Below, one piece after another: positions 1 to 64,000 of a DNA stretch of 64,000 bases. Both the position numbers and the translations under genes were made by a program. Position 1 is the first letter of the stretch, and every line of letters begins with the position of its first letter. This stretch comes from Pseudarthrobacter phenanthrenivorans. GTDB lineage: Bacteria > Actinomycetota > Actinomycetes > Actinomycetales > Micrococcaceae. The stretch covers positions 1 to 64,000 of the forward strand of contig NZ_JWTB01000007.1 in NCBI RefSeq assembly GCF_000813845.1. The letters run 5' to 3'. The notes beneath the pieces are model-generated. The model saw only the letters and a program-made list of their open reading frames with translations. It searched no databases and was not told the origin of the DNA.

Positions 1-107
1 AACGTCGCATCACCAATCCCGGTCACACCGTCCTCCGTCGTGATCCGCAACGTCACGAAATTCCGCGACGGACTGGTAACAAACACATCGGCGGCAATGA
101 TCTTCAT
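1..107 (-). CDS. Mannonate-dehydratase-like enolase superfamily protein, N-terminal fragment
   Basis: The first 35 codons of a leftward gene cut by the window edge. The translation begins [17 protein letters not shown] and continues with a [13 protein letters not shown] stretch. This is the characteristic start of the ManD/RspA-type sugar acid dehydratases of the enolase superfamily (capping-domain strand plus the GxGDAT segment). An AAAAGGA ribosome site precedes the ATG. The gene follows the KDG kinase gene on the same strand by 50 bases, so it is probably the last or a later gene of the hexonate operon and would supply 2-keto-3-deoxygluconate from mannonate or gluconate. Catalytic residues lie outside the window, so the exact substrate cannot be judged. 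Confidence 0.75.
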
Positions 108-157
108 GGCTGGTCCTTTTCGGGTCGGCGGGAAATGTGGGATGGATGGGACAGGCA

Positions 158-1129
158 TCAGCGGTGGGTGCTGCCCCTGGCGGCGTCGAGCAAGGCAAGC
201 TCTCCGCGACGCGGGAACCCTTCCCAGTCGCCGCGGGTGCTGACGGCGAAGGCACCGGCCAGGATGCCGCGCGCCAGGCGGCCGGCCACATCGTCGCCGT
301 CGAGCAAGGCGGAAAGGTAGCCGGCGGTGAAGGCGTCGCCGGCCCCCACGGTGTCCACGCTTGTCACTGCGAGGGCGGGCGCTTCAAGGAAGCCTTCGCG
401 TGTATGGACGGCAGCACCAGCCGCTCCGCGCTTCACCACGACTTCCCTGACGCCGGCTTCCAACAGACATTCTGCGGCGGATGCTTCGTCCGCAGCATGT
501 CCTGCTGCCCCGCTCCGTGCCCGGGCCGGGGCAATCAAGTCCAGTTCGTCGTCGGACGCGATGACGATGGTGGCGTGCCGCGCCAAAGGTGCCAGGACCT
601 CCCTCGCCTGCTCACGCGGCCAGAGCTTGCTGCGGTAGTTGACATCGACCGAAACCAGGATTCCTTCAGCCGCGGCCCGTTCCGCAGCGTATTCCACAGC
701 GTCCCGGGCCTCCGGACTGAGCGCCGCGGTGATGCCGGTCAGGTGCAGGATCCGTGCCCCGCGGTCCAGGGCGGCGGCAATATGGCCGCGCGAGATGGTG
801 GACCCCGCGGACCCTGCGCGGTAGTAGAAGGCCCTGCTGAGGTCGGCGGTGCGCTGTTCCAGAAACATCACCCCGGTGCTCCGCCCGGGATGCACAGTGT
901 GGTGCAGCTGGACTCCCTCGCCCCGCAGCTGCGCCTGGATGAACTCGCCGTGCGGATCCGCGCCCACCACGCCGGCCCAGGCTGCCGAATGGCCAAGGCG
1001 TGCGATGCCGATGGCAACGTTCGATTCCGCCCCGGCCACCTGCATGTTCAGGGTGCCTCCGGATGCCAGGGGTCCGGCGGACCGGAGCGAAACCATGGAC
1101 TCGCCGAAGGTCAGGAGATCCACCGTCAC
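158..1129 (-). CDS. kdgK: 2-keto-3-deoxygluconate kinase, PfkB/ribokinase family
   Basis: 323 aa cytoplasmic sugar kinase that phosphorylates 2-keto-3-deoxy-gluconate or -galactonate at C6 with ATP. The N-terminal glycine-rich region (about 24-42, [16 protein letters not shown]) and the second PfkB signature [12 protein letters not shown] (259-270, catalytic Asp about 265) are intact. DVNYR (162-166) fits KDG kinases. The GTG start overlaps the aldolase stop as GTGA, which argues for translational coupling and fixes the start. Together with DgoD and the aldolase it completes a De Ley-Doudoroff-type route from galactonate to pyruvate and a triose phosphate. E. coli DgoK belongs to another family, so this is a non-homologous replacement. 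C4-epimer preference is not visible. Confidence 0.88.
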
Positions 1130-1803
1130 GAAGAGGCCCCGGTGCGGGCTGCGAATTCGGAGGCGAGGCCAAGGAAACGGCGGGCGCGGTTTCGCACATC
1201 CGAAAGGTCGCCGCCCGAGGCCGCCGTGCCGAAGAGCGGTCCCCCGAGGCCGACGGCGATGGCCCCGGCTTCCCAGTACCCGGCGGCTTCGTCCAGGCCC
1301 ACGCCGCCGACGGCGATGAAGGGGATGTCCGGGAAGGGATCGCGGACGGCCTTCAGGTAGCCGGGACCGCCGATGGATGCGGGGAACAGTTTGATGGCGG
1401 TGGCGCCGCGTTCCATCGCCTCATAGGCCTCGCTGGGCGTCAGCGCCCCGGCAATGACGGGGATGCCGGCGTTGGCGGCCTCGCTGATCGAGGGGGCCAG
1501 GGAGGGGGTGACGATGAACTGGCCGCCCGCTGCGGTGACGTGTTCGACGTCGGCCTGGCTGAGGACCGTGCCGGCGCCCACCAGGCAGCCGGCCGGGGCA
1601 GCCGCGCGGACTTCGCGGATGGCCTCCAGCGCGTTGGGTGTGGTGAGGGCGATCTCGACGTACTGGAAGCCCTCCTCCATGGCGGCCAGCGCCGCCTGGG
1701 CGGCAGCACCGCCGTCGTTCCCGCGGACGATGCCCACGAGCCGGGCCTGCCGGATGCCGGCCAGCAGGCCGGCCGAGGTACCACCTGTGTTTTGGGAGGT
1801 CAT
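1126..1803 (-). CDS. KDPG/KDPGal aldolase
   Basis: 225 aa class I aldolase cleaving 2-keto-3-deoxy-6-phospho-gluconate or -galactonate to pyruvate and glyceraldehyde-3-phosphate. The Schiff-base lysine is in IKLFPAS (K138) and the catalytic glutamate in VEIALTTPNA (E50). VGAGTVLS (75-82) is the family phosphate and substrate loop. I start at the ATG at 1803 because family homology begins there and the upstream reading frame encodes only out-of-family residues. It sits 4 bases after dgoD and overlaps kdgK by GTGA. The neighbouring galactonate dehydratase suggests the galacto form (DgoA role), but Eda-type enzymes often accept both epimers. Confidence 0.9.
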   Translation of the reverse strand: MTSQNTGGTSAGLLAGIRQARLVGIVRGNDGGAAAQAALAAMEEGFQYVEIALTTPNALEAIREVRAAAPAGCLVGAGTVLSQADVEHVTAAGGQFIVTPSLAPSISEAANAGIPVIAGALTPSEAYEAMERGATAIKLFPASIGGPGYLKAVRDPFPDIPFIAVGGVGLDEAAGYWEAGAIAVGLGGPLFGTAASGGDLSDVRNRARRFLGLASEFAARTGASS

Positions 1804-1807
1804 GGGT

Positions 1808-2956
1808 TCACCATTCTGCGAAGGATCCGTCGGGGTGGCGCCACACCGGGCCGCGCCAGGCATGGCCGCGCTTGTCCGCGGCACGGACCACGGCCTCATC
1901 GATTTCCACGCCCAGTCCCGGCCCCGTAAGCCGCTCGATGTGGCCGTCCACGAACTTGAACGGCGTCTTGTCCACCACGTAGTCGAGCACTTCGGCACCC
2001 TGGTTGTAGTGGATCCCGATGCTTTGTTCCTGGATCAGGAAGTTGGGGGTGGCGAAGCCCACCTGAAGGCAGGCGGCGAGTGCCAGGGGGCCGAGCGGGC
2101 AATGCGGGGCGAGCTGGACTTCATACACTTCGGCCAGCGCGGCGATCTTGCGGACCTCGGTAATTCCGCCGGCGTGCGACAGGTCCGGCTGGGCCACGGC
2201 AATGCCGGCCTGCAGGGCGGGCAGGAACTCCTGCCGGTTGTAGAGCCGCTCACCGGTTGACACGGGGGTGGTGGTGGAAGCGGTGAATTCGCGCAGCAGG
2301 TGGGTGTTTTCCGGCACCACGGGCTCCTCAAGGAAGAAGGGCCGGAACGGCTCCAGCAGCGGCGCCACCCGCCTGGCGTTGGCCAGGCTGAAGCGGCCGT
2401 GGAAATCGACGGCCACATCCCGGTGGTCGCCCAGGACCTGGCGGGCCGCGGCAACACGGCGGATGACGCCGTCGATCTCTGCCACGGAGGCAACCGGGCT
2501 CATCCGGCCGCTGGCATTCATCTTGACGGCGGTAAGGCCCACCTCCAGCTGGGCGCTGATCTGGTCCGCCACCTCGTTCGGCTCGTCACCGCCCACCCAG
2601 CCGTACATCCGGATCCGGTCGCGGACGTGGCCGCCCAGGAGTTGGTGCACGGGGGTGTTGAAGTGCTTGCCGGCGATGTCCCACAGCGCCTGGTCCAGGC
2701 CGGACACGGCGCTGGCCAGGATGGGCCCGCCCCGGTAGAAGGACCCTTTGGTCATGACCTGCCAGTGGTCTTCGATCCGGAGGGCGTCCCTGCCGATGAG
2801 CAGTTCCGAGAGTTGCCCGACGGCGGTGCGCACCGTTTCGCTGCGGCCCTCGCAGGTGGCCTCGCCCCACCCCACGATGCCGCTTTCGGTTTCGATCCGG
2901 ACAAAGAGCCAGCGGGGTGGAACGAGGAAGGTTTCGATCCGGCTGATGACGGTCAC
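1808..2956 (-). CDS. dgoD: D-galactonate dehydratase
   Basis: 382 aa enolase-superfamily enzyme that dehydrates D-galactonate to 2-keto-3-deoxy-galactonate. It aligns end to end with E. coli DgoD from memory (start motif PPRW, end WRHPDGSFAEW). Metal ligands D184, E210 and E236 occur in VDFHGR, FLEEP and STGER. The acid-base histidines are H186 and H285 (LAPHCPLGP), positions nearly identical to E. coli DgoD. The start is GTG at 2956, 10 bases after the permease stop, preceded by AGGA. It leads the enzyme part of the operon, downstream of the sugar ABC transporter. Confidence 0.92.
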   Translation of the reverse strand: MTVISRIETFLVPPRWLFVRIETESGIVGWGEATCEGRSETVRTAVGQLSELLIGRDALRIEDHWQVMTKGSFYRGGPILASAVSGLDQALWDIAGKHFNTPVHQLLGGHVRDRIRMYGWVGGDEPNEVADQISAQLEVGLTAVKMNASGRMSPVASVAEIDGVIRRVAAARQVLGDHRDVAVDFHGRFSLANARRVAPLLEPFRPFFLEEPVVPENTHLLREFTASTTTPVSTGERLYNRQEFLPALQAGIAVAQPDLSHAGGITEVRKIAALAEVYEVQLAPHCPLGPLALAACLQVGFATPNFLIQEQSIGIHYNQGAEVLDYVVDKTPFKFVDGHIERLTGPGLGVEIDEAVVRAADKRGHAWRGPVWRHPDGSFAEW

Positions 2957-2966
2957 GCGGTGGTTC

Positions 2967-3842
2967 CTAACCCTTGGTGGCGCCGGCGGTCAGGCCGGAG
3001 ACGATGTACTTCTGCGTGAAGAGCGCAATGATCATGATGGGGATGGTGACCACTGTTGCCGCGGCCATCAGGCCGCCCCAGTCGATGCTGGCGTAGGAGA
3101 CGAAGTCGAAGATCGCCACCGGCAGGGTCTTGGTCTTGGCGCCGGAGAGCACCAGCGCGAACATGAAGTTGTTCCACGAGAAGATGAAGGACAGGATGCC
3201 GGCGGTGGCGATGCCGGATACCGCCAGCGGAAGCGTGATCAGCCGGAACGCACCGATCGGAGTGAGACCGTCCACCTCGGCCGATTCCTCCAGCTCCAGC
3301 GGAAGCGAATCGAAGTAGCTCATCATGATGTAGACGATCAGCGGGAGCGCGACGAACATGTGGCTGAGGATGAGGACCTCAAACTTGCCCACCATGCGCA
3401 GGTTGGAGAAGACGTAGTACCAGGGCACCAGCAGCGATACGCCGGGGATGACGCGCGCCATGAGGACCACCAGCGCGGAGCGGTGCATGGTGAACCGGCT
3501 CATGGCGTAGGCAGCGGGAACGCCCAGGACGATGGACAGCGCCGTGGAGACGAACGCCACCCAGAAGCTGTTGACGACGAACACGAAGTAGTTGTTGCGC
3601 TGCAGCACGTTGGCGTAGTTCTCGAAGGTGGGCGAGAACAGGAAGGCCTTGCCCGTGTCGTAGATGTCCACGTTGGTCTTCAGCGACGCCAGGAGCATCC
3701 AGAACAGGGGTGCCAGCAGGAACAGCACCACCACGATCAGGGCCACCACCCGGAAGACCTTGTAGGCGCGGGTGCCCAGCGGCTTTCTCCGGCGCGGGGC
3801 CTTGCTGGTGGCGGTGGCGGCGGAATCTGTCATGACGGTCAT
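2967..3842 (-). CDS. Sugar ABC transporter permease, MalG type
   Basis: 291 aa inner-membrane permease with six predicted transmembrane segments, the first at about residues 31-50. The EAA loop, which contacts the ATPase, is about LPLELEESAEVDGLTPIGAFRLITLPL. The ATG at 3842 is chosen because it overlaps the MalF-type permease stop as ATGA; an in-frame upstream start would extend into that gene. It pairs with the next permease and the lipoprotein to import a sugar acid or sugar. No ATPase gene is present in the operon, so a shared MsmK/MsiK-type ATPase elsewhere is presumably used, as is common in actinobacteria (inference). Confidence 0.9.
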   Translation of the reverse strand: MTVMTDSAATATSKAPRRRKPLGTRAYKVFRVVALIVVVLFLLAPLFWMLLASLKTNVDIYDTGKAFLFSPTFENYANVLQRNNYFVFVVNSFWVAFVSTALSIVLGVPAAYAMSRFTMHRSALVVLMARVIPGVSLLVPWYYVFSNLRMVGKFEVLILSHMFVALPLIVYIMMSYFDSLPLELEESAEVDGLTPIGAFRLITLPLAVSGIATAGILSFIFSWNNFMFALVLSGAKTKTLPVAIFDFVSYASIDWGGLMAAATVVTIPIMIIALFTQKYIVSGLTAGATKG

Positions 3843-4792
3843 TTGCTTACCGCTTTCTTGCGCATGGTGAGCAGCCACATGGAGCCGATGATGATCATGA
3901 AGAACAGGATCAGCACCGCCGAGGAGAGCCCGTACTGGTTGTAGTCGAAGCTCAGTCCGTAGGCGTAGACGTTCAGCGTCTCCACTTCGTGGAAGGAGCC
4001 GCCACCCTTGCCCTTGGTGGCGTAGAGGATGTCGAAGGTCTTCAGTGCATCGATGCCGCGCAGCAGGATGGCCACGATCACGGTGGGCATCATGAGGGGC
4101 AGCGTGATGAAGAAGAAGCGCTGGAAGGCGTTGGCGCCGTCCACGCGGGCGGCCTCATCCGGTTCGTCGGACAGCGAGGTCAGGCCGGCCAGCAGGATCA
4201 GGACCACCATGGGGGTCCACTGCCAGACGTCCATGAAGATGGTGGTGCCCAGTGCGGTGTCCTGGCCGGACAGCCACGGCTGCGGCGGGATGCCCACCAT
4301 GCCCAGGAGCTGGTTGACGAAGCCGATGTTGGGGTCGAAGATCAGCCGCCACATCATGCCGACGGCGACCGGGGTGGCCACCAGGGGAAGCAGGATGGCA
4401 ACCCGGACCCACTTTTCGCCCCGGAAGGGACGCCAGAGGAGCAGCGCCACCCCCATCCCCAGCACCACTTCGAAGGTCAGCGCGACGCCGGTGAAGGCCA
4501 GCGTGCGTCCCACGGCAGGCCAGAACCGCTCGGCATCGCTGAGGACCGTGAGGTAGTTCTGCAAACCCACGAACTCTGTTGCGGCACGCACCGAGCCCTG
4601 GGAGTCCGTAAGGCTCAGGTAGACGGTCCAGGCGAGGGGGAAGACGATCAGGACGCCGACAAAGATCATGGCCGGCGCGGCGAAGAGCCATTTGCGGTGC
4701 CGGTTGGCCCAGGCGGAAAAGCTCCCCCGGGCACCGGTGGGGCCGCCGGCACCGCGGGTGCGGGCACTGCGGGGAGGGTTCAGAACAGACAT
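3839..4792 (-). CDS. Sugar ABC transporter permease, MalF/UgpA type
   Basis: 317 aa membrane permease. A basic N-terminal tail of about 30 residues precedes the first transmembrane helix (LFAAPAMIFVGVLIVFPLAW). The EAA loop is visible as DEPDEAARVDGANAFQRFFFITLPLM. It is the partner of the MalG-type permease with which it overlaps by ATGA. A strong hairpin separates it from the upstream binding-protein gene, so it is likely expressed below the binding protein. The substrate is inferred from the operon to be galactonate or a galactose-containing saccharide, not from the protein itself. Confidence 0.9.
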   Translation of the reverse strand: MSVLNPPRSARTRGAGGPTGARGSFSAWANRHRKWLFAAPAMIFVGVLIVFPLAWTVYLSLTDSQGSVRAATEFVGLQNYLTVLSDAERFWPAVGRTLAFTGVALTFEVVLGMGVALLLWRPFRGEKWVRVAILLPLVATPVAVGMMWRLIFDPNIGFVNQLLGMVGIPPQPWLSGQDTALGTTIFMDVWQWTPMVVLILLAGLTSLSDEPDEAARVDGANAFQRFFFITLPLMMPTVIVAILLRGIDALKTFDILYATKGKGGGSFHEVETLNVYAYGLSFDYNQYGLSSAVLILFFMIIIGSMWLLTMRKKAVSK

Positions 4793-4823
4793 GGTTCACC
4801 TAAGGGTTTGGGGGTGAAGTGGG

Positions 4824-4854
4824 CCGCCGGGACGGCTGCGGGCCGTCCCGGCGG
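4824..4854 (-). terminator. Intercistronic attenuator hairpin after the binding-protein gene
   Basis: A perfect 13-bp GC-rich stem (CCGCCGGGACGGC and its complement) with a 5-base loop lies between the binding-protein stop and the first permease start. There is no T-tract, so it more likely reduces read-through and protects the upstream mRNA than terminates fully. This is the usual arrangement when a binding protein is needed in excess. Confidence 0.7.
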
Positions 4855-4877
4855 GAGTGTGGCTTGCGCCCGGCGTC

Positions 4878-6176
4878 CTACTTCTTTTCGCTGTCCAGGA
4901 AGCTCTGGAAAGCGGTCTGGGCGTCGTTGGCAGCGGCTGCTGCGTCTCCACCGGTGATGGTGGCGACGATCGGCGCACCCACGATTTCGCGCGCCTTGCC
5001 TACGGTGACCACCTCGGGCCGGTCGTGGCCCACGCCGTTCTTGGCGCTGGCGGAGATCGCGTCAGCGAGGTCCTTGGGGTACGTGGAGGTTCCATCAGGG
5101 TTGGACCAGACGGAGGTACGCGGGCCGGGGACGCCGGCTTTCTGGGCTTCCAGGGTGCGTTCCTTGCTGGTTGCCCACTGGATGAACTTCCAGGCGTTGT
5201 CCTGGTTGCTGGAGTTCTGGTTCACGCCCAGGGCCCAGGACGGGATGTTGTAGGGCTTGGAACCGGCGGGGCCGGCGGGCAGCGCGGCGAACCCAACCTT
5301 GTCCGCCACCTTGGACTTGGCGGGGTCGGTGGCGTTCTTGTAGAGCGAATCGGCCTCGGTGTAGAAGGCGGCACCGCCCTGGGTGAAGATGGCCATCGCT
5401 TCAGGCCAGCTCATGTCCGTGCTGACGTTGGCGGGGCCGTAGTTGCGGATCAGGCCGCCGTAGTAGGCGTAGGCCTTCTTGGCTGCATCGGTGTTGACCG
5501 AGGCCTTGCCGCCGGCGTCCATGAAGTCGCCGCCGAAGCTGTACAGGAAGCTGGAGAACTGGGTGACTGCGGCGGATTTGCCGGTGCGGGCCACGAAGCC
5601 GGCGGTGTCCGGGGAGGATGCCTTGATGGCCTTGGCTGCGGCTTCCAGTTCCTCCATGGTCTTGGGCACCTGGAGCCCTGCGGCCTGCAGCAGGTCCTTG
5701 CGGTAGTACAGGACCTCGCGTTCGGTGATGATCGGGACACCGACCACCTTGCCGTCAACCGTGGTGGCCTTGACGGGGCCTTCCTGGTAGTCCTTCCAGT
5801 CCCAGCCCGAGTCGGAGGAGACGTTCTTGGTCAGGTCCGCCAGGTAGCCGTTCTTGGCGAAAGCCTTGCCCTCCTGGAGGGGGCGGTACATCATGACGTC
5901 GATTTCGTCGCTGCCCGCGTTGAGCTTGACGTTGTACTGGTCTGAAAGCTGGTCCTCGCCCAGCTGCGTGAGCTCAACCTTGAGCCCGCTGGACTTTTCG
6001 AACTCCGGAATGGCGGCCTTGATGCCCTCGGTCCAGACGTGGTTGGCCAGGGTGACGCGGACGGTGCCGGTCTCCTTCGCCTGGTCGCTGCCGCCACCGC
6101 CGCCGCTGCAGGCGGTGAGCCCCAGCGACATCGCCGCGGCCACTGCCGCGTACTTCACAATTGAACGCCGCTTCAT
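4878..6176 (-). CDS. Sugar ABC transporter substrate-binding lipoprotein
   Basis: 432 aa extracellular binding protein of the carbohydrate family (SBP type 1). The signal peptide MKRRSIVKYAAVAAAMSLGL ends in the lipobox LTAC (C23), so the mature protein is lipid-anchored outside the membrane. It is the first gene of the galactonate/hexonate operon and gives the transporter its specificity. Internal features such as VPIITEREVLYYRKDLL are typical of the family. The start is the ATG at 6176, close to the promoter described at 6237-6283. The ligand cannot be read from the sequence; galactonate or an oligogalactoside are the context-based guesses. Confidence 0.9.
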   Translation of the reverse strand: MKRRSIVKYAAVAAAMSLGLTACSGGGGGSDQAKETGTVRVTLANHVWTEGIKAAIPEFEKSSGLKVELTQLGEDQLSDQYNVKLNAGSDEIDVMMYRPLQEGKAFAKNGYLADLTKNVSSDSGWDWKDYQEGPVKATTVDGKVVGVPIITEREVLYYRKDLLQAAGLQVPKTMEELEAAAKAIKASSPDTAGFVARTGKSAAVTQFSSFLYSFGGDFMDAGGKASVNTDAAKKAYAYYGGLIRNYGPANVSTDMSWPEAMAIFTQGGAAFYTEADSLYKNATDPAKSKVADKVGFAALPAGPAGSKPYNIPSWALGVNQNSSNQDNAWKFIQWATSKERTLEAQKAGVPGPRTSVWSNPDGTSTYPKDLADAISASAKNGVGHDRPEVVTVGKAREIVGAPIVATITGGDAAAAANDAQTAFQSFLDSEKK

Positions 6177-6236
6177 TACGACTCCCTTTGTTCAAGGCCG
6201 CGGACGTGCCGGGCCGGTTGCATGACGCCTCGTTAC

Positions 6237-6283
6237 GTCTGCTCTGTTTAGCGAGCATAAACAAATAAGGCAGACATATACAA
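6237..6283 (-). promoter_or_regulatory. Promoter and candidate operator of the galactonate operon
   Basis: On the minus strand a -35 TTGTAT (6278-6283) and -10 TATGCT (6254-6259) are separated by 18 bases and read into the binding-protein gene. The -10 lies inside an inverted repeat TGTTTA-N7-TAAACA (6245-6263). A wider pair GTCTGC/GCAGAC (6237-6242, 6270-6275) flanks it. An operator over the -10 fits repression by the divergent DgoR-like GntR regulator; assignment to that protein is inference. Confidence 0.6.
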
Positions 6284-6300
6284 GACCTTGCACCGGCCCA

Positions 6301-6306
6301 TATGAT
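6301..6306 (+). promoter_or_regulatory. -10 element of a probable leaderless promoter for the GntR gene
   Basis: TATGAT ends 6 bases before the ATG at 6313, so a transcript would start at or next to the start codon. No ribosome site precedes the ATG. Leaderless mRNAs with this spacing are common in actinobacteria. No convincing -35 is seen. Confidence 0.55.
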
Positions 6307-6312
6307 TTATTC

Positions 6313-7065
6313 ATGACCATCCCAAAGGCGGCGTTCTCCCCTGACCTGCACGCGTCGCTGGTGGAGAACCTGGGGCTGGCCATCGCGGCGGGAACCCTGG
6401 CGCCGAACTCGATCCTCCGGCTGGATGAGCTGGAGGCGCAGCACAAGGTATCCCGCTCCGTCATCCGCGAAGCCACACGCGTCCTGTCCTCCATGGGCAT
6501 GCTGGAGTCGCGCCGCCGGCTTGGCACGGTGGTGCAGCCGGAGGCCAGCTGGAACCTCTACGACCCGCAGGTGATCCGGTGGCGGCTGGCGTCGGCGAAG
6601 CGGCTGGAGCAACTGCGGGCGCTGAATGAGCTTCGCGGCGCCATTGAGCCGCAGGCCGCCCGGCTCGCCGCGGAGCGGGCGTCACTGGATGAAGCCAGCG
6701 ACCTCGTCTCCATGGCCGCGCGGCTGTGGGCGGCGGGCCAGCGCGGGGACCAGGAACAGTTCCTGCGGCTGGACATCGAGTTCCACGCCGCAGTCCTCAA
6801 CGCCTCGGGCAACCTGATGTTCTCGCAGCTGCACAACCTCGTGGCTGAAGTGCTCTCCGGGCGGACCCAGCACGGGCTCATGCCACACCTTCCGGACCAC
6901 GAGGCCCTGCAGTTGCACGTGGATGTTGCCAGCGCCATCCAGCGCCGCGAGGCCGGCGCCGCCCACGCGGCCATGAGCAGGATTGTGGAGCAGTCCACCG
7001 AGGAAATGGGCGACATTTGGTCCAGCAGCCATGCTTCCGATATTGAATCCGCGGAAAAGGGCTGA
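6313..7065 (+). CDS. GntR/FadR-family regulator, DgoR-like
   Basis: 250 aa transcription factor: a winged helix-turn-helix at about 15-75 (recognition part VSRSVIREATRVLSSMGML) and an all-helical FCD ligand domain at about 95-225. In the FCD domain D154 and H158 (LDIEFH), H202 and a later His resemble the metal-binding set of the family. It is divergent from the galactonate operon with a shared 136-base control region. In E. coli DgoR, also FadR-type, represses dgo genes until galactonate binds, so the same role is inferred here. No ribosome site precedes the ATG, consistent with the leaderless promoter. Confidence 0.85.
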   Translation: MTIPKAAFSPDLHASLVENLGLAIAAGTLAPNSILRLDELEAQHKVSRSVIREATRVLSSMGMLESRRRLGTVVQPEASWNLYDPQVIRWRLASAKRLEQLRALNELRGAIEPQAARLAAERASLDEASDLVSMAARLWAAGQRGDQEQFLRLDIEFHAAVLNASGNLMFSQLHNLVAEVLSGRTQHGLMPHLPDHEALQLHVDVASAIQRREAGAAHAAMSRIVEQSTEEMGDIWSSSHASDIESAEKG

Positions 7066-7093
7066 CCCCGGCTTCGGCGGGACCCGGCCAGCG

Positions 7094-8056
7094 CTAGGCC
7101 TTTACCGCCTCCAGCTCCCCGGCCAGGAACTCCAGCGCGGGGAGACCTTCCGGCAGCCCTGCCGTGTGGTTGAGGTGGCCGTGTACCCCGCCTTCGGCGA
7201 GGAAGAAGGACACCGGGACCCGGGCCTGCGCCAAAGTTGACGCGAACAGCTCGGTGGAGCCGCGGGCGTCGTCGTACTCGCAGGCAAGCACCGCAGTGGG
7301 CGGAAGCCCGGCAGGGTCCGCGTAGCCTGGCATGGCGTAGGACGGTGCCATGCTGACCGGGCCGCCCACGTAGTTCTCCGCCGTGCGGATGCAGTCCTCC
7401 AGGGTGAACCGCAGGTGGCGCGGAAGCCCCGCCATGACGGCGTCGTCCAGTCCCCCGGCCGGCGGCGGGAGTTCGGCGTGCAGGAAGGGGTAGGCCAGCA
7501 GGAGCTTGGCGGGCAGCGGCTTGCCCGCGTCGATCAGGTAGAGCGCGGCGCCCACGGCCAGGTTGCCGCCGGCACCGGCCCCGCCCAGGCACAGCAGGTC
7601 CGGATCCAGCCCCAGCGCTTCGGCATTCTCCCGCGCCCAGAACCATCCCGCCAAAACGTCGTCGTGCGGGATTGGGTAGGCCACGCCGTCCCGGGCCAGG
7701 CGGTAATCCACGGAGAGCACGGGCGTGCCCCGGTGGGCCAGGAACCGCGCCAGGTAGTCCGATTCGGGGCTGTCCACGCTGCCGCTGACGAAGCCGCCGC
7801 CGTGCAGCCACACCAGCCCGGGGCTGTCCGTACGGGCAGGTTCGCCGTAGATGCGGATGCCTACCGGCCCGTGGCGCCCCTCGGCGGTAACGCTGTGGAT
7901 GGGCACATCCGGGCCCGGCGAGCGCTCCGCGTCCGGGTTCAGGAACTGCGGCCCGTCAGGGCTGGCGAGGTACTCGGCGAATCCGGCGGGTTCGCCGTGC
8001 GCTGCGGCAGCGGAAGCCTCCGCGGACATGGCGGCGGGTCCTGTTCGGGGTGTCAT
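7094..8056 (-). CDS. Alpha/beta hydrolase, HSL type, lacking the nucleophile serine
   Basis: 320 aa protein with the hormone-sensitive-lipase oxyanion motif HGGG (85-88). The nucleophile elbow, normally G-D-S-A-G-G, reads G-A-G-A-G-G (159-164), so the catalytic Ser is Gly (161) and the preceding Asp is Ala. I checked this in the DNA: GGC GGG GCC GGT GCC GGC GGC. The usual acid (EYDDARGS) and histidine (EGGVHGHLN) regions remain. The protein is therefore unlikely to be an ordinary esterase; a binding, regulatory or structural role is possible. Its ATG overlaps the stop of the intact esterase gene as ATGA, placing it last in the rhamnosidase operon. Confidence 0.85.
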
Positions 8057-9042
8057 GGTGTGCCCAGCTTCCGGGAAAAGTAGTCGACGGCGGCGGCCAG
8101 GATGCTGTCCAGCTGGTCCTCGGCGCCGAAAAAGCAGTGGTCCCCGCCCTCGACGGTCACCACCTCGTGTTCCACTCCGGCGTCGGCGAGCGCTGCCGCA
8201 AGTAAGTCTGTTTGGGAATGCGGCACCAGCCCGTCGGCGTCGCCGTGCACCAGCAGGAACGGAGCGGCGTCGGCGGTCACGTAGCTGACGGGGCTGGCCG
8301 CGGCCAGCAGTTCCGGATCGTCCGATCCGCCCACCAACATGTGTTCCGGCTGCAGGGACATGCCCGGCGGCACGGCGGCGGTCAAGGCGGGCGGGAACAG
8401 CCCTTCGGGCGTGCTTATCGGGGGAATATCCACCAATGAGGACACGCCATAGAAGTCGACGACGGCGCTGACGCCGCTCGGGTGCCCTTGGGCACCGAGG
8501 CCGCCCTCAAGATCGCCGCGGTTGCCGGTGAGCCCAAGCAGCGCCACGAGGTGTCCGCCGGCGGATTCGCCCCAGGCACCGAACCGCTCCGGGTCGATGT
8601 TGAGGACGGTGGCAAATTCCCGCAGGTACCGGACGGCGGCCTTGAGGTCGTGAAGCTGGGCGGGGAACGGGGCTTCGAGGGAGTGCCGGTAGTCCGCGGT
8701 GGCGCAGGCGATGCCGGCCTCGTTGAGCAGCCGGAAGACCGAGCCGGGCGCGAAGGTGGGCGGCAGTTCCCGCCGGTCGCCCAGCTGGAACGCTCCCCCG
8801 TGGACCCAGAGAACCAGCGGAACGGGCCCGGATGCCTTGCGCGGAAGCCAGATGTCCATTGTCAGGGGCCGGAACCCCAGGGCCTTGGCGTAGGTGACTT
8901 CCCGGTGCACGGCCGAGATATCCGAGACGTACTCCGGCGTCCCGGGAGCGTCGAAGACCGGGAACGGCGGGATGTTCCGGCCACCCGGACGGGACGAATC
9001 GCGGGCAGGATCAAGGACTTCGGTGGTTTCTTCCACTGTCAT
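8053..9042 (-). CDS. Alpha/beta hydrolase (BD-FAE-like carbohydrate esterase)
   Basis: 329 aa predicted esterase without a signal peptide. It has the oxyanion motif HGGAF (about 80), an intact nucleophile elbow GESAGG, an Asp in [11 protein letters not shown] and a His in GGDHCFF, i.e. a complete catalytic triad. The family removes acetyl or feruloyl groups from plant saccharides. It overlaps the GH78 gene upstream and the hydrolase gene downstream by ATGA, so all three are translationally coupled. A cytoplasmic deacylase next to a rhamnosidase suggests uptake and stepwise stripping of acylated rhamnosides. The exact acyl group is unknown. Confidence 0.8.
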
Positions 9043-11768
9043 AGTGTGCTCCTCATCAGTTCAGGTTGAGCGTCGTCCCCGCCGGTGGCGGCAACGAAAG
9101 TATGGGTGCCGGGGCCGACGACGGCGGGCGGTGCGCCGGGCAGCAGCACCTCCGCCGTAGTGCCGGCCGGGATCGTGGCCGTGAGCGTCAGCCCGCCGTC
9201 GTCCGGTGCCCCGTCCTTCATCGTCCAGGCCACCTCGACCAGGCCGCGGGGGCCAAGATGCGACGTGGCTGCGGAGGTGAGGCCTGCGCCGGGGCGCGGT
9301 TCGATGATGATCCGCTCCCAACCCGCACTGCCCGGTGCCTGGCGCAGTCCGGCCGTGTATCGGTGCAGGAAGGACACCACGGAGCCCTTGCTGTAGTGGT
9401 TGAGCGACTGGTGCGGGTTGCCGCCGGCGTCGATGCCGTCCCACAGTTCCCAGACGGTGGTGGCGCCGCGGTCCACCATGGCCAGCCAGGACGGTCCGGT
9501 GTCCTGCATCAGCAGTTCGTAGGCCAGCCCCAGCGCACCGTTGCCGGCCAGGACCGGCAGCAGGTAGGGGGTGGCCAGGAAGCCCGTGCCCAGGTGCGTG
9601 CCGGCCTCCCGGATGAGCGAGGTGAGCTGGGCGGTGACGGTGGCGCGGTGTTCCGGGCTGACCAGGTGGAAGGCGAGGGCGCGGACGCAGTTGGCCTGGC
9701 TGGCGTGGGTGACGTGCCCGGAGGCGTCCAGGTATTCGGTTTCCCAGGCGTTCCGGATGTTGGCCGAGAGTTCCGCCAGTGCCGCGGCCTCCCCGTGGCG
9801 CCCCAGGACAGTTGCGATACGGGCCATCAGGTCCGTGGTGTGCCGGTAATAGGCGGTGGCGACGATGCCGTGGTCAGCGGTGCGGGCGGCGAACAGGTCC
9901 GGCTCGGGCCCGTCCGGTTCCATCCACTCGCCGAAGTGGAATCCGGTATCCCACAGGAACTGCTCGTGCGGTGCCCGGCTGGGGCTTGCGGCGGCCCGGG
10001 AGGCATGCCGGTGGCTTTCCGCGGAGGTCCGGACAAAGTCCAGCCAGCGCTGCATGGCATCCCAGTTCTCGGCCAGGATGGAGGCGTCGCCGGTTGCCAG
10101 GTACAGCTCCCACGGCACCATCACGACTGCGTCGCCCCAGCCGGCGGACCCGTTGGTGAAGCCCATGAAGTCGGCCGAGGTGACCGCCGGCCCGGGCGTA
10201 GGTGAGATGTTGGCGATGACCCCGTTCTCCCACTGGTCGGCCCGAACGTCCCGCAACCACTTCCGGGAAAACCCGGTGACGTCGTACAGGTAGGCCGCGG
10301 TGGGCACGAACAGCTGCCAGTCCCCGGTCCAGCCGGCTTTTTCGCGCTGCGGGCAGTCGGTGGGGACCTCGCAGGAGTTGCCCAGGAAGCTCCATTCCAC
10401 GATGTCGTGGAGCTTGTTCAGCCGCTCATTGCTGCAACTGAAGGTGCCAATCCGTGGGAGGTCGGTCCGGACCAGGCAGCCCGTGATGTCCACGGCCTCC
10501 AGGTCCTCCCGCAGGCCCTGCACCGAGACGAACCGAAACCCGTGGGTGGTGTGCCGTGGCTCGAAGACTTCGCCAGGGGCGCCGGAGGAGATGACGGTAT
10601 CCACCTGCCCGGCGTCCAGGAAGCCGCCAGGGCGGCGGAAGTCATGCGGGCGCAGGTGGTCCCGGGTGACGTCGCCGTCCCTGCCGAGGGATTCGCCGTA
10701 TTCCACAGTGACAGTGTCGCCGGGGGCTCCCAGCCTGCCGAGCCGGACCCAGCCGTGGAGGTTCTGGCCGAAGTCCACCACCTGGTGGCCATTGGGGAGC
10801 CGTGTGATGGATACCGGGGCCAATTCCTGCGTCACCCGGGTGGGAGGGCTGATGGGCCCGGTGAGGGTTTCGAGGCTGCCGGGACGGACGACGGCGGGCT
10901 GGACGACGGCGGGACGCAGCACAGGTGCGTCCCGCACCCCTGGTGGGCTCCCGCCGTCGGCCATCCGGAAGTCCACCCGCTGGCCGGCCATAAGGTCGGC
11001 GCTCGTGATCTCCGTTGTTGACACCTGCCACGCCGCATCGGTGCCGATGACCTGCCTGTCCCCGCCGGACTCCAGCTCCAGCTGCGCCAGGAAGGCTGTG
11101 TGCGTGCCGTACATGTCGGCGTCGCGCGTGTACCCGAAGGTGCCGCGGTACCAGCCGTCGGTGAGGACAGCGCGGACGGTATTTTTGCCCGTCCGCAGCA
11201 GTCCGGTGATGTCATAGGTTTGGACCTGGAGGGTGGTGTTGTAGCTGGTGGAGCCCGGCGTGAGCTGCTGGTCGCCCACGCGGCGGCCGTTGATGAACAG
11301 CTCATAGATGCCGTGCGCGGTGGCGTACGCACGGGCCTGCTGCGGGACGGTGTCCAGCCTGAAGTCCTTGGCCAGGGCGTAGCCGGGACGTTCCCCGGGC
11401 GCAGGCACCGCATCCTCGCCGGGCCCGATCCAGTGGGCTGCCCAGTCCGTGGCCTGGAGGAGACCCAGCTCGACCGGCATCGGCTCGGACCAGTCGCTGG
11501 CTTCTTCGGCGCCGTTCCCATCGGCGTTCCAGGTCCGGACCTGCCACTCGAAGCGGTCCCTGGATTGCAGTGCCGGTCCGCTGTACGGGATGCCGCTGCA
11601 GGCAGCCGACTCCACCTTTCCGGTGTCCCAGCCGTTGCTGGCCGTGATCCGGTAGGCGGTCTGCGTTGTTGTGCCGGCGGGCGGCGTCCAGCTGAGACTG
11701 GGCTCCCGGATGGTCAGGCCCATCGCTTCGGCCAGGTGCTCGGCCCGGAGCCGGGTGGGGGCGGTCAT
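9039..11768 (-). CDS. Alpha-L-rhamnosidase, GH78
   Basis: 909 aa glycoside hydrolase releasing terminal alpha-L-rhamnose. The domains in order are an N-terminal fibronectin-like and beta-sandwich region, an (alpha/alpha)6 catalytic barrel and a C-terminal beta-sandwich. The catalytic loop [13 protein letters not shown] lies at about 470-482. Its D, E at +5 and D at +12 match the spacing of Asp567, Glu572 and Asp579 in Bacillus RhaB. No signal peptide is seen, so the substrate is probably imported first. The start at 11768 is chosen for the AGGAG ribosome site just upstream; the longer reading frame adds non-homologous residues. It is first in a three-gene operon and divergent from an IclR regulator. 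Confidence 0.9.
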
Positions 11769-11848
11769 GGGTGGAACTCCTGGAGTGCGGTGGCTGGGAG
11801 TTCCAGCTTGGTGTGCGGCAGCCCGGGCTCCACAGGGAGCTTTCAATG

Positions 11849-11866
11849 GTTGGAATAGTATTGTGG
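11849..11866 (+). promoter_or_regulatory. 18-bp motif shared with the GH1/ABC transporter locus
   Basis: GTTGGAATAGTATTGTGG lies in the 150-base gap between the rhamnosidase and the IclR gene. A 14-of-18 match (ATTGAAAAGGTATTGTGG) occurs at 22873-22890, between the second rhamnoside locus's binding protein and the GH1 gene. It contains a possible -10 (TAGTAT) for iclR. I propose a binding site for the IclR protein; it is not a clear palindrome. Confidence 0.4.
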
Positions 11867-11918
11867 TTCAGCTCACTGCGAGGCATCGCAACTATCGACG
11901 GCGCTAGGAACCACTGCC

Positions 11919-12749
11919 ATGACTGTCTCCCCCGAAACGGACACCCCGGCCGCCCGCGGCAAGCGGCCGAAGCAGGGCGAGCCGGTGATCGACCGGGCGT
12001 TGAGCCTGCTCGCCGTCTTTTCGGACCGGCGCCGGGCACTGACCCTCTCCGAACTGGCGCGGTACGCCGACATGCCCGCCCCCACCGCCCTGCGGCTGAT
12101 TGCCCGGCTGGTGGCGTGGGGTGCCCTTGAACGGCTGGACGACGGCCGCTATGTGGTGGGGGTCCGGCTCTGGGAGGTGGCATCGCTGTCGCCGCGCGGG
12201 CACGGGGTCCGCGAAATAGCGCTCCCGTACCTGGAGGACCTGTTCGAGGTCACCCGGCACCATGTCCTGCTGGCGGTGCGGGACAACGAGGAAGCGGTGC
12301 TGATCGAGCGGTTGTCCTCCAAAGACGCCACCGAAGTGGCCTACCGGGTGGGCGGCCGGGCACCGCTGCGGTCCACCGCCGTCGGGCTGGTGCTGCTGGC
12401 CGGCGCGGACCAGCAGTTCCAGGAAACCATCCTGGCCAAACCGCCGGAGAAGGAATTGGGTGTGGCCGAGATGCCCGAGGGACAGCTCCGCCGGACCCTG
12501 TCCGATGTCCGCCGCACGGGCATCGCGATGATCCGGCGTACCCACCCATCCATGACGGTGTCCGTGGCGTCCCCCATCCTTGACGCGCAGGGCGCCGTTG
12601 CGGCATCGCTGTCCATCGTGGTGCCGGACGGGTCCACTCCGCCGAACGTCCTGGCCCCGGCGGTGCGGGCGGCCGCCCGGGCGGTCTCCCGAAACCTGGG
12701 CTACCAGGCGCAAGCGAGCACCGGCCTCTGGACGCATTCGCAGGGCTAA
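11919..12749 (+). CDS. IclR-family transcriptional regulator
   Basis: 276 aa regulator with an N-terminal winged helix-turn-helix (about 20-85; LTLSELARYADMPAPTALRLIARLV) and a C-terminal GAF-like effector domain (about 100-260). It is divergent from the GH78-esterase operon and so is the natural candidate for its control, probably responding to rhamnose or a rhamnoside (inference). The 18-bp motif it shares with the second GH78 locus suggests it also controls that transporter and GH1 gene, since no other regulator lies there. Confidence 0.85.
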   Translation: MTVSPETDTPAARGKRPKQGEPVIDRALSLLAVFSDRRRALTLSELARYADMPAPTALRLIARLVAWGALERLDDGRYVVGVRLWEVASLSPRGHGVREIALPYLEDLFEVTRHHVLLAVRDNEEAVLIERLSSKDATEVAYRVGGRAPLRSTAVGLVLLAGADQQFQETILAKPPEKELGVAEMPEGQLRRTLSDVRRTGIAMIRRTHPSMTVSVASPILDAQGAVAASLSIVVPDGSTPPNVLAPAVRAAARAVSRNLGYQAQASTGLWTHSQG

Positions 12750-12788
12750 GCCTCCACGTCCCGGCTGCCCTGCCGCTGGCAGCGCCGG

Positions 12789-13715
12789 TCAGGACGCAGA
12801 CCTCGTGTCGAACGCGGCCGCGGATTCCCGCAGGAGTCGCGCAACCGTGTCGACGGGCATGCTGCTGTGCCGCCGTCGTCCGGCGAACCGCCGCAGGACG
12901 ATGCGCCGCGTGCCCAGCCCGGGAACGTCCAGGACCTCCACCCCGTCCTGCACCACGCCGGTCAGGGCGAGGGTGGGGACGATGGCCACGCCCTCACCGG
13001 CAGCAACGAGGGCGAGGGCGGTCAGCGTGTCCTGGTACTGGTGCACGGTTTCCACGGGGGCGCCCGTGGCGCGGCCCAGCCGCCCGAGAACCGATACGTT
13101 GGCCGCCGAGGGCTCCACCCCCAGCCACGGAAGGGGCAGGCGCCCCAGGTCGATGTTCTCCGTGGTGAGCAGGGACCCTGCCGGCACCACCAGCTTCCAG
13201 GGCTCGTCCAGCAGCGGTTCTTCAATGAGCCCCGCCCCAAGTGGACCTTGCCCCGCCGTCGTCGAATCAAGTTCCACCACGACGGCGTCGAGCTGGCGCT
13301 GCCGCAGCAACCGCATCAGGACGGGGAAGTCGTCCTCCACGATGTGGATCTGCAACTGCGGGTACTGGCGGCGCCATCCGGGGAGGCGCGGGATGACGAC
13401 TGTGCGGACGAAACTCGTGAACCCGCCCACGCGCACCACACCTTCCACGGTGGCCCCGCCTTCCATCCGGGCAAGTGCCACGCTGAGGGCGCGTTCGATC
13501 TCTTCTCCCGCTTCGGCAATGGCCAGGCCGGGAGGGGTCAACACAGACCCTTTGGGTGTGCGCAGCACCAGGGCGTGCCCGGTTTCATCCTCCAACTTGC
13601 TGAGCTGCTGGGATACGGCGGAGGGCGTAATGCGCAGTTCATCGGCGGCTGCGAGGACGCCGCCCGAGCGGGCGACGGCAAGAAGTACGCGCACGCGGCG
13701 GGGATCAAGGTCCAT
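12789..13715 (-). CDS. LysR-family transcriptional regulator
   Basis: 308 aa. The N-terminal helix-turn-helix (1-60) includes the typical AADELRITPSAVSQQLSKLEDE stretch, and a periplasmic-binding-protein-like effector domain follows (about 90-295). It resembles the ArgP/IciA-like and aromatic LysR branches only generally, so no ligand can be given. It is divergent from the small CBU_0592-like membrane protein at 13835, with about 120 bases between starts, and may regulate it or itself. Its stop lies 40 bases from that of the convergent IclR gene. Confidence 0.85.
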   Translation of the reverse strand: MDLDPRRVRVLLAVARSGGVLAAADELRITPSAVSQQLSKLEDETGHALVLRTPKGSVLTPPGLAIAEAGEEIERALSVALARMEGGATVEGVVRVGGFTSFVRTVVIPRLPGWRRQYPQLQIHIVEDDFPVLMRLLRQRQLDAVVVELDSTTAGQGPLGAGLIEEPLLDEPWKLVVPAGSLLTTENIDLGRLPLPWLGVEPSAANVSVLGRLGRATGAPVETVHQYQDTLTALALVAAGEGVAIVPTLALTGVVQDGVEVLDVPGLGTRRIVLRRFAGRRRHSSMPVDTVARLLRESAAAFDTRSAS

Positions 13716-13753
13716 GTTAAGTAGTTCTAAACCACAGCTTCAGAAAAAAGCAA

Positions 13754-13783
13754 TTGAACTAAAGGCAGGCGGGCCCCAATAAT
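13754..13783 (+). promoter_or_regulatory. Candidate promoter of the small membrane protein gene
   Basis: TTGAAC (13754-13759) and AATAAT (13778-13783) are separated by 18 bases, about 50 bases upstream of the start at 13835. The AT-rich patch stands out from its GC-rich surroundings. It lies in the LysR/membrane-protein divergent gap. Confidence 0.4.
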
Positions 13784-13834
13784 TGCGGATGAAGGGCCGG
13801 AAGGCCGGCCGGGCGAGGGTGTTGGGAGGCAGTC

Positions 13835-14167
13835 ATGGAACTGATGCTGGAAATTGCGGGCTGGGCCGGCGCGGTCGTGATTCTCAGCGCCTTCCTTGCC
13901 GTTTCCATGGGGTGGCTCAAGGCCGGCAAGGGCTTCCAGGCCGCAAATCTCCTCGGCGCGTGCGCCTTTATTGCCAACGGCGCGGTTCACGAGGCATGGC
14001 CGTCGGTGGTAACAAATGTGGCCTGGCTCCTGATTTCCGCCACGGCGCTCTTCCGCCTGAGGGCCGGCGGCTTGACCAGGAAGGCGGAGGCCTCACCGGT
14101 GCAACTCCCCGGCGTTCCGGACACCACCGGCCAGCTGGCCGTCGTCGAACCGACGCGGGCAGCCTGA
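13835..14167 (+). CDS. Small membrane protein, CBU_0592-like
   Basis: 110 aa with three hydrophobic segments (about 5-24, 35-52 and 58-75). The pattern EIAGWAGAVVILSAF, a central AANLLGACAFIANG, and HEAWPSVVTNVAWLLI matches the CBU_0592-like integral membrane family, whose function is unknown. The last 35 residues are a polar tail. GGGAGGCAGTC precedes the ATG as a good ribosome site. It stands alone, divergent from the LysR gene. Confidence 0.75.
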   Translation: MELMLEIAGWAGAVVILSAFLAVSMGWLKAGKGFQAANLLGACAFIANGAVHEAWPSVVTNVAWLLISATALFRLRAGGLTRKAEASPVQLPGVPDTTGQLAVVEPTRAA

Positions 14168-14208
14168 CCCACCGCGTCCGCCGGTGGTTCAGTCCCTGCC
14201 GGCAGTGT

Positions 14209-14673
14209 TCAGTACTCGCCCTTGATCACGAAGTACGAGCCGCGGATGGTGCCGGCGAGCTTGGACTTCTGGCGAGCGAACTTGAAGCTGGCTGCCAATT
14301 CCCCGGGGACCTCCATCCCGTCCGATAGCTTGAAGCCCACAGCCCGTTTGCCGCCGTCCTCGATGCTGTACATGACGTTGATGGACAGCCCGGACTCGTA
14401 GAACACGTACGTCATCCGCAGGCCGTCCACTTCGAAGGACGACACCTCGAGCGGCTTGGCGGCGATGACCAGGTCCCGCTCCGACTTGAGGATGGTGTTC
14501 ACGTACTCGAGCAGTTCGGGCGCGTCCTGGGCAGGGGTGGTGGTGAAATCGTGGCCGTACTTGTTCTTGTAGTAGCGGGCCTCGTTGGCTCGCAGCCCGG
14601 CCAAGGCATCCGCCACCGGTGATGATTCCAAACCAACTGTCGAGACGTCCTTGAAATCCACGGTGTACGGCAT
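14209..14673 (-). CDS. Hypothetical protein
   Basis: 154 aa protein of unknown function. There is no signal peptide or membrane segment. It is a charged, mixed alpha/beta sequence with basic patches (KFARQKSKLAG near 137) and an aromatic-rich YYKNKYGHDF near residue 33. The start at 14673 is fixed by a strong AGGAGGACCC ribosome site; the longer reading frame runs into the neighbouring rhamnosidase. It ends 42 bases from the convergent membrane-protein gene. Codon use is normal for the window. I do not recognise the family. Confidence 0.7.
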   Translation of the reverse strand: MPYTVDFKDVSTVGLESSPVADALAGLRANEARYYKNKYGHDFTTTPAQDAPELLEYVNTILKSERDLVIAAKPLEVSSFEVDGLRMTYVFYESGLSINVMYSIEDGGKRAVGFKLSDGMEVPGELAASFKFARQKSKLAGTIRGSYFVIKGEY

Positions 14674-14770
14674 GGGTCCTCCTGGCGACGATGTTTTGGA
14701 CATCGTTGCAGATAAGCGGTGGCTGCGCACCTGGCCCGGACGCCTTCTTCCGGGCCAGGAGCAGCTTTCG

Positions 14771-17050
14771 CTATGTCGCCAGGGCGCCCAATGCCGCGGC
14801 GAAACGGTGCGTCCCGCCAGCAATGGCGTGCCGGGCACCGTCCGGAAGCACGACGTCGGCCGCCACCCCCTCAGGCACGGTCGCCTCAAGCAGGAACCCG
14901 CCGCCGTCGACCTTCCATTCCACCCGGACCTGGCCGTGCGGTGTCTTCAGGGAGGTCCGTGCCCAGTCAATCCCCTCCCCCGGCTGTGGCGCGATGAGCA
15001 CCCGGGCGTAGCCCGGTTCCAGGGGCCGGATGCCGCCGATGGCCTTGTGCATCCAGTCCGCCACGGCGCCCAGGGCGTAGTGGTTGAAGCTGGTCATCTG
15101 CCCGGGGTTGATGGTGCCGTCCGGGAGCATGGAATCCCAGCGTTCCCATACGGTGGTGGCACCCATGGTGACCGGGTACAGCCAGGACGGACAGCCCTCC
15201 TCCAGCAGGAGCCGGTAGGCCTCGTCCACGTGTCCGGTGTCCGTGAGGGCGTGGGTGATGAACGGCGTGCCCGCGAACCCCGTGGACACCCTGTAGTTGT
15301 TGTCCCGCACCAGTTGCGCCAGCCGGTTGCCGGCAAACTCCCTCAACTCCGTGGTGGCCAGGAGGTCGAAGGCGATGGCCAGTGCGTAGACGGTGGTGCA
15401 GTCGCTGCGGATGGTGCCAGCGGCACCCACGTAGTGTTCGGCGAAGGCTGCCCGCACCCGGGCGGCGAGCGCCTCGAAGTGGGCCTCGTCGTCGTGCTTT
15501 CCCAGGAGTCCGGCCGTCTGCGCGGTGAGGCGCGCGGTCCGGTACATGCAAGCGGTGGCCACGACGGCGGTGTCCGCCTTGGCTGCCCACGGCTGGTCCG
15601 GCGCGGCATCAGGGTCCAGCCAGTCGCCGAACTGGAAGCCGGAATCCCACAGCCCGGACGGTGAGAGTAGGCCCTCCACGCGGCGGGTGTGCGCAGCCAT
15701 TGACTCGAACTGGGTCGCCAGCACGCTGAGGTCCCCGTACGCTTCCCAGAGCGCCCACGGCACCCAGACCGACGCCTCGCTCCAGAGCGCCGACGACTCC
15801 GGGGCCGGGAATTCCGGCGGCTGCGGGCAGTACTTGAGGGCGTCCGGCACGGTGATGGGAACCAGCCCGTCCTGCGCCTTCTGCTCGGCTGCCAGGTCCA
15901 GGAGCCAGTCCTGCAGGAAGCCCTTGACGTCGTAAAGGTAGGCGGCGGTGGGGGCGAAGACGGCGATGTCGCCGGTCCAGCCGAGCCGTTCGTCGCGCTG
16001 CGGGCAGTCGGTGGGCAGGTCCAGGAAGTTGCCCCGCAACCCCCAGACGATGTTGCGGTGCAACTGGTTGACCAGCCCGTTGGAGCACTCGAAGGTACCG
16101 GTGCGCTCCAGGTCGGAATGGACCACCACGGCTTCGAGGTCCTCCTCCGTGAGCTCCCCGGGCCAGCCGGTGATCTCGGCATAGCGGAAGCCGTGGAAGG
16201 TCTTGGTGGGTTCGAAAAGGTCCTTGCCGCCGGAGAGGACGAAGGTGTCCGTGGCCTTGGCCGACCGCAGTGGCCGGACGCCAAGCTCGCCGTCCTCCAG
16301 CACCTCGGCGTGCCGCACGGTGATGGCCTGCCCGGCCTCCCCCTGGACGGTGAACCGGAGCCAGCCCACGAGGTTCTGGCCGAAGTCCACCAGCGTTTTG
16401 CCGCTTGGCGAGGTGAAGATTTCCACGGGATGCACGACGCCGGCACGCACCACAGGCGGGCCCACCGGCTCAGCCAGCCGGTCGGCGTCGAACGCCAGGG
16501 TACCCACGCCGGTCCAGTCAGTACCGGGCGCGAAGCCGGGCTCCGCCCAGCCGTGGACAGCCTTCCGGGCGTCGATGGTCTGCCCGTCGTACAGGTCGTT
16601 GAAAGTGGTGGCCGACGGACCGGCCTGCCAGCTGGCGTCGGTGCCAACGGACTGAACGTGGCCATCTTCGAACTCGATGTCCAGCTGGCCCAGGAAACCC
16701 AGCTCGGAACCGTAGAGGTTGGACATGCCGTGCCACGCCAGCCTGCCGCGGTACCAGCCGTTGCCCAGCTCCGCACCAACGACGGTGCGGGGTCCCACCA
16801 GGGCGGTGACGTCGTAGGTGCGGTACCGGAGCCGCCACTCGTAGGAGCTCCAGCCCGGGCTCAGGACATCCTCCCCCACTGGCGTGCCGTTGACGCAGGC
16901 CTCGTAGATACCGAGGGCGGTGGCGCGCAGCGTCGCCTTCACCACGCCGCCGTGGCCCTCCTCAAGCAGGAATTCCTTGCGGAGGCGCGGGGCGCCGTCG
17001 AAGTCCTGCCCGGGGGTGATCATGGCGGCGAGCCAGGGTGTGGAAGTCAT
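14771..17050 (-). CDS. Alpha-L-rhamnosidase, GH78 (second copy)
   Basis: 759 aa enzyme, shorter than the copy at 9039. It has a beta-sandwich N-terminus, an (alpha/alpha)6 barrel and a C-terminal beta domain. The catalytic loop reads DCPQRDERLGWTGD (about residue 350), one residue longer than in the first copy, so the two belong to different GH78 subgroups and probably differ in aglycone or linkage preference. There is no signal peptide. It lies 37 bases after the ABC ATPase gene and is the last gene of the transporter operon, implying hydrolysis of imported rhamnosides. The ATG at 17050 has only a weak ribosome site. Confidence 0.88.
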   Translation of the reverse strand: MTSTPWLAAMITPGQDFDGAPRLRKEFLLEEGHGGVVKATLRATALGIYEACVNGTPVGEDVLSPGWSSYEWRLRYRTYDVTALVGPRTVVGAELGNGWYRGRLAWHGMSNLYGSELGFLGQLDIEFEDGHVQSVGTDASWQAGPSATTFNDLYDGQTIDARKAVHGWAEPGFAPGTDWTGVGTLAFDADRLAEPVGPPVVRAGVVHPVEIFTSPSGKTLVDFGQNLVGWLRFTVQGEAGQAITVRHAEVLEDGELGVRPLRSAKATDTFVLSGGKDLFEPTKTFHGFRYAEITGWPGELTEEDLEAVVVHSDLERTGTFECSNGLVNQLHRNIVWGLRGNFLDLPTDCPQRDERLGWTGDIAVFAPTAAYLYDVKGFLQDWLLDLAAEQKAQDGLVPITVPDALKYCPQPPEFPAPESSALWSEASVWVPWALWEAYGDLSVLATQFESMAAHTRRVEGLLSPSGLWDSGFQFGDWLDPDAAPDQPWAAKADTAVVATACMYRTARLTAQTAGLLGKHDDEAHFEALAARVRAAFAEHYVGAAGTIRSDCTTVYALAIAFDLLATTELREFAGNRLAQLVRDNNYRVSTGFAGTPFITHALTDTGHVDEAYRLLLEEGCPSWLYPVTMGATTVWERWDSMLPDGTINPGQMTSFNHYALGAVADWMHKAIGGIRPLEPGYARVLIAPQPGEGIDWARTSLKTPHGQVRVEWKVDGGGFLLEATVPEGVAADVVLPDGARHAIAGGTHRFAAALGALAT

Positions 17051-17087
17051 TGATGAGGTGGTCCGTTCTGAAGTGGAGGCAAAGGTA

Positions 17088-18092
17088 CTAGGCGTAGTGG
17101 CAGGCGACGTCCGCCGCGCCAACGCGGCGCAGCGCCGGCCGTTCGGTGGCACACAGCTCGGTGGCCAGCGGGCAGCGGAGCCGGAAGGGGCAGCCCCCGG
17201 GCGCAGGCACGGCGGCGGCACCCGTGCGGACACCCAGCGATTCCCGGGCCTCACGGCGCGCCGCCTGCTCGGCAGGGCGGGGCACCGGTGAGGCGGCCAC
17301 GAGGGCCTGGGTGAAGGGGTGCTGCGGGTTTTCGGTGACGGCGGCGGCCGGTCCGCTCTCCATCACCTGGCCGCGGTACAGGACCACCACACGCTGGGCC
17401 AGGAACTGCACCACGGCAATGTCGTGCGCGATGAACAGGTAGCTGAGGCCCCGCTCGTCGCGGAGATCGGCCAGCAAGTTGAGGACCTGCGCCTGGGTGG
17501 AGAGGTCAAGGGCGCTGACGGCCTCGTCGCAAACCACCAGCCGGGGATCGCAGATCAGGGCGCGGGCCACGGAGATGCGCTGGCGCTGGCCGCCGGAAAA
17601 CTGGCTCGGGTACCGGTCCACGGCCTCGCGCGGCAGGCCCACCCGCTCCAGCATGTCCTCCGCCTTCACCCGGGCCTCCGCAGCGGCGATGCCGCGCAGG
17701 CGCAGGGGTTCGGCCAGGGAGGTGCCGATGGTGTTCCGGGGGTTCAGGGAGGAGTTGGGGTCCTGGAAGACGGCCCGCAGTTCCCCGCCCAGGTCCCGGC
17801 GCTGGGCGGCGGTAGCGGAGGTGATGTCCCGGCCCTGGTAGCTGATGGTGCCGCCGGAAACTTTCTGCAGGCCGAGGATCGCCTTCCCGATGGTGGACTT
17901 GCCGGAGCCGGATTCCCCCACCAGGCCCACCGTTTCACCGGGGGCGATACTGAAGCTGACGCGGTCGACGGCGGCGGGTGCGGCGGCTGCCTTCCGTCCC
18001 CGGCCGTAGCGGACCACCAGATCCTTGACCTCAAGCATGGGGACGGCGGTGGCCGGCGTGGAACCGGCGCGTTCCGTGACTGCGGTGCTCAT
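17088..18092 (-). CDS. Peptide-type ABC transporter ATPase (DppF/OppF family)
   Basis: 334 aa ATPase with Walker A GESGSGKST, signature FSGGQRQR, Walker B (LVVCDEA) and switch His (IAHD). It ends in the oligopeptide/dipeptide C-terminal domain with the cysteine pattern CPFRLRCPLATELC, which may hold an iron-sulfur cluster in relatives. The ATG at 18092 overlaps the stop of the fused permease-ATPase gene as ATGA. It supplies the second nucleotide-binding half of the transporter. The rhamnosidase and glucosidase neighbours suggest oligosaccharide or glycoside import rather than peptide import, a known use of this class. Confidence 0.9.
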   Translation of the reverse strand: MSTAVTERAGSTPATAVPMLEVKDLVVRYGRGRKAAAAPAAVDRVSFSIAPGETVGLVGESGSGKSTIGKAILGLQKVSGGTISYQGRDITSATAAQRRDLGGELRAVFQDPNSSLNPRNTIGTSLAEPLRLRGIAAAEARVKAEDMLERVGLPREAVDRYPSQFSGGQRQRISVARALICDPRLVVCDEAVSALDLSTQAQVLNLLADLRDERGLSYLFIAHDIAVVQFLAQRVVVLYRGQVMESGPAAAVTENPQHPFTQALVAASPVPRPAEQAARREARESLGVRTGAAAVPAPGGCPFRLRCPLATELCATERPALRRVGAADVACHYA

Positions 18093-20182
18093 GCCATGTC
18101 CTTTTCGGTGAGTAGCGTCTGTTGGGGGCTGACCTCGAGCAGGCGGGAGGCCGGGATGTCCGTGGCCAGCCAGTCCATGCCTTCGACGGCGAGCTGGTCC
18201 GCCTTCACGCACCGCACCAGGCCTTCTCCTGCCCCGGAGGGAAGCAGCGGGACGGGTTCGAGGCAGGCGGAGCCGGCAAACTGGCAGCGGGCGGCGAACC
18301 GGCACCCGACGGGCCAGTCCTTGGGCTGCGGCACCTGGCCGCTGATGGTGGCAAGCCGCTCAGGCATGCTGTCCGCGTGGTTGGCGTGCGGGTCCGCGGC
18401 CAGCAGGGCCAGCGTGTAGGGGTGGCGGGGGCTGTCCAGGATGGCCGCGGTCCTGCCGTTTTCCACCACCTGCCCTGCGTACATCACGGCTACCTGGTCA
18501 CAGATGTCCGCCACCACGCCAAGGTCGTGGGTGACCATGACCACGGACATGCCGGTGTCCTTCACCAGTGCACGGAGCAGGGACAGGATCTCGGCCTGGA
18601 CCGTGACATCCAGGGCAGTGGTGGGTTCGTCCGCCACCAGCAGTTTCGGTTTGCCGGACAGCGCGAGGGCGATCGCCACGCGCTGCGCCATGCCGCCGCT
18701 GATCTGGTGCGGATAGGTCTTCAGGATCCGTGCAGCATCAACGATGCCCACCTTCTCCAGCAGGCTGAGCGCTTCCTTGCGGGCCTCGGCCTTGCCCATT
18801 CCGCGGAGCCGGCGGATGGTGGCGGTGAGCTGGTAGCCGACGGTGAACATCGGGTCCAGGGCGCGCATGGGTTCCTGGCTGATCAGGGCGATCTCGCGGC
18901 CGCGGACGGATTCCATGTCCTTGTCCGTGGTGGCGGCAAGGTTCCTGCCGTTCCAGAGGATTTGTCCGCCGGTGACGGAGACGCCGGAGGGCAGCAGTCC
19001 GAGCAGGGACAGCGCGGTCATGGTCTTGCCGCAACCGGACTCCCCCACCAGGCCCAGGACAGTGCCCTGTTCGACGTCGAAGGAGACGTCGGTGACGAGC
19101 CGGACGCCATTGTCGACGCCGACCGAGAGGTTGCGGACGCTGAGCGTCCCCCTGGCTGCGCGTCCGCCAAGGGCGCCGTCGTCCGTGGCATGGACGGGGG
19201 CGGCTGCCGCGATGGCTGCGACTGCCTTGGCGCGTTGCCGGCGTGCGGCAGCCGAGGGCAGGTGCGGCGCGGCGGCGTTGGGGGCCTTGCCCAGGGCGTT
19301 GCCGATGGCATTGGCGGACAGGACTGTGAGGGCCAGGACGGCACCGGTGGGGACCATCATCCAGGGGGCGTCGTAGACGTGCTGGGAGGCGCCCTGGATC
19401 ATGCCGCCCCAGCTGGGCTGCGGGATGGGCGGCCCGAAGCCGATGAAGGCCAGGCCGGCCTGGATGAGCATGCCGACGGCGAAGATGAGTGCCGCCTGGA
19501 CCACGATGGTGTTGGCCAGCCCGGGCAGGACGTGGCGGAGGCTGATGCGCAGCGGTCTGGCGCCGTCCACCTTGGCGGCGTCCACATAGAGCTGGGACTG
19601 CAGCGACTTGGCCTGGCCCAGGATTACCCGGTAGATGCCGGCGGACATCAGGATGCCAAGAATGGCCATGACCACGGGGATGTTGGTTCCCACCGCGCCG
19701 ATCACGGCCAGGATGATCACCGTGCCCGGCAGGGACATCATGACCTCGGTGACCCGGCTGATCACGCCTTCGGTCCGTTCACCCGCACCGGCGGCAGCCA
19801 TGGCCAGGATGGTGCCAAGTGTGACGCCGACAATGACCGTGAGCATTGAGGTCCCGAGGGTGCCGGCCGCCGCGGCGAAGATGCGGCTGAGGATGTCGCG
19901 GCCCAGTTCATCGGTTCCCAGCCAGTGCGCGGCGGTGGGGCCGGAGAGGACGGCAGTGAAGTCCTGGTCCTCGGTTTTGAAGGGCAGCCACAGCGGTGCG
20001 GTCAGCGACGCGGTGACGAGCGCGGCGAGCCAGACGAGGCCGGCTACGGCGCTGGGCGAGGTGAACAACCGGTGCCGGGAAAATCTGGTGATGGCCGCCC
20101 TGCCGGCGTTGCGCGCGGGAGCCGCTGCCGCCGTCGTGGTTTCTGCCTGGTCTGCGGGGGCCGGAGCCATTGAAGGGATCAT
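18089..20182 (-). CDS. Fused permease-ATPase of a peptide-type ABC transporter (DppC-DppD)
   Basis: 697 aa single chain. Residues about 1-300 are a DppC-type permease with its EAA-type loop ([23 protein letters not shown]); an Ala-rich linker (about 300-335) leads to a DppD-type ATPase with Walker A GESGCGKT, signature ISGGMAQR and Walker B LLVADEPT. The C-terminus carries the Cys motif [14 protein letters not shown]. The reading frame is continuous with no internal stop, so the fusion is real in this sequence. Such fusions occur in some actinobacterial transporters. It overlaps dppB-like upstream and the ATPase downstream by ATGA. The fusion fixes a 1:1 ratio of these subunits. Confidence 0.88.
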
Positions 20183-21120
20183 GAGGCACGCAACTTCGGG
20201 TCGAGGAACTTGGTGGCCAGCTCCAGCACCAGGTTGACGGCGACCACCACCACGGTGGCGATGACCACCACGCCCTGGACGGCGGGGGCGTCATGGGTGC
20301 TGACCGAGGTCTGGACGGCCTGGCCCAGGCCGGGCATGGCGAACAGCTGCTCGGCGATGACGGAGCCGCCGAACAGGCCGATGAACTGCAGGGCGATGCC
20401 GGCCACGATGGGCAGGCTGGCGTAGCGCAGGGCGTGGACGTAGAGGATCTTCCAGGTGGGGGTGGCCGTGGCACGCAGCGTTCGGATGTGCTCCTGCTGC
20501 AGGGCCTCGAGCATGGAGGCCCTGGTCTGCCGGGCGATGAACGCCGCACCGCCCACGGCCAGGGTGATCACCGGCAGCGCCAGGGACAGCGCCCAGTCCT
20601 GCGGGGAGACCTCGAACGGGACGTAGCCGGTGGCGGGAAAGATGGAGGACTGGACGGCAAAGAGGTAGACGAAGAGGACGCCCACCCAGAACGCGGGCAG
20701 GGCAACCAGGAGGCCGACGAAGCCGCCGATGGCCTGGTCCAGCAGTCCCCCGCGGACGGCCGCGGTGACGCCAAGGGCGATGCCCAGGACGGCACTGAGG
20801 ATGGTGGCACCGGCGGCAAGGGAGGCGGTGACAGGCAACCGGCTCGCCAAGTCCGCGCTGACGGAGCGGCCATCGATGAGCGAGATGCCCAGGTCGCCCT
20901 GGACCGCGGAACCGAGCCAGGTGAAGAACTGAGTGAGGAGCGGGTCGTTCCAGCCCAGCCGCTGGTTGACCTCGTCGATGGCTTCCTGGGAGGCGCCGGC
21001 GCCGAGGGACACGGCCCCGGGGCTGCCCGGCATTGCGTGCACCAGCAGGAATGCCAGCACCGCAACCACCAGCACGGTGGCCAGCGCCATCAGCAGGCGC
21101 TTAGTGATGAATAGTGCCAT
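20179..21120 (-). CDS. Peptide-type ABC transporter permease (DppB family)
   Basis: 313 aa permease with an N-terminal helix (ALFITKRLLMALATVLVVAVLAFLL) followed by the periplasmic domain and five further membrane segments. The EAA loop is near QTRASMLEALQQEHIRTLRATA. I place the start at the ATG at 21120 because GGAGGT lies 4 bases ahead of it; the ATG four codons upstream would contain that site. It is the partner of the fused DppC-DppD chain and is separated from the binding-protein gene by an attenuator hairpin. Confidence 0.9.
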   Translation of the reverse strand: MALFITKRLLMALATVLVVAVLAFLLVHAMPGSPGAVSLGAGASQEAIDEVNQRLGWNDPLLTQFFTWLGSAVQGDLGISLIDGRSVSADLASRLPVTASLAAGATILSAVLGIALGVTAAVRGGLLDQAIGGFVGLLVALPAFWVGVLFVYLFAVQSSIFPATGYVPFEVSPQDWALSLALPVITLAVGGAAFIARQTRASMLEALQQEHIRTLRATATPTWKILYVHALRYASLPIVAGIALQFIGLFGGSVIAEQLFAMPGLGQAVQTSVSTHDAPAVQGVVVIATVVVVAVNLVLELATKFLDPKLRAS

Positions 21121-21145
21121 GGTGACCTCCATCGGTCAGGCCCGT

Positions 21146-21184
21146 CCCGCCGGGCACTCCCCTTGGCGGGGAGCACCCGGCGGG
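21146..21184 (-). terminator. Attenuator hairpin between binding protein and permease
   Basis: Two stacked stems (CCCGCCGGG/CCCGGCGGG and CTCCCC/GGGGAG) with a 2x2 internal loop and a 5-base apex. It sits directly after the binding-protein stop, like the hairpin at 4824, and probably raises the ratio of binding protein to permease. Confidence 0.65.
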
Positions 21185-21196
21185 ATGGTGCGGGTG

Positions 21197-22753
21197 TTAG
21201 CTCGCCGGGGTGTAGGACGAAAGGAGCGGGTAGGCGTTGGTGCCGGCGAACTTCACCGGGGCCACCTTCTTGGTGTTGTAGCCCTGGTTGGTGAGGGCCT
21301 CGTACAGCGGGATCATCCAGCCGGACTCCACCAGGCGGGTGTTCAGCTTGGTGGCGGCTGCCTTGGCGGCGGCGTCGTCCTTGGCTGCGGCCAGTTCGCC
21401 GGTGGCGGCGCTGAGCTGGTCATCGGTGGCCTTCTGGACGTTGGTGAAGCCGTTGAGGACCACGCCGTACATCACGCCGACGGGGTTGTCCCAGTTCAGC
21501 GGCGCATAGCCGAGGGGCGTGGTGGCGACGGCGGCGAAGGCTTCGTCCGTTGACGCGGCCATCTTCACGTTCATGGTGATGCCGACGGCGGCGAGGTCCT
21601 TCTGGACGGCCTGCAAGTCCGTCTGGGTCTGGGCGCCGGCGATGATGGTGAACTCGAAGCCGTTGGGGTAGCCGGCCTCGGCCAGCAGGCTCTTGGCCTT
21701 GTCCGGGTTGTACGCGAACTCGATTTCAAGGTCCTTGGTGAAGCCCGCCGAATCCTTGGGGAGGGCGTTCCAGGCCGGGACATCACCCTTGTGCAGTGCG
21801 TCCACCAGGGCCTGGCGGTTGATGGCGTACTGGATGGCCTGCCGGACCTTCTCCTGGGCGAACGCCGGGGCGGTCTTGCCGATCTTGTCGAAGGAGATCA
21901 TGGTGTTGACGGTGCCGCCGATCTGGGTGACGCCGACGCCCTTCGACTTGGCGAAGTCAACCGTGTTCGAGGTCAGCATGGCCACGTCCGCCTGGCCGGA
22001 CACGAGGGCGTTGGCCCGGGCCTGCGGGTCCAGCACCACACTGAAAACCACCTTCTTATAGGCGTACTTGGATGCGTCGGCGCTCTTGTCGTTCTTCACC
22101 ATTACGTACTTGTTGCCCTTCACCGTGGAGGGGTCCAGGGTGTACGGGCCGGAACCGTCAGGGGTGGCCGCCAGGCTGGCGGTGTCCGTGACACCGTTCT
22201 TTCCCACGATCATCCCGGTGGTGGAGGCCAGGTTCTTTTCGAATCCCGGCTGCGGCTTGGCGAACGTCAGGGACACCTGGGTGGGGCCCACCACGTCCAC
22301 CGAGGTGATTTCCTGCGCGCCGCCCTTGGCGACGGCCGAGTAGGCGCTCAGTGCGGGATCGGAGCGGCGGTCCAGGTTGGCCTTGACCAGTGCGGCGTCG
22401 AGCTTGGAGCCGTCCGTGAACGTGACGTCGTCCTTGAGGGTCAGCGTCAGGACTGTTTTGTCCGCGTTGTAGCTGAACTCCTTGGCCAGGCCTGGTCCCG
22501 TGGAACCGTCCGGCTGCAGCGTCATGAGGCTGTCGTAGAGGCCTTCGAAGAACTGGCGCTGCGCTGCGGAGACGCGCAACGGGTCGTAGCCGAAGGAGGC
22601 CGAGTCGCTGTCGATGGCCAGCGTGATGCTGCTGGTATCGGCTTTGGCGGAGGCCTGGCTGGATCCGCCGCCGCAGGCGGCCAGGGAGCCGATCAGCAAG
22701 GCACCGGTCAGGACGGCAGCGCTGCCGCGTGCGGTGGTAGTCAGGAGTTTCAT
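21197..22753 (-). CDS. ABC transporter substrate-binding lipoprotein, SBP family 5
   Basis: 518 aa extracellular binding protein of the oligopeptide/nickel/oligosaccharide class. The signal peptide ends in the lipobox LAAC (C27). Family landmarks include the DGSKLDAALVKANLDR segment near residue 115 and VRQAIQYAINRQALVDAL near 300. It is first gene of the operon binding protein, DppB, DppC-D fusion, DppF, GH78. The divergent GH1 gene and terminal rhamnosidase suggest its ligand is a rhamnosyl-glucoside such as rutinose, which is inference. Confidence 0.88.
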   Translation of the reverse strand: MKLLTTTARGSAAVLTGALLIGSLAACGGGSSQASAKADTSSITLAIDSDSASFGYDPLRVSAAQRQFFEGLYDSLMTLQPDGSTGPGLAKEFSYNADKTVLTLTLKDDVTFTDGSKLDAALVKANLDRRSDPALSAYSAVAKGGAQEITSVDVVGPTQVSLTFAKPQPGFEKNLASTTGMIVGKNGVTDTASLAATPDGSGPYTLDPSTVKGNKYVMVKNDKSADASKYAYKKVVFSVVLDPQARANALVSGQADVAMLTSNTVDFAKSKGVGVTQIGGTVNTMISFDKIGKTAPAFAQEKVRQAIQYAINRQALVDALHKGDVPAWNALPKDSAGFTKDLEIEFAYNPDKAKSLLAEAGYPNGFEFTIIAGAQTQTDLQAVQKDLAAVGITMNVKMAASTDEAFAAVATTPLGYAPLNWDNPVGVMYGVVLNGFTNVQKATDDQLSAATGELAAAKDDAAAKAAATKLNTRLVESGWMIPLYEALTNQGYNTKKVAPVKFAGTNAYPLLSSYTPAS

Positions 22754-22872
22754 GTGCTGCGCCTTCGCATTCTTCTATGACTGCAACGGAAAGAAATCAG
22801 TGGGGCCGGAGGTGCCCGGCTCCCTTCAAGAATCAGCCGGGGCTGCCTGCACCAAACATGACAATGTCATTG

Positions 22873-22890
22873 ATTGAAAAGGTATTGTGG
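22873..22890 (+). promoter_or_regulatory. 18-bp motif shared with the GH78/IclR locus
   Basis: ATTGAAAAGGTATTGTGG matches 14 of 18 bases with 11849-11866. It lies in the 219-base divergent gap between the binding protein and GH1 genes, about 80 bases ahead of GH1. Small inverted repeats (ATGAC-AAT-GTCAT and CAATG-T-CATTG) sit just upstream at 22858-22872. Proposed common site for the IclR regulator at 11919. Confidence 0.4.
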
Positions 22891-22972
22891 CGGCGGTCAC
22901 GCCGGCCGACAGGATGGAGGGGAAGGCAGCGAAGCCTGGGACGCCGAGCGCGTCCATCACGAAAGGAACCCC

Positions 22973-24232
22973 ATGACCAACCCGTTCCCCCGCGACTTCC
23001 TCTGGGGCGTGGCCACCGCAGGCCACCAGGTGGAAGGCAACAACGTCAACAGCGATACCTGGTTCCTGGAGCACCTGCCCGGGACGATCTTCGCCGAGCC
23101 CTCCGGGGATGCGGTGGACCACTACCACCATTACCGGGAGGACATCGCACTGATCGCCGGCCTCGGCTTCACCAGCTACCGCTTCTCCATTGAGTGGGCC
23201 CGGGTCGAACCGGAGGAAGGCCACTTTTCCGTGGCCGAACTGGACCACTACAAGCGGGTCCTGGAGGCATGCCGCGACCATGGCCTGGCTCCCGTGGTCA
23301 CCTTCCACCACTTCACGTCACCCCTGTGGCTCCTGCGCCGCGGCGGCTGGGAATCCCCGGAAACCCCGGAACTCTTCGCGCGCTATTGCGGACGGGTGAT
23401 GTCGCACCTGGGTGACCTGATCGGCGTCGCCTGCACCCTGAACGAGCCCAACCTGCCCTGGCTGCTGGAGTCCTTTGGCATCGGCGGCGAAGCGCCGGAG
23501 AACCGCGGAACCGTGCCCGTATGGGCCGCGGCCGCGGAGCGCCTGGGCATCGACGCAGCGGCTGTGGCCCCCTTCCAGTTCTGCTCCACGGAGGAGGGCT
23601 TCCAGGTGAAACTGGCTGCACACCGCGCCGCCACTGCAGCCATCAAGGCGCACCGCGCCGACCTCCCGGTGGGATGGACGCTCGCCAACTCTGACATCCA
23701 GGCCATCCCAGGCGGCGAAGAACTGGCAGCCCGGGTGCGCCGGGACGTCAACGAACGGTTCCTGGAGGCATCGCGGGGGGACGACTTCGTGGGCATCCAG
23801 ACCTACGGCCGGACCGTCTATGGCCCGGACGGCCACGCCCCGGCGCCGGAAGGAGTGCCCACCAACCAGATGGGTGAGGAAATCTATCCGCAGGCCCTGG
23901 AGGCCACCATCCGCGAGGCCCACCGGATCGCCGGCATCCCGGTCGTCGTGACCGAGAACGGGCTGGCCACCGAGGATGACACCCAGCGCGTTTCCTACCT
24001 CAAGGCAGCGGTCGACGGCGTGGCCTCCTGCCTTGCCGACGGCATCGACGTGCGCGGCTACATCGCCTGGACGGCCTTCGACAACTTCGAGTGGATTTTC
24101 GGCTACCGGCCCAAGTTCGGCCTGATCGCCGTCGACCGGACAACCCAGGAACGCACGCCGAAGGAAAGTGCGCACTGGCTGGGCAGCTTTGCCCGGGAGC
24201 ACACCCTGGCCGGGGCTGCGCAGCCGGCCTGA
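22973..24232 (+). CDS. Beta-glucosidase-like glycoside hydrolase, GH1
   Basis: 419 aa cytoplasmic GH1 enzyme. The acid-base Glu is in TLNEP (E158) and the nucleophile in VTENG (E328). It is somewhat shorter than the usual 440-490 aa, with a compact sugar-binding region (NSDTWFLEH near 26-34), so it may not prefer simple beta-glucosides. The ATG at 22973 has AAAGGAA upstream; the longer frame begins inside the promoter region. It is divergent from the peptide-type transporter operon ending in a rhamnosidase, and is likely to hydrolyse the imported glycoside core after rhamnose removal. Confidence 0.88.
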   Translation: MTNPFPRDFLWGVATAGHQVEGNNVNSDTWFLEHLPGTIFAEPSGDAVDHYHHYREDIALIAGLGFTSYRFSIEWARVEPEEGHFSVAELDHYKRVLEACRDHGLAPVVTFHHFTSPLWLLRRGGWESPETPELFARYCGRVMSHLGDLIGVACTLNEPNLPWLLESFGIGGEAPENRGTVPVWAAAAERLGIDAAAVAPFQFCSTEEGFQVKLAAHRAATAAIKAHRADLPVGWTLANSDIQAIPGGEELAARVRRDVNERFLEASRGDDFVGIQTYGRTVYGPDGHAPAPEGVPTNQMGEEIYPQALEATIREAHRIAGIPVVVTENGLATEDDTQRVSYLKAAVDGVASCLADGIDVRGYIAWTAFDNFEWIFGYRPKFGLIAVDRTTQERTPKESAHWLGSFAREHTLAGAAQPA

Positions 24233-24240
24233 CAACAGCG

Positions 24241-24275
24241 AATGGCCCGGACCTCCCTTGGAGGTCCGGGCCATT
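24241..24275 (+). terminator. Intrinsic terminator hairpin between GH1 and nucleoside hydrolase
   Basis: A perfect 16-bp stem (arms 24241-24256 and 24260-24275) with a 3-base CTT loop starts 8 bases after the GH1 stop. It lies between convergent genes and can serve both strands. The T-tract is poor, as usual in high-GC actinobacteria. Confidence 0.85.
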
Positions 24276-24286
24276 GTCCTTGCCTG

Positions 24287-25114
24287 CTACTGATGCAGCC
24301 GCAGCTTCGCGAGGAAGTCCGCCATGATCAGCCGCGTATCCACCGAGGTGTAGGTCCGGCGGGACGGCCCCGTAGCCGTTTCGGTGAACGCCGAGGTGAC
24401 GTCGTCCAGGCCGGTCACCACCAGGGGTGCGCTGTCGCCGAGGCACCACAGCGGCCCGAACTTCACGAAGTCCGGCACGTGAAGGCTGTTGAAGTGCTTC
24501 CACAGCCACTCGCCGGCAGGTCCCCCATTCCTGAAGGCGTGGTCGAGTTCCGCAACCGAGGCCACCACCTGCCGGTACGTTTCGGCGGGGAACTGCCAGA
24601 CCGCCAGTTCCTGGTGTGACAGTACGAAGTCCGCAGCGGCGGGATCCGTGCAGTAGTTGTACTCCTCGTTGTTCCGGGCAGCTCCACCCACCCAGGCCAG
24701 TGTCAGCAACGGGGCAATGCCTGGATCCAGCAGGAGTGCATCGGCAACATTGGTGAGGGGACCGGCGCACACCAGGATCAGGGGCAGCCCACCCGCGGCC
24801 CTGGCGGCGCCAATGATCGCGTCCGCCGCAGCGGAGTTCCTCGGCTGCCCGGTAAAGGGGCTGTCCGGCCCGGCATGCACCGCAGATTCGGGGTGCTCCA
24901 GCACCCGGAGCAGCTCCCCGGCAAGACCAGCGCCCCGATGGGCCATCCCCTCGGGCGGCCCGAACATCGGGTTGGTCAGGGAGCTGGTGACGCCGACGAT
25001 CCTGTTGGCGGGCGACAACGCATGGTGGGCCAGTGCAAGAAGGCCGTCAGGGTCGCCGGCCCAGTCATTATCGATAATCACCCGGCACCGGGGTGCAATC
25101 CGAATCAAGTCCAT
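24287..25114 (-). CDS. Nucleoside hydrolase family protein
   Basis: 275 aa protein of the inosine-uridine nucleoside N-ribohydrolase fold, cleaving the N-glycosidic bond of a nucleoside. The calcium-binding motif is a variant, DNDWAGDPDG (14-23), of the usual DTDxGxDD. Family elements such as LVCAGPLTNVADAL (about 111-124) are present. It is shorter than the typical 310 aa, and the changed metal motif defines a divergent branch, so the substrate may not be a standard nucleoside. It is alone on the minus strand with no operon partner. Confidence 0.78.
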   Translation of the reverse strand: MDLIRIAPRCRVIIDNDWAGDPDGLLALAHHALSPANRIVGVTSSLTNPMFGPPEGMAHRGAGLAGELLRVLEHPESAVHAGPDSPFTGQPRNSAAADAIIGAARAAGGLPLILVCAGPLTNVADALLLDPGIAPLLTLAWVGGAARNNEEYNYCTDPAAADFVLSHQELAVWQFPAETYRQVVASVAELDHAFRNGGPAGEWLWKHFNSLHVPDFVKFGPLWCLGDSAPLVVTGLDDVTSAFTETATGPSRRTYTSVDTRLIMADFLAKLRLHQ

Positions 25115-25189
25115 TTTGCAAGCGTCGCAGCGCCCGCAGAATCACGGGACCGCACATTCCATTCACCGAAAGGCGGAAGTGTGCCTCCG

Positions 25190-25627
25190 TCAGTGCGTGT
25201 CCGGTTCCCGGATCACCAGGACGGGGCAGTGCGCGTGATGGATGGTCTGGTGGGAGACCGACCCGAGCAGCATTCCAGTGAACCCGCCATGGCCGCGGGA
25301 GCCGACCACCACCAGGTCCGCATCGCGGGACGCATCAATCAGCGCCGAGGCCGGGTTGCCCTCCACGATGCGGCCGGTGATGGCCACGCCCCGGTCCTTG
25401 ACGCGTTCCAGCTCAGCTTCGAGGATGGCCTGGGCGTCTTTCTGGAAGATGTCGTAGTCCCAGGCTGTGCCCATGGCGTCGCTGACATAAGGGAAATTCC
25501 AGGCCGTCAGGGCCTGGATTTCGCCTGTGCGCAGCCTGGATTCCTCAACCGCCCAGTCCATTGCGGTGCGTGACTGCTCGGAACCGTCCACGCCCACCAC
25601 TATCCGGAAAGTACCGCTACCGGCCAC
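25190..25627 (-). CDS. Universal stress protein
   Basis: 145 aa single UspA domain. VVGVDGSEQSRTA opens the domain, and the ATP-binding signature G-2x-G-9x-G-S is present as GSRGHGGFTGMLLGSVS (about 109-125). It ends VLVIREPDTH. Such proteins act in dormancy and stress physiology. It stands as a single gene between the nucleoside hydrolase and the Cys-rich protein, with about 30 bases to the latter, so it may share a transcript with it. Confidence 0.9.
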   Translation of the reverse strand: MAGSGTFRIVVGVDGSEQSRTAMDWAVEESRLRTGEIQALTAWNFPYVSDAMGTAWDYDIFQKDAQAILEAELERVKDRGVAITGRIVEGNPASALIDASRDADLVVVGSRGHGGFTGMLLGSVSHQTIHHAHCPVLVIREPDTH

Positions 25628-25657
25628 AGTTCCTCTTTTCCTGGTCCGCGCTTGCCG

Positions 25658-25948
25658 TCACTGCCGGCCCTGGCCGGTGGAAGTGCCCTGCGCCGGTACG
25701 GCCACGGTTGAATGCTCCGGCTGGGCCGCCCGGTGCGGGTTTCCCGCCTCCCTGGCACAGTGCAGGCAGCAATAGATGCCCGCTTCGCTTTCCACGGGAT
25801 GGCCCAGGATCCGGCAGCCGCAATGCTCGCAGGCAGGAGCCATCATGTGGATTGCGCACTCGAAGCTGTCGAACGTGCCGCTCTGGTTCCCCATGCTGAC
25901 TGTGAACATCCGGCCCTCGCTGCTGCCGCAAACGTCGCATCCGCCCAT
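25658..25948 (-). CDS. Cysteine-rich zinc-ribbon-like protein
   Basis: 96 aa with two CxxC-type clusters: CDVC at the N-terminus, then FECAIH, CEHCGC and CCLHC, giving up to ten cysteines with several histidines. This fits a zinc-binding domain and resembles small actinobacterial proteins sometimes called prokaryotic metallothionein-like; function is unknown. The C-terminal 30 residues are low-complexity. The ATG at 25948 has an ideal AGGAGG site, while the longer reading frame has none. The gene is just upstream of the universal stress protein. Confidence 0.75.
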   Translation of the reverse strand: MGGCDVCGSSEGRMFTVSMGNQSGTFDSFECAIHMMAPACEHCGCRILGHPVESEAGIYCCLHCAREAGNPHRAAQPEHSTVAVPAQGTSTGQGRQ

Positions 25949-26039
25949 CGTCTCCGCCTCCTGTTGAAACGCCTGTTCCCGACACTCAAGTTGACCGCCA
26001 GGGCCGCTCAACTGCCTAGGGGCGAAGGTCCTCCCGGGC

Positions 26040-26762
26040 CTAAAGGTGCCGGAGGTACCGTTCGGGTGAGTCCATGAAGCTCCGCCAGGCGGCGACGAGT
26101 TCCAGTTCCTCCCAGGACCGGGCCCGGAGTCCCCAAGGTCCGACCTCAAGGATGGTGGCCCCGGGAAGCGCCGCCAACAAAGGGGAATGGGTGGACATCA
26201 GCACCTGCGATTTCCCGTCTGCGAGGCGTTCCTTGAGGACGGACAGAAGGCCCAGGCAACCGGAAAAGGACAAGGCGGATTCCGGTTCGTCCAGTACCCA
26301 CAGGCCGGGCCCGGCGAACCTGTCGGCTGCCAGCTGCAGGAAGGACTCGCCGTGGGACATGTCATGGAAGGGGATGTCCGGCCTGGAGGTGCTGGGGTTG
26401 TTTTCCAGGTACGTGTAGAAGCCGTGCATGGTCTCAGCCCGGAGGAAATAGCCGCGGCGGGTTGCTCCCGCGTTCCGGATGAGCTGGAGATGGTCGCCAA
26501 GGATGGATTCGCTGCGCCGCGTAACGTGGCGGGCACCCGTGGACCCGCCCTCGGGCGAGAGCCCGTAGGCGAGGGCCACCGCTTCCACCAGGGTCGATTT
26601 TCCCGAGCCGTTCCCGCCTACCAGGATGGTGGCTGGGCCGAGGTCGAGGCCCTGGTCGAGGACCTGCAAAACCGGCGGAAGGACCGCTGGCCAGCGCGAG
26701 CGGTCCAGCATGTTTCCGGGGTCTTCTCCCAACCGCCGGACCGGGTATGCGCTCAGGGCCAT
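26040..26762 (-). CDS. AAA/ABC-type ATPase, predicted
   Basis: 240 aa ATP-binding protein without membrane segments. Walker A GGNGSGKST is at 49-57, a signature-like DMSHGES at about 140 and Walker B LWVLDEPESALS at about 155-166, followed by a switch His in MSTHSP. This arrangement belongs to the ABC-type/SMC-like AAA proteins (COG3910-like), not to transporter subunits. The start at 26762 is supported by GGAAGGATGGAG. There are no obvious operon partners: the Cys-rich gene lies 91 bases downstream and the small protein gene is divergent. The role is unknown, perhaps DNA or RNA transactions. Confidence 0.8.
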   Translation of the reverse strand: MALSAYPVRRLGEDPGNMLDRSRWPAVLPPVLQVLDQGLDLGPATILVGGNGSGKSTLVEAVALAYGLSPEGGSTGARHVTRRSESILGDHLQLIRNAGATRRGYFLRAETMHGFYTYLENNPSTSRPDIPFHDMSHGESFLQLAADRFAGPGLWVLDEPESALSFSGCLGLLSVLKERLADGKSQVLMSTHSPLLAALPGATILEVGPWGLRARSWEELELVAAWRSFMDSPERYLRHL

Positions 26763-26866
26763 GGCTCCATCCTTCCAGCAGGAATTAATCCGCACGGCTC
26801 CCATCCGCCCCGGGTCCCGCTCCGAATCCCAACTGTACGAGTCCACGACGAGCCTAGGACGGGACG

Positions 26867-27172
26867 ATGGATGACCTGGACCAGCAGGCCCTCACGGCCG
26901 CTGTCATCAAGGAACATGGGCTGGACCTCGCGCAGCTGTGGATGGAGTTTGTCGCACTGGGCGGGGATGCCTCCGAACAACTCATTCGCGACTACTGCGC
27001 CGGCGAGGCCACCCTGTCGCCGAAGGAGCGGGATGCCTTGGCCCAGGCGGTAAACGAACACTGCGCTACCGAGGGCCTTCCGCTCCGCGCTCCGCTCAGC
27101 GACTCCGACCTTGTCCTTTTGCAGCCGGAACAGCGTGACCCTGACTGCAAGGGGCCTTACTCGTCGAAGTAG
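26867..27172 (+). CDS. Hypothetical small acidic protein
   Basis: 101 aa soluble protein, acidic and rich in helix-forming residues (DQQALTAAVIKEHGLDLAQLWMEF). No domain is recognised. It begins about 100 bases divergent from the AAA ATPase start, preceded by GACGGGACG. Its last 16 bases overlap the end of the convergent GAF-ANTAR gene. Codon use is normal, which supports it as real. Confidence 0.6.
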   Translation: MDDLDQQALTAAVIKEHGLDLAQLWMEFVALGGDASEQLIRDYCAGEATLSPKERDALAQAVNEHCATEGLPLRAPLSDSDLVLLQPEQRDPDCKGPYSSK

Positions 27173-27906
27173 GTGAAGGTGTCCGTGGCGCCGGCCACGG
27201 ATTCGACCACGGCGGCAGCAACTTCGCGGAGCTTCATGTTCCTGCTGTTGGAGGCGTCGCGCAGCAGCTTGAAGGCTGCCGCCTGGCTGCACCGGTTTTG
27301 CGCCATGATCGCGCCCGTGGCCAGGTCGATCACCGTCCGCGTCTGCATGGCAGCGCTCATGCCTTCCTTGGTTTCCTCAAGTTTCAGCATGCGCAGCGCC
27401 AGTTTCAGTCCCTTGGAGGCCTGCCGCACAAACCCTTCGGCCATGTTGATCCCGCCACTGCCAACGTCAACAGGCTGCGGGCAATAGAACGTCAGGACAC
27501 CCCGGGCGTCCTCCTCAAGCACGGCCGGGATGCTCAGCACCGAGAGGAACCCCTGCCTGCGTGCAGCCCGGACGTACTCCGTCCAGCGCTGCTCCCGCCG
27601 CAGGTCCGGAACCAGGACAGTGCCGGCCGTCCGCATGGCCGTCAGTCCCGGGCCGTCCCCGTATGTGGACTCCAGCCGGGCCATCCCCAGGCCGGGGTTG
27701 CTGCCGGCAGTCGCCGCCGGCTTCTTGGGCCGCATTACCGTGATTTCACAGCAGCAGGGATGGTCCGCAGAGCCGAGCCGGGTCGCGGCATAGGTTGCCA
27801 GACCTTGAAGGAACGCCTCGACCTCAGGGTTCTGCAGGAACGACTCCTGGAGATGGAGGGCAACGTCTGCGAAGTCCCCGTCTTCGGGGACGCCGGGATT
27901 GTGCAC
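27157..27906 (-). CDS. GAF and ANTAR domain protein (RNA-binding antiterminator type)
   Basis: 249 aa. A GAF-like sensor (about 20-170) is followed by a C-terminal ANTAR domain (about 185-245) with VIDLATGAIMAQNRCSQAAAFKLL, a three-helix fold that binds paired RNA hairpins and prevents termination. The GTG at 27906 is chosen because GGGAGGT lies 7 bases upstream; a longer ATG frame lacks a site. A paralogue lies at 61656. No sensor kinase partner is nearby. CCCC in ADHPCCCEI may be a redox-sensitive patch (speculation). Confidence 0.85.
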   Translation of the reverse strand: MHNPGVPEDGDFADVALHLQESFLQNPEVEAFLQGLATYAATRLGSADHPCCCEITVMRPKKPAATAGSNPGLGMARLESTYGDGPGLTAMRTAGTVLVPDLRREQRWTEYVRAARRQGFLSVLSIPAVLEEDARGVLTFYCPQPVDVGSGGINMAEGFVRQASKGLKLALRMLKLEETKEGMSAAMQTRTVIDLATGAIMAQNRCSQAAAFKLLRDASNSRNMKLREVAAAVVESVAGATDTFTYFDE

Positions 27907-27996
27907 CGGTCTTACCTCCCGGACATTGGTTAAAAGCCACAACATTGCGGCCGCCCACTGCCGAACGGTGATGCCAGCCTACCTGTGCGGAGGCCT

Positions 27997-28002
27997 TACT
28001 CT
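27997..28002 (+). promoter_or_regulatory. -10 element of a probable leaderless promoter for the carboxylesterase
   Basis: TACTCT ends 6 bases before the ATG at 28009. The nearest GGAGG is about 15 bases from the ATG, too far for good use, so a leaderless transcript is likely. It lies within the short divergent gap to the GAF-ANTAR gene. Confidence 0.45.
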
Positions 28003-28008
28003 GGCAAC

Positions 28009-29562
28009 ATGACGCGCCTCTCCACCCCGGCCGGGTCCCTGCAGGGGAATTCCTTGCAGGCCGAAGGGACAACGGTCCACCGCTTCCTGGGCATCCCCTA
28101 CGCCGCATCGGTATCGGGCACCAACCGGTTCCGCCCGCCCGCGCCGGTTCCGCCCTGGGACGGAGTGCTGGACTGCACCGTTCCCGGACCCGCGGCACCC
28201 CAGAACCCCGAGTCACCCGCCCCGCCCGGAACTTTGCCGCGCAGCTGGAGCGAGGAGGGCTGCCTCAACCTCAACATCTGGACGCCGGGCACGGATGGTC
28301 CGGCGAGGCCGGTGATGGTCTGGATCCACGGCGGCGCCTTCCTCATGGGCGCCAACAGTGACGGCATGTACGACGGCGCCCGGCTCGCCGCGGCGGCCGG
28401 CGCAGTGGTGGTTGGCATCAACTACCGGCTTGGCGCCCTGGGCTTCCTGCATCTGGCGGAACTGCTGGGCCCGGAGTTCGCGGACTCATCGAACCTTGCC
28501 CTGCTTGACCAGCTGGCGGCACTGCGCTGGATCCGGCACAACATCGTGGCGTTCGGGGGCGACCCGGAGAACGTGACTGTCTTCGGCGAGTCAGCAGGCG
28601 CCGCAGCCGTCGGCACCCTGCTGGGGATGCCGGCGTCGGAAGGCCTCTTCCGCCGGGCCATCATGCAGAGCGGCACCGCCGAACGCTGCCGCCGCCCGGA
28701 GGATTCGGCACGCGTGAGCTCGCTCTTCCTCGAGCTGTGCCGCTTGTCGCCGTCCTCCGCCGCCGAACTGCTCACGCTCCCGGTGGAGCGGCTGCTGGCC
28801 GCGCAGCAGGACCTTGAGCGGCGTTTTGCCGCTGAATCCTTCGCAGTCCCGCTGCCGTTCCAGCCGACGGCCGGGACACCGTCGCTTCCCGCTCCGCCGC
28901 TGGAAAGTATCCGCAACGGACTCAATGGCGGGGTGGACCTGCTGATCGGGACCAACCTCAACGAGGGTTCGTTCGCCGTCGAAATGCGCCCGGCCATTGC
29001 CGGTGACCCGGACTTTCCGGACCGTGCCGCGGCAACCCTTGCCGGCAGCGGAGTGCCGGCGGCCGCAGCATCCGGCTACGCCGAGGCACTGGCCGGGGTG
29101 ATGGGCCGGGAACCCAGCGGCAAGGAACTGCTGGAGGCCTCGATCGCGGACTCCCTGTACCGCCAGCCGAGCAACCGGCTGCTGGATGCCAGGAGCCTCG
29201 CGGCCCGGAACGGAGCCGGCGGAAGGAATTTCGCCTACCTGTTCACCTGGCGCAGCCCGGCCATGGGCGGGAAGCTCGGCGCCTGCCACGCGCTGGAGAT
29301 CCCGTTCGTCTTCCGGCACCTTGATGCTCCGGAAGCCGCCTTCCTCACCAGGGGCCTGGCTCCCCGGGCACTGGGAGATACCATGAGCCTCGCCTGGGCA
29401 TCCTTTGCCCGCGACGGACGGCCCCAGCCGCCGGCATGGCCGGAATACGGCGCGGAGCGGAGCACGCTGGTCCTTGACGAGGACGTCCGGGTGGAAGCCG
29501 ACCCGCGCCGCGGAATCCGGGAGTTTTTCGCCGCCGTCAGCCCGCTGCTGCCAGCTGGTTGA
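28009..29562 (+). CDS. Carboxylesterase type B
   Basis: 517 aa alpha/beta hydrolase of the para-nitrobenzyl-esterase class. The nucleophile elbow GESAGA is at about residue 195, HGGAF precedes it, and the catalytic His lies in GACHALEIPFVF. There is no signal peptide, so it acts in the cytoplasm on small esters or carbamates. The start at 28009 fits the leaderless promoter at 27997 and leaves TRLSTPAGSLQG as the true N-terminus. Its final 26 bases overlap the convergent SRPBCC gene. Confidence 0.9.
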   Translation: MTRLSTPAGSLQGNSLQAEGTTVHRFLGIPYAASVSGTNRFRPPAPVPPWDGVLDCTVPGPAAPQNPESPAPPGTLPRSWSEEGCLNLNIWTPGTDGPARPVMVWIHGGAFLMGANSDGMYDGARLAAAAGAVVVGINYRLGALGFLHLAELLGPEFADSSNLALLDQLAALRWIRHNIVAFGGDPENVTVFGESAGAAAVGTLLGMPASEGLFRRAIMQSGTAERCRRPEDSARVSSLFLELCRLSPSSAAELLTLPVERLLAAQQDLERRFAAESFAVPLPFQPTAGTPSLPAPPLESIRNGLNGGVDLLIGTNLNEGSFAVEMRPAIAGDPDFPDRAAATLAGSGVPAAAASGYAEALAGVMGREPSGKELLEASIADSLYRQPSNRLLDARSLAARNGAGGRNFAYLFTWRSPAMGGKLGACHALEIPFVFRHLDAPEAAFLTRGLAPRALGDTMSLAWASFARDGRPQPPAWPEYGAERSTLVLDEDVRVEADPRRGIREFFAAVSPLLPAG

Positions 29563-29980
29563 GCTTGTCCCGGATCCCGTTCAGGGCGGGATCGCGCAGG
29601 GACATGAATGCAGGCTTCAGGAGCGGCTGGATGATCTTGGCCGGCCCGTTGATGCTGAACTCCGCCGTGTACTTCACCACCGAGCCCGTCCCGTTGGGGC
29701 TGACATCGATCGAGTCGAAGGCAGTCACGGTTTTGTTCTCGCCCCGCAGCTTGATGTGGTTGGCGGTCAGCTCAATGACTTCGTATTCCAGAGACTGGCG
29801 CTTGCCCCGGAACTCGGACTCGGCATGGTACCGGTGGCCAACAGCCACAGGGCCCGGGGTGAGCTTATCCATGACAGGGGTGTTCGGATCCCACTCACTG
29901 GTGTTCTCGAACTCGCTCAGGAAGGCGAAGGCCTTCTCTGCGGACAGGTTGGTTTCCACACTTCCGGTGACTGTGATCAT
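29537..29980 (-). CDS. SRPBCC (polyketide cyclase/START-like) protein
   Basis: 147 aa helix-grip fold. It begins MITVTGSVETNLSAEKAFAFLSEFENTSEWDPNTP, typical of the polyketide cyclase/dehydrase lipid-binding SRPBCC family, and ends with a long C-terminal helix. Such proteins bind hydrophobic ligands; no enzyme activity can be assigned. It follows the amidohydrolase gene's end at 30051 by 70 bases on the other side and converges with the carboxylesterase. Confidence 0.8.
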   Translation of the reverse strand: MITVTGSVETNLSAEKAFAFLSEFENTSEWDPNTPVMDKLTPGPVAVGHRYHAESEFRGKRQSLEYEVIELTANHIKLRGENKTVTAFDSIDVSPNGTGSVVKYTAEFSINGPAKIIQPLLKPAFMSLRDPALNGIRDKLNQLAAAG

Positions 29981-30050
29981 CGTCCCAGTCTAGGAAGGGG
30001 TCGGCTGGAAGCCCAGCCCCGGAAACGGGGCCGGGCCATCCCGGCGGAAG

Positions 30051-31700
30051 CTAGCCGGTGACGCCGACGGCAAGATGCTGCAACTGCCCGTCCACGACGG
30101 TGGCCAGCACCTGCCCGCGCGCCAGCTCGTCAGGCGCTGCGGCCAGCGGATCAACGTCCAAAATCGTGAAGTCAGCGCGCTTGCCCACCGCAAGCGACCC
30201 CGCCTCCGCCCACTCCCCTGCTGCTTTTGCGGCATGGGAGGTGTAGCCTTCCAGCGCCTGCCGGGCGCTGAGGGCCTGGCCGGGGGCGATCGGCTGCTCG
30301 TCGGTATGGCCGGACCGCCGCCGCAGCTGGGCGTCCGCGAGGATCGGCAGGGGTTCAAACGGCGCCACCGGCCAATCCGAACCAAGCGCGAGCGTTACGC
30401 CCGCGGACCGGAGGTCCGCGCACCGCCAGCCGCGGTCCGCGCGCTCCTTGCCCAACCGGGTGGACCAGTTGTCGGTCTGGTCCGCGCGGGAGTAATGGGT
30501 GCAATGGCTGGGTTGCATGCTGGCGATCAGGCCTGACTTTGCGAACCTCTCGATGATGCCGTCCGGAACCGTTTCAATATGCTCGATCCTGTGCGGTGCC
30601 CGGGCCATGTGCGCCGGAAGATCCTCAAAGGCCGCCACCACCGCGGCCACGCCGGCGTCCCCGATGGCATGGGTGGCGGTGGGGATGGCCCGTTCGGCAA
30701 AGAACCTGACGGCCCGGGCATACTCCTGCGGACGCGGCCAAAAAGGTGCAACGGACTGGCCGTAGATATCCGGCTCGAAGAGCCAGGCCGTGCCGTTATC
30801 CACGGTTCCGTCCACGAACAGCTTGATCCCTGCCACCTTCCACCGGGAGCCGCGGACGTTTTCCACCTGACCGGCGAGCCGCTGCCAGTCGGCGTCCCCG
30901 CTGCCCGGCATGCACCACGGCGATACCCGCACCCGCACCGGCAGTCCCCTACCGGCCGCGGCCAGGTCGTTTTCGAGGGCCGCAAGGAGCTCCAAGGTTC
31001 CTTCCCCGCAGTCCATGACATGGATGCCCGTCAGGCCGGCGCGGGAGAAGGACTCGAAGACTTCGCCCAGCCGCTCCTTCCGTTCCTGGAAGGTCTCCGT
31101 CGGCATGAGCGTCAGGACCAGGTCCAGTGCGGCGGCCTCCAGCAGGAGCCCGGTGGGCCTGCCACTGCCGTCGCAGACCACTTCTGCGGCCTGGTCGAAG
31201 TGCCGTGGTCCCGAGATTCCGGCCAGTTCCAGCGCTGCCGTGCTGGCGAGGGCTGAGTGGGCATCGAACAGGCGGATCAGCGCGGGCCTGCCGCCGACGA
31301 CGTCGTCGATCAGCTCCCGGTGGGGCGGCACGGACCCGAACGCGTTGGGATCAAGCCCCCAGCCGCGGACCCAGCCGCCCGGCGGGGTGGCCTCCGCTTC
31401 CGCCCGCAGCAGTGCGCGGACGGCGGCGAGGTCCGTGATGCCGGAGAGGTCGCAGCCCCGCGTCATGTCCAGGCCCATGACGGGGTGGACGTGGCAGTCC
31501 ACCAGGCCGGGCGTGAGGACCGCCCCGCCAAAATCGATGACTTCCGATTCACCCCAGGAGCGGGCCTCGTCCCGCGTCCCGATCGCCTGGATGCGTCCGT
31601 CGCGTACCGCTATGGCCTGTGCTGAGGGCCCGCCGCGCGTTTCATCCATGGTGTGGACCGTGCCGGCGAGGATGATCAGGTCCGGGTTGATGTCATTCAT
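30051..31700 (-). CDS. Amidohydrolase, YtcJ/NfdA-like family 3
   Basis: 549 aa metal-dependent hydrolase with the TIM-barrel set: HVH in DCHVHPVMG (about 70), Lys in KLFVDGTVDNGTAW, His in ATHAIGDAG and HRIEHIE, and Asp in GSDWPVAP. The family includes N-substituted formamide deformylase and imidazolonepropionase-like hydrolases. The start at 31700 overlaps the end of the APC permease gene by 8 bases (ATGAATGA). The upstream TTG is less likely. The permease-hydrolase pair suggests uptake and deacylation of an amino-acid or amine derivative; TetR control is inferred. Confidence 0.85.
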   Translation of the reverse strand: MNDINPDLIILAGTVHTMDETRGGPSAQAIAVRDGRIQAIGTRDEARSWGESEVIDFGGAVLTPGLVDCHVHPVMGLDMTRGCDLSGITDLAAVRALLRAEAEATPPGGWVRGWGLDPNAFGSVPPHRELIDDVVGGRPALIRLFDAHSALASTAALELAGISGPRHFDQAAEVVCDGSGRPTGLLLEAAALDLVLTLMPTETFQERKERLGEVFESFSRAGLTGIHVMDCGEGTLELLAALENDLAAAGRGLPVRVRVSPWCMPGSGDADWQRLAGQVENVRGSRWKVAGIKLFVDGTVDNGTAWLFEPDIYGQSVAPFWPRPQEYARAVRFFAERAIPTATHAIGDAGVAAVVAAFEDLPAHMARAPHRIEHIETVPDGIIERFAKSGLIASMQPSHCTHYSRADQTDNWSTRLGKERADRGWRCADLRSAGVTLALGSDWPVAPFEPLPILADAQLRRRSGHTDEQPIAPGQALSARQALEGYTSHAAKAAGEWAEAGSLAVGKRADFTILDVDPLAAAPDELARGQVLATVVDGQLQHLAVGVTG

Positions 31701-33147
31701 GGGTTTCAAAGCTTCCAATTCGGTCGAAAATTGCTGGACGGCGGCGGCGCACCCACCGCGCGGCCAGCAGGCCGGCGGCGAACACCACGGGCGTTACCAG
31801 GATCAGGATGGTGTTGGTCAGCGGGTCCGCGGCGGTGAGGAGTTCAATGTTCACCGCGATCAGCAGGACGACGCCGAAGAGCAGGATGGCGGAGACCAGG
31901 CTGAGCGGGGCAAGGATTTTGTTGCGGGCAGCGGAGGGATTCCGGCGGAGGTAGAGGAACGCGGCCACGGACACGAGCCCCTGCAGGCCAACGATGCCGA
32001 AGATCCCCGGCGTGTTTACCCAGATCAGGAGCTGCTGGTAGGGGTCCGCGTTGAGGACGGCGCAGATGGTGATGACCACGGCCGCCAACAGGGTCTGCAG
32101 CTGTCCGGCACGGTGCGGCGAGCGGAACCGGTGGTGGGTCCGGCCCAGGAATGCGGGCAGGATGCCGTCCTTTGCCAGCATGTAGACGTAGCGGTTGATG
32201 GCGTTGTGGAACGCCAGTTGTGAGGCGTAGACGCTCGTGACGATCAGGACGTACATGGCAGTTTCTGCCCAGGGTCCCACGTAGTGCCCGATGGTTTGGA
32301 AGAACATCCCGCCGGACAGTTCCCCGGCGGCTTCCACCACCTGGTCGTCCCCGAACGCCTGGATGACGGCCCAGACGATGAAGGCGTAGAACACGGACAT
32401 GAAGCCCACCGCGATGTACATGGCCCGGGGAACGGATGTATCCGGGTCGCGGGCTTCGGAGCGGTACAGCACGGTGGATTCGAACCCCATGAATGCGGCG
32501 AAGCAGATGCCCAGGATGGCCAGAACGCCGGGCCCGAAGGCCTGCCCGGGGCTGAAGGATCCCATGCTGATGCCGTGTGCGCCGCCGCTTCCCAGGATGC
32601 CTGCGCCCATGACGCCGAGGATGCCGGTCTCTGCGACCAGGAGCACGCCCAGGACCTTGGCGCCGACGTCGATGCCCCGGTATCCCAGGAACCAGACGGC
32701 AGCGACGGCGGCAAGGGCGACCGCGGGCCATGGCACGTCGAGTCCGAAGAGGACCTGCAGCATGTCGTGCGTCTGTACGGCAAAGAGGCCGTAGACGCCG
32801 ATCTGCAGGCAGTTGTAGGAGATGATCGCAAGGATGGCTGATGCCAGGCCCGCGGTCTTTCCCAAAGAAATCGAGATGTAGGTGTAGAAGCCGCCGGAAG
32901 CCTTCACATGCCGCGTCATTGCCATGAAGCCGATGGCGAAGAGGGTCAGGACGATGCCGGCCAGGAGGTAACCGGCCGGGGCGCCGATGCCCGCGACTCC
33001 GATCGCCACCGGGGCTACGCCTGCCATCACTGTCAGGGGTGCCGCGGCCGAAATCACCAGGAAGGCGATGCCTCCGGTGCCCAGCGCGTTGCGTTTGAGT
33101 GCGCCGTCCGGGGACGGCGGTTTTGGTCGGGTTTTGGTAGCAGGCAT
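31693..33147 (-). CDS. APC-family amino acid/amine permease
   Basis: 484 aa membrane protein with about 12 hydrophobic segments. The N-terminal GTGGIAFLVISAAAPLTVMAG holds the unwound TM1 motif of the amino acid-polyamine-organocation family. It has a good AGGAAAGGACC ribosome site. It is first gene of a two-gene operon with the amidohydrolase, and lies next to the 21-bp palindrome. The substrate is probably an amino-acid-like or amine compound hydrolysed by the partner enzyme. Confidence 0.88.
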   Translation of the reverse strand: MPATKTRPKPPSPDGALKRNALGTGGIAFLVISAAAPLTVMAGVAPVAIGVAGIGAPAGYLLAGIVLTLFAIGFMAMTRHVKASGGFYTYISISLGKTAGLASAILAIISYNCLQIGVYGLFAVQTHDMLQVLFGLDVPWPAVALAAVAAVWFLGYRGIDVGAKVLGVLLVAETGILGVMGAGILGSGGAHGISMGSFSPGQAFGPGVLAILGICFAAFMGFESTVLYRSEARDPDTSVPRAMYIAVGFMSVFYAFIVWAVIQAFGDDQVVEAAGELSGGMFFQTIGHYVGPWAETAMYVLIVTSVYASQLAFHNAINRYVYMLAKDGILPAFLGRTHHRFRSPHRAGQLQTLLAAVVITICAVLNADPYQQLLIWVNTPGIFGIVGLQGLVSVAAFLYLRRNPSAARNKILAPLSLVSAILLFGVVLLIAVNIELLTAADPLTNTILILVTPVVFAAGLLAARWVRRRRPAIFDRIGSFETHE

Positions 33148-33174
33148 GGCGTGGTCCTTTCCTGGGAGCCCACT

Positions 33175-33195
33175 TAAACGAAAGGCTTTCGTTTA
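33175..33195. promoter_or_regulatory. 21-bp perfect palindrome, candidate TetR operator
   Basis: Arms TAAACGAAAG (33175-33184) and CTTTCGTTTA (33186-33195) flank one central G. It sits 27 bases ahead of the permease start and about 108 bases ahead of the divergent TetR gene, and overlaps a TAGTAT box at 33193-33198. The size, symmetry and position are as expected for a TetR-family operator controlling both genes. Confidence 0.75.
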
Positions 33196-33302
33196 GTATG
33201 GGACCAAGTGGTCCGGAGCACAATAGGTTTCCCGTGACGGCGGGTAATGTTTCCGGCAGTTAGGCTGGACCCGATGTCCAAGAGCTGCAGTCAGGAGAAC
33301 CG

Positions 33303-33911
33303 ATGGGCCGCCCGCCCCTCCCGTTGATTTCGGTGGAGGCCCTCACCTCGGCCGCACTCGAACTGGTGGACCAGACCGGTGATTTCAGCCTTCCCAAGCT
33401 CGCCAAGAGAATTGGCGTCAGCCAGTCCTCCATCTACAACCATGTCAGCGGCCGGGACGAGATTCTGGAACTGTTGAGGCACCGGATCATTACCGAGGAA
33501 CCGTATCCGCCGGTGGACCACCAGGATTGGGAAGCGGCGCTGCGGGTCCTCATCCGCGCGTACAGGGATGCGTTCGCCCGGCATCCGCGGCTGGCACCCC
33601 TGATGGTGCTGCAGTCCATCACCGACCCGGAAGTCATCGGGCTCTATGAGGACCTCGCACTTGCGCTGGAAGCCGCGGGTTTCAGGGGCCGGGACGTGGT
33701 GGCGGCGATTTCGACCATTGACAGCTTTGCCTTGGGCGCGGCACTCGACCTTGCCGCCCCGGAGGTCGTCTGGGACCCCCCGGCCGACGGTTATCCCGCG
33801 TTGAAGCGTGCGTTGGGCTTTTCCGGCCCGCCATCGGAACGCGGCAATCACGCCTTCGATTTTGGGCTGGATGTCATTATCGCGGGGCTGCGGGCGAAGC
33901 TGGCGGGCTGA
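33303..33911 (+). CDS. TetR-family transcriptional regulator
   Basis: 202 aa. The N-terminal helix-turn-helix (about 10-55) contains FSLPKLAKRIGVSQSSIYNHVSGRDEILELL, and the ligand domain follows with a TetR_C-like arrangement. It is divergent from the permease/amidohydrolase operon with the 21-bp palindrome between them, so it probably represses that operon until the transported compound binds. AGGAG at 33293-33297 supports the start. Its last 35 bases overlap the convergent small gene. Confidence 0.85.
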   Translation: MGRPPLPLISVEALTSAALELVDQTGDFSLPKLAKRIGVSQSSIYNHVSGRDEILELLRHRIITEEPYPPVDHQDWEAALRVLIRAYRDAFARHPRLAPLMVLQSITDPEVIGLYEDLALALEAAGFRGRDVVAAISTIDSFALGAALDLAAPEVVWDPPADGYPALKRALGFSGPPSERGNHAFDFGLDVIIAGLRAKLAG

Positions 33912-34131
33912 CCCGCAGCGCCGCCCGCATCCGGGGCTGGATCCACACCTGGTACCCCTCGGCGGCGGTGAACAGCTCCCTGTGGCCGGCGGCGTCGGCG
34001 GCCAGCCACAGGGCAGCGGGGTTCGGCATGGCGTCATCCACCACGCCGGCCCGGACCAGGGTGCAGTTCCGGCGGATCTCCACCGGAACGCCGATCAGCC
34101 GGGTCCAGCTGGAAGAGGGGTAGGGCTTCAT
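33877..34131 (-). CDS. Hypothetical small protein
   Basis: 84 aa with no recognised domain. The core LIGVPVEIRRNCTLVRAGVVDDAMPNPAALWLAADAAGHRELFTAAEGYQVWI reads as a small beta-barrel-like fold. It ends 35 bases inside the convergent TetR gene and starts 22 bases after the RpiB-type isomerase gene, possibly as the last gene of that operon. Evidence is only its coding-like composition and placement. Confidence 0.5.
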   Translation of the reverse strand: MKPYPSSSWTRLIGVPVEIRRNCTLVRAGVVDDAMPNPAALWLAADAAGHRELFTAAEGYQVWIQPRMRAALRVSPPASPAAPR

Positions 34132-34152
34132 GGCATTCCCCCGGGTGTCCGG

Positions 34153-34623
34153 CTAGCAGGACTCGAAGTCGGTAAGGACCTTCACTTTGCCGGCTGACGC
34201 CGACGACGGATCGAACGTGTAGCCGATCCACTCCTTCGCCAGCCGGCGGGCCAACTCGATCCCCACGACACGCTGGCCCATGGTGAGCACCTGGCAGTCG
34301 TTGGAGAGGATTGAGCGTTCCACCGAGAAGGAGTCGTGCGCGGCGGTGGCGCGGATTCCCTCCACCTTGTTCGCGGCGATGGCCACGCCGATTCCGGTGC
34401 CGCAGAAGAGGATGGCGCGGTCCGCTGCGCCGTCCCGGATCATTTCCCCGGCGGTGATGCCGACATACGGGTACGGCCTGGTGAAGTCGTCCGGGGCGTC
34501 ACTTCGGCTGACCCCGATGTCGATGACTTCGCTGACGCGCGGATCCTGCCGCAGGTCCGCGAGGACCTTGTCCTTGTAGTCCACGCCGGCTTCATCCGCG
34601 CCGACTATGAGCCGCAGCCCCAT
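34153..34623 (-). CDS. RpiB/LacA-type sugar-phosphate isomerase
   Basis: 156 aa. The RpiB-family motif FCGTGIGVAIAANKVEGIRA and RSILSNDCQVLTMGQRVVG are present, with the catalytic Cys in FCGTG. The family interconverts aldose and ketose phosphates; members in mycobacterial tetritol catabolism turn D-erythrulose-4-phosphate into erythrose-4-phosphate. The start at 34623 is chosen for AAGGA 7 bases ahead; an ATG seven codons upstream is also possible. It lies 17 bases after the kinase gene in a four- or five-gene operon. Confidence 0.82.
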   Translation of the reverse strand: MGLRLIVGADEAGVDYKDKVLADLRQDPRVSEVIDIGVSRSDAPDDFTRPYPYVGITAGEMIRDGAADRAILFCGTGIGVAIAANKVEGIRATAAHDSFSVERSILSNDCQVLTMGQRVVGIELARRLAKEWIGYTFDPSSASAGKVKVLTDFESC

Positions 34624-34640
34624 GGTGTGTCCTTCCGTTG

Positions 34641-36395
34641 TCATTGCTTTGCTCCCGCCGGTGCGGCTGCGCTCGCGGTTGAGGTGGTGAAGTGCGGTCC
34701 CATGACGGCGAAGACCATCGCCAGGGACGTGGCGCCCGGGTCCGGGGTGCCCAGGCTCTTCGCGGCGAGGGGGCGTGCCCGGCCCTTAAGCGGAAGGAGG
34801 TCCGCCGTGGCTTCCGCCGCTGCAGCCGCTTCCTGGGCGGCTTCCTGCCAGGCCCGGCCGGACTCCACGCCGCCGGCCAGGCGGCGTGCGAAGCCGGAGG
34901 CGAAGGGCAGCAGGGCGTCCACCATGGTCTTGTCCCCGGTTTCGGCCTTGCCCAGCTGGACGATCCGTTCCGCGAACGCGGTGACGGCTGCCGCGAGGCC
35001 CTGGGGTTCAGGCGCGGAAGAGTTGCCCAGCGTTTCGCCGAAGGCCCGCAGGCCTGCCCCCCACAGCACACCCGATGTTCCGCCCGCCTTGTCCGCCCAG
35101 GCATCTCCGGCCGCGGCAAGGACATCGCCTGCGCCCGCGCCCCGGCTGAGTGCGTCGGCAGCAGCCCCGGCTGCCGCATCCACGCCCCGCACCATGCCGC
35201 GGCCGTGGTCGCCGTCGCCGGCGATGGCGTCCATCCGGCCCAGGCGTTCCTCCGCCCCGTGCAGGGAGGATTGCGCGGCATAAATAGCGTCAACGCAGGC
35301 GGCCGCGTACTCGCGGGAGGCCTCCGTGGCGGCGAAACCAGCGTCGGCGGCACCGCCGTCGGACGCTTCTTCCCCGGCGGCAGCGCCCGCCGGCGTGGTC
35401 ACGGCGCCCCGGCGGTAGGCAGGGGTTTCTGCCGGAGCTGTCCAGAGCGGTTCCAGTTCTTCGTCCAGCCACGTCACCGTCAGCGAGACGCCGGCCATGT
35501 CAAGGCTGGTGACCAGTTCGCCCACTTCGGGCATGACCAGGGTGTAGCCGGCGGCGCGGAGCAGCGGTGCCACGGTTCCCCAGAGGACGAAGAGCTCCTC
35601 GTGCTTGGTGGATCCCAGGCCGTTGAGGATGACGGCGATCCGCTTGCCGGCGTTGGCGGGGGTCTCGGAGAGAACCCGGGCCACCAGTTCCCGTCCCAGC
35701 TCCTTGGCGGACGGAAGGTCCGTGTCGTGGAGGCCGGGCTCGCCGTGGATGCCCAGGCCCAGGCCCATCTGTCCGTCCGGGAGCGTGAACAGCGGTGATT
35801 CGGCGCCGGGGAAGGTGCACCCGGCGAACGCGCTGCCGATGGTGCGGGTGAGGTCATTGGCCTTGCGGCCCAGACGGACCACCTCGGCCAGGCTGTCGCC
35901 CCGCTCGGCGGCCGCACCCATCACCTTGAAGACCGTAAAGTCACCGGCAATGCCGCGGCGCTTGGCGGATTCCGACGGCGGCGCGCTGGCGATGTCGTCC
36001 GTCACCAGGACGTTCTCCACGGCGATGCCCTCGGCGGCCAGGCGCTCGCTGGCCATGCCGAAGTTCATCACGTCACCCGCGTAGTTGCCGTAGGTGAACA
36101 CGACGCCGGCCCCGGACTCTGCGGCCTTGGCCACCGAGTAGGCCTGCTGGGCGGACGGCGAGGTGAAGATGTTGCCCACCACCGCGCCGTCGGCGAAGCC
36201 CGTGCCGATGATTCCGGCGAAGGCCGGGTAATGGCCGGAACCACCGCCGGCAAGGACGGCGACTTTGGGCCGCGCCGGCCGGTAGCGGCGGACGGCACCG
36301 CCGGGGACCTGGCGGACCAGGTCCGAATGGACGTCGCAGAAGCCTGCCAGGGCCTCCTCGGCGAACTCTGAGGGGTCGTTGAAGATTTTGGTCAT
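34641..36395 (-). CDS. Dihydroxyacetone-type kinase, DhaK-DhaL fusion
   Basis: 584 aa ATP-dependent kinase of the single-chain class. The DhaK part (about 1-330) has GGGSGHYPAF and the covalent substrate His in GLGIHGEPG. A 50-residue Ala-rich linker follows, and then DhaL (about 385-584) with the metal/ATP motif GDGDHGRGM. Such enzymes phosphorylate dihydroxyacetone or erythrulose (DerK/LerK-like in mycobacteria). The start at 36395 has GGAG at 8 bases. Neighbouring RpiB, SDR and TIM-barrel genes favour a C4 ketose over dihydroxyacetone (inference). Confidence 0.88.
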   Translation of the reverse strand: MTKIFNDPSEFAEEALAGFCDVHSDLVRQVPGGAVRRYRPARPKVAVLAGGGSGHYPAFAGIIGTGFADGAVVGNIFTSPSAQQAYSVAKAAESGAGVVFTYGNYAGDVMNFGMASERLAAEGIAVENVLVTDDIASAPPSESAKRRGIAGDFTVFKVMGAAAERGDSLAEVVRLGRKANDLTRTIGSAFAGCTFPGAESPLFTLPDGQMGLGLGIHGEPGLHDTDLPSAKELGRELVARVLSETPANAGKRIAVILNGLGSTKHEELFVLWGTVAPLLRAAGYTLVMPEVGELVTSLDMAGVSLTVTWLDEELEPLWTAPAETPAYRRGAVTTPAGAAAGEEASDGGAADAGFAATEASREYAAACVDAIYAAQSSLHGAEERLGRMDAIAGDGDHGRGMVRGVDAAAGAAADALSRGAGAGDVLAAAGDAWADKAGGTSGVLWGAGLRAFGETLGNSSAPEPQGLAAAVTAFAERIVQLGKAETGDKTMVDALLPFASGFARRLAGGVESGRAWQEAAQEAAAAAEATADLLPLKGRARPLAAKSLGTPDPGATSLAMVFAVMGPHFTTSTASAAAPAGAKQ

Positions 36396-36465
36396 GGGAG
36401 GTTCTCCGGCGTCCGGGGTTCTGTCAGTGCTGGGGCTGTGGGTGGTGACTGGTGGCAGGTGGCTG

Positions 36466-37239
36466 CTAGTGCATGTGGCTTCCACCGTTGATGTCAACGG
36501 TGGTGCCGGTCAGGTAGGCCGAGTCCTCGGACGACAGGAAGGTGATGACGGAAGCAACTTCCTCGGTGGTGGCGTTGCGGCCCAGCGGGATGCCGGCGTT
36601 GATGGCGGCTTCCTGTTCCTCGGTGCTGCCCACGCGGATGTTGGTGTCCACGGCGCCGGGGGTGATGGCGTTGACGGTAACGCCGGTGGTGCCCAGTTCA
36701 CGGGCCAGGGCCTTGGTGAAGCCCAGGATGGCTGCCTTGGCCGCGGAGTAGGGGACCTTGCCGAAGACGCCGCCGCCGCGCTGGGCGGAGACGGAGGACA
36801 TGTTGACGATCCGGCCCCATCCGTTTTCGATCATGTCCGGCAGGAACGCCTTGGTCACCAGGTAGGTGCCGGTGGCGTTGACGTCCATGACCTTGTGCCA
36901 CAGCTCAAGGGTGGTCTCCAGGAACGGGACGGGCGAGGTGATGCCGGCGATGTTGGCCAGGGCGCCGACGGGCGGGAGGTTGCCGGCTGCGACTTCGGCG
37001 GCGACGGCGGCCTGGGCGGCGATGACAGAGGCTTCGTTGGCGACGTCGATCTCATGGCCGAAGGCGGGGACGTTGAATTCGTTGCCGATTTCAGCGGCGA
37101 CCTTGGCGGACTTTTCGCCGTCGAGGTCAAGGATGACGATGCCCCAGCCTTCACGGGCATAGCGGCGGGCGGTGGTGATGCCGATGCCGCGGTCGGAGGT
37201 GGCTCCGGTGAGGACGGCGGTGCGCTGGATGGTGGTCAT
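36466..37239 (-). CDS. SDR-family polyol/ketose dehydrogenase
   Basis: 257 aa short-chain dehydrogenase. The Rossmann motif is a TGATSDRGIG variant (12-21), and the catalytic Ser, Tyr and Lys occur in MSSVSAQRGG and YSAAK. PGAVDTNI and the C-terminal substrate loop are typical of sugar and polyol dehydrogenases. The acidic residue after the first strands (VILDLDGE) suggests NAD rather than NADP. It probably oxidises a polyol such as threitol or a related alcohol to the ketose used by the kinase. It sits 70 bases upstream of the kinase gene. Confidence 0.85.
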   Translation of the reverse strand: MTTIQRTAVLTGATSDRGIGITTARRYAREGWGIVILDLDGEKSAKVAAEIGNEFNVPAFGHEIDVANEASVIAAQAAVAAEVAAGNLPPVGALANIAGITSPVPFLETTLELWHKVMDVNATGTYLVTKAFLPDMIENGWGRIVNMSSVSAQRGGGVFGKVPYSAAKAAILGFTKALARELGTTGVTVNAITPGAVDTNIRVGSTEEQEAAINAGIPLGRNATTEEVASVITFLSSEDSAYLTGTTVDINGGSHMH

Positions 37240-37285
37240 GATGGTGCTCCTTGAATGTGTTTTTGTGGATCGATTGCTACGTATT

Positions 37286-37311
37286 TGTCGTTATGAGGCG
37301 TCAAAACGACA
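37286..37311. promoter_or_regulatory. Inverted repeat between the TIM-barrel and SDR genes
   Basis: Arms TGTCGTT and AACGACA with a 12-base spacer, in the 93-base gap before the SDR gene. The gap is AT-rich compared with its surroundings. It could be an internal promoter operator or a processing hairpin. It differs from the ACTGT-NN-ACAGT sites of the divergent promoter. Confidence 0.4.
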
Positions 37312-37332
37312 TCTGCGGAGCAGTCGATGGTG

Positions 37333-38160
37333 TTAGAGAAGGTCGGTGATGAAGCTTGCTGCCTTGGCGGCGGCGGCGGGGCGTTCGTCATTGGTGACGT
37401 CCCGGGTTTCCAGCTCGAGGGAGAAGTGGCCGGCGTAGCCATCCGCGGCAAGCCGCTTCAGGCCGCCGGCGAAGTCGGCGTCCCCGTTGCCGATGCTGAG
37501 GTTGATGTTCCCCGGCACGGCGTCGCGGAGGTGGACGTGGCTGATGCGGCCCCGGTTCCGGTCCAGGTAGGCCTGGATGTCCTCGCCGGAGGCCACGATG
37601 TGGCTGAAGTCCATGACGATTCCGACGCCGGATCCTGCCAGCCGGTCCGCAAGCAGTCCCGCGCGTTCCAGGTTCCAGCAGAAGCGCAGGAAGTGCAGGG
37701 ATTCGGTCCAAAGTTCGACGCCGAACTCCGCCGCCCGCCGCCCGGCACCAGTGAGCTGGGCGGCGACGAGGTCCAAGTCCTCCTCAACGCTCCGGACCGG
37801 GGTGTGGCCCAAAGCGCCGCACGGCAGAACCAGTGCCTTCGCACCGATGTTGGCGGACAAGGTCAGCAGGGCGTCCAGGTGGCGCTCCCGCGCTGCCTGC
37901 GCATCGGCGTCGAGCACCCTGTTCAGGTCCCCGATGTCGCCGTTCACGGAACGGACGCGGAGCCCGGACGTGTTGACTTCGGCCGACACCGCCTCGACGG
38001 CAGCGGCATCCAGCCCGTACGGAACGTGGTCGCAGACGCCGGGCAGGGCACCGAGGTCGATTTCCTCAAAGCCCAGGCCCTTCATGGTGCGGAGCGCACT
38101 GGCCAGGTCCTGGTGCCGGAAGCTGATGGATGAGCATCCAAGTCTGGAATGGAACATCAT
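37333..38160 (-). CDS. Sugar-phosphate isomerase/epimerase, TIM barrel
   Basis: 275 aa xylose-isomerase-like TIM barrel. Metal ligands are suggested by the Glu in WTESLHF (about 154), VMDFSH, HVHLRD and LELET. The family includes epimerases and the L-erythrulose-1-phosphate isomerase role (LerI) in tetritol pathways. It is first gene of the leftward catabolic operon, facing the transporter across the 185-base control region. Two adjacent ATGs (38160 and 38157) follow AGAGGATCA; either may be used. Confidence 0.82.
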   Translation of the reverse strand: MMFHSRLGCSSISFRHQDLASALRTMKGLGFEEIDLGALPGVCDHVPYGLDAAAVEAVSAEVNTSGLRVRSVNGDIGDLNRVLDADAQAARERHLDALLTLSANIGAKALVLPCGALGHTPVRSVEEDLDLVAAQLTGAGRRAAEFGVELWTESLHFLRFCWNLERAGLLADRLAGSGVGIVMDFSHIVASGEDIQAYLDRNRGRISHVHLRDAVPGNINLSIGNGDADFAGGLKRLAADGYAGHFSLELETRDVTNDERPAAAAKAASFITDLL

Positions 38161-38199
38161 TGATCCTCTGGGTCGTGCCGGGCTGTAGTGATGGGCACC

Positions 38200-38229
38200 A
38201 CAGTATCTTCGTTAACTGTCAACAGTCAA
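38200..38229 (-). promoter_or_regulatory. Promoter of the leftward catabolic operon
   Basis: On the minus strand -35 TTGACT (38224-38229) and -10 TACTGT (38200-38205) are 18 bases apart, about 40 bases ahead of the TIM-barrel gene. The -35 lies inside the first palindrome at 38211-38230, so a repressor there would block RNA polymerase. Confidence 0.55.
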
Positions 38230-38230
38230 C
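38211..38230. promoter_or_regulatory. Operator 1, GTTAACTGT-CA-ACAGTCAAC
   Basis: A 20-bp inverted repeat with one mismatch, core ACTGT-CA-ACAGT (38215-38226). It is one of four copies of the same core in this locus and covers the -35 of the leftward promoter. Confidence 0.75.
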
Positions 38231-38241
38231 TCCCAAAGTCG

Positions 38242-38253
38242 ACTGTTGACAGT
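38242..38253. promoter_or_regulatory. Operator 2, ACTGT-TG-ACAGT
   Basis: Perfect 12-bp core preceded by GTCG, as in the other sites. It contains a TTGACA (38246-38251) that could be the -35 of a rightward promoter for the transporter, although no good -10 is evident. Centre-to-centre distance to operator 1 is about 27 bases. Confidence 0.7.
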
Positions 38254-38287
38254 GAGAATGATGTGGGTCACACTGGAGCATATCCAG

Positions 38288-38299
38288 TTTGTTAACAGT
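38288..38299. promoter_or_regulatory. Operator 3, half-degenerate copy
   Basis: TTTGT-TA-ACAGT followed by CGAC: one perfect half-site and one degenerate half. It lies 46 bases ahead of the MHS transporter start and probably affects rightward transcription. Confidence 0.55.
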
Positions 38300-38345
38300 C
38301 GACAGCGGCCGTCGTTCTGCAGCCGCTCTTCGAAAGGGAACCACC

Positions 38346-39683
38346 ATGAGCAAAGATGCTCTGACCATGCGCGGTCCGGTCCACGGCACCAAGGACGCCA
38401 GGCGAGTTGCCATTGGATCCGGCGTGGGGGCCGTCATCGAGACCTATGACTTCATCGGCTTCGGCACCGCTGCCGCACTGTACTTCGGCACCGCCTTCTT
38501 CCCCGGGAGCGATCCCGTCACGGGGACCCTCGCCTCCTTCGCCACCCTTGGCGTCGGCTTCGCCGCCCGCCCCCTGGGCGGCATCATCGGCGGCCACCTG
38601 GGTGACAAAGTGGGCCGCAAGCCGGTCCTCGTCTCCTCGCTGATCCTGATGGGGCTGGCCACCTTCGCCATCGGCCTGCTCCCCACCTACGCAGCCGTCG
38701 GCCTCCTCGCCCCCGCGCTCCTCGTCTTCGTCCGCATCGTCCAGGGCCTCGCCTTCGGCGCGGAATGGGGCGGCGCCATCCTGATGAGCTACGAGCACGC
38801 GCCGTGGAAGGCCAAGGGCAAGTACACCGGCATCGTCCAGGCCGGCTTCCCGGTGGGCCTGCTCCTGGCCAACCTGACCTTCCTGGCCAGCGCCGGCCTG
38901 GGCAACGAACTGGCCTGGCGCATCCCGTTCCTGGCCAGCATCGTGCTGGTGATCGTGGGCCTGATCATCCGCTCCAAGGTTCCCGAGTCCCCCGTGTTCG
39001 ATGAGGTGAAGGACAGCGGCACCATCGTCAAGGCACCCATCGTGGAGGTCATCAAGACGGACTGGCGCAACATCGTCAAGGGCATCGGCCTGCGCATCGC
39101 CGAGACCGCCGGTTACGCCGTTTCGATCACATACATGATTTCCTACATCAACAGCCAGCACCTCGCGGACAAGACCCAGACCCTGGTCGCCCTGAGCATC
39201 GCCTCCGCCATCGGCATTGTCGCCACCCAGGCCTGGGCTGCCCTGACGGACCGCATCGGCCGCCGCCCGCTGTACGTCTGGTCCACCGCCTTCGCGGCCC
39301 TGTTCGCCATTCCGATGTTCCTGCTGGTCAACACCGGCCTGTTCATCGCCATCATCCTGACCATCGTGATCTCCTACGCGGTCTGCCAGAACTCCCTCGC
39401 CGGCGCACAGGGCGCCTGGTTCCCCGAGCTTTTCCAGGCCAAGACCCGCGCGTCCGGTGCCAGCCTCGCGTACCAGATCTCGGCCATGGTCTCCGGCTTC
39501 ACCCCGTTCATCACCACCCTCCTGTTCGTCAGCTTCGGCTGGATGGGCCCGGCACTGCTCTTCGGCGCCTACGCCTTGATCGGCCTCTGGGCGGCCGTCG
39601 CCACCCGCGAAACCTGGGGCAAGCGGGAACGGGAACTGGCTGATGAGGCGACCAAAAGCACCCCGAACACCGTCAACGCCTGA
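38346..39683 (+). CDS. MHS-family MFS transporter
   Basis: 445 aa with about 12 membrane segments. IETYDFIGFGTAAALYFG and the loop GHLGDKVGRKPVLV mark the metabolite:H+ symporter family, whose known members move carboxylates such as shikimate, alpha-ketoglutarate or proline. Association with polyol and sugar enzymes is unusual for the family, so the substrate may be an acid or unusual sugar. AAGGGAA precedes the ATG at 38346. It is first of three rightward genes with the two transketolase subunits. Confidence 0.88.
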   Translation: MSKDALTMRGPVHGTKDARRVAIGSGVGAVIETYDFIGFGTAAALYFGTAFFPGSDPVTGTLASFATLGVGFAARPLGGIIGGHLGDKVGRKPVLVSSLILMGLATFAIGLLPTYAAVGLLAPALLVFVRIVQGLAFGAEWGGAILMSYEHAPWKAKGKYTGIVQAGFPVGLLLANLTFLASAGLGNELAWRIPFLASIVLVIVGLIIRSKVPESPVFDEVKDSGTIVKAPIVEVIKTDWRNIVKGIGLRIAETAGYAVSITYMISYINSQHLADKTQTLVALSIASAIGIVATQAWAALTDRIGRRPLYVWSTAFAALFAIPMFLLVNTGLFIAIILTIVISYAVCQNSLAGAQGAWFPELFQAKTRASGASLAYQISAMVSGFTPFITTLLFVSFGWMGPALLFGAYALIGLWAAVATRETWGKRERELADEATKSTPNTVNA

Positions 39684-39719
39684 ATGACCACCACGTACAA
39701 AACGACCACGGAGCAAGCA

Positions 39720-40631
39720 ATGCCTACAGATACCGTCCAGGACGCCGCCCCGCAGGGACCCGCACTGCAGAATGCGGTGACTCCGGAACGGCTGGAGAAG
39801 ATCAGCGCCGCCGCGTACCGGATCCGGCACCACGCCCTCAACATGGGCGAGGTGCAGGGCCAGGGGTACGTGGGCCAGGCGCTGGGCGCAGCCGACATGC
39901 TCGCCACCGTCTACGGGGACCAGCTGCGGTTCCGCGCCGAGGACCCGCACTGGGAAGCACGCGACCGGTTCCTGTTGTCCACCGGCCACTACGCGATCGG
40001 CCACTACGCCGCCCTCGCCGAAGCCGGGATCGTCCCGGTGGAGGAACTGGAGACCTACGGATCGGACGACTCCCGGCTGCCGATGTCCGGCATGTCCACC
40101 TACACTCCCGGCATGGAAATCTCCGGCGGCTCCCTGGGCCACGGCCTGACCATCGCCGTCGGCATGGCTCTGGGACTGCGCTACCAGGGCTCGAACGCCC
40201 GGGTGTTCAACTTCCTCTCCGACGGCGAACTGGACGAGGGCTCCACCTGGGAAGCGGCCATGGGTGCGCACCACCACCAGCTGGGCAACCTCACCGCCAT
40301 GGTGGACATCAACGCCCTGCAGGCCGACGGTAAGACCGACACGGTGCTCCGCACCGAACCGGTCACCGAAAAGTGGGAATCCTTCGGCTGGTACACCCAG
40401 CGGGTGGACGGGAACGACGTCGGCGCGCTGCTGGCAGCGTTCGACAACGCAGCCGCCCAGGCCGCCGCCGTCGGACGCCCCTCCGTGATCCTGTGCGACA
40501 CCAAGGTGGGCCGCGGCGTTCCGCTGCTGGAAAACCGCGAAAAGGCGCACTTCATGCGCATCGAAGAAAACGAATGGCAGATCTGCCGCGAGCAGCTCAC
40601 TGCCGGCTACGAAGGAAAGGCTTCAGCATGA
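39720..40631 (+). CDS. Split transketolase, N-terminal (TPP-binding) subunit
   Basis: 303 aa. The thiamine pyrophosphate/Mg motif is a variant SDGELDEGSTWEAAMGAHHHQLGNLTAMVDIN (the usual GDG reads SDG). GHGLTIAVGMALG and HYAIGHYAALAEAG carry other cofactor contacts. It needs the C-terminal subunit next door to form the active enzyme. I take the ATG at 39720, with GGAG 6 bases ahead, rather than the ATG that directly follows the transporter stop. Split transketolases are used in several actinobacterial sugar pathways. Confidence 0.9.
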   Translation: MPTDTVQDAAPQGPALQNAVTPERLEKISAAAYRIRHHALNMGEVQGQGYVGQALGAADMLATVYGDQLRFRAEDPHWEARDRFLLSTGHYAIGHYAALAEAGIVPVEELETYGSDDSRLPMSGMSTYTPGMEISGGSLGHGLTIAVGMALGLRYQGSNARVFNFLSDGELDEGSTWEAAMGAHHHQLGNLTAMVDINALQADGKTDTVLRTEPVTEKWESFGWYTQRVDGNDVGALLAAFDNAAAQAAAVGRPSVILCDTKVGRGVPLLENREKAHFMRIEENEWQICREQLTAGYEGKASA

Positions 40632-41653
40632 GCACCACCACCGAGGCCCCGGACACCGCAGCTGCTGCGGCAGCCAAGCCGAAGCTGAAGACGTCGGCGA
40701 TGATCGCGTCGTTCGCCGACCCCGGGCAGAAGACCTCCTCCGCGCCGTTCGGGCACGCACTGGTGAAGGCCGCGCAGGAAAACGACAGGATCGTTGGCCT
40801 GACCGCGGACCTGGGCAAGTACACGGATATCCACATCTTCGCCAAGGCCTTCCCGGAGCGGTTTTTCCAGATGGGCATGGCCGAGCAGCTGCTCTTCGGC
40901 GCAGCCGCCGGCCTGGCCGAGTCCGGCCTGGTGCCGTTCGCCTCCACCTACTCGGTGTTCGCCGCCCGCCGCGCCTACGACTTCCTGTGCCTCGACGCCG
41001 CGGAACCGAACCTGAACGTCAATATCGTGGGTGGCCTGCCGGGCCTGACCACCGGTTACGGCCCCAGCCACCAGGCCACCGAGGACATGGCGATCTTCCG
41101 CGGCATGCCCAACCTGACAATCGTTGACCCGTGCGATTCGGTGGACATCGAGCAGGCCGTGCCGCAGCTGGCCGCTTCCGCGGGACCCACTTACCTGCGC
41201 CTGCTGCGCGGCAACGTTCCCACCGTCCTGGACGAGTACGACTACACGTTCGAGCTCGGCAAGGCCAAGGTCCTGCGCGGCGGCAACGACGTCGTCTTCA
41301 TCTCCTCCGGCCTGATGACCATGCGCGCCCTGCAGGCAGCCAAGGCGCTGGCGGCACACAACGTGGACGTCGCCGTCGTGCACACGCCCACCATCAAGCC
41401 GTTCGACGCCGAAACCGTTCTCAAGGAGGTCAACACCGACCGGCTCGCCGTCACCCTGGAAAACCACTCCGTGGTGGGCGGCCTGTTCGAAACCGTGGCT
41501 TCCGCCGTCGTCACCGCCGGCGTGGGCAAGCGCGTGGTGCCCGTGGCACTGCCGGACCAGTTCCTGGACGCGGGCGCCCTGCCCACGCTGCACGACCGGT
41601 ACGGCCTCGCCGTCGACCGCATCGTGGCCAAGGTCCTCGCCGAACTCGGCTAA
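40628..41653 (+). CDS. Split transketolase, C-terminal subunit
   Basis: 341 aa containing the pyrimidine-binding domain (FFQMGMAEQLLFGAAAGLAESG, with the catalytic Glu near the start) and the C-terminal transketolase domain (VFISSGLMTMRALQAAKAL). Its ATG overlaps the previous subunit's stop as ATGA, so the two are made together. In an erythrulose pathway it would combine erythrose-4-phosphate with the pentose phosphate pool; in an apiose-type pathway a split transketolase acts on apulose-4-phosphate. Context here slightly favours the former. Confidence 0.9.
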   Translation: MSTTTEAPDTAAAAAAKPKLKTSAMIASFADPGQKTSSAPFGHALVKAAQENDRIVGLTADLGKYTDIHIFAKAFPERFFQMGMAEQLLFGAAAGLAESGLVPFASTYSVFAARRAYDFLCLDAAEPNLNVNIVGGLPGLTTGYGPSHQATEDMAIFRGMPNLTIVDPCDSVDIEQAVPQLAASAGPTYLRLLRGNVPTVLDEYDYTFELGKAKVLRGGNDVVFISSGLMTMRALQAAKALAAHNVDVAVVHTPTIKPFDAETVLKEVNTDRLAVTLENHSVVGGLFETVASAVVTAGVGKRVVPVALPDQFLDAGALPTLHDRYGLAVDRIVAKVLAELG

Positions 41654-41665
41654 GGCAGCACCAAT

Positions 41666-41710
41666 GCAGAAAGCACGGCACCGGTCCCAGGCCGGAGCCG
41701 TGCTTTCTGC
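41666..41710 (+). terminator. Intrinsic terminator after the transketolase genes
   Basis: A perfect 14-bp stem (GCAGAAAGCACGGC and complement) with a 17-base loop, just after the stop of the transketolase subunit and ahead of the GntR gene's promoter. Confidence 0.75.
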
Positions 41711-41730
41711 CGTAGTATCGAAACCACTAC

Positions 41731-41746
41731 CGACTGTAAACAGTCG
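41731..41746. promoter_or_regulatory. Operator 4 in front of the GntR gene
   Basis: CGACTGT-AA-ACAGTCG, a perfect 16-bp palindrome with the same core as the sites at 38211, 38242 and 38288. It lies just downstream of a TAGTAT -10 (41713-41718) and 25 bases ahead of the start, fitting autorepression. Confidence 0.75.
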
Positions 41747-41771
41747 ACTTATGACATTGAGGACAGAAGCC

Positions 41772-42431
41772 ATGGCCGGACTCACCGCCCCGCTGCTGGG
41801 ACTGGAAAAGAAAAGCCTGCGCGAGCAGGCACTCTCCGCGCTGCGGACCGCCATCACCAGCGGCGAACTGGAACCCGGCCGGCACCTGGTGGAAACAGAA
41901 TTGTCCGAGATGCTCCAGATCAGCCGCGGCACCCTGCGCGAAGCCCTCCGCCAGCTGGAGCAGGAAGGCCTGCTGTCCGCCGGACCCCGCGGCCGCCTGT
42001 CCGTCCGCCACTTGGACGAAAAGGAAATCCGGGACATCTACGCCGTCCGGGCCGCCCTTGAATCCCTCGCCGCCCGGACCCTGTGCGAACTCCCGGACCG
42101 GCAGCACGTCACCGAGTCGCTGCACAAGGCGATCGACGCCATGACCGATGCCACCAGCGGAAGCCTGGAGCAACGTATCGAATCCGATCTCGAGTTCCAC
42201 CGCACCCTTTGCCGCCTCACCGGCAACGAAACCCTCCTTCACTCCTGGGAATCCCTCGAGGGCTCCATCCGGATGTCCATCATGTTCGCGGGCCTGGAAA
42301 AGGGCGTGAGCAACATGAGCGTGGACCGCCACAAGGACATCGTGGCCGCCATCGACACCGGAGACGCCGCCCTGGCCCGGAAGACGATCCTGGAACACAT
42401 GGACACCGCGGCCGCCAACCTGGTGGCGTAG
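41772..42431 (+). CDS. GntR/FadR-family regulator of the tetrose-like locus
   Basis: 219 aa. The winged helix (about 15-75; LVETELSEMLQISRGTLREALRQLEQEGLL) is followed by an FCD domain (about 85-210) with DLEFH (Asp and His ligands) and VDRHKDIV. The ATG at 41772 has GAGGA 8 bases ahead; an ATG seven codons upstream is also possible. The palindrome in front of its gene recurs at the divergent catabolic promoters, so it is almost certainly the regulator of these genes, with a phosphorylated intermediate or the imported compound as inducer (inference). Confidence 0.87.
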   Translation: MAGLTAPLLGLEKKSLREQALSALRTAITSGELEPGRHLVETELSEMLQISRGTLREALRQLEQEGLLSAGPRGRLSVRHLDEKEIRDIYAVRAALESLAARTLCELPDRQHVTESLHKAIDAMTDATSGSLEQRIESDLEFHRTLCRLTGNETLLHSWESLEGSIRMSIMFAGLEKGVSNMSVDRHKDIVAAIDTGDAALARKTILEHMDTAAANLVA

Positions 42432-42479
42432 CTTTCCTGCCTCTGTCAAGCGTTTGGGAATCCCTGCGCACTCCCGGCC

Positions 42480-42516
42480 GTTAACCTACTGCGCGGTAAA
42501 TAACCGCGGCGTTAAC
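42480..42516. promoter_or_regulatory. Nested inverted repeats in front of the hexapeptide-repeat gene
   Basis: CGCGGT-AAATA-ACCGCG (42492-42508) lies between two GTTAAC palindromes (42480-42485 and 42511-42516). It ends 11 bases before the start codon and may be an operator or a 5' hairpin. No promoter elements are certain. Confidence 0.4.
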
Positions 42517-42526
42517 GAGGGATGGT

Positions 42527-42976
42527 ATGACCGCAAAGTTTGTGTCATTTGAGGACGACGCCGGCAAGGTCACCCGGTATGCCCGCCACGACAACGGCGG
42601 CGGGCTCATCGCCCCGGGAGCCATGGTGGCGGACAACGCCAGGATCGGCCCCATGACCTACATCGAGCACGGCGCCAGGGTGGGGGCAGGGTGCCGGATC
42701 GGCCACGGCAGCTGGATCGACCGGGATGCCACCATCGGAGACCGGACTGTGATTGGTGACGGCGTCCGCATCGGCCGGGGCACGGTCATCGGCAACCGCG
42801 TGCACATCGGCAGCCACTCAAGGATCGGCTCGAGTGTCCTGATCGAGCACGGCGCCCACCTGGATACCGACAGCACCGTGCCAGACGGCAGCGAAGTCCT
42901 GGCCGGGGCGCACTCACGCCTGGCACCGGCACGGCACCGGCAGCACCGCAAAACCAAGGGCGGGCTGGCCGCCTAG
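42527..42976 (+). CDS. Left-handed beta-helix (hexapeptide-repeat) protein
   Basis: 149 aa with about nine hexapeptide turns (IAPGAMVADNARIGPMTYIEHGARVGAG...), residues about 27-130, then a basic tail (ARHRQHRKTKGG). This fold is used by acyltransferases and by carbonic-anhydrase-like or polymer-forming proteins. There is no recognisable CoA-binding loop, so transferase activity is uncertain. AGGGATGGT precedes the ATG. It is a lone gene between the GntR regulator and the cellobiose locus. Confidence 0.75.
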   Translation: MTAKFVSFEDDAGKVTRYARHDNGGGLIAPGAMVADNARIGPMTYIEHGARVGAGCRIGHGSWIDRDATIGDRTVIGDGVRIGRGTVIGNRVHIGSHSRIGSSVLIEHGAHLDTDSTVPDGSEVLAGAHSRLAPARHRQHRKTKGGLAA

Positions 42977-43010
42977 GCACGGCCTAAAAAGCCCTGCGGG
43001 TCCTTGGCCG

Positions 43011-44063
43011 CTAGGGAACGGAGCTTCCGCGCACCACCAGTTCCGCCGGATAAATAACCGGTTCCGGTGCTTCTCCGGGCTCCCCGATGGCTTCCACCAG
43101 AAGCTTTCCGGCTGCGGCCGCGATATCCGCCATGGGATGGGCCACTGTGGTGAGCCCCAGGCCATGCGCCGCCTGGATGGAGTGGTTGTCGAAGCCCACC
43201 ACTGCGACGTCCTCCGGCACCCGCCGCCCCCTTCCGCGAAGAGTGTCCACCACGCCGAGCGCCATGAGGTCGGACGCAGCGAATATTCCGTCCACATCAG
43301 GCGACATGGCCAGCAATTGGGCCGCAGCATCGGCGCCGCCCGCCGTCGTAAAGTCCCCGTGGATGACGGGTCCGGGCTGGATGCCCGCTTCCCGTAGTCC
43401 CTGCAGCCAGCCGTCCAGGCGGTCGACGGCGGCCGTCATGTCAGTGGGGCCGGCAACAGTTGCCAACTTACGGCGGCCGGCGCCGGACAGGTGCCGCGCC
43501 GCCAGCCGGCCGCCCTCGACGTTGTCCAGGTCCACATAGGGAATCCCCGCGTCCGTGTCCCACGGCCTGCCGATGAAGACGGTGGGCAGCCCGGTGGCGC
43601 CCAGGGTCTCCACCCAGTCGTCGGCGCGGTGGTGGGACACCACGATCGCGCCGTCGACGTGTCCTCCACGCAGGTAGCGGAGGGTCCGCGCGGAGTCATC
43701 CCCGGCCCGGGACATGAGCAGCACCAACTGCAGGTCCGTCTCGCGGAGGGCTTCATTGACTCCCATGATCACCGCGGCAAAGTACGGGTCCATCATGACC
43801 CTGGCGTCGGGTTCGGGGATGACCAGCGCCACGGATCCCGCCCGCCGAGTGACCAGGCTCCGCGCAGCACGGTTGGGGGTGTATCCCAGCGCCACAATCG
43901 CGGCGTCAACGGCCGCCTGGGCCTGTGCGCTCACCTTGGAGCCGCCGTTGATCGCACGGGATGCGGTGGAGCGGGACACCCCGGCGGCCGACGCCAGGTC
44001 CTCCAGCGTAGGACTGGGCCGCCCTGCCCCTGCCGGGGCCGGGCGGCTGGAGTTTGCGTTCAT
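43011..44063 (-). CDS. cebR: LacI-family regulator, CebR-like
   Basis: 350 aa. The LacI helix-turn-helix (about 18-60) contains TLEDLASAAGVSRSTASRAING, and a periplasmic-binding-protein fold follows. The locus holds three copies of TGGGAGCGCTCCCA-type sites, the sequence bound by CebR of Streptomyces, the cellobiose/cellooligosaccharide repressor. The gene follows bglC, its ATG overlapping the stop by one base (TAATG), unlike the separate position of cebR in Streptomyces. Hence the repressor is made with the genes it controls. Confidence 0.85.
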   Translation of the reverse strand: MNANSSRPAPAGAGRPSPTLEDLASAAGVSRSTASRAINGGSKVSAQAQAAVDAAIVALGYTPNRAARSLVTRRAGSVALVIPEPDARVMMDPYFAAVIMGVNEALRETDLQLVLLMSRAGDDSARTLRYLRGGHVDGAIVVSHHRADDWVETLGATGLPTVFIGRPWDTDAGIPYVDLDNVEGGRLAARHLSGAGRRKLATVAGPTDMTAAVDRLDGWLQGLREAGIQPGPVIHGDFTTAGGADAAAQLLAMSPDVDGIFAASDLMALGVVDTLRGRGRRVPEDVAVVGFDNHSIQAAHGLGLTTVAHPMADIAAAAGKLLVEAIGEPGEAPEPVIYPAELVVRGSSVP

Positions 44064-45547
44064 TACACCGACAATACGACACCCCGGGCCGGCGGCGGGA
44101 CGGGGTTGCTGCCCGCGGGAAGGGCGTTGCCGGATGCCACCGACGAGTACCACAGGGCGCTCGCTTTCGGAATCCGTTCCTGGGTGGGATAGTCCACCCG
44201 GACCAGGCCGAAGCGCTGGTGGTAGCCAAAGGACCACTCGAAGTTGTCCAGCAGTGACCACGCGAGGTATCCGCGGACGTCCACGCCGTCCGCAATGGCT
44301 CCGTGCACGGCGTCGAGATGGGCGGCGAAGAAGCCCAGCCGGTCCTGGTCGTCCACGAAACCCATGGCGTCGGGCACGTCCTCATAGGCTGCGCCGTTCT
44401 CGGTGACGTAGATCGGAATGCCGGCCGGTCCCGTGTACTCGGTTTGGAGTCGGTTGAGCAGGCGCCGGAGCCCTTCGGGCTGCACCTCCCAGCCCATTCC
44501 CGTGACAGGAAGGCCCCGGCGGACAGAGCGGGTGCCGTCGGCAGCCACGAACGGCGATGCCACCGCTCGGGTTGCCTGCCCCGGGACCGACGTCGTTTCC
44601 GGAGCTGCTTGCTCCTGGACGCCGGCCGGGTCCTTTGTGAGTGATTCACCGTGGTAGTAGTTGACGCCGAGCAGGTCCAGGGGTGTGGAAATCGACTCAA
44701 GGTCGCCGGCGTGCACCAGGTCCGCCATTCCCAGGTGCGCTACGTCTGCCAGGACGTCGGCCGGGTATTCGCCGCGGAACAGCGGGTCAAGGAAGATCCT
44801 GTTGAACTGCCCGTCAATCCGCCTCGCTGCATCCCGGTCGCTTTCGCTGCCGGGATCCCTCGGGTCGGCGACCGTCAGGTTCAGGGTGATGCCCAGGGAG
44901 GCCTCCGGGTCCCGGCGGCGGAGCTCCGCCGCTGCCAGGCCGTGGCCGAGCAGGAGGTGGTGCGCCGCAGCCAGGGCGGCCCGGGGTTCCTGCCGGCCCG
45001 GAGCGTGGATTCCTGCCGCGTAGCCCAGGAACGCCGAGCACCACGGTTCGTTGAGGGTGGTCCAGATGCGGACCCTGTCCCCCAGCACGCTATGCATATG
45101 GGCCGCGTACTCAGCGAAACGGTAGGCGGTGTCACGGTTGGCCCATCCGCCGTTGTCTTCCAGGGCCTGGGGCAGGTCCCAGTGGTAGAGGGTCAGCCAC
45201 GGGGTGATGCCGGCAGCCAGCAGCTCATCCACCAACCGGGAGTAGAAGGCGATTCCCTCGGGATTGGGCGTAACGCCGTCAGGCATGCAGCGGGCCCAGG
45301 ACGTGGAGAACCGGTAGGCCTTCATGTTCAGCCGGCCCATGAGCGACACGTCCTGCCGGTAGCGCCGGTAGTGATCGCAGGCCATGTCCCCGTTGTGGCC
45401 GTCCGCCACGGCACCGGGCAGCCGCGCGAACACATCCCAGATGGAGTCCCTCCGGCCATCGGCGTGTGCTGCGCCCTCGATTTGGTAGGCAGCTGTTGCC
45501 GTCCCCCAGAGGAAATCCTCCGGAAACGGACGTTGGGTGGAACTCAT
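44063..45547 (-). CDS. bglC: Beta-glucosidase, GH1 (BglC-like)
   Basis: 494 aa cytoplasmic GH1 enzyme. The acid-base Glu is in TLNEP (about 172) and the nucleophile in VTENG (about 383). It has the substrate-binding elements FLWGTATAAYQIEG and WSLLDNFEWSFGY. It probably cleaves imported cellobiose and short cellooligosaccharides to glucose. Its start overlaps the permease stop by ATGA and its stop overlaps the cebR start. The C-terminal 30 residues are variable. Confidence 0.92.
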   Translation of the reverse strand: MSSTQRPFPEDFLWGTATAAYQIEGAAHADGRRDSIWDVFARLPGAVADGHNGDMACDHYRRYRQDVSLMGRLNMKAYRFSTSWARCMPDGVTPNPEGIAFYSRLVDELLAAGITPWLTLYHWDLPQALEDNGGWANRDTAYRFAEYAAHMHSVLGDRVRIWTTLNEPWCSAFLGYAAGIHAPGRQEPRAALAAAHHLLLGHGLAAAELRRRDPEASLGITLNLTVADPRDPGSESDRDAARRIDGQFNRIFLDPLFRGEYPADVLADVAHLGMADLVHAGDLESISTPLDLLGVNYYHGESLTKDPAGVQEQAAPETTSVPGQATRAVASPFVAADGTRSVRRGLPVTGMGWEVQPEGLRRLLNRLQTEYTGPAGIPIYVTENGAAYEDVPDAMGFVDDQDRLGFFAAHLDAVHGAIADGVDVRGYLAWSLLDNFEWSFGYHQRFGLVRVDYPTQERIPKASALWYSSVASGNALPAGSNPVPPPARGVVLSV

Positions 45548-46455
45548 CCTTTGACTGCTCCTTGCATGATTCCGGATACGAGTTGACGGCCTGCCGCAAT
45601 GAACAGCAGCAGGAGCGGGACGGTGGCCAGGACGGCGCCGGCCAGGACCACGGAGTAGTCCACGAAGTGGGCGGCCTGCAGCAGCTGCAGGGCCACCGGG
45701 AGGGTGGGGTTGGAGGGGTCAAGGACAATGAACGGCCAGAAGAAGTTTGTCCAGGTGGCCGCGAAAGTGAACAGTGCCAGCATGGCGGCGGCAGGGCGGG
45801 CTGCCGGGAAACCGATGTGCCAGAACGTCTGGATCATCGATGCGCCGTCCATCCGGGCGGCCTCGATAAGCTCGTCCGGCAGGGCGTCCCGAAGGTACTG
45901 CGTCATCCAGAACACCCCGAACGCGGTGACGAGGCCGGGGATGATGACCGCCCACAGTGAGCCCGTCCACCCCAGTTTGGACATCACGATGAACAACGGG
46001 ACCACGCCCAGCTGGGTGGGGACCGCCATGGTGGCGATAACGAACACCAGCAGGGCCTTGCTGCCGCGGAAGCGGAGCTTGGCAAAGGCGAACCCCGCCA
46101 GGGTGGAAAATACGACGACGGATGCGGCCGTCACGCCGGAGACGATCAGGCTGTTGCCCATCGCCTTCCAGAACGGGATGCTGTCGAAGACCTTGGCCGC
46201 ATTGGCCAGGAAGTTCCCGCCGGGAAGGAGCGGGATGCCCCGGCTGAGGACGGTGTTGTCATGGCTGCCCACCAGGAACGACCAGTACAGCGGAAAGATC
46301 GAAGCGAGCAGCACGGCACCGAGGAAGCCATAAGTGGCGAACCCCGGCCGGCGGGCGGCGCCGAAGCCTGTCCGGTGGTTCCCGCCGCCGCGCCGGGCTG
46401 CTGCCCTGGCCGCACCTTTTCCGGCAGTCTGTTCGATCACGGGAATGGAGCTCAC
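45544..46455 (-). CDS. cebG: Cellobiose ABC transporter permease, MalG type
   Basis: 303 aa. Six predicted membrane segments, and the EAA loop LPDELIEAARMDGASMIQTFWHIGFP. A 25-residue basic N-terminal tail precedes TM1. The GTG start overlaps the previous permease stop by GTGA. It pairs with cebF; no ATPase gene is present, as in Streptomyces where MsiK serves several sugar transporters. Confidence 0.88.
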   Translation of the reverse strand: MSSIPVIEQTAGKGAARAAARRGGGNHRTGFGAARRPGFATYGFLGAVLLASIFPLYWSFLVGSHDNTVLSRGIPLLPGGNFLANAAKVFDSIPFWKAMGNSLIVSGVTAASVVVFSTLAGFAFAKLRFRGSKALLVFVIATMAVPTQLGVVPLFIVMSKLGWTGSLWAVIIPGLVTAFGVFWMTQYLRDALPDELIEAARMDGASMIQTFWHIGFPAARPAAAMLALFTFAATWTNFFWPFIVLDPSNPTLPVALQLLQAAHFVDYSVVLAGAVLATVPLLLLFIAAGRQLVSGIMQGAVKG

Positions 46456-47441
46456 TTGCGGCCTTCCTGGCTGGCGATGCGTTTGGTGATGACGAAATTA
46501 AGCAGGGCAATCAGGACGATGATCAGGAAGAGCAGCCACGCCACCGCGGAGGCCCTGCCGAAGTTGCGCTGGCCCCAGCCGAGTTCCCAGATGTACATGG
46601 TCAGTGTTTGCCACTGGCGGTCCGCCCCGCCCAGGCCGGACTGGTCAAAGACCCGGGGCTCATCGAAAATCTGGAGGCCGCCGATGGTTGAGGTGATCAC
46701 CACGAAAATGATGGTTGGGCGAAGCATGGGTACTGTCACGGAGAAGAACTGCCGCAGCCTGCCGGCGCCGTCGATCGTGGCCGCTTCGAACACGTCACGC
46801 GGAATCGCCTGCATGGCAGCAAGGAAGATCAGGGCGTTGTAGCCCGTCCAGCGGAAGTTCACCATGGTGGCTATGGCGGCATGGCTTGCCACCGGATCGG
46901 AGTGCCACCGGACCGGGTCAAGCGCAAGCGCCTTCAACATCTCGTTGATCAGCCCGAACTGGTCGGCAAAGAGATTGTTGAAGATCAGCCCCACTGCCAC
47001 GGGTGCCACGACGAACGGCACCAGCACCCCCATCCGCCAGAACGTCCTTGCCCGCAGGTTCGCGTCCAGCACCGCTGCGACCACCAGGGCCACGACTACC
47101 TGGGGAACGGAGGAGAGGATGAAGATGCTGAAGGTGTTGCCCACAGCGTTCCAGAAGTACGGCTGGGCCACCACGAAGGCGTAGTTTTCCAGTCCCGCGA
47201 ACTTTCCCTGCCCGCCGATGAGGTTCCAGTTGTGCAGTGAAACCCAGGCCGTGTAGGCCAGCGGGAAGAGGCCCGTGACGGCGAACAGCAGGAAGAAGGG
47301 CGAAACGTAGAGGTACGGTGACAGCTTGAAGTCCCATTTGGAAACCTGCTGGGATAACGCGAGGCGCCGGACGTTTCCGCCGTCACGCCCCGTGCTGGGG
47401 CTGGGACCTGCGTGGCGCGTGACCCGGTCGGTGACTGCCAT
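46452..47441 (-). CDS. cebF: Cellobiose ABC transporter permease, MalF type
   Basis: 329 aa. Six membrane segments, with the EAA loop VFEAATIDGAGRLRQFFSVTVPML. The N-terminal 45 residues are polar. I start at the ATG at 47441, two bases after the binding-protein stop; the ribosome site is weak, which suggests coupling to the upstream gene. The upstream in-frame ATG lies inside cebE and is rejected. Confidence 0.88.
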   Translation of the reverse strand: MAVTDRVTRHAGPSPSTGRDGGNVRRLALSQQVSKWDFKLSPYLYVSPFFLLFAVTGLFPLAYTAWVSLHNWNLIGGQGKFAGLENYAFVVAQPYFWNAVGNTFSIFILSSVPQVVVALVVAAVLDANLRARTFWRMGVLVPFVVAPVAVGLIFNNLFADQFGLINEMLKALALDPVRWHSDPVASHAAIATMVNFRWTGYNALIFLAAMQAIPRDVFEAATIDGAGRLRQFFSVTVPMLRPTIIFVVITSTIGGLQIFDEPRVFDQSGLGGADRQWQTLTMYIWELGWGQRNFGRASAVAWLLFLIIVLIALLNFVITKRIASQEGRK

Positions 47442-47443
47442 GC

Positions 47444-48736
47444 CTAGAGGGACTTCACTGCGGTGACGAACTTGTCCCAAGAGGACGCGGCGTCGTCCGA
47501 CTTGTCAACGTCCACCCGGGTGAGGGCCTGCTGCATGGCGTCATTGATGGCGAAGTACTTGGTTCCCTTGAAGGGCGTGACATCAACGGCCTTGGCCCGC
47601 TCGGCGAAGATTTCGCCGGTCGGGGCGCCGTTGAAGAACTTGCTCGTCTGGCCCAGCAGCTCACTGCTTTCCAGTGCCTCTTTCTGGCTGGGGAAGGTGC
47701 CCTTAGCGGTGAACGCCTTGATCTGCTGCTCAGGAGCAGTCAACCAACCGGCCAGTTTCTTGGCTTCTGCCTGGTGCGCTCCCTGCGTGGGAACGGTCAG
47801 GTAGGACCCGCCCCAGTTTCCGCCACCTCCCGGGAAGACGTTGGCCACATCCCAGCCGGTGACCCCGGCCGCGTTGCCCTCGATCACTCCGAGCATCCAG
47901 CCCGGGCAGAGCGTGGTGGCGAAGGCGCCGGTCTGGAAACCGGAGGCCCAGTCATCGCTCCACTGCTTGAGGTGGGCGGACAAGCCGTCCTCGGTGGAGG
48001 CCTTCAGGACCTGCTTGTAGGTGTCCTTGACCTGCTGGTTCTCCGTGGCGATGACGGAACCGTCTTTCTCCTCATAGACCTTTTCAAGCTGGTTGCTCAT
48101 GCCTTGGTAGATGGCCCCGGCGGAGTCGAACCAGGCGGAACCGGGGTTTGCGGCTTTGAATTTCTTTCCGGCGTCGAAGTAGCTGTCCCAGGAGGTACCC
48201 AGCATTTTGGCAACCTCGCCACGTTCGGTGGGCAGGCCGGCCTTCTTGAGGAGTTCGGAGTTGTAGCAGACGGCCTCGGGGCCGGAGTCTGTCCCGTAGC
48301 CAAGCAGCTTGCCGTCCGCGGTGGTGGCGGCCTGGGCCTTCCAGTCCAGCCAGCGCCCTTCCACTGCGGGGTCGGCCAGGTCCGCGAAGCGGTCCGGGTA
48401 CTGCAGGAGTTCGGGAAGCCAGTCCACTTCCACGGCCTCGATATCGGACAGGCCCGAGCCTGCGGCGAGGCGCGTCGTGAGGTTGTCACGCGCCTCATTG
48501 GTGGTCGCGGCTTTCTTGTGCTGGATGGTCACGTTGGGGTTCTGTGCTTCGTATTCCTTGAAGAGCTCTTCGTAGCCGAACTCGTTGAACGTGCCGACGG
48601 TGAGCGTCACAGCCTCGGATCCGGTGGCACCGTTCACGCCGGACTTCTCGGGCGCGGAGGAACCGCAGGCCGTGAGCGACAGGGCAAGGCACGCGGCGGC
48701 GGCCGAAAGCACGGAGAACTTGCTGGGGTTTTTCAC
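47444..48736 (-). CDS. cebE: Cellooligosaccharide-binding lipoprotein
   Basis: 430 aa binding protein with a signal peptide ending in the lipobox LTAC (C24). It is the first gene of the operon cebE-cebF-cebG-bglC-cebR and carries CebR-type operators upstream. SGAIYQGMSNQLEKVYEE and the aromatic-rich C-terminal half fit the CebE branch of carbohydrate-binding proteins. Ligand assignment rests on the operators and the GH1 partner. Confidence 0.88.
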   Translation of the reverse strand: MKNPSKFSVLSAAAACLALSLTACGSSAPEKSGVNGATGSEAVTLTVGTFNEFGYEELFKEYEAQNPNVTIQHKKAATTNEARDNLTTRLAAGSGLSDIEAVEVDWLPELLQYPDRFADLADPAVEGRWLDWKAQAATTADGKLLGYGTDSGPEAVCYNSELLKKAGLPTERGEVAKMLGTSWDSYFDAGKKFKAANPGSAWFDSAGAIYQGMSNQLEKVYEEKDGSVIATENQQVKDTYKQVLKASTEDGLSAHLKQWSDDWASGFQTGAFATTLCPGWMLGVIEGNAAGVTGWDVANVFPGGGGNWGGSYLTVPTQGAHQAEAKKLAGWLTAPEQQIKAFTAKGTFPSQKEALESSELLGQTSKFFNGAPTGEIFAERAKAVDVTPFKGTKYFAINDAMQQALTRVDVDKSDDAASSWDKFVTAVKSL

Positions 48737-48835
48737 AGGGGGAAGACTCCTTCGTCAGGGTGCCCATCGGACCGCACGGGCGGCCGGGGCTGGGAGGTAG
48801 TGGAGCGGCCGGGCCGGACAGATGGACGACCATGG

Positions 48836-48849
48836 TGGGAGCGCTCTCA
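48836..48849. promoter_or_regulatory. CebR-type operator 1
   Basis: TGGGAGCGCTCTCA, one mismatch from the 14-bp CebR box. It lies downstream of the leftward promoter, about 100 bases ahead of cebE. Its centre is 55 bases from operator 2. Confidence 0.8.
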
Positions 48850-48877
48850 CCAAATGGTGTCCCACCTCACAACTTCT

Positions 48878-48883
48878 TGTCAA
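48878..48883 (-). promoter_or_regulatory. -35 element of the cebE promoter
   Basis: A consensus TTGACA on the minus strand, placed between operators 1 and 2. A -10 about 17-18 bases on (ACACCA/CACCAT) is weak. Operators on both sides suggest looping or road-block repression. Confidence 0.5.
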
Positions 48884-48890
48884 GAAAATT

Positions 48891-48904
48891 TAGGAGCGCT
48901 CCCA
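48891..48904. promoter_or_regulatory. CebR-type operator 2
   Basis: TAGGAGCGCTCCCA, one mismatch from the box, just upstream of the cebE -35. Its centre is 55-56 bases from operators 1 and 3. Confidence 0.8.
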
Positions 48905-48910
48905 CTACCC

Positions 48911-48939
48911 TTGCCGGCCCCCGGGTGCGGTGTTACGCT
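48911..48939 (+). promoter_or_regulatory. Rightward promoter of the secreted beta-helix gene
   Basis: TTGCCG (48911-48916) and TACGCT (48934-48939) are separated by 17 bases. Operator 3 at 48947-48960 covers the expected transcription start, so CebR should repress this gene. Confidence 0.6.
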
Positions 48940-48946
48940 TCCCCGA

Positions 48947-48960
48947 CGGGAGCGCTCCCA
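48947..48960. promoter_or_regulatory. CebR-type operator 3
   Basis: CGGGAGCGCTCCCA, one mismatch from the box, directly downstream of the rightward -10 element and 66 bases ahead of the beta-helix gene. Confidence 0.8.
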
Positions 48961-49025
48961 CCATCTGACCCCGCGCGTGGTTAACCGCCGCGGGTCATCC
49001 AGCCCCACCACTGACAGGACCAGCA

Positions 49026-50951
49026 ATGCCGCTATCCTTACGCCCTGATGCACCCAGACCCCTTCCGCCGCAGCGCCGGCACCACCCTGGCATCGTTGCC
49101 GCAAGCACCGCCCTCCTCATCGGGCTTGCCGCCGCCGGCGGGACCATTCCGGCGCAGGCGGCGCCGCCGGCCGTGAAACCCGGAGTCCAGGCTCCGGCGT
49201 CGCCACAGCAGCCGACACAGACCTCGCAAAGCCCGTTCGGGTCCAATACGTACGTCTTCGATCCCGGCATGCCGGTGGCGCAAATCCAGGCCACAGTGGA
49301 CGCCATTGCGGCCCAGCAGGTGGACGACGAGATGGGCTCAAAGCGCTACTCCCTGCTGTTCAAGCCCGGGACGTACGGCACCCCCGAGGAGCCGCTGATC
49401 GTCCAGGTGGGCTACTCCACCGAGGTGGCGGGCCTGGGCGCTGCACCCACTGATGTCACCATCAACGGACACGTGGACGTCTACAACCGGTGCCTCACCG
49501 CGGACAACTGCATCGCCCTGAACAACTTCTGGCGGTCCCTGTCCAACCTCACCATCAACGTCACGGGACTTGAGGGCTGCCGCAGCTCGGCAAACTTCTG
49601 GGCAGCCTCCCAGGCTTCGCCGATGCGCCGGGTCAACATCACCGGCGGCAACCTTTCCCTGATGGACTACTGCACCGCCGGCCCGCAGTACGCCAGCGGC
49701 GGCTTCATCGCGGATTCCAAGACGGGCGCCGTCATCAACGGCTCCCAGCAGCAGTACCTGGTGCGCAACAGCAGCATTGGAAGCTGGTCCAACGGAGTCT
49801 GGAACCAGGTGTTCTCGGGCGTCAACGGGGCACCTGCAGATTCCTTCCCGGACCCGCCGTACACCACCCTGGACACGACTCCCATCAGCCGCGAGAAGCC
49901 CTACCTGACGGTGGACCCCGCCGGGCAGTACAGCGTGTTCGTGCCCTCCGTGCGCCAGGACTCAGCGGGGACCACGTGGGAAAACGGCCCTACGGAAGGC
50001 CGCAGCATCCCGCTGGCCGACTTCTACGTCGCATCGCCCGGTGATTCAGTGCAGACCATCAACACGCAACTGGCCCGTGGAAAAAACCTGCTCCTTACCC
50101 CCGGGGTCTACGACGTTGACCGCAGCATCGAGGTCAAGAGGGCCGGAACCGTAGTACTCGGTCTGGGCATGGCAACACTTACCGCCGTCAACGGATCAGT
50201 GCCCCTGACAGTCGCGGATGTCCCCGGCGTGGACATTGCTGCCGTTACCGTGGATGCCGGTGAGGTCAACTCACCCGCCCTGATGCGCATCGGCAAAGCC
50301 ATCCCGGGCGAAGGGGGCGGACCCGCCAACTCTGCCGTCCACAGCGATCCGGCCAACCCCACCACGCTTCACGATGTGTTCTTCCGCATCGGCGGCCCCC
50401 ACGTGGGCAAAGCCTCGGTCAGCCTGGAAGTCAACAGCGACAACGTGCTCCTGGACCACATCTGGGCCTGGCGCGCGGACCACGGCAAGGGCGTTGGCTG
50501 GACCAGCAACACTGGCAGGAACGGCGTCATCATCAACGGTGACAACGTCACTGCCACCGGCCTGTTCGTGGAGCACTACCAGGAGTACAACGTCATCTGG
50601 AACGGTGAAAACGGCAGGACCGTGTTCTTCCAGAATGAACTGCCTTACGACGCTCCGAACCAGGCAGCCTGGCAGCACGACGGGGTCCTGGGCTGGGCGG
50701 GATACAAGGTGGCAGATACCGTCAAAACCCACGAACTCTGGGGCGGCGGCAGCTATGTGTACAACAACGTGGACCCAACCATCCACGCCACCCGCGGCTT
50801 TGAAGTCCCCGTGACCCCCGGGGTGAAGCTGCACAGCCTGCTGACAGTGAACCTGGGTGCCGGCACGCTGGACCACGTGGTCAATGACACCGGCGCGCCC
50901 GTCTCCACGGCCGCCGTCGGAGTTCCGAGCTACGTGGCCAATTTCGGCTAG
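49026..50951 (+). CDS. Secreted right-handed beta-helix protein, GH55-like
   Basis: 641 aa with a Sec signal peptide (hydrophobic core about 23-40, cleavage after AQA at 45). The mature chain shows two beta-helix halves (about 70-330 and 340-600) with repeating N/T/V-rich turns, as in pectin-lyase and GH55-like folds. Relatives in Streptomyces have been labelled adenylyl cyclase, with nothing in the sequence to support it. A CebR-type operator in front of it and its divergence from cebE suggest it degrades or binds a beta-glucan outside the cell, feeding the Ceb transporter. No catalytic residues can be assigned with confidence. Confidence 0.75.
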   Translation: MPLSLRPDAPRPLPPQRRHHPGIVAASTALLIGLAAAGGTIPAQAAPPAVKPGVQAPASPQQPTQTSQSPFGSNTYVFDPGMPVAQIQATVDAIAAQQVDDEMGSKRYSLLFKPGTYGTPEEPLIVQVGYSTEVAGLGAAPTDVTINGHVDVYNRCLTADNCIALNNFWRSLSNLTINVTGLEGCRSSANFWAASQASPMRRVNITGGNLSLMDYCTAGPQYASGGFIADSKTGAVINGSQQQYLVRNSSIGSWSNGVWNQVFSGVNGAPADSFPDPPYTTLDTTPISREKPYLTVDPAGQYSVFVPSVRQDSAGTTWENGPTEGRSIPLADFYVASPGDSVQTINTQLARGKNLLLTPGVYDVDRSIEVKRAGTVVLGLGMATLTAVNGSVPLTVADVPGVDIAAVTVDAGEVNSPALMRIGKAIPGEGGGPANSAVHSDPANPTTLHDVFFRIGGPHVGKASVSLEVNSDNVLLDHIWAWRADHGKGVGWTSNTGRNGVIINGDNVTATGLFVEHYQEYNVIWNGENGRTVFFQNELPYDAPNQAAWQHDGVLGWAGYKVADTVKTHELWGGGSYVYNNVDPTIHATRGFEVPVTPGVKLHSLLTVNLGAGTLDHVVNDTGAPVSTAAVGVPSYVANFG

Positions 50952-50971
50952 GAGCCGGCCACCACAATGGA

Positions 50972-51008
50972 GGGCGCGGTGCCGGCAATGGATGCCGGCA
51001 CCGCGCCC
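50972..51008. terminator. Bidirectional intrinsic terminator
   Basis: A perfect 16-bp stem (arms 50972-50987 and 50993-51008) with a 5-base loop, followed by ACTTTTCGTTTT on the plus strand. It lies between the convergent beta-helix and nickel-transporter genes. Confidence 0.9.
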
Positions 51009-51032
51009 ACTTTTCGTTTTCGTTCCGGGGCC

Positions 51033-52079
51033 CTATTCGTTCCGGGTCCGGCCTGCCAGCGCCGCTGCGCCCCACACGGCCAGCAGCAGCGCCACCAGCA
51101 CAAGGCCGGCCTCGCCCAGATCGATGGAGCCGAGCCACGCCGTCACCGGGTCGTCCAGGGCAAAGGCCGTGTGGAGGAACCCGCCAAGGGTGATGCAGGC
51201 GATGACCAGTGCTGACAGGGCCGAGATGCCCGTGACCAGCGTGTTGAATCCGAGCCTTCGCTGCGGGTCGGACAGGGCCGAGCGGTACATCCGCATCATG
51301 GCCATGCCGTTCAGGGAATCGCACAGGGTCATTGCGGCGGCAAAGGCCAGGGGCAGCGCGAGCATGGCGAATGCCGGCACCCCGGCCAGCGCCGCCGCGG
51401 CCGTCACCATCAGCAGCCCGATGGTGGTGGCGGTGTCAAAACCCAGGCCGAACAGGAAGCCGACCACGTAGATGTTCCGCGGCCGGCGCACCCTGGACAG
51501 GGGACGGGCAAGCAGCCGCGCCATCAGGCCCAGCGGCTCGAGATCCCCGGCGTTGACGGCGGCACCGTTCCGGGCGCGGCGGAGGGCACCAGCGGACCGG
51601 GCGAAAGCCGAGCCGTTGAACAGCCCCATGGCCAGCAGGAACAGCCCGGAAACACCGCTGCCGATCAGCCCGAGCAGCAGATTGCCGGCTGTCCCCTCCT
51701 GCATGAATCCCCCCACCATCGACGCTCCGGCGATCACCAGCACCCCGGCGAGCGTCACGACGGAGCTGTGGCCAAGGCTGAACGCGAATCCCACGCTCAC
51801 CGGGTCCTGCCGCTGGGCCACGAATTTCCGGGTCGAGTTGTCAATCGCGGCCAGGTGGTCCCAGTCGTAGCTGTGCTTAACCCCGGCCAGGTAGGCGGTC
51901 AGCACAAGGCCCCACGTGAGCGCCTGCGGTGCCGTGGCCCCGGCATTTCCGGCGAGGAGGAGCACGACGGCGGCAGCGTGCAGGGCAGCCACGGCACCGA
52001 AAGTGCACAGCACCCGTGTCCGCAGCGGCAGTGATTCCCGGTCCCGATAGAGGGCGGTGATGGTGGTCAACGCCGTCAT
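51033..52079 (-). CDS. Nickel/cobalt transporter, NiCoT (NixA/HoxN) family
   Basis: 348 aa membrane protein with about eight segments. The family signature H-x4-D-H is at 69-75 (HSYDWDH), and SLGHSSVV and GFDTATTIGLL match other conserved loops. It brings in nickel for urease. Its start overlaps the ureD stop by one base (TGATG), placing it last in the urease operon. Cobalt use cannot be excluded. Confidence 0.92.
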   Translation of the reverse strand: MTALTTITALYRDRESLPLRTRVLCTFGAVAALHAAAVVLLLAGNAGATAPQALTWGLVLTAYLAGVKHSYDWDHLAAIDNSTRKFVAQRQDPVSVGFAFSLGHSSVVTLAGVLVIAGASMVGGFMQEGTAGNLLLGLIGSGVSGLFLLAMGLFNGSAFARSAGALRRARNGAAVNAGDLEPLGLMARLLARPLSRVRRPRNIYVVGFLFGLGFDTATTIGLLMVTAAAALAGVPAFAMLALPLAFAAAMTLCDSLNGMAMMRMYRSALSDPQRRLGFNTLVTGISALSALVIACITLGGFLHTAFALDDPVTAWLGSIDLGEAGLVLVALLLAVWGAAALAGRTRNE

Positions 52080-52912
52080 CAGTGCTTCCTCAGGTTCAGT
52101 GGCCCCTGCCCGAACCAACGGTCCCGCAGGACATTGGCGCAGGCGGTCAGCAGGCGGTTCAGTTCCCCGGTGTTGTTGGACAGCGCGCGCAGCACCAGGC
52201 CGCCAGTTCCCCGGACGTTGCAGGTCAGCGAGATACCGGCCAGGGCATCGAACCCTGGCGTGAGGTGGTGCAGCTCATCGGCGAGCGCCTGGTCCACCCG
52301 CGCATCCACCACCATGAGCGATCCCACGTGGCTGTAGCCCTCCATGAAGCCAAGCCCGGTGACGTCGCCGAGCGGTGGCCGGATCAGCAGGTTGTCCAGT
52401 GCCAGGAGCTGCGCAGCGCTCTCCCCGTCCTCGACCCAGACCTCGTTCCGCAACCGGACCTCCTCATAGCGGAAGGCAGCCCCGTCCGGTGACCAGCCCG
52501 GGGTGACCACCTCGGCCATGACCAGGGTTGAGGTGGGCCGGAGGGTTACGCGGGTGCGTTGCCGGTAGCTGGCTTCCCGGTAGGCGATGAGCTGGTCCGG
52601 CATGAGCTCCAGCCGCGCCCCCTCCCCGAGCCGGACAGCCATCCGCTGCTCGGCAAAAGACCCGGGAGTCCGGTAAACCTTGGTCGCGGACTGGGTAGTC
52701 AGCAGCAGAGAAGCAGAGTCCCCCACCTCCACATCAATCAGGAAAAGGTCCGCCCCAAGATAAGCCCCGCCAGGATTCACGACGACATAACAAACCTGCC
52801 CGGAGTCATCGAGATAGTGCGGCCGCAAAACCCGAAGGGCGCCCTCATGGAACTGGTGCGAGGCAACCGAGCGGCCACCTCGGGAACTGACGCCCAACTC
52901 AAGCCGCCCCAT
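52079..52912 (-). CDS. ureD: Urease accessory protein UreD
   Basis: 277 aa metallochaperone that forms the UreDFG complex and helps insert nickel into the UreC active site. Conserved elements include FHEGALRVLRPHYLD and TTQSATKVYR. Family homology begins at the ATG at 52912, preceded by AGGT. An upstream ATG at 53083 overlaps the ureG stop as ATGA and would add 57 low-complexity residues translated through the repeat element; I consider it unlikely but not excluded. The 5' third uses more T-ending codons than the rest. Confidence 0.85.
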   Translation of the reverse strand: MGRLELGVSSRGGRSVASHQFHEGALRVLRPHYLDDSGQVCYVVVNPGGAYLGADLFLIDVEVGDSASLLLTTQSATKVYRTPGSFAEQRMAVRLGEGARLELMPDQLIAYREASYRQRTRVTLRPTSTLVMAEVVTPGWSPDGAAFRYEEVRLRNEVWVEDGESAAQLLALDNLLIRPPLGDVTGLGFMEGYSHVGSLMVVDARVDQALADELHHLTPGFDALAGISLTCNVRGTGGLVLRALSNNTGELNRLLTACANVLRDRWFGQGPLNLRKH

Positions 52913-52937
52913 AGGTGACCTGTCAGCAGAAGCGGAG

Positions 52938-52999
52938 CCGGGGATAGGGGGCCGCGGCGTGGCGGGCACCGCGGAGCGGGCACGGCCCCCTATCCCCGG
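52938..52999. repeat. Hairpin repeat element, copy A (ureG-ureD gap)
   Basis: Perfect 17-bp arms (52938-52954 and 52983-52999) around a 28-base loop. The loop matches copy B (54443-54470) at 27 of 28 bases and the top of the stem is identical, but the lower stem differs with pairing kept on both sides. It lies in the 167-base gap between ureG and the preferred ureD start. Confidence 0.85.
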
Positions 53000-53079
53000 T
53001 GAAGCGCCGGAAGCGACCCCACCTGCGGGCGCAGGCCGCGGCGAGGTGCCTGCTTGAGGTGACCCAACCGCCGTCGTAC

Positions 53080-53694
53080 TCATGCCAAGTCGAGCATCAG
53101 GACGTCGTGCCGGATCCATTCGATGACCTTGTCGAGGCCTTCGTCGGTCTTGAGGTTGGTGAAGCAGAAGGGCTTGTTGCCGCGGAATTCTTTGGAGTCC
53201 CGTTCCATGACGGCGAGGTCAGCGCCGACGTGGGGGGCGAGGTCGGTTTTGTTGATGATGAAGAGGTCGGACTTGATCATGCCCTGGCCTGCTTTGCGCG
53301 GGATCTTCTCGCCTTGGGCCACGTCAATGATGTAGATGGAGAAGTCGACGAGTTCGGGGCTGAAGGTGGCGGAGAGGTTGTCGCCGCCGGATTCGACGAA
53401 GATGACCTGCAGGTCGGGGTGCCGGGTTTTGAGTTCCTCGATGGCGGCGGTGTTCATGGAGGTGTCTTCGCGGATGGCGGTGTGGGGGCAGCCGCCGGTT
53501 TCGACGCCGATGATGCGGTCCTCGGGGAGGATGCCGTTGGCGGCGAGGATTTTGGCGTCTTCGATGGTGTAGATGTCGTTGGTGATGGCGGCCATGGAGA
53601 TGTTGCCGCTCATGTGCCGGGTGAGCCGTTCCACGAGCTGGGTTTTGCCGGCGCCTACGGGGCCGCCAATGCCGATTTTGATGGGTTCAGTCAT
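53080..53694 (-). CDS. ureG: Urease accessory GTPase UreG
   Basis: 204 aa SIMIBI-class GTPase that drives nickel delivery. P-loop [11 protein letters not shown] (10-20), the nickel-binding Cys-x-His in GGCPHTAI (about 68-75), and the G4 motif NKTD near 150. Length and motifs are typical of the family. It is 28 bases downstream of ureF in the order ureABCEFGD. Confidence 0.95.
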
Positions 53695-53722
53695 GGTGTT
53701 CCTCCTTTGGGTTCATGGGCGG

Positions 53723-54391
53723 TCAGCTCATGAACATTCGGGCGCGCTGGCGTTCGTGCCGCATTTGTGCAATTTCCAGTCCGGGGGTGACGGCGCCGAG
53801 GTCGTCCGGCGCCAGGTGCGCGATCACGTTGATGGCGGCAGCGACGTCGTCGTGGGCTTTCCGCAGCACCCGTTGCCCGGCGTTTTGGCCGAGCGGGATG
53901 GCGCGGACGGCGTTCTGCGTCAGGGAGGTGACGGTGGCGAAGAGGTAGGCGGCGAGCGCCTCCTGCAGCGGCACTCCCAGGGAACGGGCGACGACGGCGA
54001 ACGCGAGGGGCTGGTGCCCGGCGGCCCGGCCCGTGGCCACCAGGTCCCGGTAAAGTTCCAGCGCGGGCGAGGGAAACACCTCAGCCCCAATCTCGAGCAG
54101 CCGGCCGCCCATCTTCACGCTGGCCTCCCGAACCTGCCGCGGCAAGAGTGAAGCAGACAAAAGCGAATCCAGCTCCCCAAGATCAACACCCTCATAGAAG
54201 AGCCGAACGGCCAACCCATCGGAATAAGTCAGCGACTGCGCCACAAAAGCCGAGAGCCAGTTTCCAAATGACACTTCATCAAAAACGAGCTCCCGCTCGA
54301 TGTACGTCTCAAACCCAAGGGAGTGAGCAAAAGCCCCAGTAGGAAGCGCAGAGTCAACTAACTGCTGCAAAGCAAGCTGGTAACTAATCAC
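53723..54391 (-). CDS. ureF: Urease accessory protein UreF
   Basis: 222 aa with the start placed at the GTG at 54391, because homology begins at ISYQLALQQLVDSALPTGAFAHSLGFE. A TTG five codons upstream is an alternative; the ribosome site is weak in both cases. UreF is the GTPase-gating partner of UreG in urease maturation. Its first 60 codons contain 27 ending in A or T, unlike the strongly G/C-ending neighbours. The repeat copy B lies just upstream. Confidence 0.85.
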   Translation of the reverse strand: MISYQLALQQLVDSALPTGAFAHSLGFETYIERELVFDEVSFGNWLSAFVAQSLTYSDGLAVRLFYEGVDLGELDSLLSASLLPRQVREASVKMGGRLLEIGAEVFPSPALELYRDLVATGRAAGHQPLAFAVVARSLGVPLQEALAAYLFATVTSLTQNAVRAIPLGQNAGQRVLRKAHDDVAAAINVIAHLAPDDLGAVTPGLEIAQMRHERQRARMFMS

Positions 54392-54423
54392 CGCACTGCC
54401 GCCCAACGGAACGGAGCATCGCG

Positions 54424-54489
54424 ACGGCCCGGATTGGGGGCCGCGGCGTGGCGGGCACCGCGAAGCGGGCACGGCCCCCAATCCGGGCC
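54424..54489. repeat. Hairpin repeat element, copy B (ureE-ureF gap)
   Basis: Perfect 19-bp arms (54424-54442 and 54471-54489) around a 28-base loop, nearly identical to copy A. Lower-stem sequence differs from copy A on both arms so that pairing is retained. It occupies the centre of the 149-base ureE-ureF gap. Confidence 0.85.
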
Positions 54490-54540
54490 GGCGCACCCAA
54501 GCGACGCCTCCCGTGGAGCCCCAGCGCTGCCACAGGGTTA

Positions 54541-55026
54541 CTAGTGCGAGTGTTCAGCATGGCGGAAAGGCACAGGCATGACGCGTTCCTGGCGGGTGTA
54601 GGGCACGGAGTTGTGGCGGAGGTAGTCCTCGACGGTGTGGTCGTAGGCGCACACCATGACGTCTGCTTCATACTCCGAGGACGCATCGAAGAACTGTGCC
54701 TGGAGGTGCCGGTTGCCGAGGGAGTGTGCGGTGACGCCCATTTCGTGGATGGTGCGGGGTGCGATGACCAGGACGTCGGTGGGCAGGACGGACACCACGA
54801 TCATGTTGGACTCTTCAACATGCAGGATGTCGCCGTCGCGGAGGTCGCCGGAGCCGGCGGGGAGGCGGATGCCGATTTCCTTGCCGTGGTCGGTGGTGGC
54901 GCGCTGGATGCGTTTGACCAGCGAGGTGCTGGGGAGGACCACTTTTTCGCGGTGGAGTCCGGCGTAGGCGGCGAGGTCGGCATCGGGCATTTCGTGCAGG
55001 TTGCCGAGGATTTTGTCGATGATCAC
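54541..55026 (-). CDS. ureE: Urease accessory protein UreE
   Basis: 161 aa nickel metallochaperone. The N-terminal peptide-binding domain (about 1-75) and metal-binding domain (about 80-150) are present; the conserved nickel-binding His is probably in the GVTAHSLGNRHLQAQ region, and the tail ends FRHAEHSH. The GTG start at 55026 is fixed by GGAGAAACC upstream. It lies 17 bases after ureC. A longer antisense-like frame covering ureC is a shadow. Confidence 0.9.
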   Translation of the reverse strand: MIIDKILGNLHEMPDADLAAYAGLHREKVVLPSTSLVKRIQRATTDHGKEIGIRLPAGSGDLRDGDILHVEESNMIVVSVLPTDVLVIAPRTIHEMGVTAHSLGNRHLQAQFFDASSEYEADVMVCAYDHTVEDYLRHNSVPYTRQERVMPVPFRHAEHSH

Positions 55027-55043
55027 GTGGTTTCTCCGGAGTT

Positions 55044-56789
55044 CTAGAACAGGAAGTAGCGCTGGGCCATGGGCAGCACGTCGGAGGGTTCGCAGGTGAC
55101 GTCTTCCCCGTCGACGGTCACCTGGTAGGTTTCCGGGTCCACCTGGATGTCCGGGGTGGCGTCGTTGTATTTGAGGTCGGCCTTGGTGAGGTTCCGGATC
55201 CCTGACACGGGCCGGATGACCTTCCCGAGCCCCAGTTCTTCGGGCACCCCGGCGTCGATGGCGGCCTGAGACAGGAAGGTGATGGAGGACTGCTGCAACG
55301 CTTTGCCGAAGGTGGCGAACATGGGCCGCATGGTGCGCGGCTGCGGGGTGGGGATGGAGGCGTTGGCGTCCCCCATCAGGGCGTAGGCGATCTGGCCGCC
55401 TTTGAGGACCAGTTCGGGTTTGACGCCGAAGAACGCCGGGTCCCACAGCACCAGGTCCGCGAACTTTCCTTCCTCGACGGAGCCGACGGTGTCGGCAATG
55501 CCCTGCGCGATGGCGGGGTTGATGGTGTACTTGGCCACGTAGCGCTTGAGCCGGAAGTTGTCGCTGCCCTCGGAACCGTGGACACCGCCGTCGGGCGCTT
55601 CCAAGACCCCGCGTTGCTTCTTCATCTTGTCCGCCACCTGCCAGGTGCGGGTGATCACCTCGCCCACGCGGCCCATGGCCTGGGAGTCCGAGGAGGTGAT
55701 GGAGAAGATGCCCAAGTCCTGCAGGACGTCCTCGGCGGCGATGGTTTCTGCCCGGATGCGGGAGTCGGCGAAGGCCACGTCCTCGGGGATGTCCGGGTTG
55801 AGGTGGTGGCAGACCATGAGCATGTCCAGGTGCTCTTCGATGGTGTTCCGCGTGTAGGGCAGGGTGGGGTTGGTGGAGGCGGGCAGGACGTTGGGCATCC
55901 CGGCGATCCTGATGATGTCCGGGGCGTGGCCGCCGCCGGCACCTTCGGTGTGGAAGGTGTGGATGACGCGGCCGTCGATGGCGCGGATGGTGTCTTCCAC
56001 GAAGCCGCACTCGTTGAGGGTGTCGGTGTGGATGGCCACCTGCACGTCGTACTCGTCGGCCACCCTCAGCGACGTGTCGATGGAGGAGGTGGTGGCGCCC
56101 CAGTCTTCATGGACTTTCAGTCCGATGGCGCCGGCGCGGATTTGCTCTGCGAGGGGTTCGACGGCGGACGCGTGGCCTTTGCCAAACAGGCCGATGTTCA
56201 TGGGCAGTCCTTCGGCGGCCTGCAGCATCCGCTGGATGTGCCACTTCCCCGGCGTCACGGTGGTGGCTTTGGTACCTTCGGCGGGTCCGGTGCCGCCGCC
56301 GATCATGGTGGTCACGCCGCTGGCCAGGGCGGTGGGCACCTGGTCCGGGGAGATGAAGTGGATGTGGGTGTCGATGCCGCCCGCGGTGAGGATCTTGCGT
56401 TCCCCGGCGATGATTTCGGTGCTGGCGCCGATCACGATGTCCACGCCGTCGGTGATCTGGGGGTTTCCGGCCTTGCCGATCTTGACAATGTGCCCGTCCC
56501 GAAGGGCGATGTCCGCTTTGTAGATGCCGGTGTAGTCCAGGATCACGGCGTTGGTGATGACGGTGTCCGGCACACCGTCGCCGGAACCGTCACCATCGCG
56601 GACCGCCTGGCCGTTCTGGCCCATGCCGTCGCGGATCACTTTGCCGCCGCCGAACACCACTTCCTCGCCGTAGGCGGTGAGGTCCTTCTCGATTTCGAGG
56701 AACAGCTCCGTGTCCGCCAGGCGGATCTTGTCCCCGGTGGTGGGGCCGTACAGGTCGGCGTACTGCCTGCGGGGAATCTCGAAACTCAC
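55044..56789 (-). CDS. ureC: Urease alpha subunit
   Basis: 581 aa catalytic subunit hydrolysing urea to ammonia and carbamate. Nickel ligands THIH (about 141-144), carbamylated Lys in GLKVHEDWG (about 225), and [15 protein letters not shown] are intact, as is the active-site flap CHHLN. A 10-residue Gly/Asp-rich insert (about 65-74) makes it slightly longer than the usual 567-573 aa. The GTG start overlaps the ureB stop as GTGA. Confidence 0.96.
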
Positions 56790-57139
56790 TGGGCGTCCCC
56801 TTCCGTGCCGGAACCGCCCCGGCGGGCGCCGCCGTCGAGCTTTCCGTTGACGGCGTTGCTGAGGCCGAACACCTCCCGGCGCCCGGCCAGGTCAATCAGC
56901 CGGACGACGCGGGAGTCGCCCGGCTCAAACCGGGCGGCAGTCCCTGCGGGAATGTCCAGGCGGCGGCCGTAGGCGGCCTCCCGGTCGAAGGCCAGGGCTG
57001 CGTTGGCCTCGGCGAAGTGGAAATGCGAACCCACCTGCACGGGCCGGTCGCCGGTGTTGGTCACGGCCACCTCGATGGCTTCCCGCCCGGCGTTGGCCGT
57101 CACGGGTTCCGGCCGGAGGACGTACTCCCCTGGGATCAT
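56786..57139 (-). CDS. ureB: Urease beta subunit
   Basis: 117 aa structural subunit. It begins [42 protein letters not shown], the conserved start of the family. It follows ureA by 11 bases and overlaps ureC by GTGA. Its last 15 residues are Gly/Arg-rich. Confidence 0.95.
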
Positions 57140-57150
57140 GGCGGCGCTCC

Positions 57151-57453
57151 TTAGCGGATGGGGTTGTGGACGGTGACGAGCTTGGTGCCGTCGGGGAACG
57201 TGGCCTCGATCTGGACATCGTGGATCATTTCGGGCACTCCCTCCATGACGTCCGCGCGCGTGAGCAGGGTGGTGCCGTAACTCATTAGGTCGGCCACGGT
57301 GCGGCCGTCGCGGGCCCCTTCGATCAGTTCATAGCTGATGATGGCGACGGCCTCGGGGTAGTTGAGCTTGAGGCCTCGGGCCTGCCGCCGGCGGGCGAGG
57401 TCGGCGGCCACCACGATCAGGAGCTTTTCCTGCTCACGCGGCATCAGGTGCAT
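57151..57453 (-). CDS. ureA: Urease gamma subunit
   Basis: 100 aa structural subunit with [37 protein letters not shown] at the start and VHNPIR at the end. It is the first gene of ureABCEFGD-nickel transporter. The upstream gap of 72 bases separates it from a frameshifted hydrolase gene, so the operon promoter probably lies there or upstream of that gene. Confidence 0.95.
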
Positions 57454-57525
57454 GGGGTTCCCTTCGACGGTGCGGGGCGTGTTGACAGCGTAGGCCGGTC
57501 AGGTTTCCGCCACGTTTCGAGGGCA

Positions 57526-58106
57526 TCAAGAAAGGCTGGATTCCGTTCCGACCCCGGCTTCAGTGAGCCGGGCAAGGATCTCGTCGCTGGACTGGACAGG
57601 CTGGCGGTACGTGGCGGACAGGATGCGGAGCATGTCGGCGGCGTCCTGGTCGGCTTCTGAGGCCATCGCGTCCCTGGCATAGGTCACGCGGATGTTGTGC
57701 GCGAAGGCGTCCGCCCCGGTCTGGGCGATGCAGTTGTGCGTTGAGACGCCGGCCAGCACCACTTCGCCGGCATCCCAGTTCCGGAGCCGTGCCAGCAGGT
57801 TGGTGCCCACGAAGGCGCTGTCCCTGGTCTTGTTCAGCTGGGGCAGGTCGTTGGTGACGAGCCCGGCACCGATTGGGCCTGCCCGCTGCCGCGGAAGATG
57901 AACCCCTGGTCGTCGTCCAGCATGCTCAGGGTCCAGGTGGACTTGTCCCGTTCATGCTCGGTGCCCACCAGGAGCGCCTTGTGTCCGGCCGCCCTGAACC
58001 CCTCCAGCAGGCGGTTGCACTCGCTGACAACCCGTTCCTGCTGGGCTGCCAGTTCCGGTGTCTCAAAGAAGGCGTTCTGCATGTCGATGACCAGGAGGGC
58101 AATCAC
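57526..58106 (-). pseudogene. Isochorismatase-family hydrolase, frameshifted
   Basis: Two adjacent frames encode halves of one cysteine hydrolase. The first (58106-57834) has VIDMQNAF, holding the catalytic Asp, and ends out of frame after RGSGQAQ. The second continues as IGAGLVTNDLPQLNKTRDSAFVG with the catalytic Lys, then the Cys in GVSTHNCIAQ, to 57526. One base deleted in the region 57860-57885 explains the break. It may be a recent mutation, a sequencing error, or a programmed frameshift; nothing supports the last. The substrate (family: isochorismate, nicotinamide, carbamoyl compounds) is unknown. Confidence 0.8.
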
Positions 58107-58185
58107 GGGGGCACCTTTCCGAATCGTGAACCGGTGCCATGGCTGTACCCGCCGCCGGCGCGGACAAAACCTGCATACCCGGAAT

Positions 58186-59190
58186 CTAGGGGGCGGACTC
58201 CCGGATCCTCAGCTCGAACCCGGCCTCCACGTGCACACCCTGTGCTGCGGTTTCGCGCCCGGCGATCCGGTCCAGCAGCAGGCCGATGGAGCGTTCGGCG
58301 ATCTCCTCCATGCCGGGCGAGACAGTGGTCAGGGAGGGCGACGCGAACCGGGCTTCGTCGATGTCATCGAACCCGGCGACGGCCACGTCCGCCGGCACGT
58401 TGACGCCGCGGATCAGCAGTTCGTGCAGGGCGCCGAGTGCCAGCACGTCGTTGAGGCCAAAGACGGCGTCGAACGTCACGCCGGCCGCCAGGAGCCCGGC
58501 CACGGCGGCAGCCCCGGTGTCCCGGCGCCACTCGGCAGGCGCCACCAGGGCGGGGTCGAACGGGATGCCGGCGTCCTCGAGTGCCTTCCGGTAGCCGTTC
58601 AGGCGCAGGCCCGCGCTCCCGGAGGATTCCGCGGGGTTCGCTCCGATCACGGCAATACGACGGCGGCCACCGGCCAGCAGATGCGCCGTCAGCGCTGCCG
58701 CGGCTTCCCCGTTCTTCATGGTGACCAGGTCGAATCGCGGGTCCATGATGTGCTCGCCGAGCATCACCAGGGGCTTGGTGCCTGCCCGCGCGGCAATGGC
58801 CTCGGCGTCCGCCACCAGCGGCGTGAACAGCAGGCCGTCGGTGAGCTGCCGGAAGGTTCCCTGCAGGGCGCCGAGTTCCGCGTCCGCCTCGGCGTCGGAC
58901 TGTTCCACCATTACGCGGTAGCCGTGGCGGGACGCGGCCTTCATCACCTTGGAGGCCAGCTCCGCGTAGTACGGGGCGGAGAGGTCGGACAGGACCAGGC
59001 CCAGCATGGAGGTCTTGCCGGACCGGAGGCTGCGGGCCGTGAGGTTTGCTTCGTAGCCCAGTTCCGCGATGGCGTCCTGCACGCGCTGCTTGGTGGCCGG
59101 CCGGATGAATTCGTAGTCGTTCAGGACATTGGAGACGGTCTTGAGGGACACGCCCGCAGCCCTCGCGACGTCGTTCATGGTGACTGCCAT
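58186..59190 (-). CDS. LacI-family regulator of the arabinofuranosidase locus
   Basis: 334 aa with a helix-turn-helix TMNDVARAAGVSLKTVSNVLND (about 3-24) and a sugar-binding domain. The start overlaps the HhH-GPD gene stop by one base (TAATG). A LacI-type half-symmetric site occurs upstream of the GH51 gene (61384-61403), so it probably controls that gene in response to arabinose or an arabinoside. Coupling to a DNA glycosylase gene is odd. Confidence 0.85.
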   Translation of the reverse strand: MAVTMNDVARAAGVSLKTVSNVLNDYEFIRPATKQRVQDAIAELGYEANLTARSLRSGKTSMLGLVLSDLSAPYYAELASKVMKAASRHGYRVMVEQSDAEADAELGALQGTFRQLTDGLLFTPLVADAEAIAARAGTKPLVMLGEHIMDPRFDLVTMKNGEAAAALTAHLLAGGRRRIAVIGANPAESSGSAGLRLNGYRKALEDAGIPFDPALVAPAEWRRDTGAAAVAGLLAAGVTFDAVFGLNDVLALGALHELLIRGVNVPADVAVAGFDDIDEARFASPSLTTVSPGMEEIAERSIGLLLDRIAGRETAAQGVHVEAGFELRIRESAP

Positions 59191-59768
59191 TAACGTTCTT
59201 TTCCTGCTTTCGCCGCGGCCTTGGCCGCCTGCTTGCTGGCCCGTACCTTGGCCAGGGATTCCGGGTCCACGATGTCCGCCACGGACAGGTAGCTGCCTTC
59301 CGCACCGTAGTGGCCGGCGGCCTCGCGCCATCCGGGCGCGTCGAGGCCGCGCTGCTTGCCCAGCAGTGCCAGGAAGATTTTGGCTTTCTGCTCTCCGAAG
59401 CCGGGCAGGGCCTTGAGCCGCCGCAGCACCTCGGCACCGTCCGGCGAGCCCTTGGTCCAGATGGCGGCGGCGTCGCCGTCCCAGTCGCTTTCCACTGCCT
59501 CCGCGAGCGCCTGGACGCGGGCGGCCATGGACCCGGGGAAGCGGTGCACGGCAGGACGTTCCTTGAACATTTCCACGAACGCGGCGGGATCGTGTGCGGC
59601 GATGGCGCCCGGATCCATCGAACCGATCCGGGTCCTGATTTTCTCCGGCCCCGCGAAGGCGGACTCCATGGTCACCTGCTGGTCCAGCAGCATGCCGGTC
59701 AGCAGGGCGAAGGCGTCCTCACTCAACAACTTGTCCGCGGCGGGGTCCCCCGTGATGTGCAGTTCCAT
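59190..59768 (-). CDS. HhH-GPD-type DNA glycosylase-like protein
   Basis: 192 aa. The helix-hairpin-helix LKALPGFGEQKAKIFLALLGKQ is present, followed by a basic C-terminal tail. In place of the Asp and Lys seen in known glycosylases I cannot assign an active site with certainty; its relatives are mostly uncharacterised actinobacterial repair proteins. The ATG at 59768 has GGGAGG at 9 bases; an ATG three codons upstream is too close to that site. It lies between GH51 and the LacI gene, which it overlaps. Confidence 0.75.
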   Translation of the reverse strand: MELHITGDPAADKLLSEDAFALLTGMLLDQQVTMESAFAGPEKIRTRIGSMDPGAIAAHDPAAFVEMFKERPAVHRFPGSMAARVQALAEAVESDWDGDAAAIWTKGSPDGAEVLRRLKALPGFGEQKAKIFLALLGKQRGLDAPGWREAAGHYGAEGSYLSVADIVDPESLAKVRASKQAAKAAAKAGKER

Positions 59769-59835
59769 GCCGTCCATCCTCCCACCTGCGGGCCGCCGTC
59801 GTCACAGCAACGGCGGCGGCCCGGCACCGGGGCGT

Positions 59836-61371
59836 TCAGCCCTCCACAGCCAGCCGGATCATCGACCAGGACACGGCCGGGAGCTCCGCCGTGAGCCGGC
59901 CTTCCTCAACCTGCACCGTCCCGTTGTCCGAGGGCAGGACGGAGGTGGAATCGTCGGCGCTGGCCTGCCAGTAAGGGTCCTTGTTGGCGTAGGTCACGGC
60001 TTCCACCAGGCGCACATTGCCCAGGGCTGCGACGGCGGCGTCCAGCGTGAGGGCGTCGGCGGCGGACCGGTTGACGGCGAACACCACTGCCTCGCCCTTG
60101 CCGGCGTCGTACGTGGCGACGGCGGACAGTGCCGCGACGTCCGCCGTCTTGCCGCCGCTGACCAGCGGGGATTCGACGGCGAGCCGCAGCACGGTGCCGG
60201 AGGCGTGCCGGGAGGTCAGGGCGAAGGGGTGGAAGGTGGTCTGCTTCCAGGCCCGTCCGCCGGGTTCGGTCATGATGGGCGCGATGACGTTGACCAGCTG
60301 GGCCAGGCTGGCGGAGTGGACGCGGTCCGTGTTCCGGAGCAGCGTGACCAGCAGGTCCCCCACCACCACGGCGTCGGCCACCGTGTAGGTGTCTTCGAGC
60401 AGGACGGGGGCCACCGGCCAGTCCTTTCCGGTGGGTACCTTGGACTCGTCCCGGCTCATGTGCCACACATTCCACTCATCGAAGGAAATGTTCACCTGTC
60501 TGGTGGATTTCTTCACGGACTTCACGTGGTCGATGTGGCTGACGATGTCGTGGATGAAGGCTTCCATCTTGTGCCCGGCGGCGAGGTGTTCCTGGAGGTC
60601 GCCGAAGTCTTCGAAGTACTGGTGCGCCGAGACGAGGTCCACCAGTTCGTAGGTCTCGGACAGCACCACCCGTTCCCATTCGCCAAACGTTGGCATGGTG
60701 GGTCCGGAGCTGCCGCAGGCCACGAGTTCAAGGCCAGGATCGATCATGCGCATGCCGCGGGCAGTGTCCGCCGCGAGCCGGCCGTACTCCAGGGCGTTCT
60801 TATGCCCGATCTGCCAGGGCCCGTCCATCTCGTTGCCCAGGCACCACATCCTGATGCCGTAGCCGTTTGCCGCGCCGTTGGCGCGGCGCTGTTCCGACAA
60901 GGCCGTGCCGCCGTCGATGTTGCAGTACTCCAGCAGATCCAGTGCCTCCTGGGTGCCGCGGGTGCCGAGGTTGACGGCCATCATGGGCTCCACCCCGGCC
61001 TTCGCCGACCACTTGGCGAATTCGTCCACGCCCACCGTGTTGGGGTCCGTGGAATGCCACGCGAGGTCAAGGCGCACCGGACGCTGCTCCACCGGGCCCA
61101 CGCCGTCCTCCCAGCGGTAGCCGGAGACAAAGTTGCCGCCCGGGTAGCGGACCGTGGACACTCCCAGCTCCCGGGTCAGTTCCAGCACGTCCCGGCGGAA
61201 GCCGTCCCCGTCCGCGTCCGGGTGGTCCGGCTCGAAGATGCCGGTGTAGACGCACCGGCCAAGGTGCTCCACGAAGGCACCGAAGGTGCGGCGGCGGACG
61301 GGTCCGACGGTAAAGGAGGGGTCGATGGTGATGGTGGCGGCGGCAGGTTGTGGCAAGGTCACGAAAGGCAT
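59836..61371 (-). CDS. Alpha-L-arabinofuranosidase, GH51
   Basis: 511 aa. Acid-base Glu in GNEMDGPWQ (E181) and nucleophile in FDEWNVW (E299) on a TIM barrel, then a C-terminal beta-sandwich. There is no signal peptide, so it works on imported arabino-oligosaccharides. I start at the ATG at 61371; a GTG three codons on has better spacing to the GAGG site. It is first of GH51, HhH-GPD, LacI, all on the minus strand. Confidence 0.92.
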   Translation of the reverse strand: MPFVTLPQPAAATITIDPSFTVGPVRRRTFGAFVEHLGRCVYTGIFEPDHPDADGDGFRRDVLELTRELGVSTVRYPGGNFVSGYRWEDGVGPVEQRPVRLDLAWHSTDPNTVGVDEFAKWSAKAGVEPMMAVNLGTRGTQEALDLLEYCNIDGGTALSEQRRANGAANGYGIRMWCLGNEMDGPWQIGHKNALEYGRLAADTARGMRMIDPGLELVACGSSGPTMPTFGEWERVVLSETYELVDLVSAHQYFEDFGDLQEHLAAGHKMEAFIHDIVSHIDHVKSVKKSTRQVNISFDEWNVWHMSRDESKVPTGKDWPVAPVLLEDTYTVADAVVVGDLLVTLLRNTDRVHSASLAQLVNVIAPIMTEPGGRAWKQTTFHPFALTSRHASGTVLRLAVESPLVSGGKTADVAALSAVATYDAGKGEAVVFAVNRSAADALTLDAAVAALGNVRLVEAVTYANKDPYWQASADDSTSVLPSDNGTVQVEEGRLTAELPAVSWSMIRLAVEG

Positions 61372-61383
61372 CCTCGGTTCGGT

Positions 61384-61403
61384 GTTTACAACGTTATAGA
61401 AAC
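61384..61403. promoter_or_regulatory. Candidate LacI-type operator ahead of GH51
   Basis: GTTTACAACGTTATAGAAAC has a CG centre (61392/61393) with 6 of 8 matching pairs out from it, a common LacI-family pattern. It ends 13 bases before the GH51 start. The rest of the 284-base gap to 61655 holds no gene I can support. Confidence 0.5.
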
Positions 61404-61655
61404 ATTCTTGAAGCAAGGGCGTGCCGAGTCAAGAGTTTTGTTTTCGGTGGCCTGGAGGATATTCGCCGCCGTGTTGACGGCGCGTACCCGTCCGACCTGC
61501 GGCAACATCCGCAAGGGACCCTGGGGCCGCACGTCCAAGTACTACCTAATCGAAAAAACAGGTACCAGCTACGCGTTCACCTGGAGTTTGCCGGGATTTA
61601 AGTTTTTCTCAGAGACAAGGCCTGTTGGCTCTCGGTACTTGGCTCACTAGGGGGT

Positions 61656-62627
61656 GTGAGACTGGCAATGCGCGCACGACAGGTAGGCCCAGGCTTCCCG
61701 GTCCAAAGGATCCGGGTGATAGGCGGGGCCGGCGACGAGGAGTCCTTCGAGACCAAGGGCTCTCCCCCAGCCGTCGCCGGCCCTCTTGCCCCCGCCTCCG
61801 GCTCCAGGGTCCACGCGAAGCTGCACGCTGCAGTCAGCCACGGCATGCCAGGGAACCCGGCCCTTTTGCTCGACCTGGTCAATGGCACCCAGTCCCTTGC
61901 CGACTCGCTGGACCTGCTGGTCGCGGCCTCAGCGGCGCACGTGGTCAGGACCGCGGGACTGGATGTGGGGTGCGGAGTGGTGCTGCACCAGCCCAAGCGC
62001 AGCCCGGCAATCACGGGCACCAGCGAGGAAGTGGTCCGGCTGCTGGATTGGGAACGGGAGGCAGCTGAAGGCCCGGTCACCGACGTCATGGCCGGCGGCC
62101 ACCCCGTTGCAGTACTCCAGAGGAACGGGGACTTCCGCTGGCAGCGTTACTCCAGCCAGCTGCAGTCCGCCGGCTACGGCAGTGCCCTGGCGGTGCGGCT
62201 GCGGTTGGAACCCGAACCGCCAGGGGATACGACAGTCCCCCGGGAAGACGGGCGCCCTGGCCGCAGCGAAGCGGGCCAGCCCGCCGCTGTCCTTGCCTTC
62301 TTCGCCCACGACGCCAAAGCCTTCCCGCTGCAGGTCATTGCTGAAGCACGGAGCTTTGCGGCACTGGCAACCAAGAGCCTGCAGATGGCCGTCAACCTGC
62401 ACGCGGCCCGCTCGCTGGCCACCGACCTCCGCTCTGCCCTGGACAGCCGCACATCCATCAACGTGGCGTGCGGGGTGATCATGGCGCAGAACAGGTGCTC
62501 CTACCAGGAAGCATTCTCCATCCTGGCCAAGGCTTCGAGCCACCGGAACATCAAAGTGCGCAAGGTGGCGGAGGACATCCTGGAGCAGCTGCCCGAGGGC
62601 GCGCCACAGGCGCACTTCGGCCACTAG
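61656..62627 (+). CDS. GAF and ANTAR domain protein, paralogue
   Basis: 323 aa. A long N-terminal region with a GAF-like domain (about 65-240) precedes a C-terminal ANTAR domain (about 265-315; INVACGVIMAQNRCSYQEAFSILAKASSHRNIKVRKVAEDILEQL). The ANTAR part closely resembles that of the protein at 27157. It probably acts as an RNA-binding antiterminator or sensor. The start is uncertain: GTG at 61656, ATG at 61668 and GTG at 61716 are all possible. It is a single gene near the end of the window. Confidence 0.8.
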   Translation: MRLAMRARQVGPGFPVQRIRVIGGAGDEESFETKGSPPAVAGPLAPASGSRVHAKLHAAVSHGMPGNPALLLDLVNGTQSLADSLDLLVAASAAHVVRTAGLDVGCGVVLHQPKRSPAITGTSEEVVRLLDWEREAAEGPVTDVMAGGHPVAVLQRNGDFRWQRYSSQLQSAGYGSALAVRLRLEPEPPGDTTVPREDGRPGRSEAGQPAAVLAFFAHDAKAFPLQVIAEARSFAALATKSLQMAVNLHAARSLATDLRSALDSRTSINVACGVIMAQNRCSYQEAFSILAKASSHRNIKVRKVAEDILEQLPEGAPQAHFGH

Positions 62628-62705
62628 GTTCCTGCCGCGGCACGGGTTCATTCCTCCCGGGATGGGTAGGAACCGTTGAGGACCGGGCACGGGAGGAGTG
62701 GCAGG

Positions 62706-63200
62706 GTGAAGGACAACGTGCAGGCATCCACCCCGCGCGGCCGTACCGGGAATCCAGCGCCGGGTGGTGCCTCCGCCTGGCCCGCAGGGCCGCTGGCCGC
62801 GGGCCTTGGGCTGGCCGCACACCTTGGCGGCGGAGGCCTGTCGCCGGCAGCCCCTGTCGTGGTGGCGCTGGCGGCGCTTCTGGGACTGGCCGCGGTGCTC
62901 CTGGAACGCCTGGCGCCGGCACGCCTTCCGGGCTGGGCCATCCTGGTGGCATCCGCCGTTGCCCAACAACTGCTGCACCTGGCGTTCGCAGCCTTCTCGA
63001 CGGCCGGCGCTGTCCCGTTGCCGGACCACATGCATGGCGGACTCCCGGCGCCGGACGTACCGTCGTCGCCAGCCGTCCCTGCAGACCACTCGCTGCACCT
63101 GATGCTCTACCTGCATGCGGCCGCGGCGCTGCTGGTGGACGCGGCCGTTGCCCAGTGGGGCCGGTTCACGGGGTGGGCGCGGGCGTCCCTCAGGATGTAA
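62706..63200 (+). CDS. Hypothetical membrane protein
   Basis: 164 aa with about four hydrophobic segments (about 30-50, 57-75, 80-98 and 135-152). A loop rich in His and Pro (PDHMHGGLPAPDVPSSPAVPADHSLHLMLYLH) might bind metal. No family is recognised. The GTG at 62706 follows GGAGGAGTGGCAGG; an ATG-led longer frame has no such support. Its end overlaps the anti-sigma factor gene by 11 bases in convergent orientation. Confidence 0.65.
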   Translation: MKDNVQASTPRGRTGNPAPGGASAWPAGPLAAGLGLAAHLGGGGLSPAAPVVVALAALLGLAAVLLERLAPARLPGWAILVASAVAQQLLHLAFAAFSTAGAVPLPDHMHGGLPAPDVPSSPAVPADHSLHLMLYLHAAAALLVDAAVAQWGRFTGWARASLRM

Positions 63201-63999
63201 GGGTGCCCCTGGCGATGCTCACGCTGGAGTGGGCCGGGTTGCCGTCCACGGGCTCGTCCGACACGTCCACCACCGGGTACTGCGAGAGGTCAAGACCGGC
63301 GGGAACCTGGAATGTCCCCGACGTGGAATTCATGACGCCGAGACTGACCAGCCGGGACAGGTCCGGGGCGATGAGCCACACCTCCTGGTAACCCCTCGCT
63401 TCATCCTTGTCCAGGGTGACCTGCAGGTTGCGCGAGCCATCCGGAGCTGCCACCACCTTGGCCGAGCCTGCCGCCGAATGCTGCGGCAGCGGCTCCAGCT
63501 GGGCGGCCGCCAGCTGCTGGGGCTGGGGACGGTTCAGCGCCCAGATCCCGCCGAAAGCCACCAGCACGGCAGCAGCCGTGGCGGCCAGCCAGGGGCCGGG
63601 ACGCCGCCACCACGCGGCTTTGGCCTGCCCGCGGAAAGGGACAACGTTCGACGGCGGCACTGGGCCCGGTGCGTCGGCGCCAGGGCCCGGGGCGGAGCCG
63701 GCGGCCGGACCGAAGGATGGGCCGCCGCGTCCCTTCCCGACCGCGTCCACTGCCAGGGGGTCCTCCCGCAGGGACTCGTCCAGGCCGAGTTCGCGATGGA
63801 TTCCCGCCCAGACCTCCGGGCCGGGCATGGAGAGCCTGCTCGTGTCGGGCGCGGTCCTGACCGCTTCCACGGTGCGGCGCAGGGCGGCATAGTCGGCAGC
63901 GCATTCGGGGCACGCCCGCAGGTGCTCCCGGCCTTCCGGGTCGTCCCATCCTTCGTACAGGGCCAGGAGGCTCAACTGTTCCGGATCAAGATGCGGCAT
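63190..63999 (-). CDS. Zinc-finger anti-sigma factor, RskA-like
   Basis: 269 aa. The N-terminal zinc-binding anti-sigma motif H-x3-C-x2-C is at HLRACPEC (about 26-33). One transmembrane helix (about 135-155, PWLAATAAAVLVAFGGIWAL) follows a Pro/Gly-rich linker. The C-terminal domain is extracytoplasmic and RskA-like (EARGYQEVWLIAPDLSRLVSLGVM). Such proteins hold an ECF sigma factor at the membrane; a sigma gene is expected just beyond the window end (inference). The ATG at 63999 is one base from the edge, so an upstream start cannot be excluded. Confidence 0.82.
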   Translation of the reverse strand: MPHLDPEQLSLLALYEGWDDPEGREHLRACPECAADYAALRRTVEAVRTAPDTSRLSMPGPEVWAGIHRELGLDESLREDPLAVDAVGKGRGGPSFGPAAGSAPGPGADAPGPVPPSNVVPFRGQAKAAWWRRPGPWLAATAAAVLVAFGGIWALNRPQPQQLAAAQLEPLPQHSAAGSAKVVAAPDGSRNLQVTLDKDEARGYQEVWLIAPDLSRLVSLGVMNSTSGTFQVPAGLDLSQYPVVDVSDEPVDGNPAHSSVSIARGTLTS

Positions 64000-64000
64000 G

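Follow-up and report, generated by a model that had tools for sequence, protein, structure and literature searches.

A secreted GH55 protein and its adjoining CelR/CebR-type repressor form a probable one-locus beta-1,3-glucan regulon in Pseudarthrobacter

In this study, we have explored a 64,000-nucleotide stretch of DNA from Pseudarthrobacter phenanthrenivorans (hereafter the window; NCBI RefSeq assembly GCF_000813845.1, contig NZ_JWTB01000007.1, positions 1 to 64,000), and our results indicate that a secreted glycoside hydrolase family 55 (GH55) beta-1,3-glucanase is probably controlled by an adjoining CelR/CebR-type LacI repressor, in a regulon that comprises a single locus. The locus appears to be a small beta-1,3-glucan feeding unit, whose control serves the GH55 gene and an importer alone, rather than a cellulose programme. 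The features on which this reading is built are the following:

43011-44063, minus strand: LacI-family repressor, 350 aa; its start codon overlaps the GH1 stop (TAATG)
44063-45547, minus strand: GH1 beta-glucosidase, above the TIGR03356 cut-off
45544-46455, minus strand: second ABC permease, BPD_transp_1 (Pfam)
46452-47480, minus strand: first ABC permease, BPD_transp_1 (Pfam)
47444-48736, minus strand: ABC sugar-binding protein, CebE/KfSBP-like (family-1/8 type; single match in the genome)
48836-48849: operator O1 (TGGGAGCGCTCTCA), where transcription of the divergent operon is expected to start
48854-48883, minus strand: promoter of the divergent binding-protein operon, -35 TTGACA (48883-48878), 18 nt, -10 CACCAT (48859-48854; weak, tentative)
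48891-48904: operator O2 (TAGGAGCGCTCCCA), flanked by the two divergent promoters
48911-48939, plus strand: GH55 promoter, read from the alignment, -35 TTGCCG (48911-48916), 17 nt, -10 TACGCT (48934-48939)
48947-48960: operator O3 (CGGGAGCGCTCCCA), covering the expected start of GH55 transcription
49026-50951, plus strand: GH55 beta-1,3-glucanase gene, 641 aa; E538 corresponds to the catalytic acid E502 of SacteLam55A
50972-51008, plus strand: intrinsic terminator-like hairpin of 16 pairs after GH55 (one found against a shuffle mean of 1.5, not significant by count)

By homology, which settles its class, the product of 49026-50951 is a member of GH55. Its closest characterized counterpart here is SacteLam55A, the exo-beta-1,3-glucanase SACTE_4363 of Streptomyces sp. 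SirexAA-E (4pew), matched by phmmer over residues 68-640 with an E of 2e-169 and 53% identical to it in 542 aligned positions. A predicted model built from 41 sequences (pLDDT 84, pTM 0.85; confidence under 50 at residues 1-67 and 426-437) superposes 541 residues on 4pey, the laminaritriose complex of SacteLam55A, at 1.6 A and Z 56.8; among the matches listed, the three fungal GH55 entries 3eqn, 8jhh and 5m5z score Z 26-27, and the next match Z 18. The predicted layout is a signal peptide at about residues 1-45 (by eye), a low-confidence stretch to residue 67 and two beta-helix domains at 69-641. The N-terminus is signal-peptide-like, with RR, a hydrophobic stretch and AQA/A at 45/46 (by eye), and the start position and the AGGACCAGCA-like leader are largely kept across 16 aligned spacers, namely that of the window and those of 15 relatives retaining the importer operon. 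A sequence-only reading of this DNA had described a secreted beta-helix protein, possibly an enzyme active on beta-glucan or a protein that binds it, and had pointed to fold prediction against GH55; the leader and the modelled helices agree with the first part of this description, and the idea of an enzyme was right as far as homology goes.

Searches of family databases gave sub-threshold matches only in Pfam and no match in NCBIfam, which may explain the poor names under which relatives of this protein are recorded. Three of them, two from Deinococcus (65% identity) and one from Streptomyces (51%), bear the product name 'adenylyl cyclase' (H16, H18 and H29). Such an identity is next to impossible in our view, and was dropped on the GH55 homology, the structure match and the lack of any cyclase family in the window protein, in Pfam at E up to 1 or in NCBIfam at E up to 0.1; moreover, a signal peptide is present, the whole mature chain aligns to GH55, and other relatives of the same kind are called 'glycoside hydrolase family 55 protein' ('discoidin domain-containing protein' and 'coagulation factor 5/8 type' being also in use). 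The sequence-only reading had likewise considered the cyclase label unfit; it is real on the relatives, yet unsupported.

As far as sequence tells, the GH55 of the window belongs to a sister subfamily of SacteLam55A that has kept the catalytic residues. We mapped the residue numbers of SacteLam55A onto the window protein and then onto relatives, with residue roles as given in PMC10637969; the resulting set of 81 sequences consists of the window protein and the best 80 of 380 relatives from one scan of genome contigs. Beyond the fold, the likeness to SacteLam55A covers the general acid Glu502 with Tyr505 (PMC10637969), which correspond to E538 and the helper Y541 (kept in 81/81), three residues of the relay (Q196, S224 and E516, 81/81), and subsite -1 with the aromatic block (F152, W444, W446, D449 and H481 in SacteLam55A; F168, W480, W482, D485 and H517 in the window protein, again invariant in all 81). 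The differences begin in the relay itself. The proposed water-activating relay of SacteLam55A is made of T149, S198, Q174 and E480, and MnLam55A has Glu for the Thr (PMC10637969), whereas this fourth position is Leu in every one of our 81 sequences (L165 in the window protein). Furthermore, the plus-subsite aromatics of SacteLam55A are replaced, Y194 by Pro (80/81) and W196 by Tyr or Phe (81/81), and extra cysteines are present: those at 156, 162, 185 and 216 are invariant in a 41-sequence alignment, and two of them stand in the loop ahead of the relay Leu. Cys156 takes the position of W143, with the second Cys six residues on; this position is one of those said to block subsite -2 of SacteLam55A, where the pair is named Phe143/Trp144 in PMC10637969 and reads Trp143/Phe144 in our numbering.

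Based on these comparisons, the secreted protein is most likely an enzyme that trims beta-1,3-glucan, whether laminarin, callose or fungal wall glucan, and by analogy with SacteLam55A its mode is most likely exo. Mode and products may nevertheless differ from those of SacteLam55A because of the Thr149 to Leu change and the replacement of W196 and Y194. One could go further and propose, from the Leu and from the four subfamily-wide cysteines, that the GH55 fold here binds glucan without cleaving it, or cleaves a beta-1,2 or beta-1,6 linkage; we find this improbable, as the remaining catalytic and subsite -1 residues that were checked are invariant and the fold matches a complex with laminaritriose. 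As for expression, PMC12772271 records SACTE_4363 in the culture fluid of glucose cultures and no specific induction by xylan or xylan derivatives.

The spacer between GH55 and the divergent operon carries three operators, each one mismatch from the palindrome TGGGAGCGCTCCCA, and these are the only sites at one mismatch or fewer in the whole 4.33 Mb genome. At looser settings there is no such distinction: four sites occur across the window at up to three mismatches against eight expected, which is no excess, and the ten further genomic sites at exactly two mismatches were not counted as operators because a reversed control pattern has 18 at two or fewer. The GH55 promoter, which a consensus promoter scan did not report, has the -35 TTGCCG/C across the 16 spacers (TTGTCC in one), followed at 17 nt by a conserved -10 (TACGCT; TAGGCT in 2/16). 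O3 begins 7 nt past this -10 and would thus cover the expected transcription start. On the other side, the divergent TTGACA is conserved in the spacer alignment and O1 lies at the expected start of the divergent promoter. Both the CebR-type operator at the GH55 start and the divergence from cebE had been noticed in the sequence-only reading, and both stand, the gene at 47444-48736 on the minus strand encoding a CebE-like sugar-binding protein.

The arrangement is conserved, with a distance of 110-113 bp from O1 to O3 in 16/16 spacers. O2 is seen in nine of them, including the window, some with two mismatches, and in five of the seven spacers without O2, O1 is accompanied by an additional box towards the importer. 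In three close relatives (L003, L005 and L016) the importer genes are absent at the locus and two, two and one boxes, respectively, surround the same GH55 promoter. A chance origin of the operators was ruled out by the genome count, by the conserved footprint and by shuffled palindromes. Downstream of the gene, the hairpin suggests that GH55 would be transcribed as a single-gene unit.

We then considered how far the box accompanies GH55. With at most one mismatch, it occurs near the GH55 start in 18/18 close relatives (GH55 identity of at least 79%, a grouping of our own choice) and in 8/62 more distant ones, the other 54 loci having none. At this threshold, 200 shuffled palindromes gave means of 0.01 close and 0.005 distant loci, none of them reaching the real numbers; at two mismatches or fewer, the box is found at 18 close and 12 distant loci, and 1/200 shuffled palindromes reached 12. 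In a sample of 150 genomes of the genus, 35 passed the search threshold for a GH55 of the same kind, which we counted as 33, an 81-residue fragment (G059) and a match at E 1e-3 (G094) being taken as negative and a GH55 in pieces (G056) as positive. The exact box is present in 39 of the 150 genomes, that is in 32/33 of those bearing GH55 vs 7/117 of the others (Fisher p 1e-24, calculated on genomes of one genus that are not independent and uncorrected for kinship). When the matches of one palindrome on both strands are merged to one place, 56 of 65 distinct places of the exact box fall within 400 bp upstream of GH55. Around the box of the seven box-only genomes (4.6 kb in G121 and 15 kb in the other six), neither GH55 nor LacI, binding protein, permease or GH1 was found at E 1e-5, and these places, like the remaining ones away from GH55, look like chance since the reversed control pattern occurs in 12/150 genomes.

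Outside the genus the picture is varied. Six Cryobacterium genomes have eight exact box places in total, and each genome has one near its GH55 start. In three Saccharothrix genomes and one Umezawaea genome, 33-71 strand matches were found per genome (most places counted on both strands), and these box sets are, as predicted sites, a large regulon; their GH55 boxes have at most one mismatch in L057 and L062 and are seen only with two in L071 and L075. The phrase 'drawn into the cellobiose regulon', which the sequence-only reading had applied to the GH55 gene of the window, would suit these genomes better, given their large box sets and the two GH55 boxes at one mismatch or fewer. In Flavimobilis, two mismatches separate the GH55 box from the palindrome, and the genome's single exact box is at another place. 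In relatives of the A. agilis type, the LacI next to GH55 is a different one (25-28% identical) and GH55 itself lacks a box; in A. agilis UMCV2, the boxed importer operon nevertheless lies about 2 kb from GH55. Finally, no box with at most one mismatch was found at the GH55 loci of Embleya, Streptomyces SAT1, SGAir0924 and Deinococcus taeanensis; at these four loci (three Streptomycetaceae and one Deinococcus, in records filed as plasmids) the distance to a LacI gene ranges from 0.24 to about 12 kb. On these predicted sites, having the box at GH55 characterizes a lineage and not the family.

The candidate for the box-binding protein is the LacI whose gene closes the divergent operon. It is 43.7% identical, over 334 positions, to the CelR-kind repressor of NZ_MK753227.1 (a synthetic plasmid), itself 92% identical to the 'MalR-CelR' of MK753228.1; the CelR of these two records is presumably that of T. 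fusca. Among 32 GH55 loci of the genus (the window and 31 fetched loci, G056 being left out), 25 have the binding protein, two permeases, GH1 and LacI all together. Five others (G038, G115, G014, G111 and G107) have LacI, GH55 and one or two boxes, with the importer and GH1 absent from the locus, and the last two (G066 and G044) have GH55 without any of the five genes, G066 retaining the box. The binding protein was not found genome-wide in the five importer-less genomes and was found in 3/3 importer-bearing controls, a separate search agreeing for three of the five; the absence of the permeases and GH1 applies to the locus. In a quick protein tree of LacI (30 rows including the window, ten open forks), the five importer-less strains are scattered and imply five changes, of which at least three are forced by starred branches. 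The plainest reading of this scatter is that importer and beta-glucosidase were lost repeatedly and that repressor and GH55 were kept. If so, GH55 would be the constant partner of the repressor, and it looks like the constant target in what we infer to be a one-locus beta-1,3-glucan regulon of the genus. The sequence GTCGTATTGTC precedes LacI and, where the importer is present, forms the end of GH1; it is exact in three of the five importer-less strains and altered in the other two. It may have been retained because it serves as promoter for the repressor gene, so its presence does not establish a deletion scar, and an ancestral absence of the importer, rather than its loss, may still be compatible with the junction sequence.

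The nature of the signal has to be approached from the importer and from the diet of the organism. The closest solved structures to the binding protein are KfSBP of Kribbella flavida (5IXP, 434 bits) and CebE of S. scabiei (8BFY, 231 bits). Of the 24 residues in the table of CebE cellotriose contacts (PMC10714786), 13 are identical in the window binding protein, 7/11 for the non-reducing glucose and 6/13 for the other two sugars, a balance from which no ligand can be read. GH1 scores above the cut-off of the beta-glucosidase equivalog, and this score carries no information on the linkage. In the genome, GH9 was not found in searches with working controls and GH16 has three matches, which together lean towards a diet of beta-1,3-glucan; the searches for GH6 and GH48, which had no positive control, also yielded nothing and are thus uninformative, and cellulases may still be encoded. 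We infer that the local signal is other than cellobiose, with laminaribiose or gentiobiose the more likely effector, although cellobiose would fit equally well the likeness of LacI to a CelR-type repressor and the canonical CelR box.

This brings up the possibility of an ordinary cellobiose regulon, in which a true CebR/CelR would answer cellobiose, the importer would take up cellobiose and cellotriose, and GH55 would be a side enzyme opening callose or hemicellulose in plant-wall decay. We take this possibility seriously, and we lean against it. The box is nearly identical to the CebR/CelR consensus published in PMC4898821 and PMC3377646, the LacI shares 44% identity with a repressor of the CelR type, and its grouping with binding protein, permeases and beta-glucosidase matches that of the putative cellobiose operons described in PMC3377646. 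That source also still speaks of cellobiose in Jonesia denitrificans, where possible CelR control is limited to importer, beta-glucosidase and LacI, and the box-rich Saccharothrix and Umezawaea genomes, two with a box at GH55, point the same way. However, a regulon of this kind is hard to see in P. phenanthrenivorans, where the only boxes at one mismatch or fewer sit in the GH55 spacer and the search for GH9 found none. Across genomes of the genus, the box accompanies GH55, and where the importer has gone, the repressor and the box stay with GH55, so that the pair persists without the presumed cellobiose-binding protein. In addition, that protein is nearer to KfSBP than to CebE and differs at 11/24 cellotriose contacts. 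For these reasons, the description of the gene as drawn into a cellobiose regulon is not supported here.

In the one-locus regulon that we favor, the LacI would block the GH55 promoter through O3, aided by O2 and O1, and the divergent operon from O1 and O2. GH55 would free glucose, and gentiobiose at beta-1,6 branches, from laminarin, callose or fungal wall glucan. A gluco-disaccharide derived from the glucan would enter the cell and cause the repressor to release its operators; once derepressed, GH55 would be secreted, the ABC importer would take up short gluco-oligosaccharides and GH1 would split them. There is precedent for the proposed logic in another phylum: GlyR3 of Clostridium thermocellum, an autoregulated LacI-family repressor beside beta-glucanase genes, is released by laminaribiose, and works like the system proposed here with another operator and other enzymes (celC-glyR3-licA; PMC5483248).

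Boxes of the CelR/CebR kind, and operons composed in this way, have already been well described (PMC3377646, PMC4898821). With the regulons of T. fusca, SirexAA-E and other actinobacteria, the window system shares the palindrome and a LacI accompanied by binding protein, permeases and GH1 (PMC3377646, PMC4898821). Unlike them, it occupies one locus, has GH55 as the constant target and an importer that appears dispensable: Streptomyces strains have 6-30 predicted CebR-controlled genes each (PMC4898821), and unlinked cellulase genes with a box, as in CebR/CelR regulons, are not seen elsewhere in this genome at one mismatch or fewer. Nor is a beta-1,3-glucanase gene behind such a palindrome without parallel, since PMC3377646 places a CelR-like palindrome upstream of two putative endo-1,3-beta-glucanases (GH16) in Catenulispora and, in Nocardiopsis, a CelR site at an endo-beta-1,3-glucanase, but there the palindrome also stands before other genes. 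GH55 has no occurrence in the main text of PMC3377646, and among open-licence papers we found none with a GH55 gene under a CelR/CebR box. It is tempting to go one step further, although the odds are somewhat against the full account: a CelR/CebR-type repressor would have kept the cellobiose operator and come to answer a beta-1,3 (or beta-1,6) disaccharide instead, the regulon would have contracted to one enzyme, with control outlasting repeated loss of the importer, and the GH55 relay would work with neither the Thr of SacteLam55A nor the Glu of MnLam55A.

In conclusion, our results describe a control system of known type in a neat variant that lends itself to testing. They offer a function for proteins labelled 'adenylyl cyclase', and the Leu-for-Thr change is nature's own substitution for testing the proton relay proposed for GH55. 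Likewise, the importer-less strains with repressor and enzyme, such as Arthrobacter sp. Soil764, 135MFCol5.1 and YD4, represent a clean natural test of the repressor's signal. More broadly, caution is warranted in reading a TGGGAGCGCTCCCA box always as a signal of cellulose use, as here the box, the repressor and a beta-1,3-glucanase would form a self-contained unit.

The stretch GTCGTATTGTC lies a short way ahead of the start codon of the LacI-family repressor (window 44070-44080), and it is found at the equivalent place in three of the importer-less strains (L108, L112 and L116), with variants in two others (L114 and L135). It is retained in both settings, as the end of the GH1 beta-glucosidase gene and in strains without GH1. 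GTCGTATTGTC may be a private promoter for LacI, giving a nearly leaderless transcript.

In one genome of the genus sample (G056:C1:2770504-2772415), the match to the GH55 gene is split into five pieces, and three exact boxes lie upstream of this fragmented copy. Because the assembly has a completeness of 79% and a contamination of 6%, sequencing errors are as likely an explanation for the five pieces as gene decay.

At the A. agilis-type GH55 genes (L034, L036, L038, L040, L043, L044 and L052), the CebR box is absent, and another LacI-family gene (25-28% identical) lies downstream of GH55 on the opposite strand. This arrangement is a putative second solution to the control of the same enzyme. 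A 10-kb contig filed under Vibrio cholerae strain 35D (L042, WNZI01000074.1) also holds a GH55 locus that resembles the A. agilis type and includes a LacI gene; its GH55 identity is 66%. This contig is probably contaminating actinobacterial DNA within that assembly.

A plasmid of Streptomyces sp. SGAir0924 (L142) has the following genes grouped in one cluster:

14440-30055: two discoidin-labelled genes, DUF1996, GH3, ROK, ABC importer, GH1 and LacI

The GH55 match is the first of the two discoidin-labelled genes, and no CebR box with at most one mismatch was found in the cluster, which looks like a larger, plasmid-located beta-glucan unit. A GH55 relative on a plasmid of Deinococcus taeanensis (L141; 65% identity) lies near genes for LacI, discoidin-domain and TnpB-family proteins, and its presence there suggests transfer between phyla.
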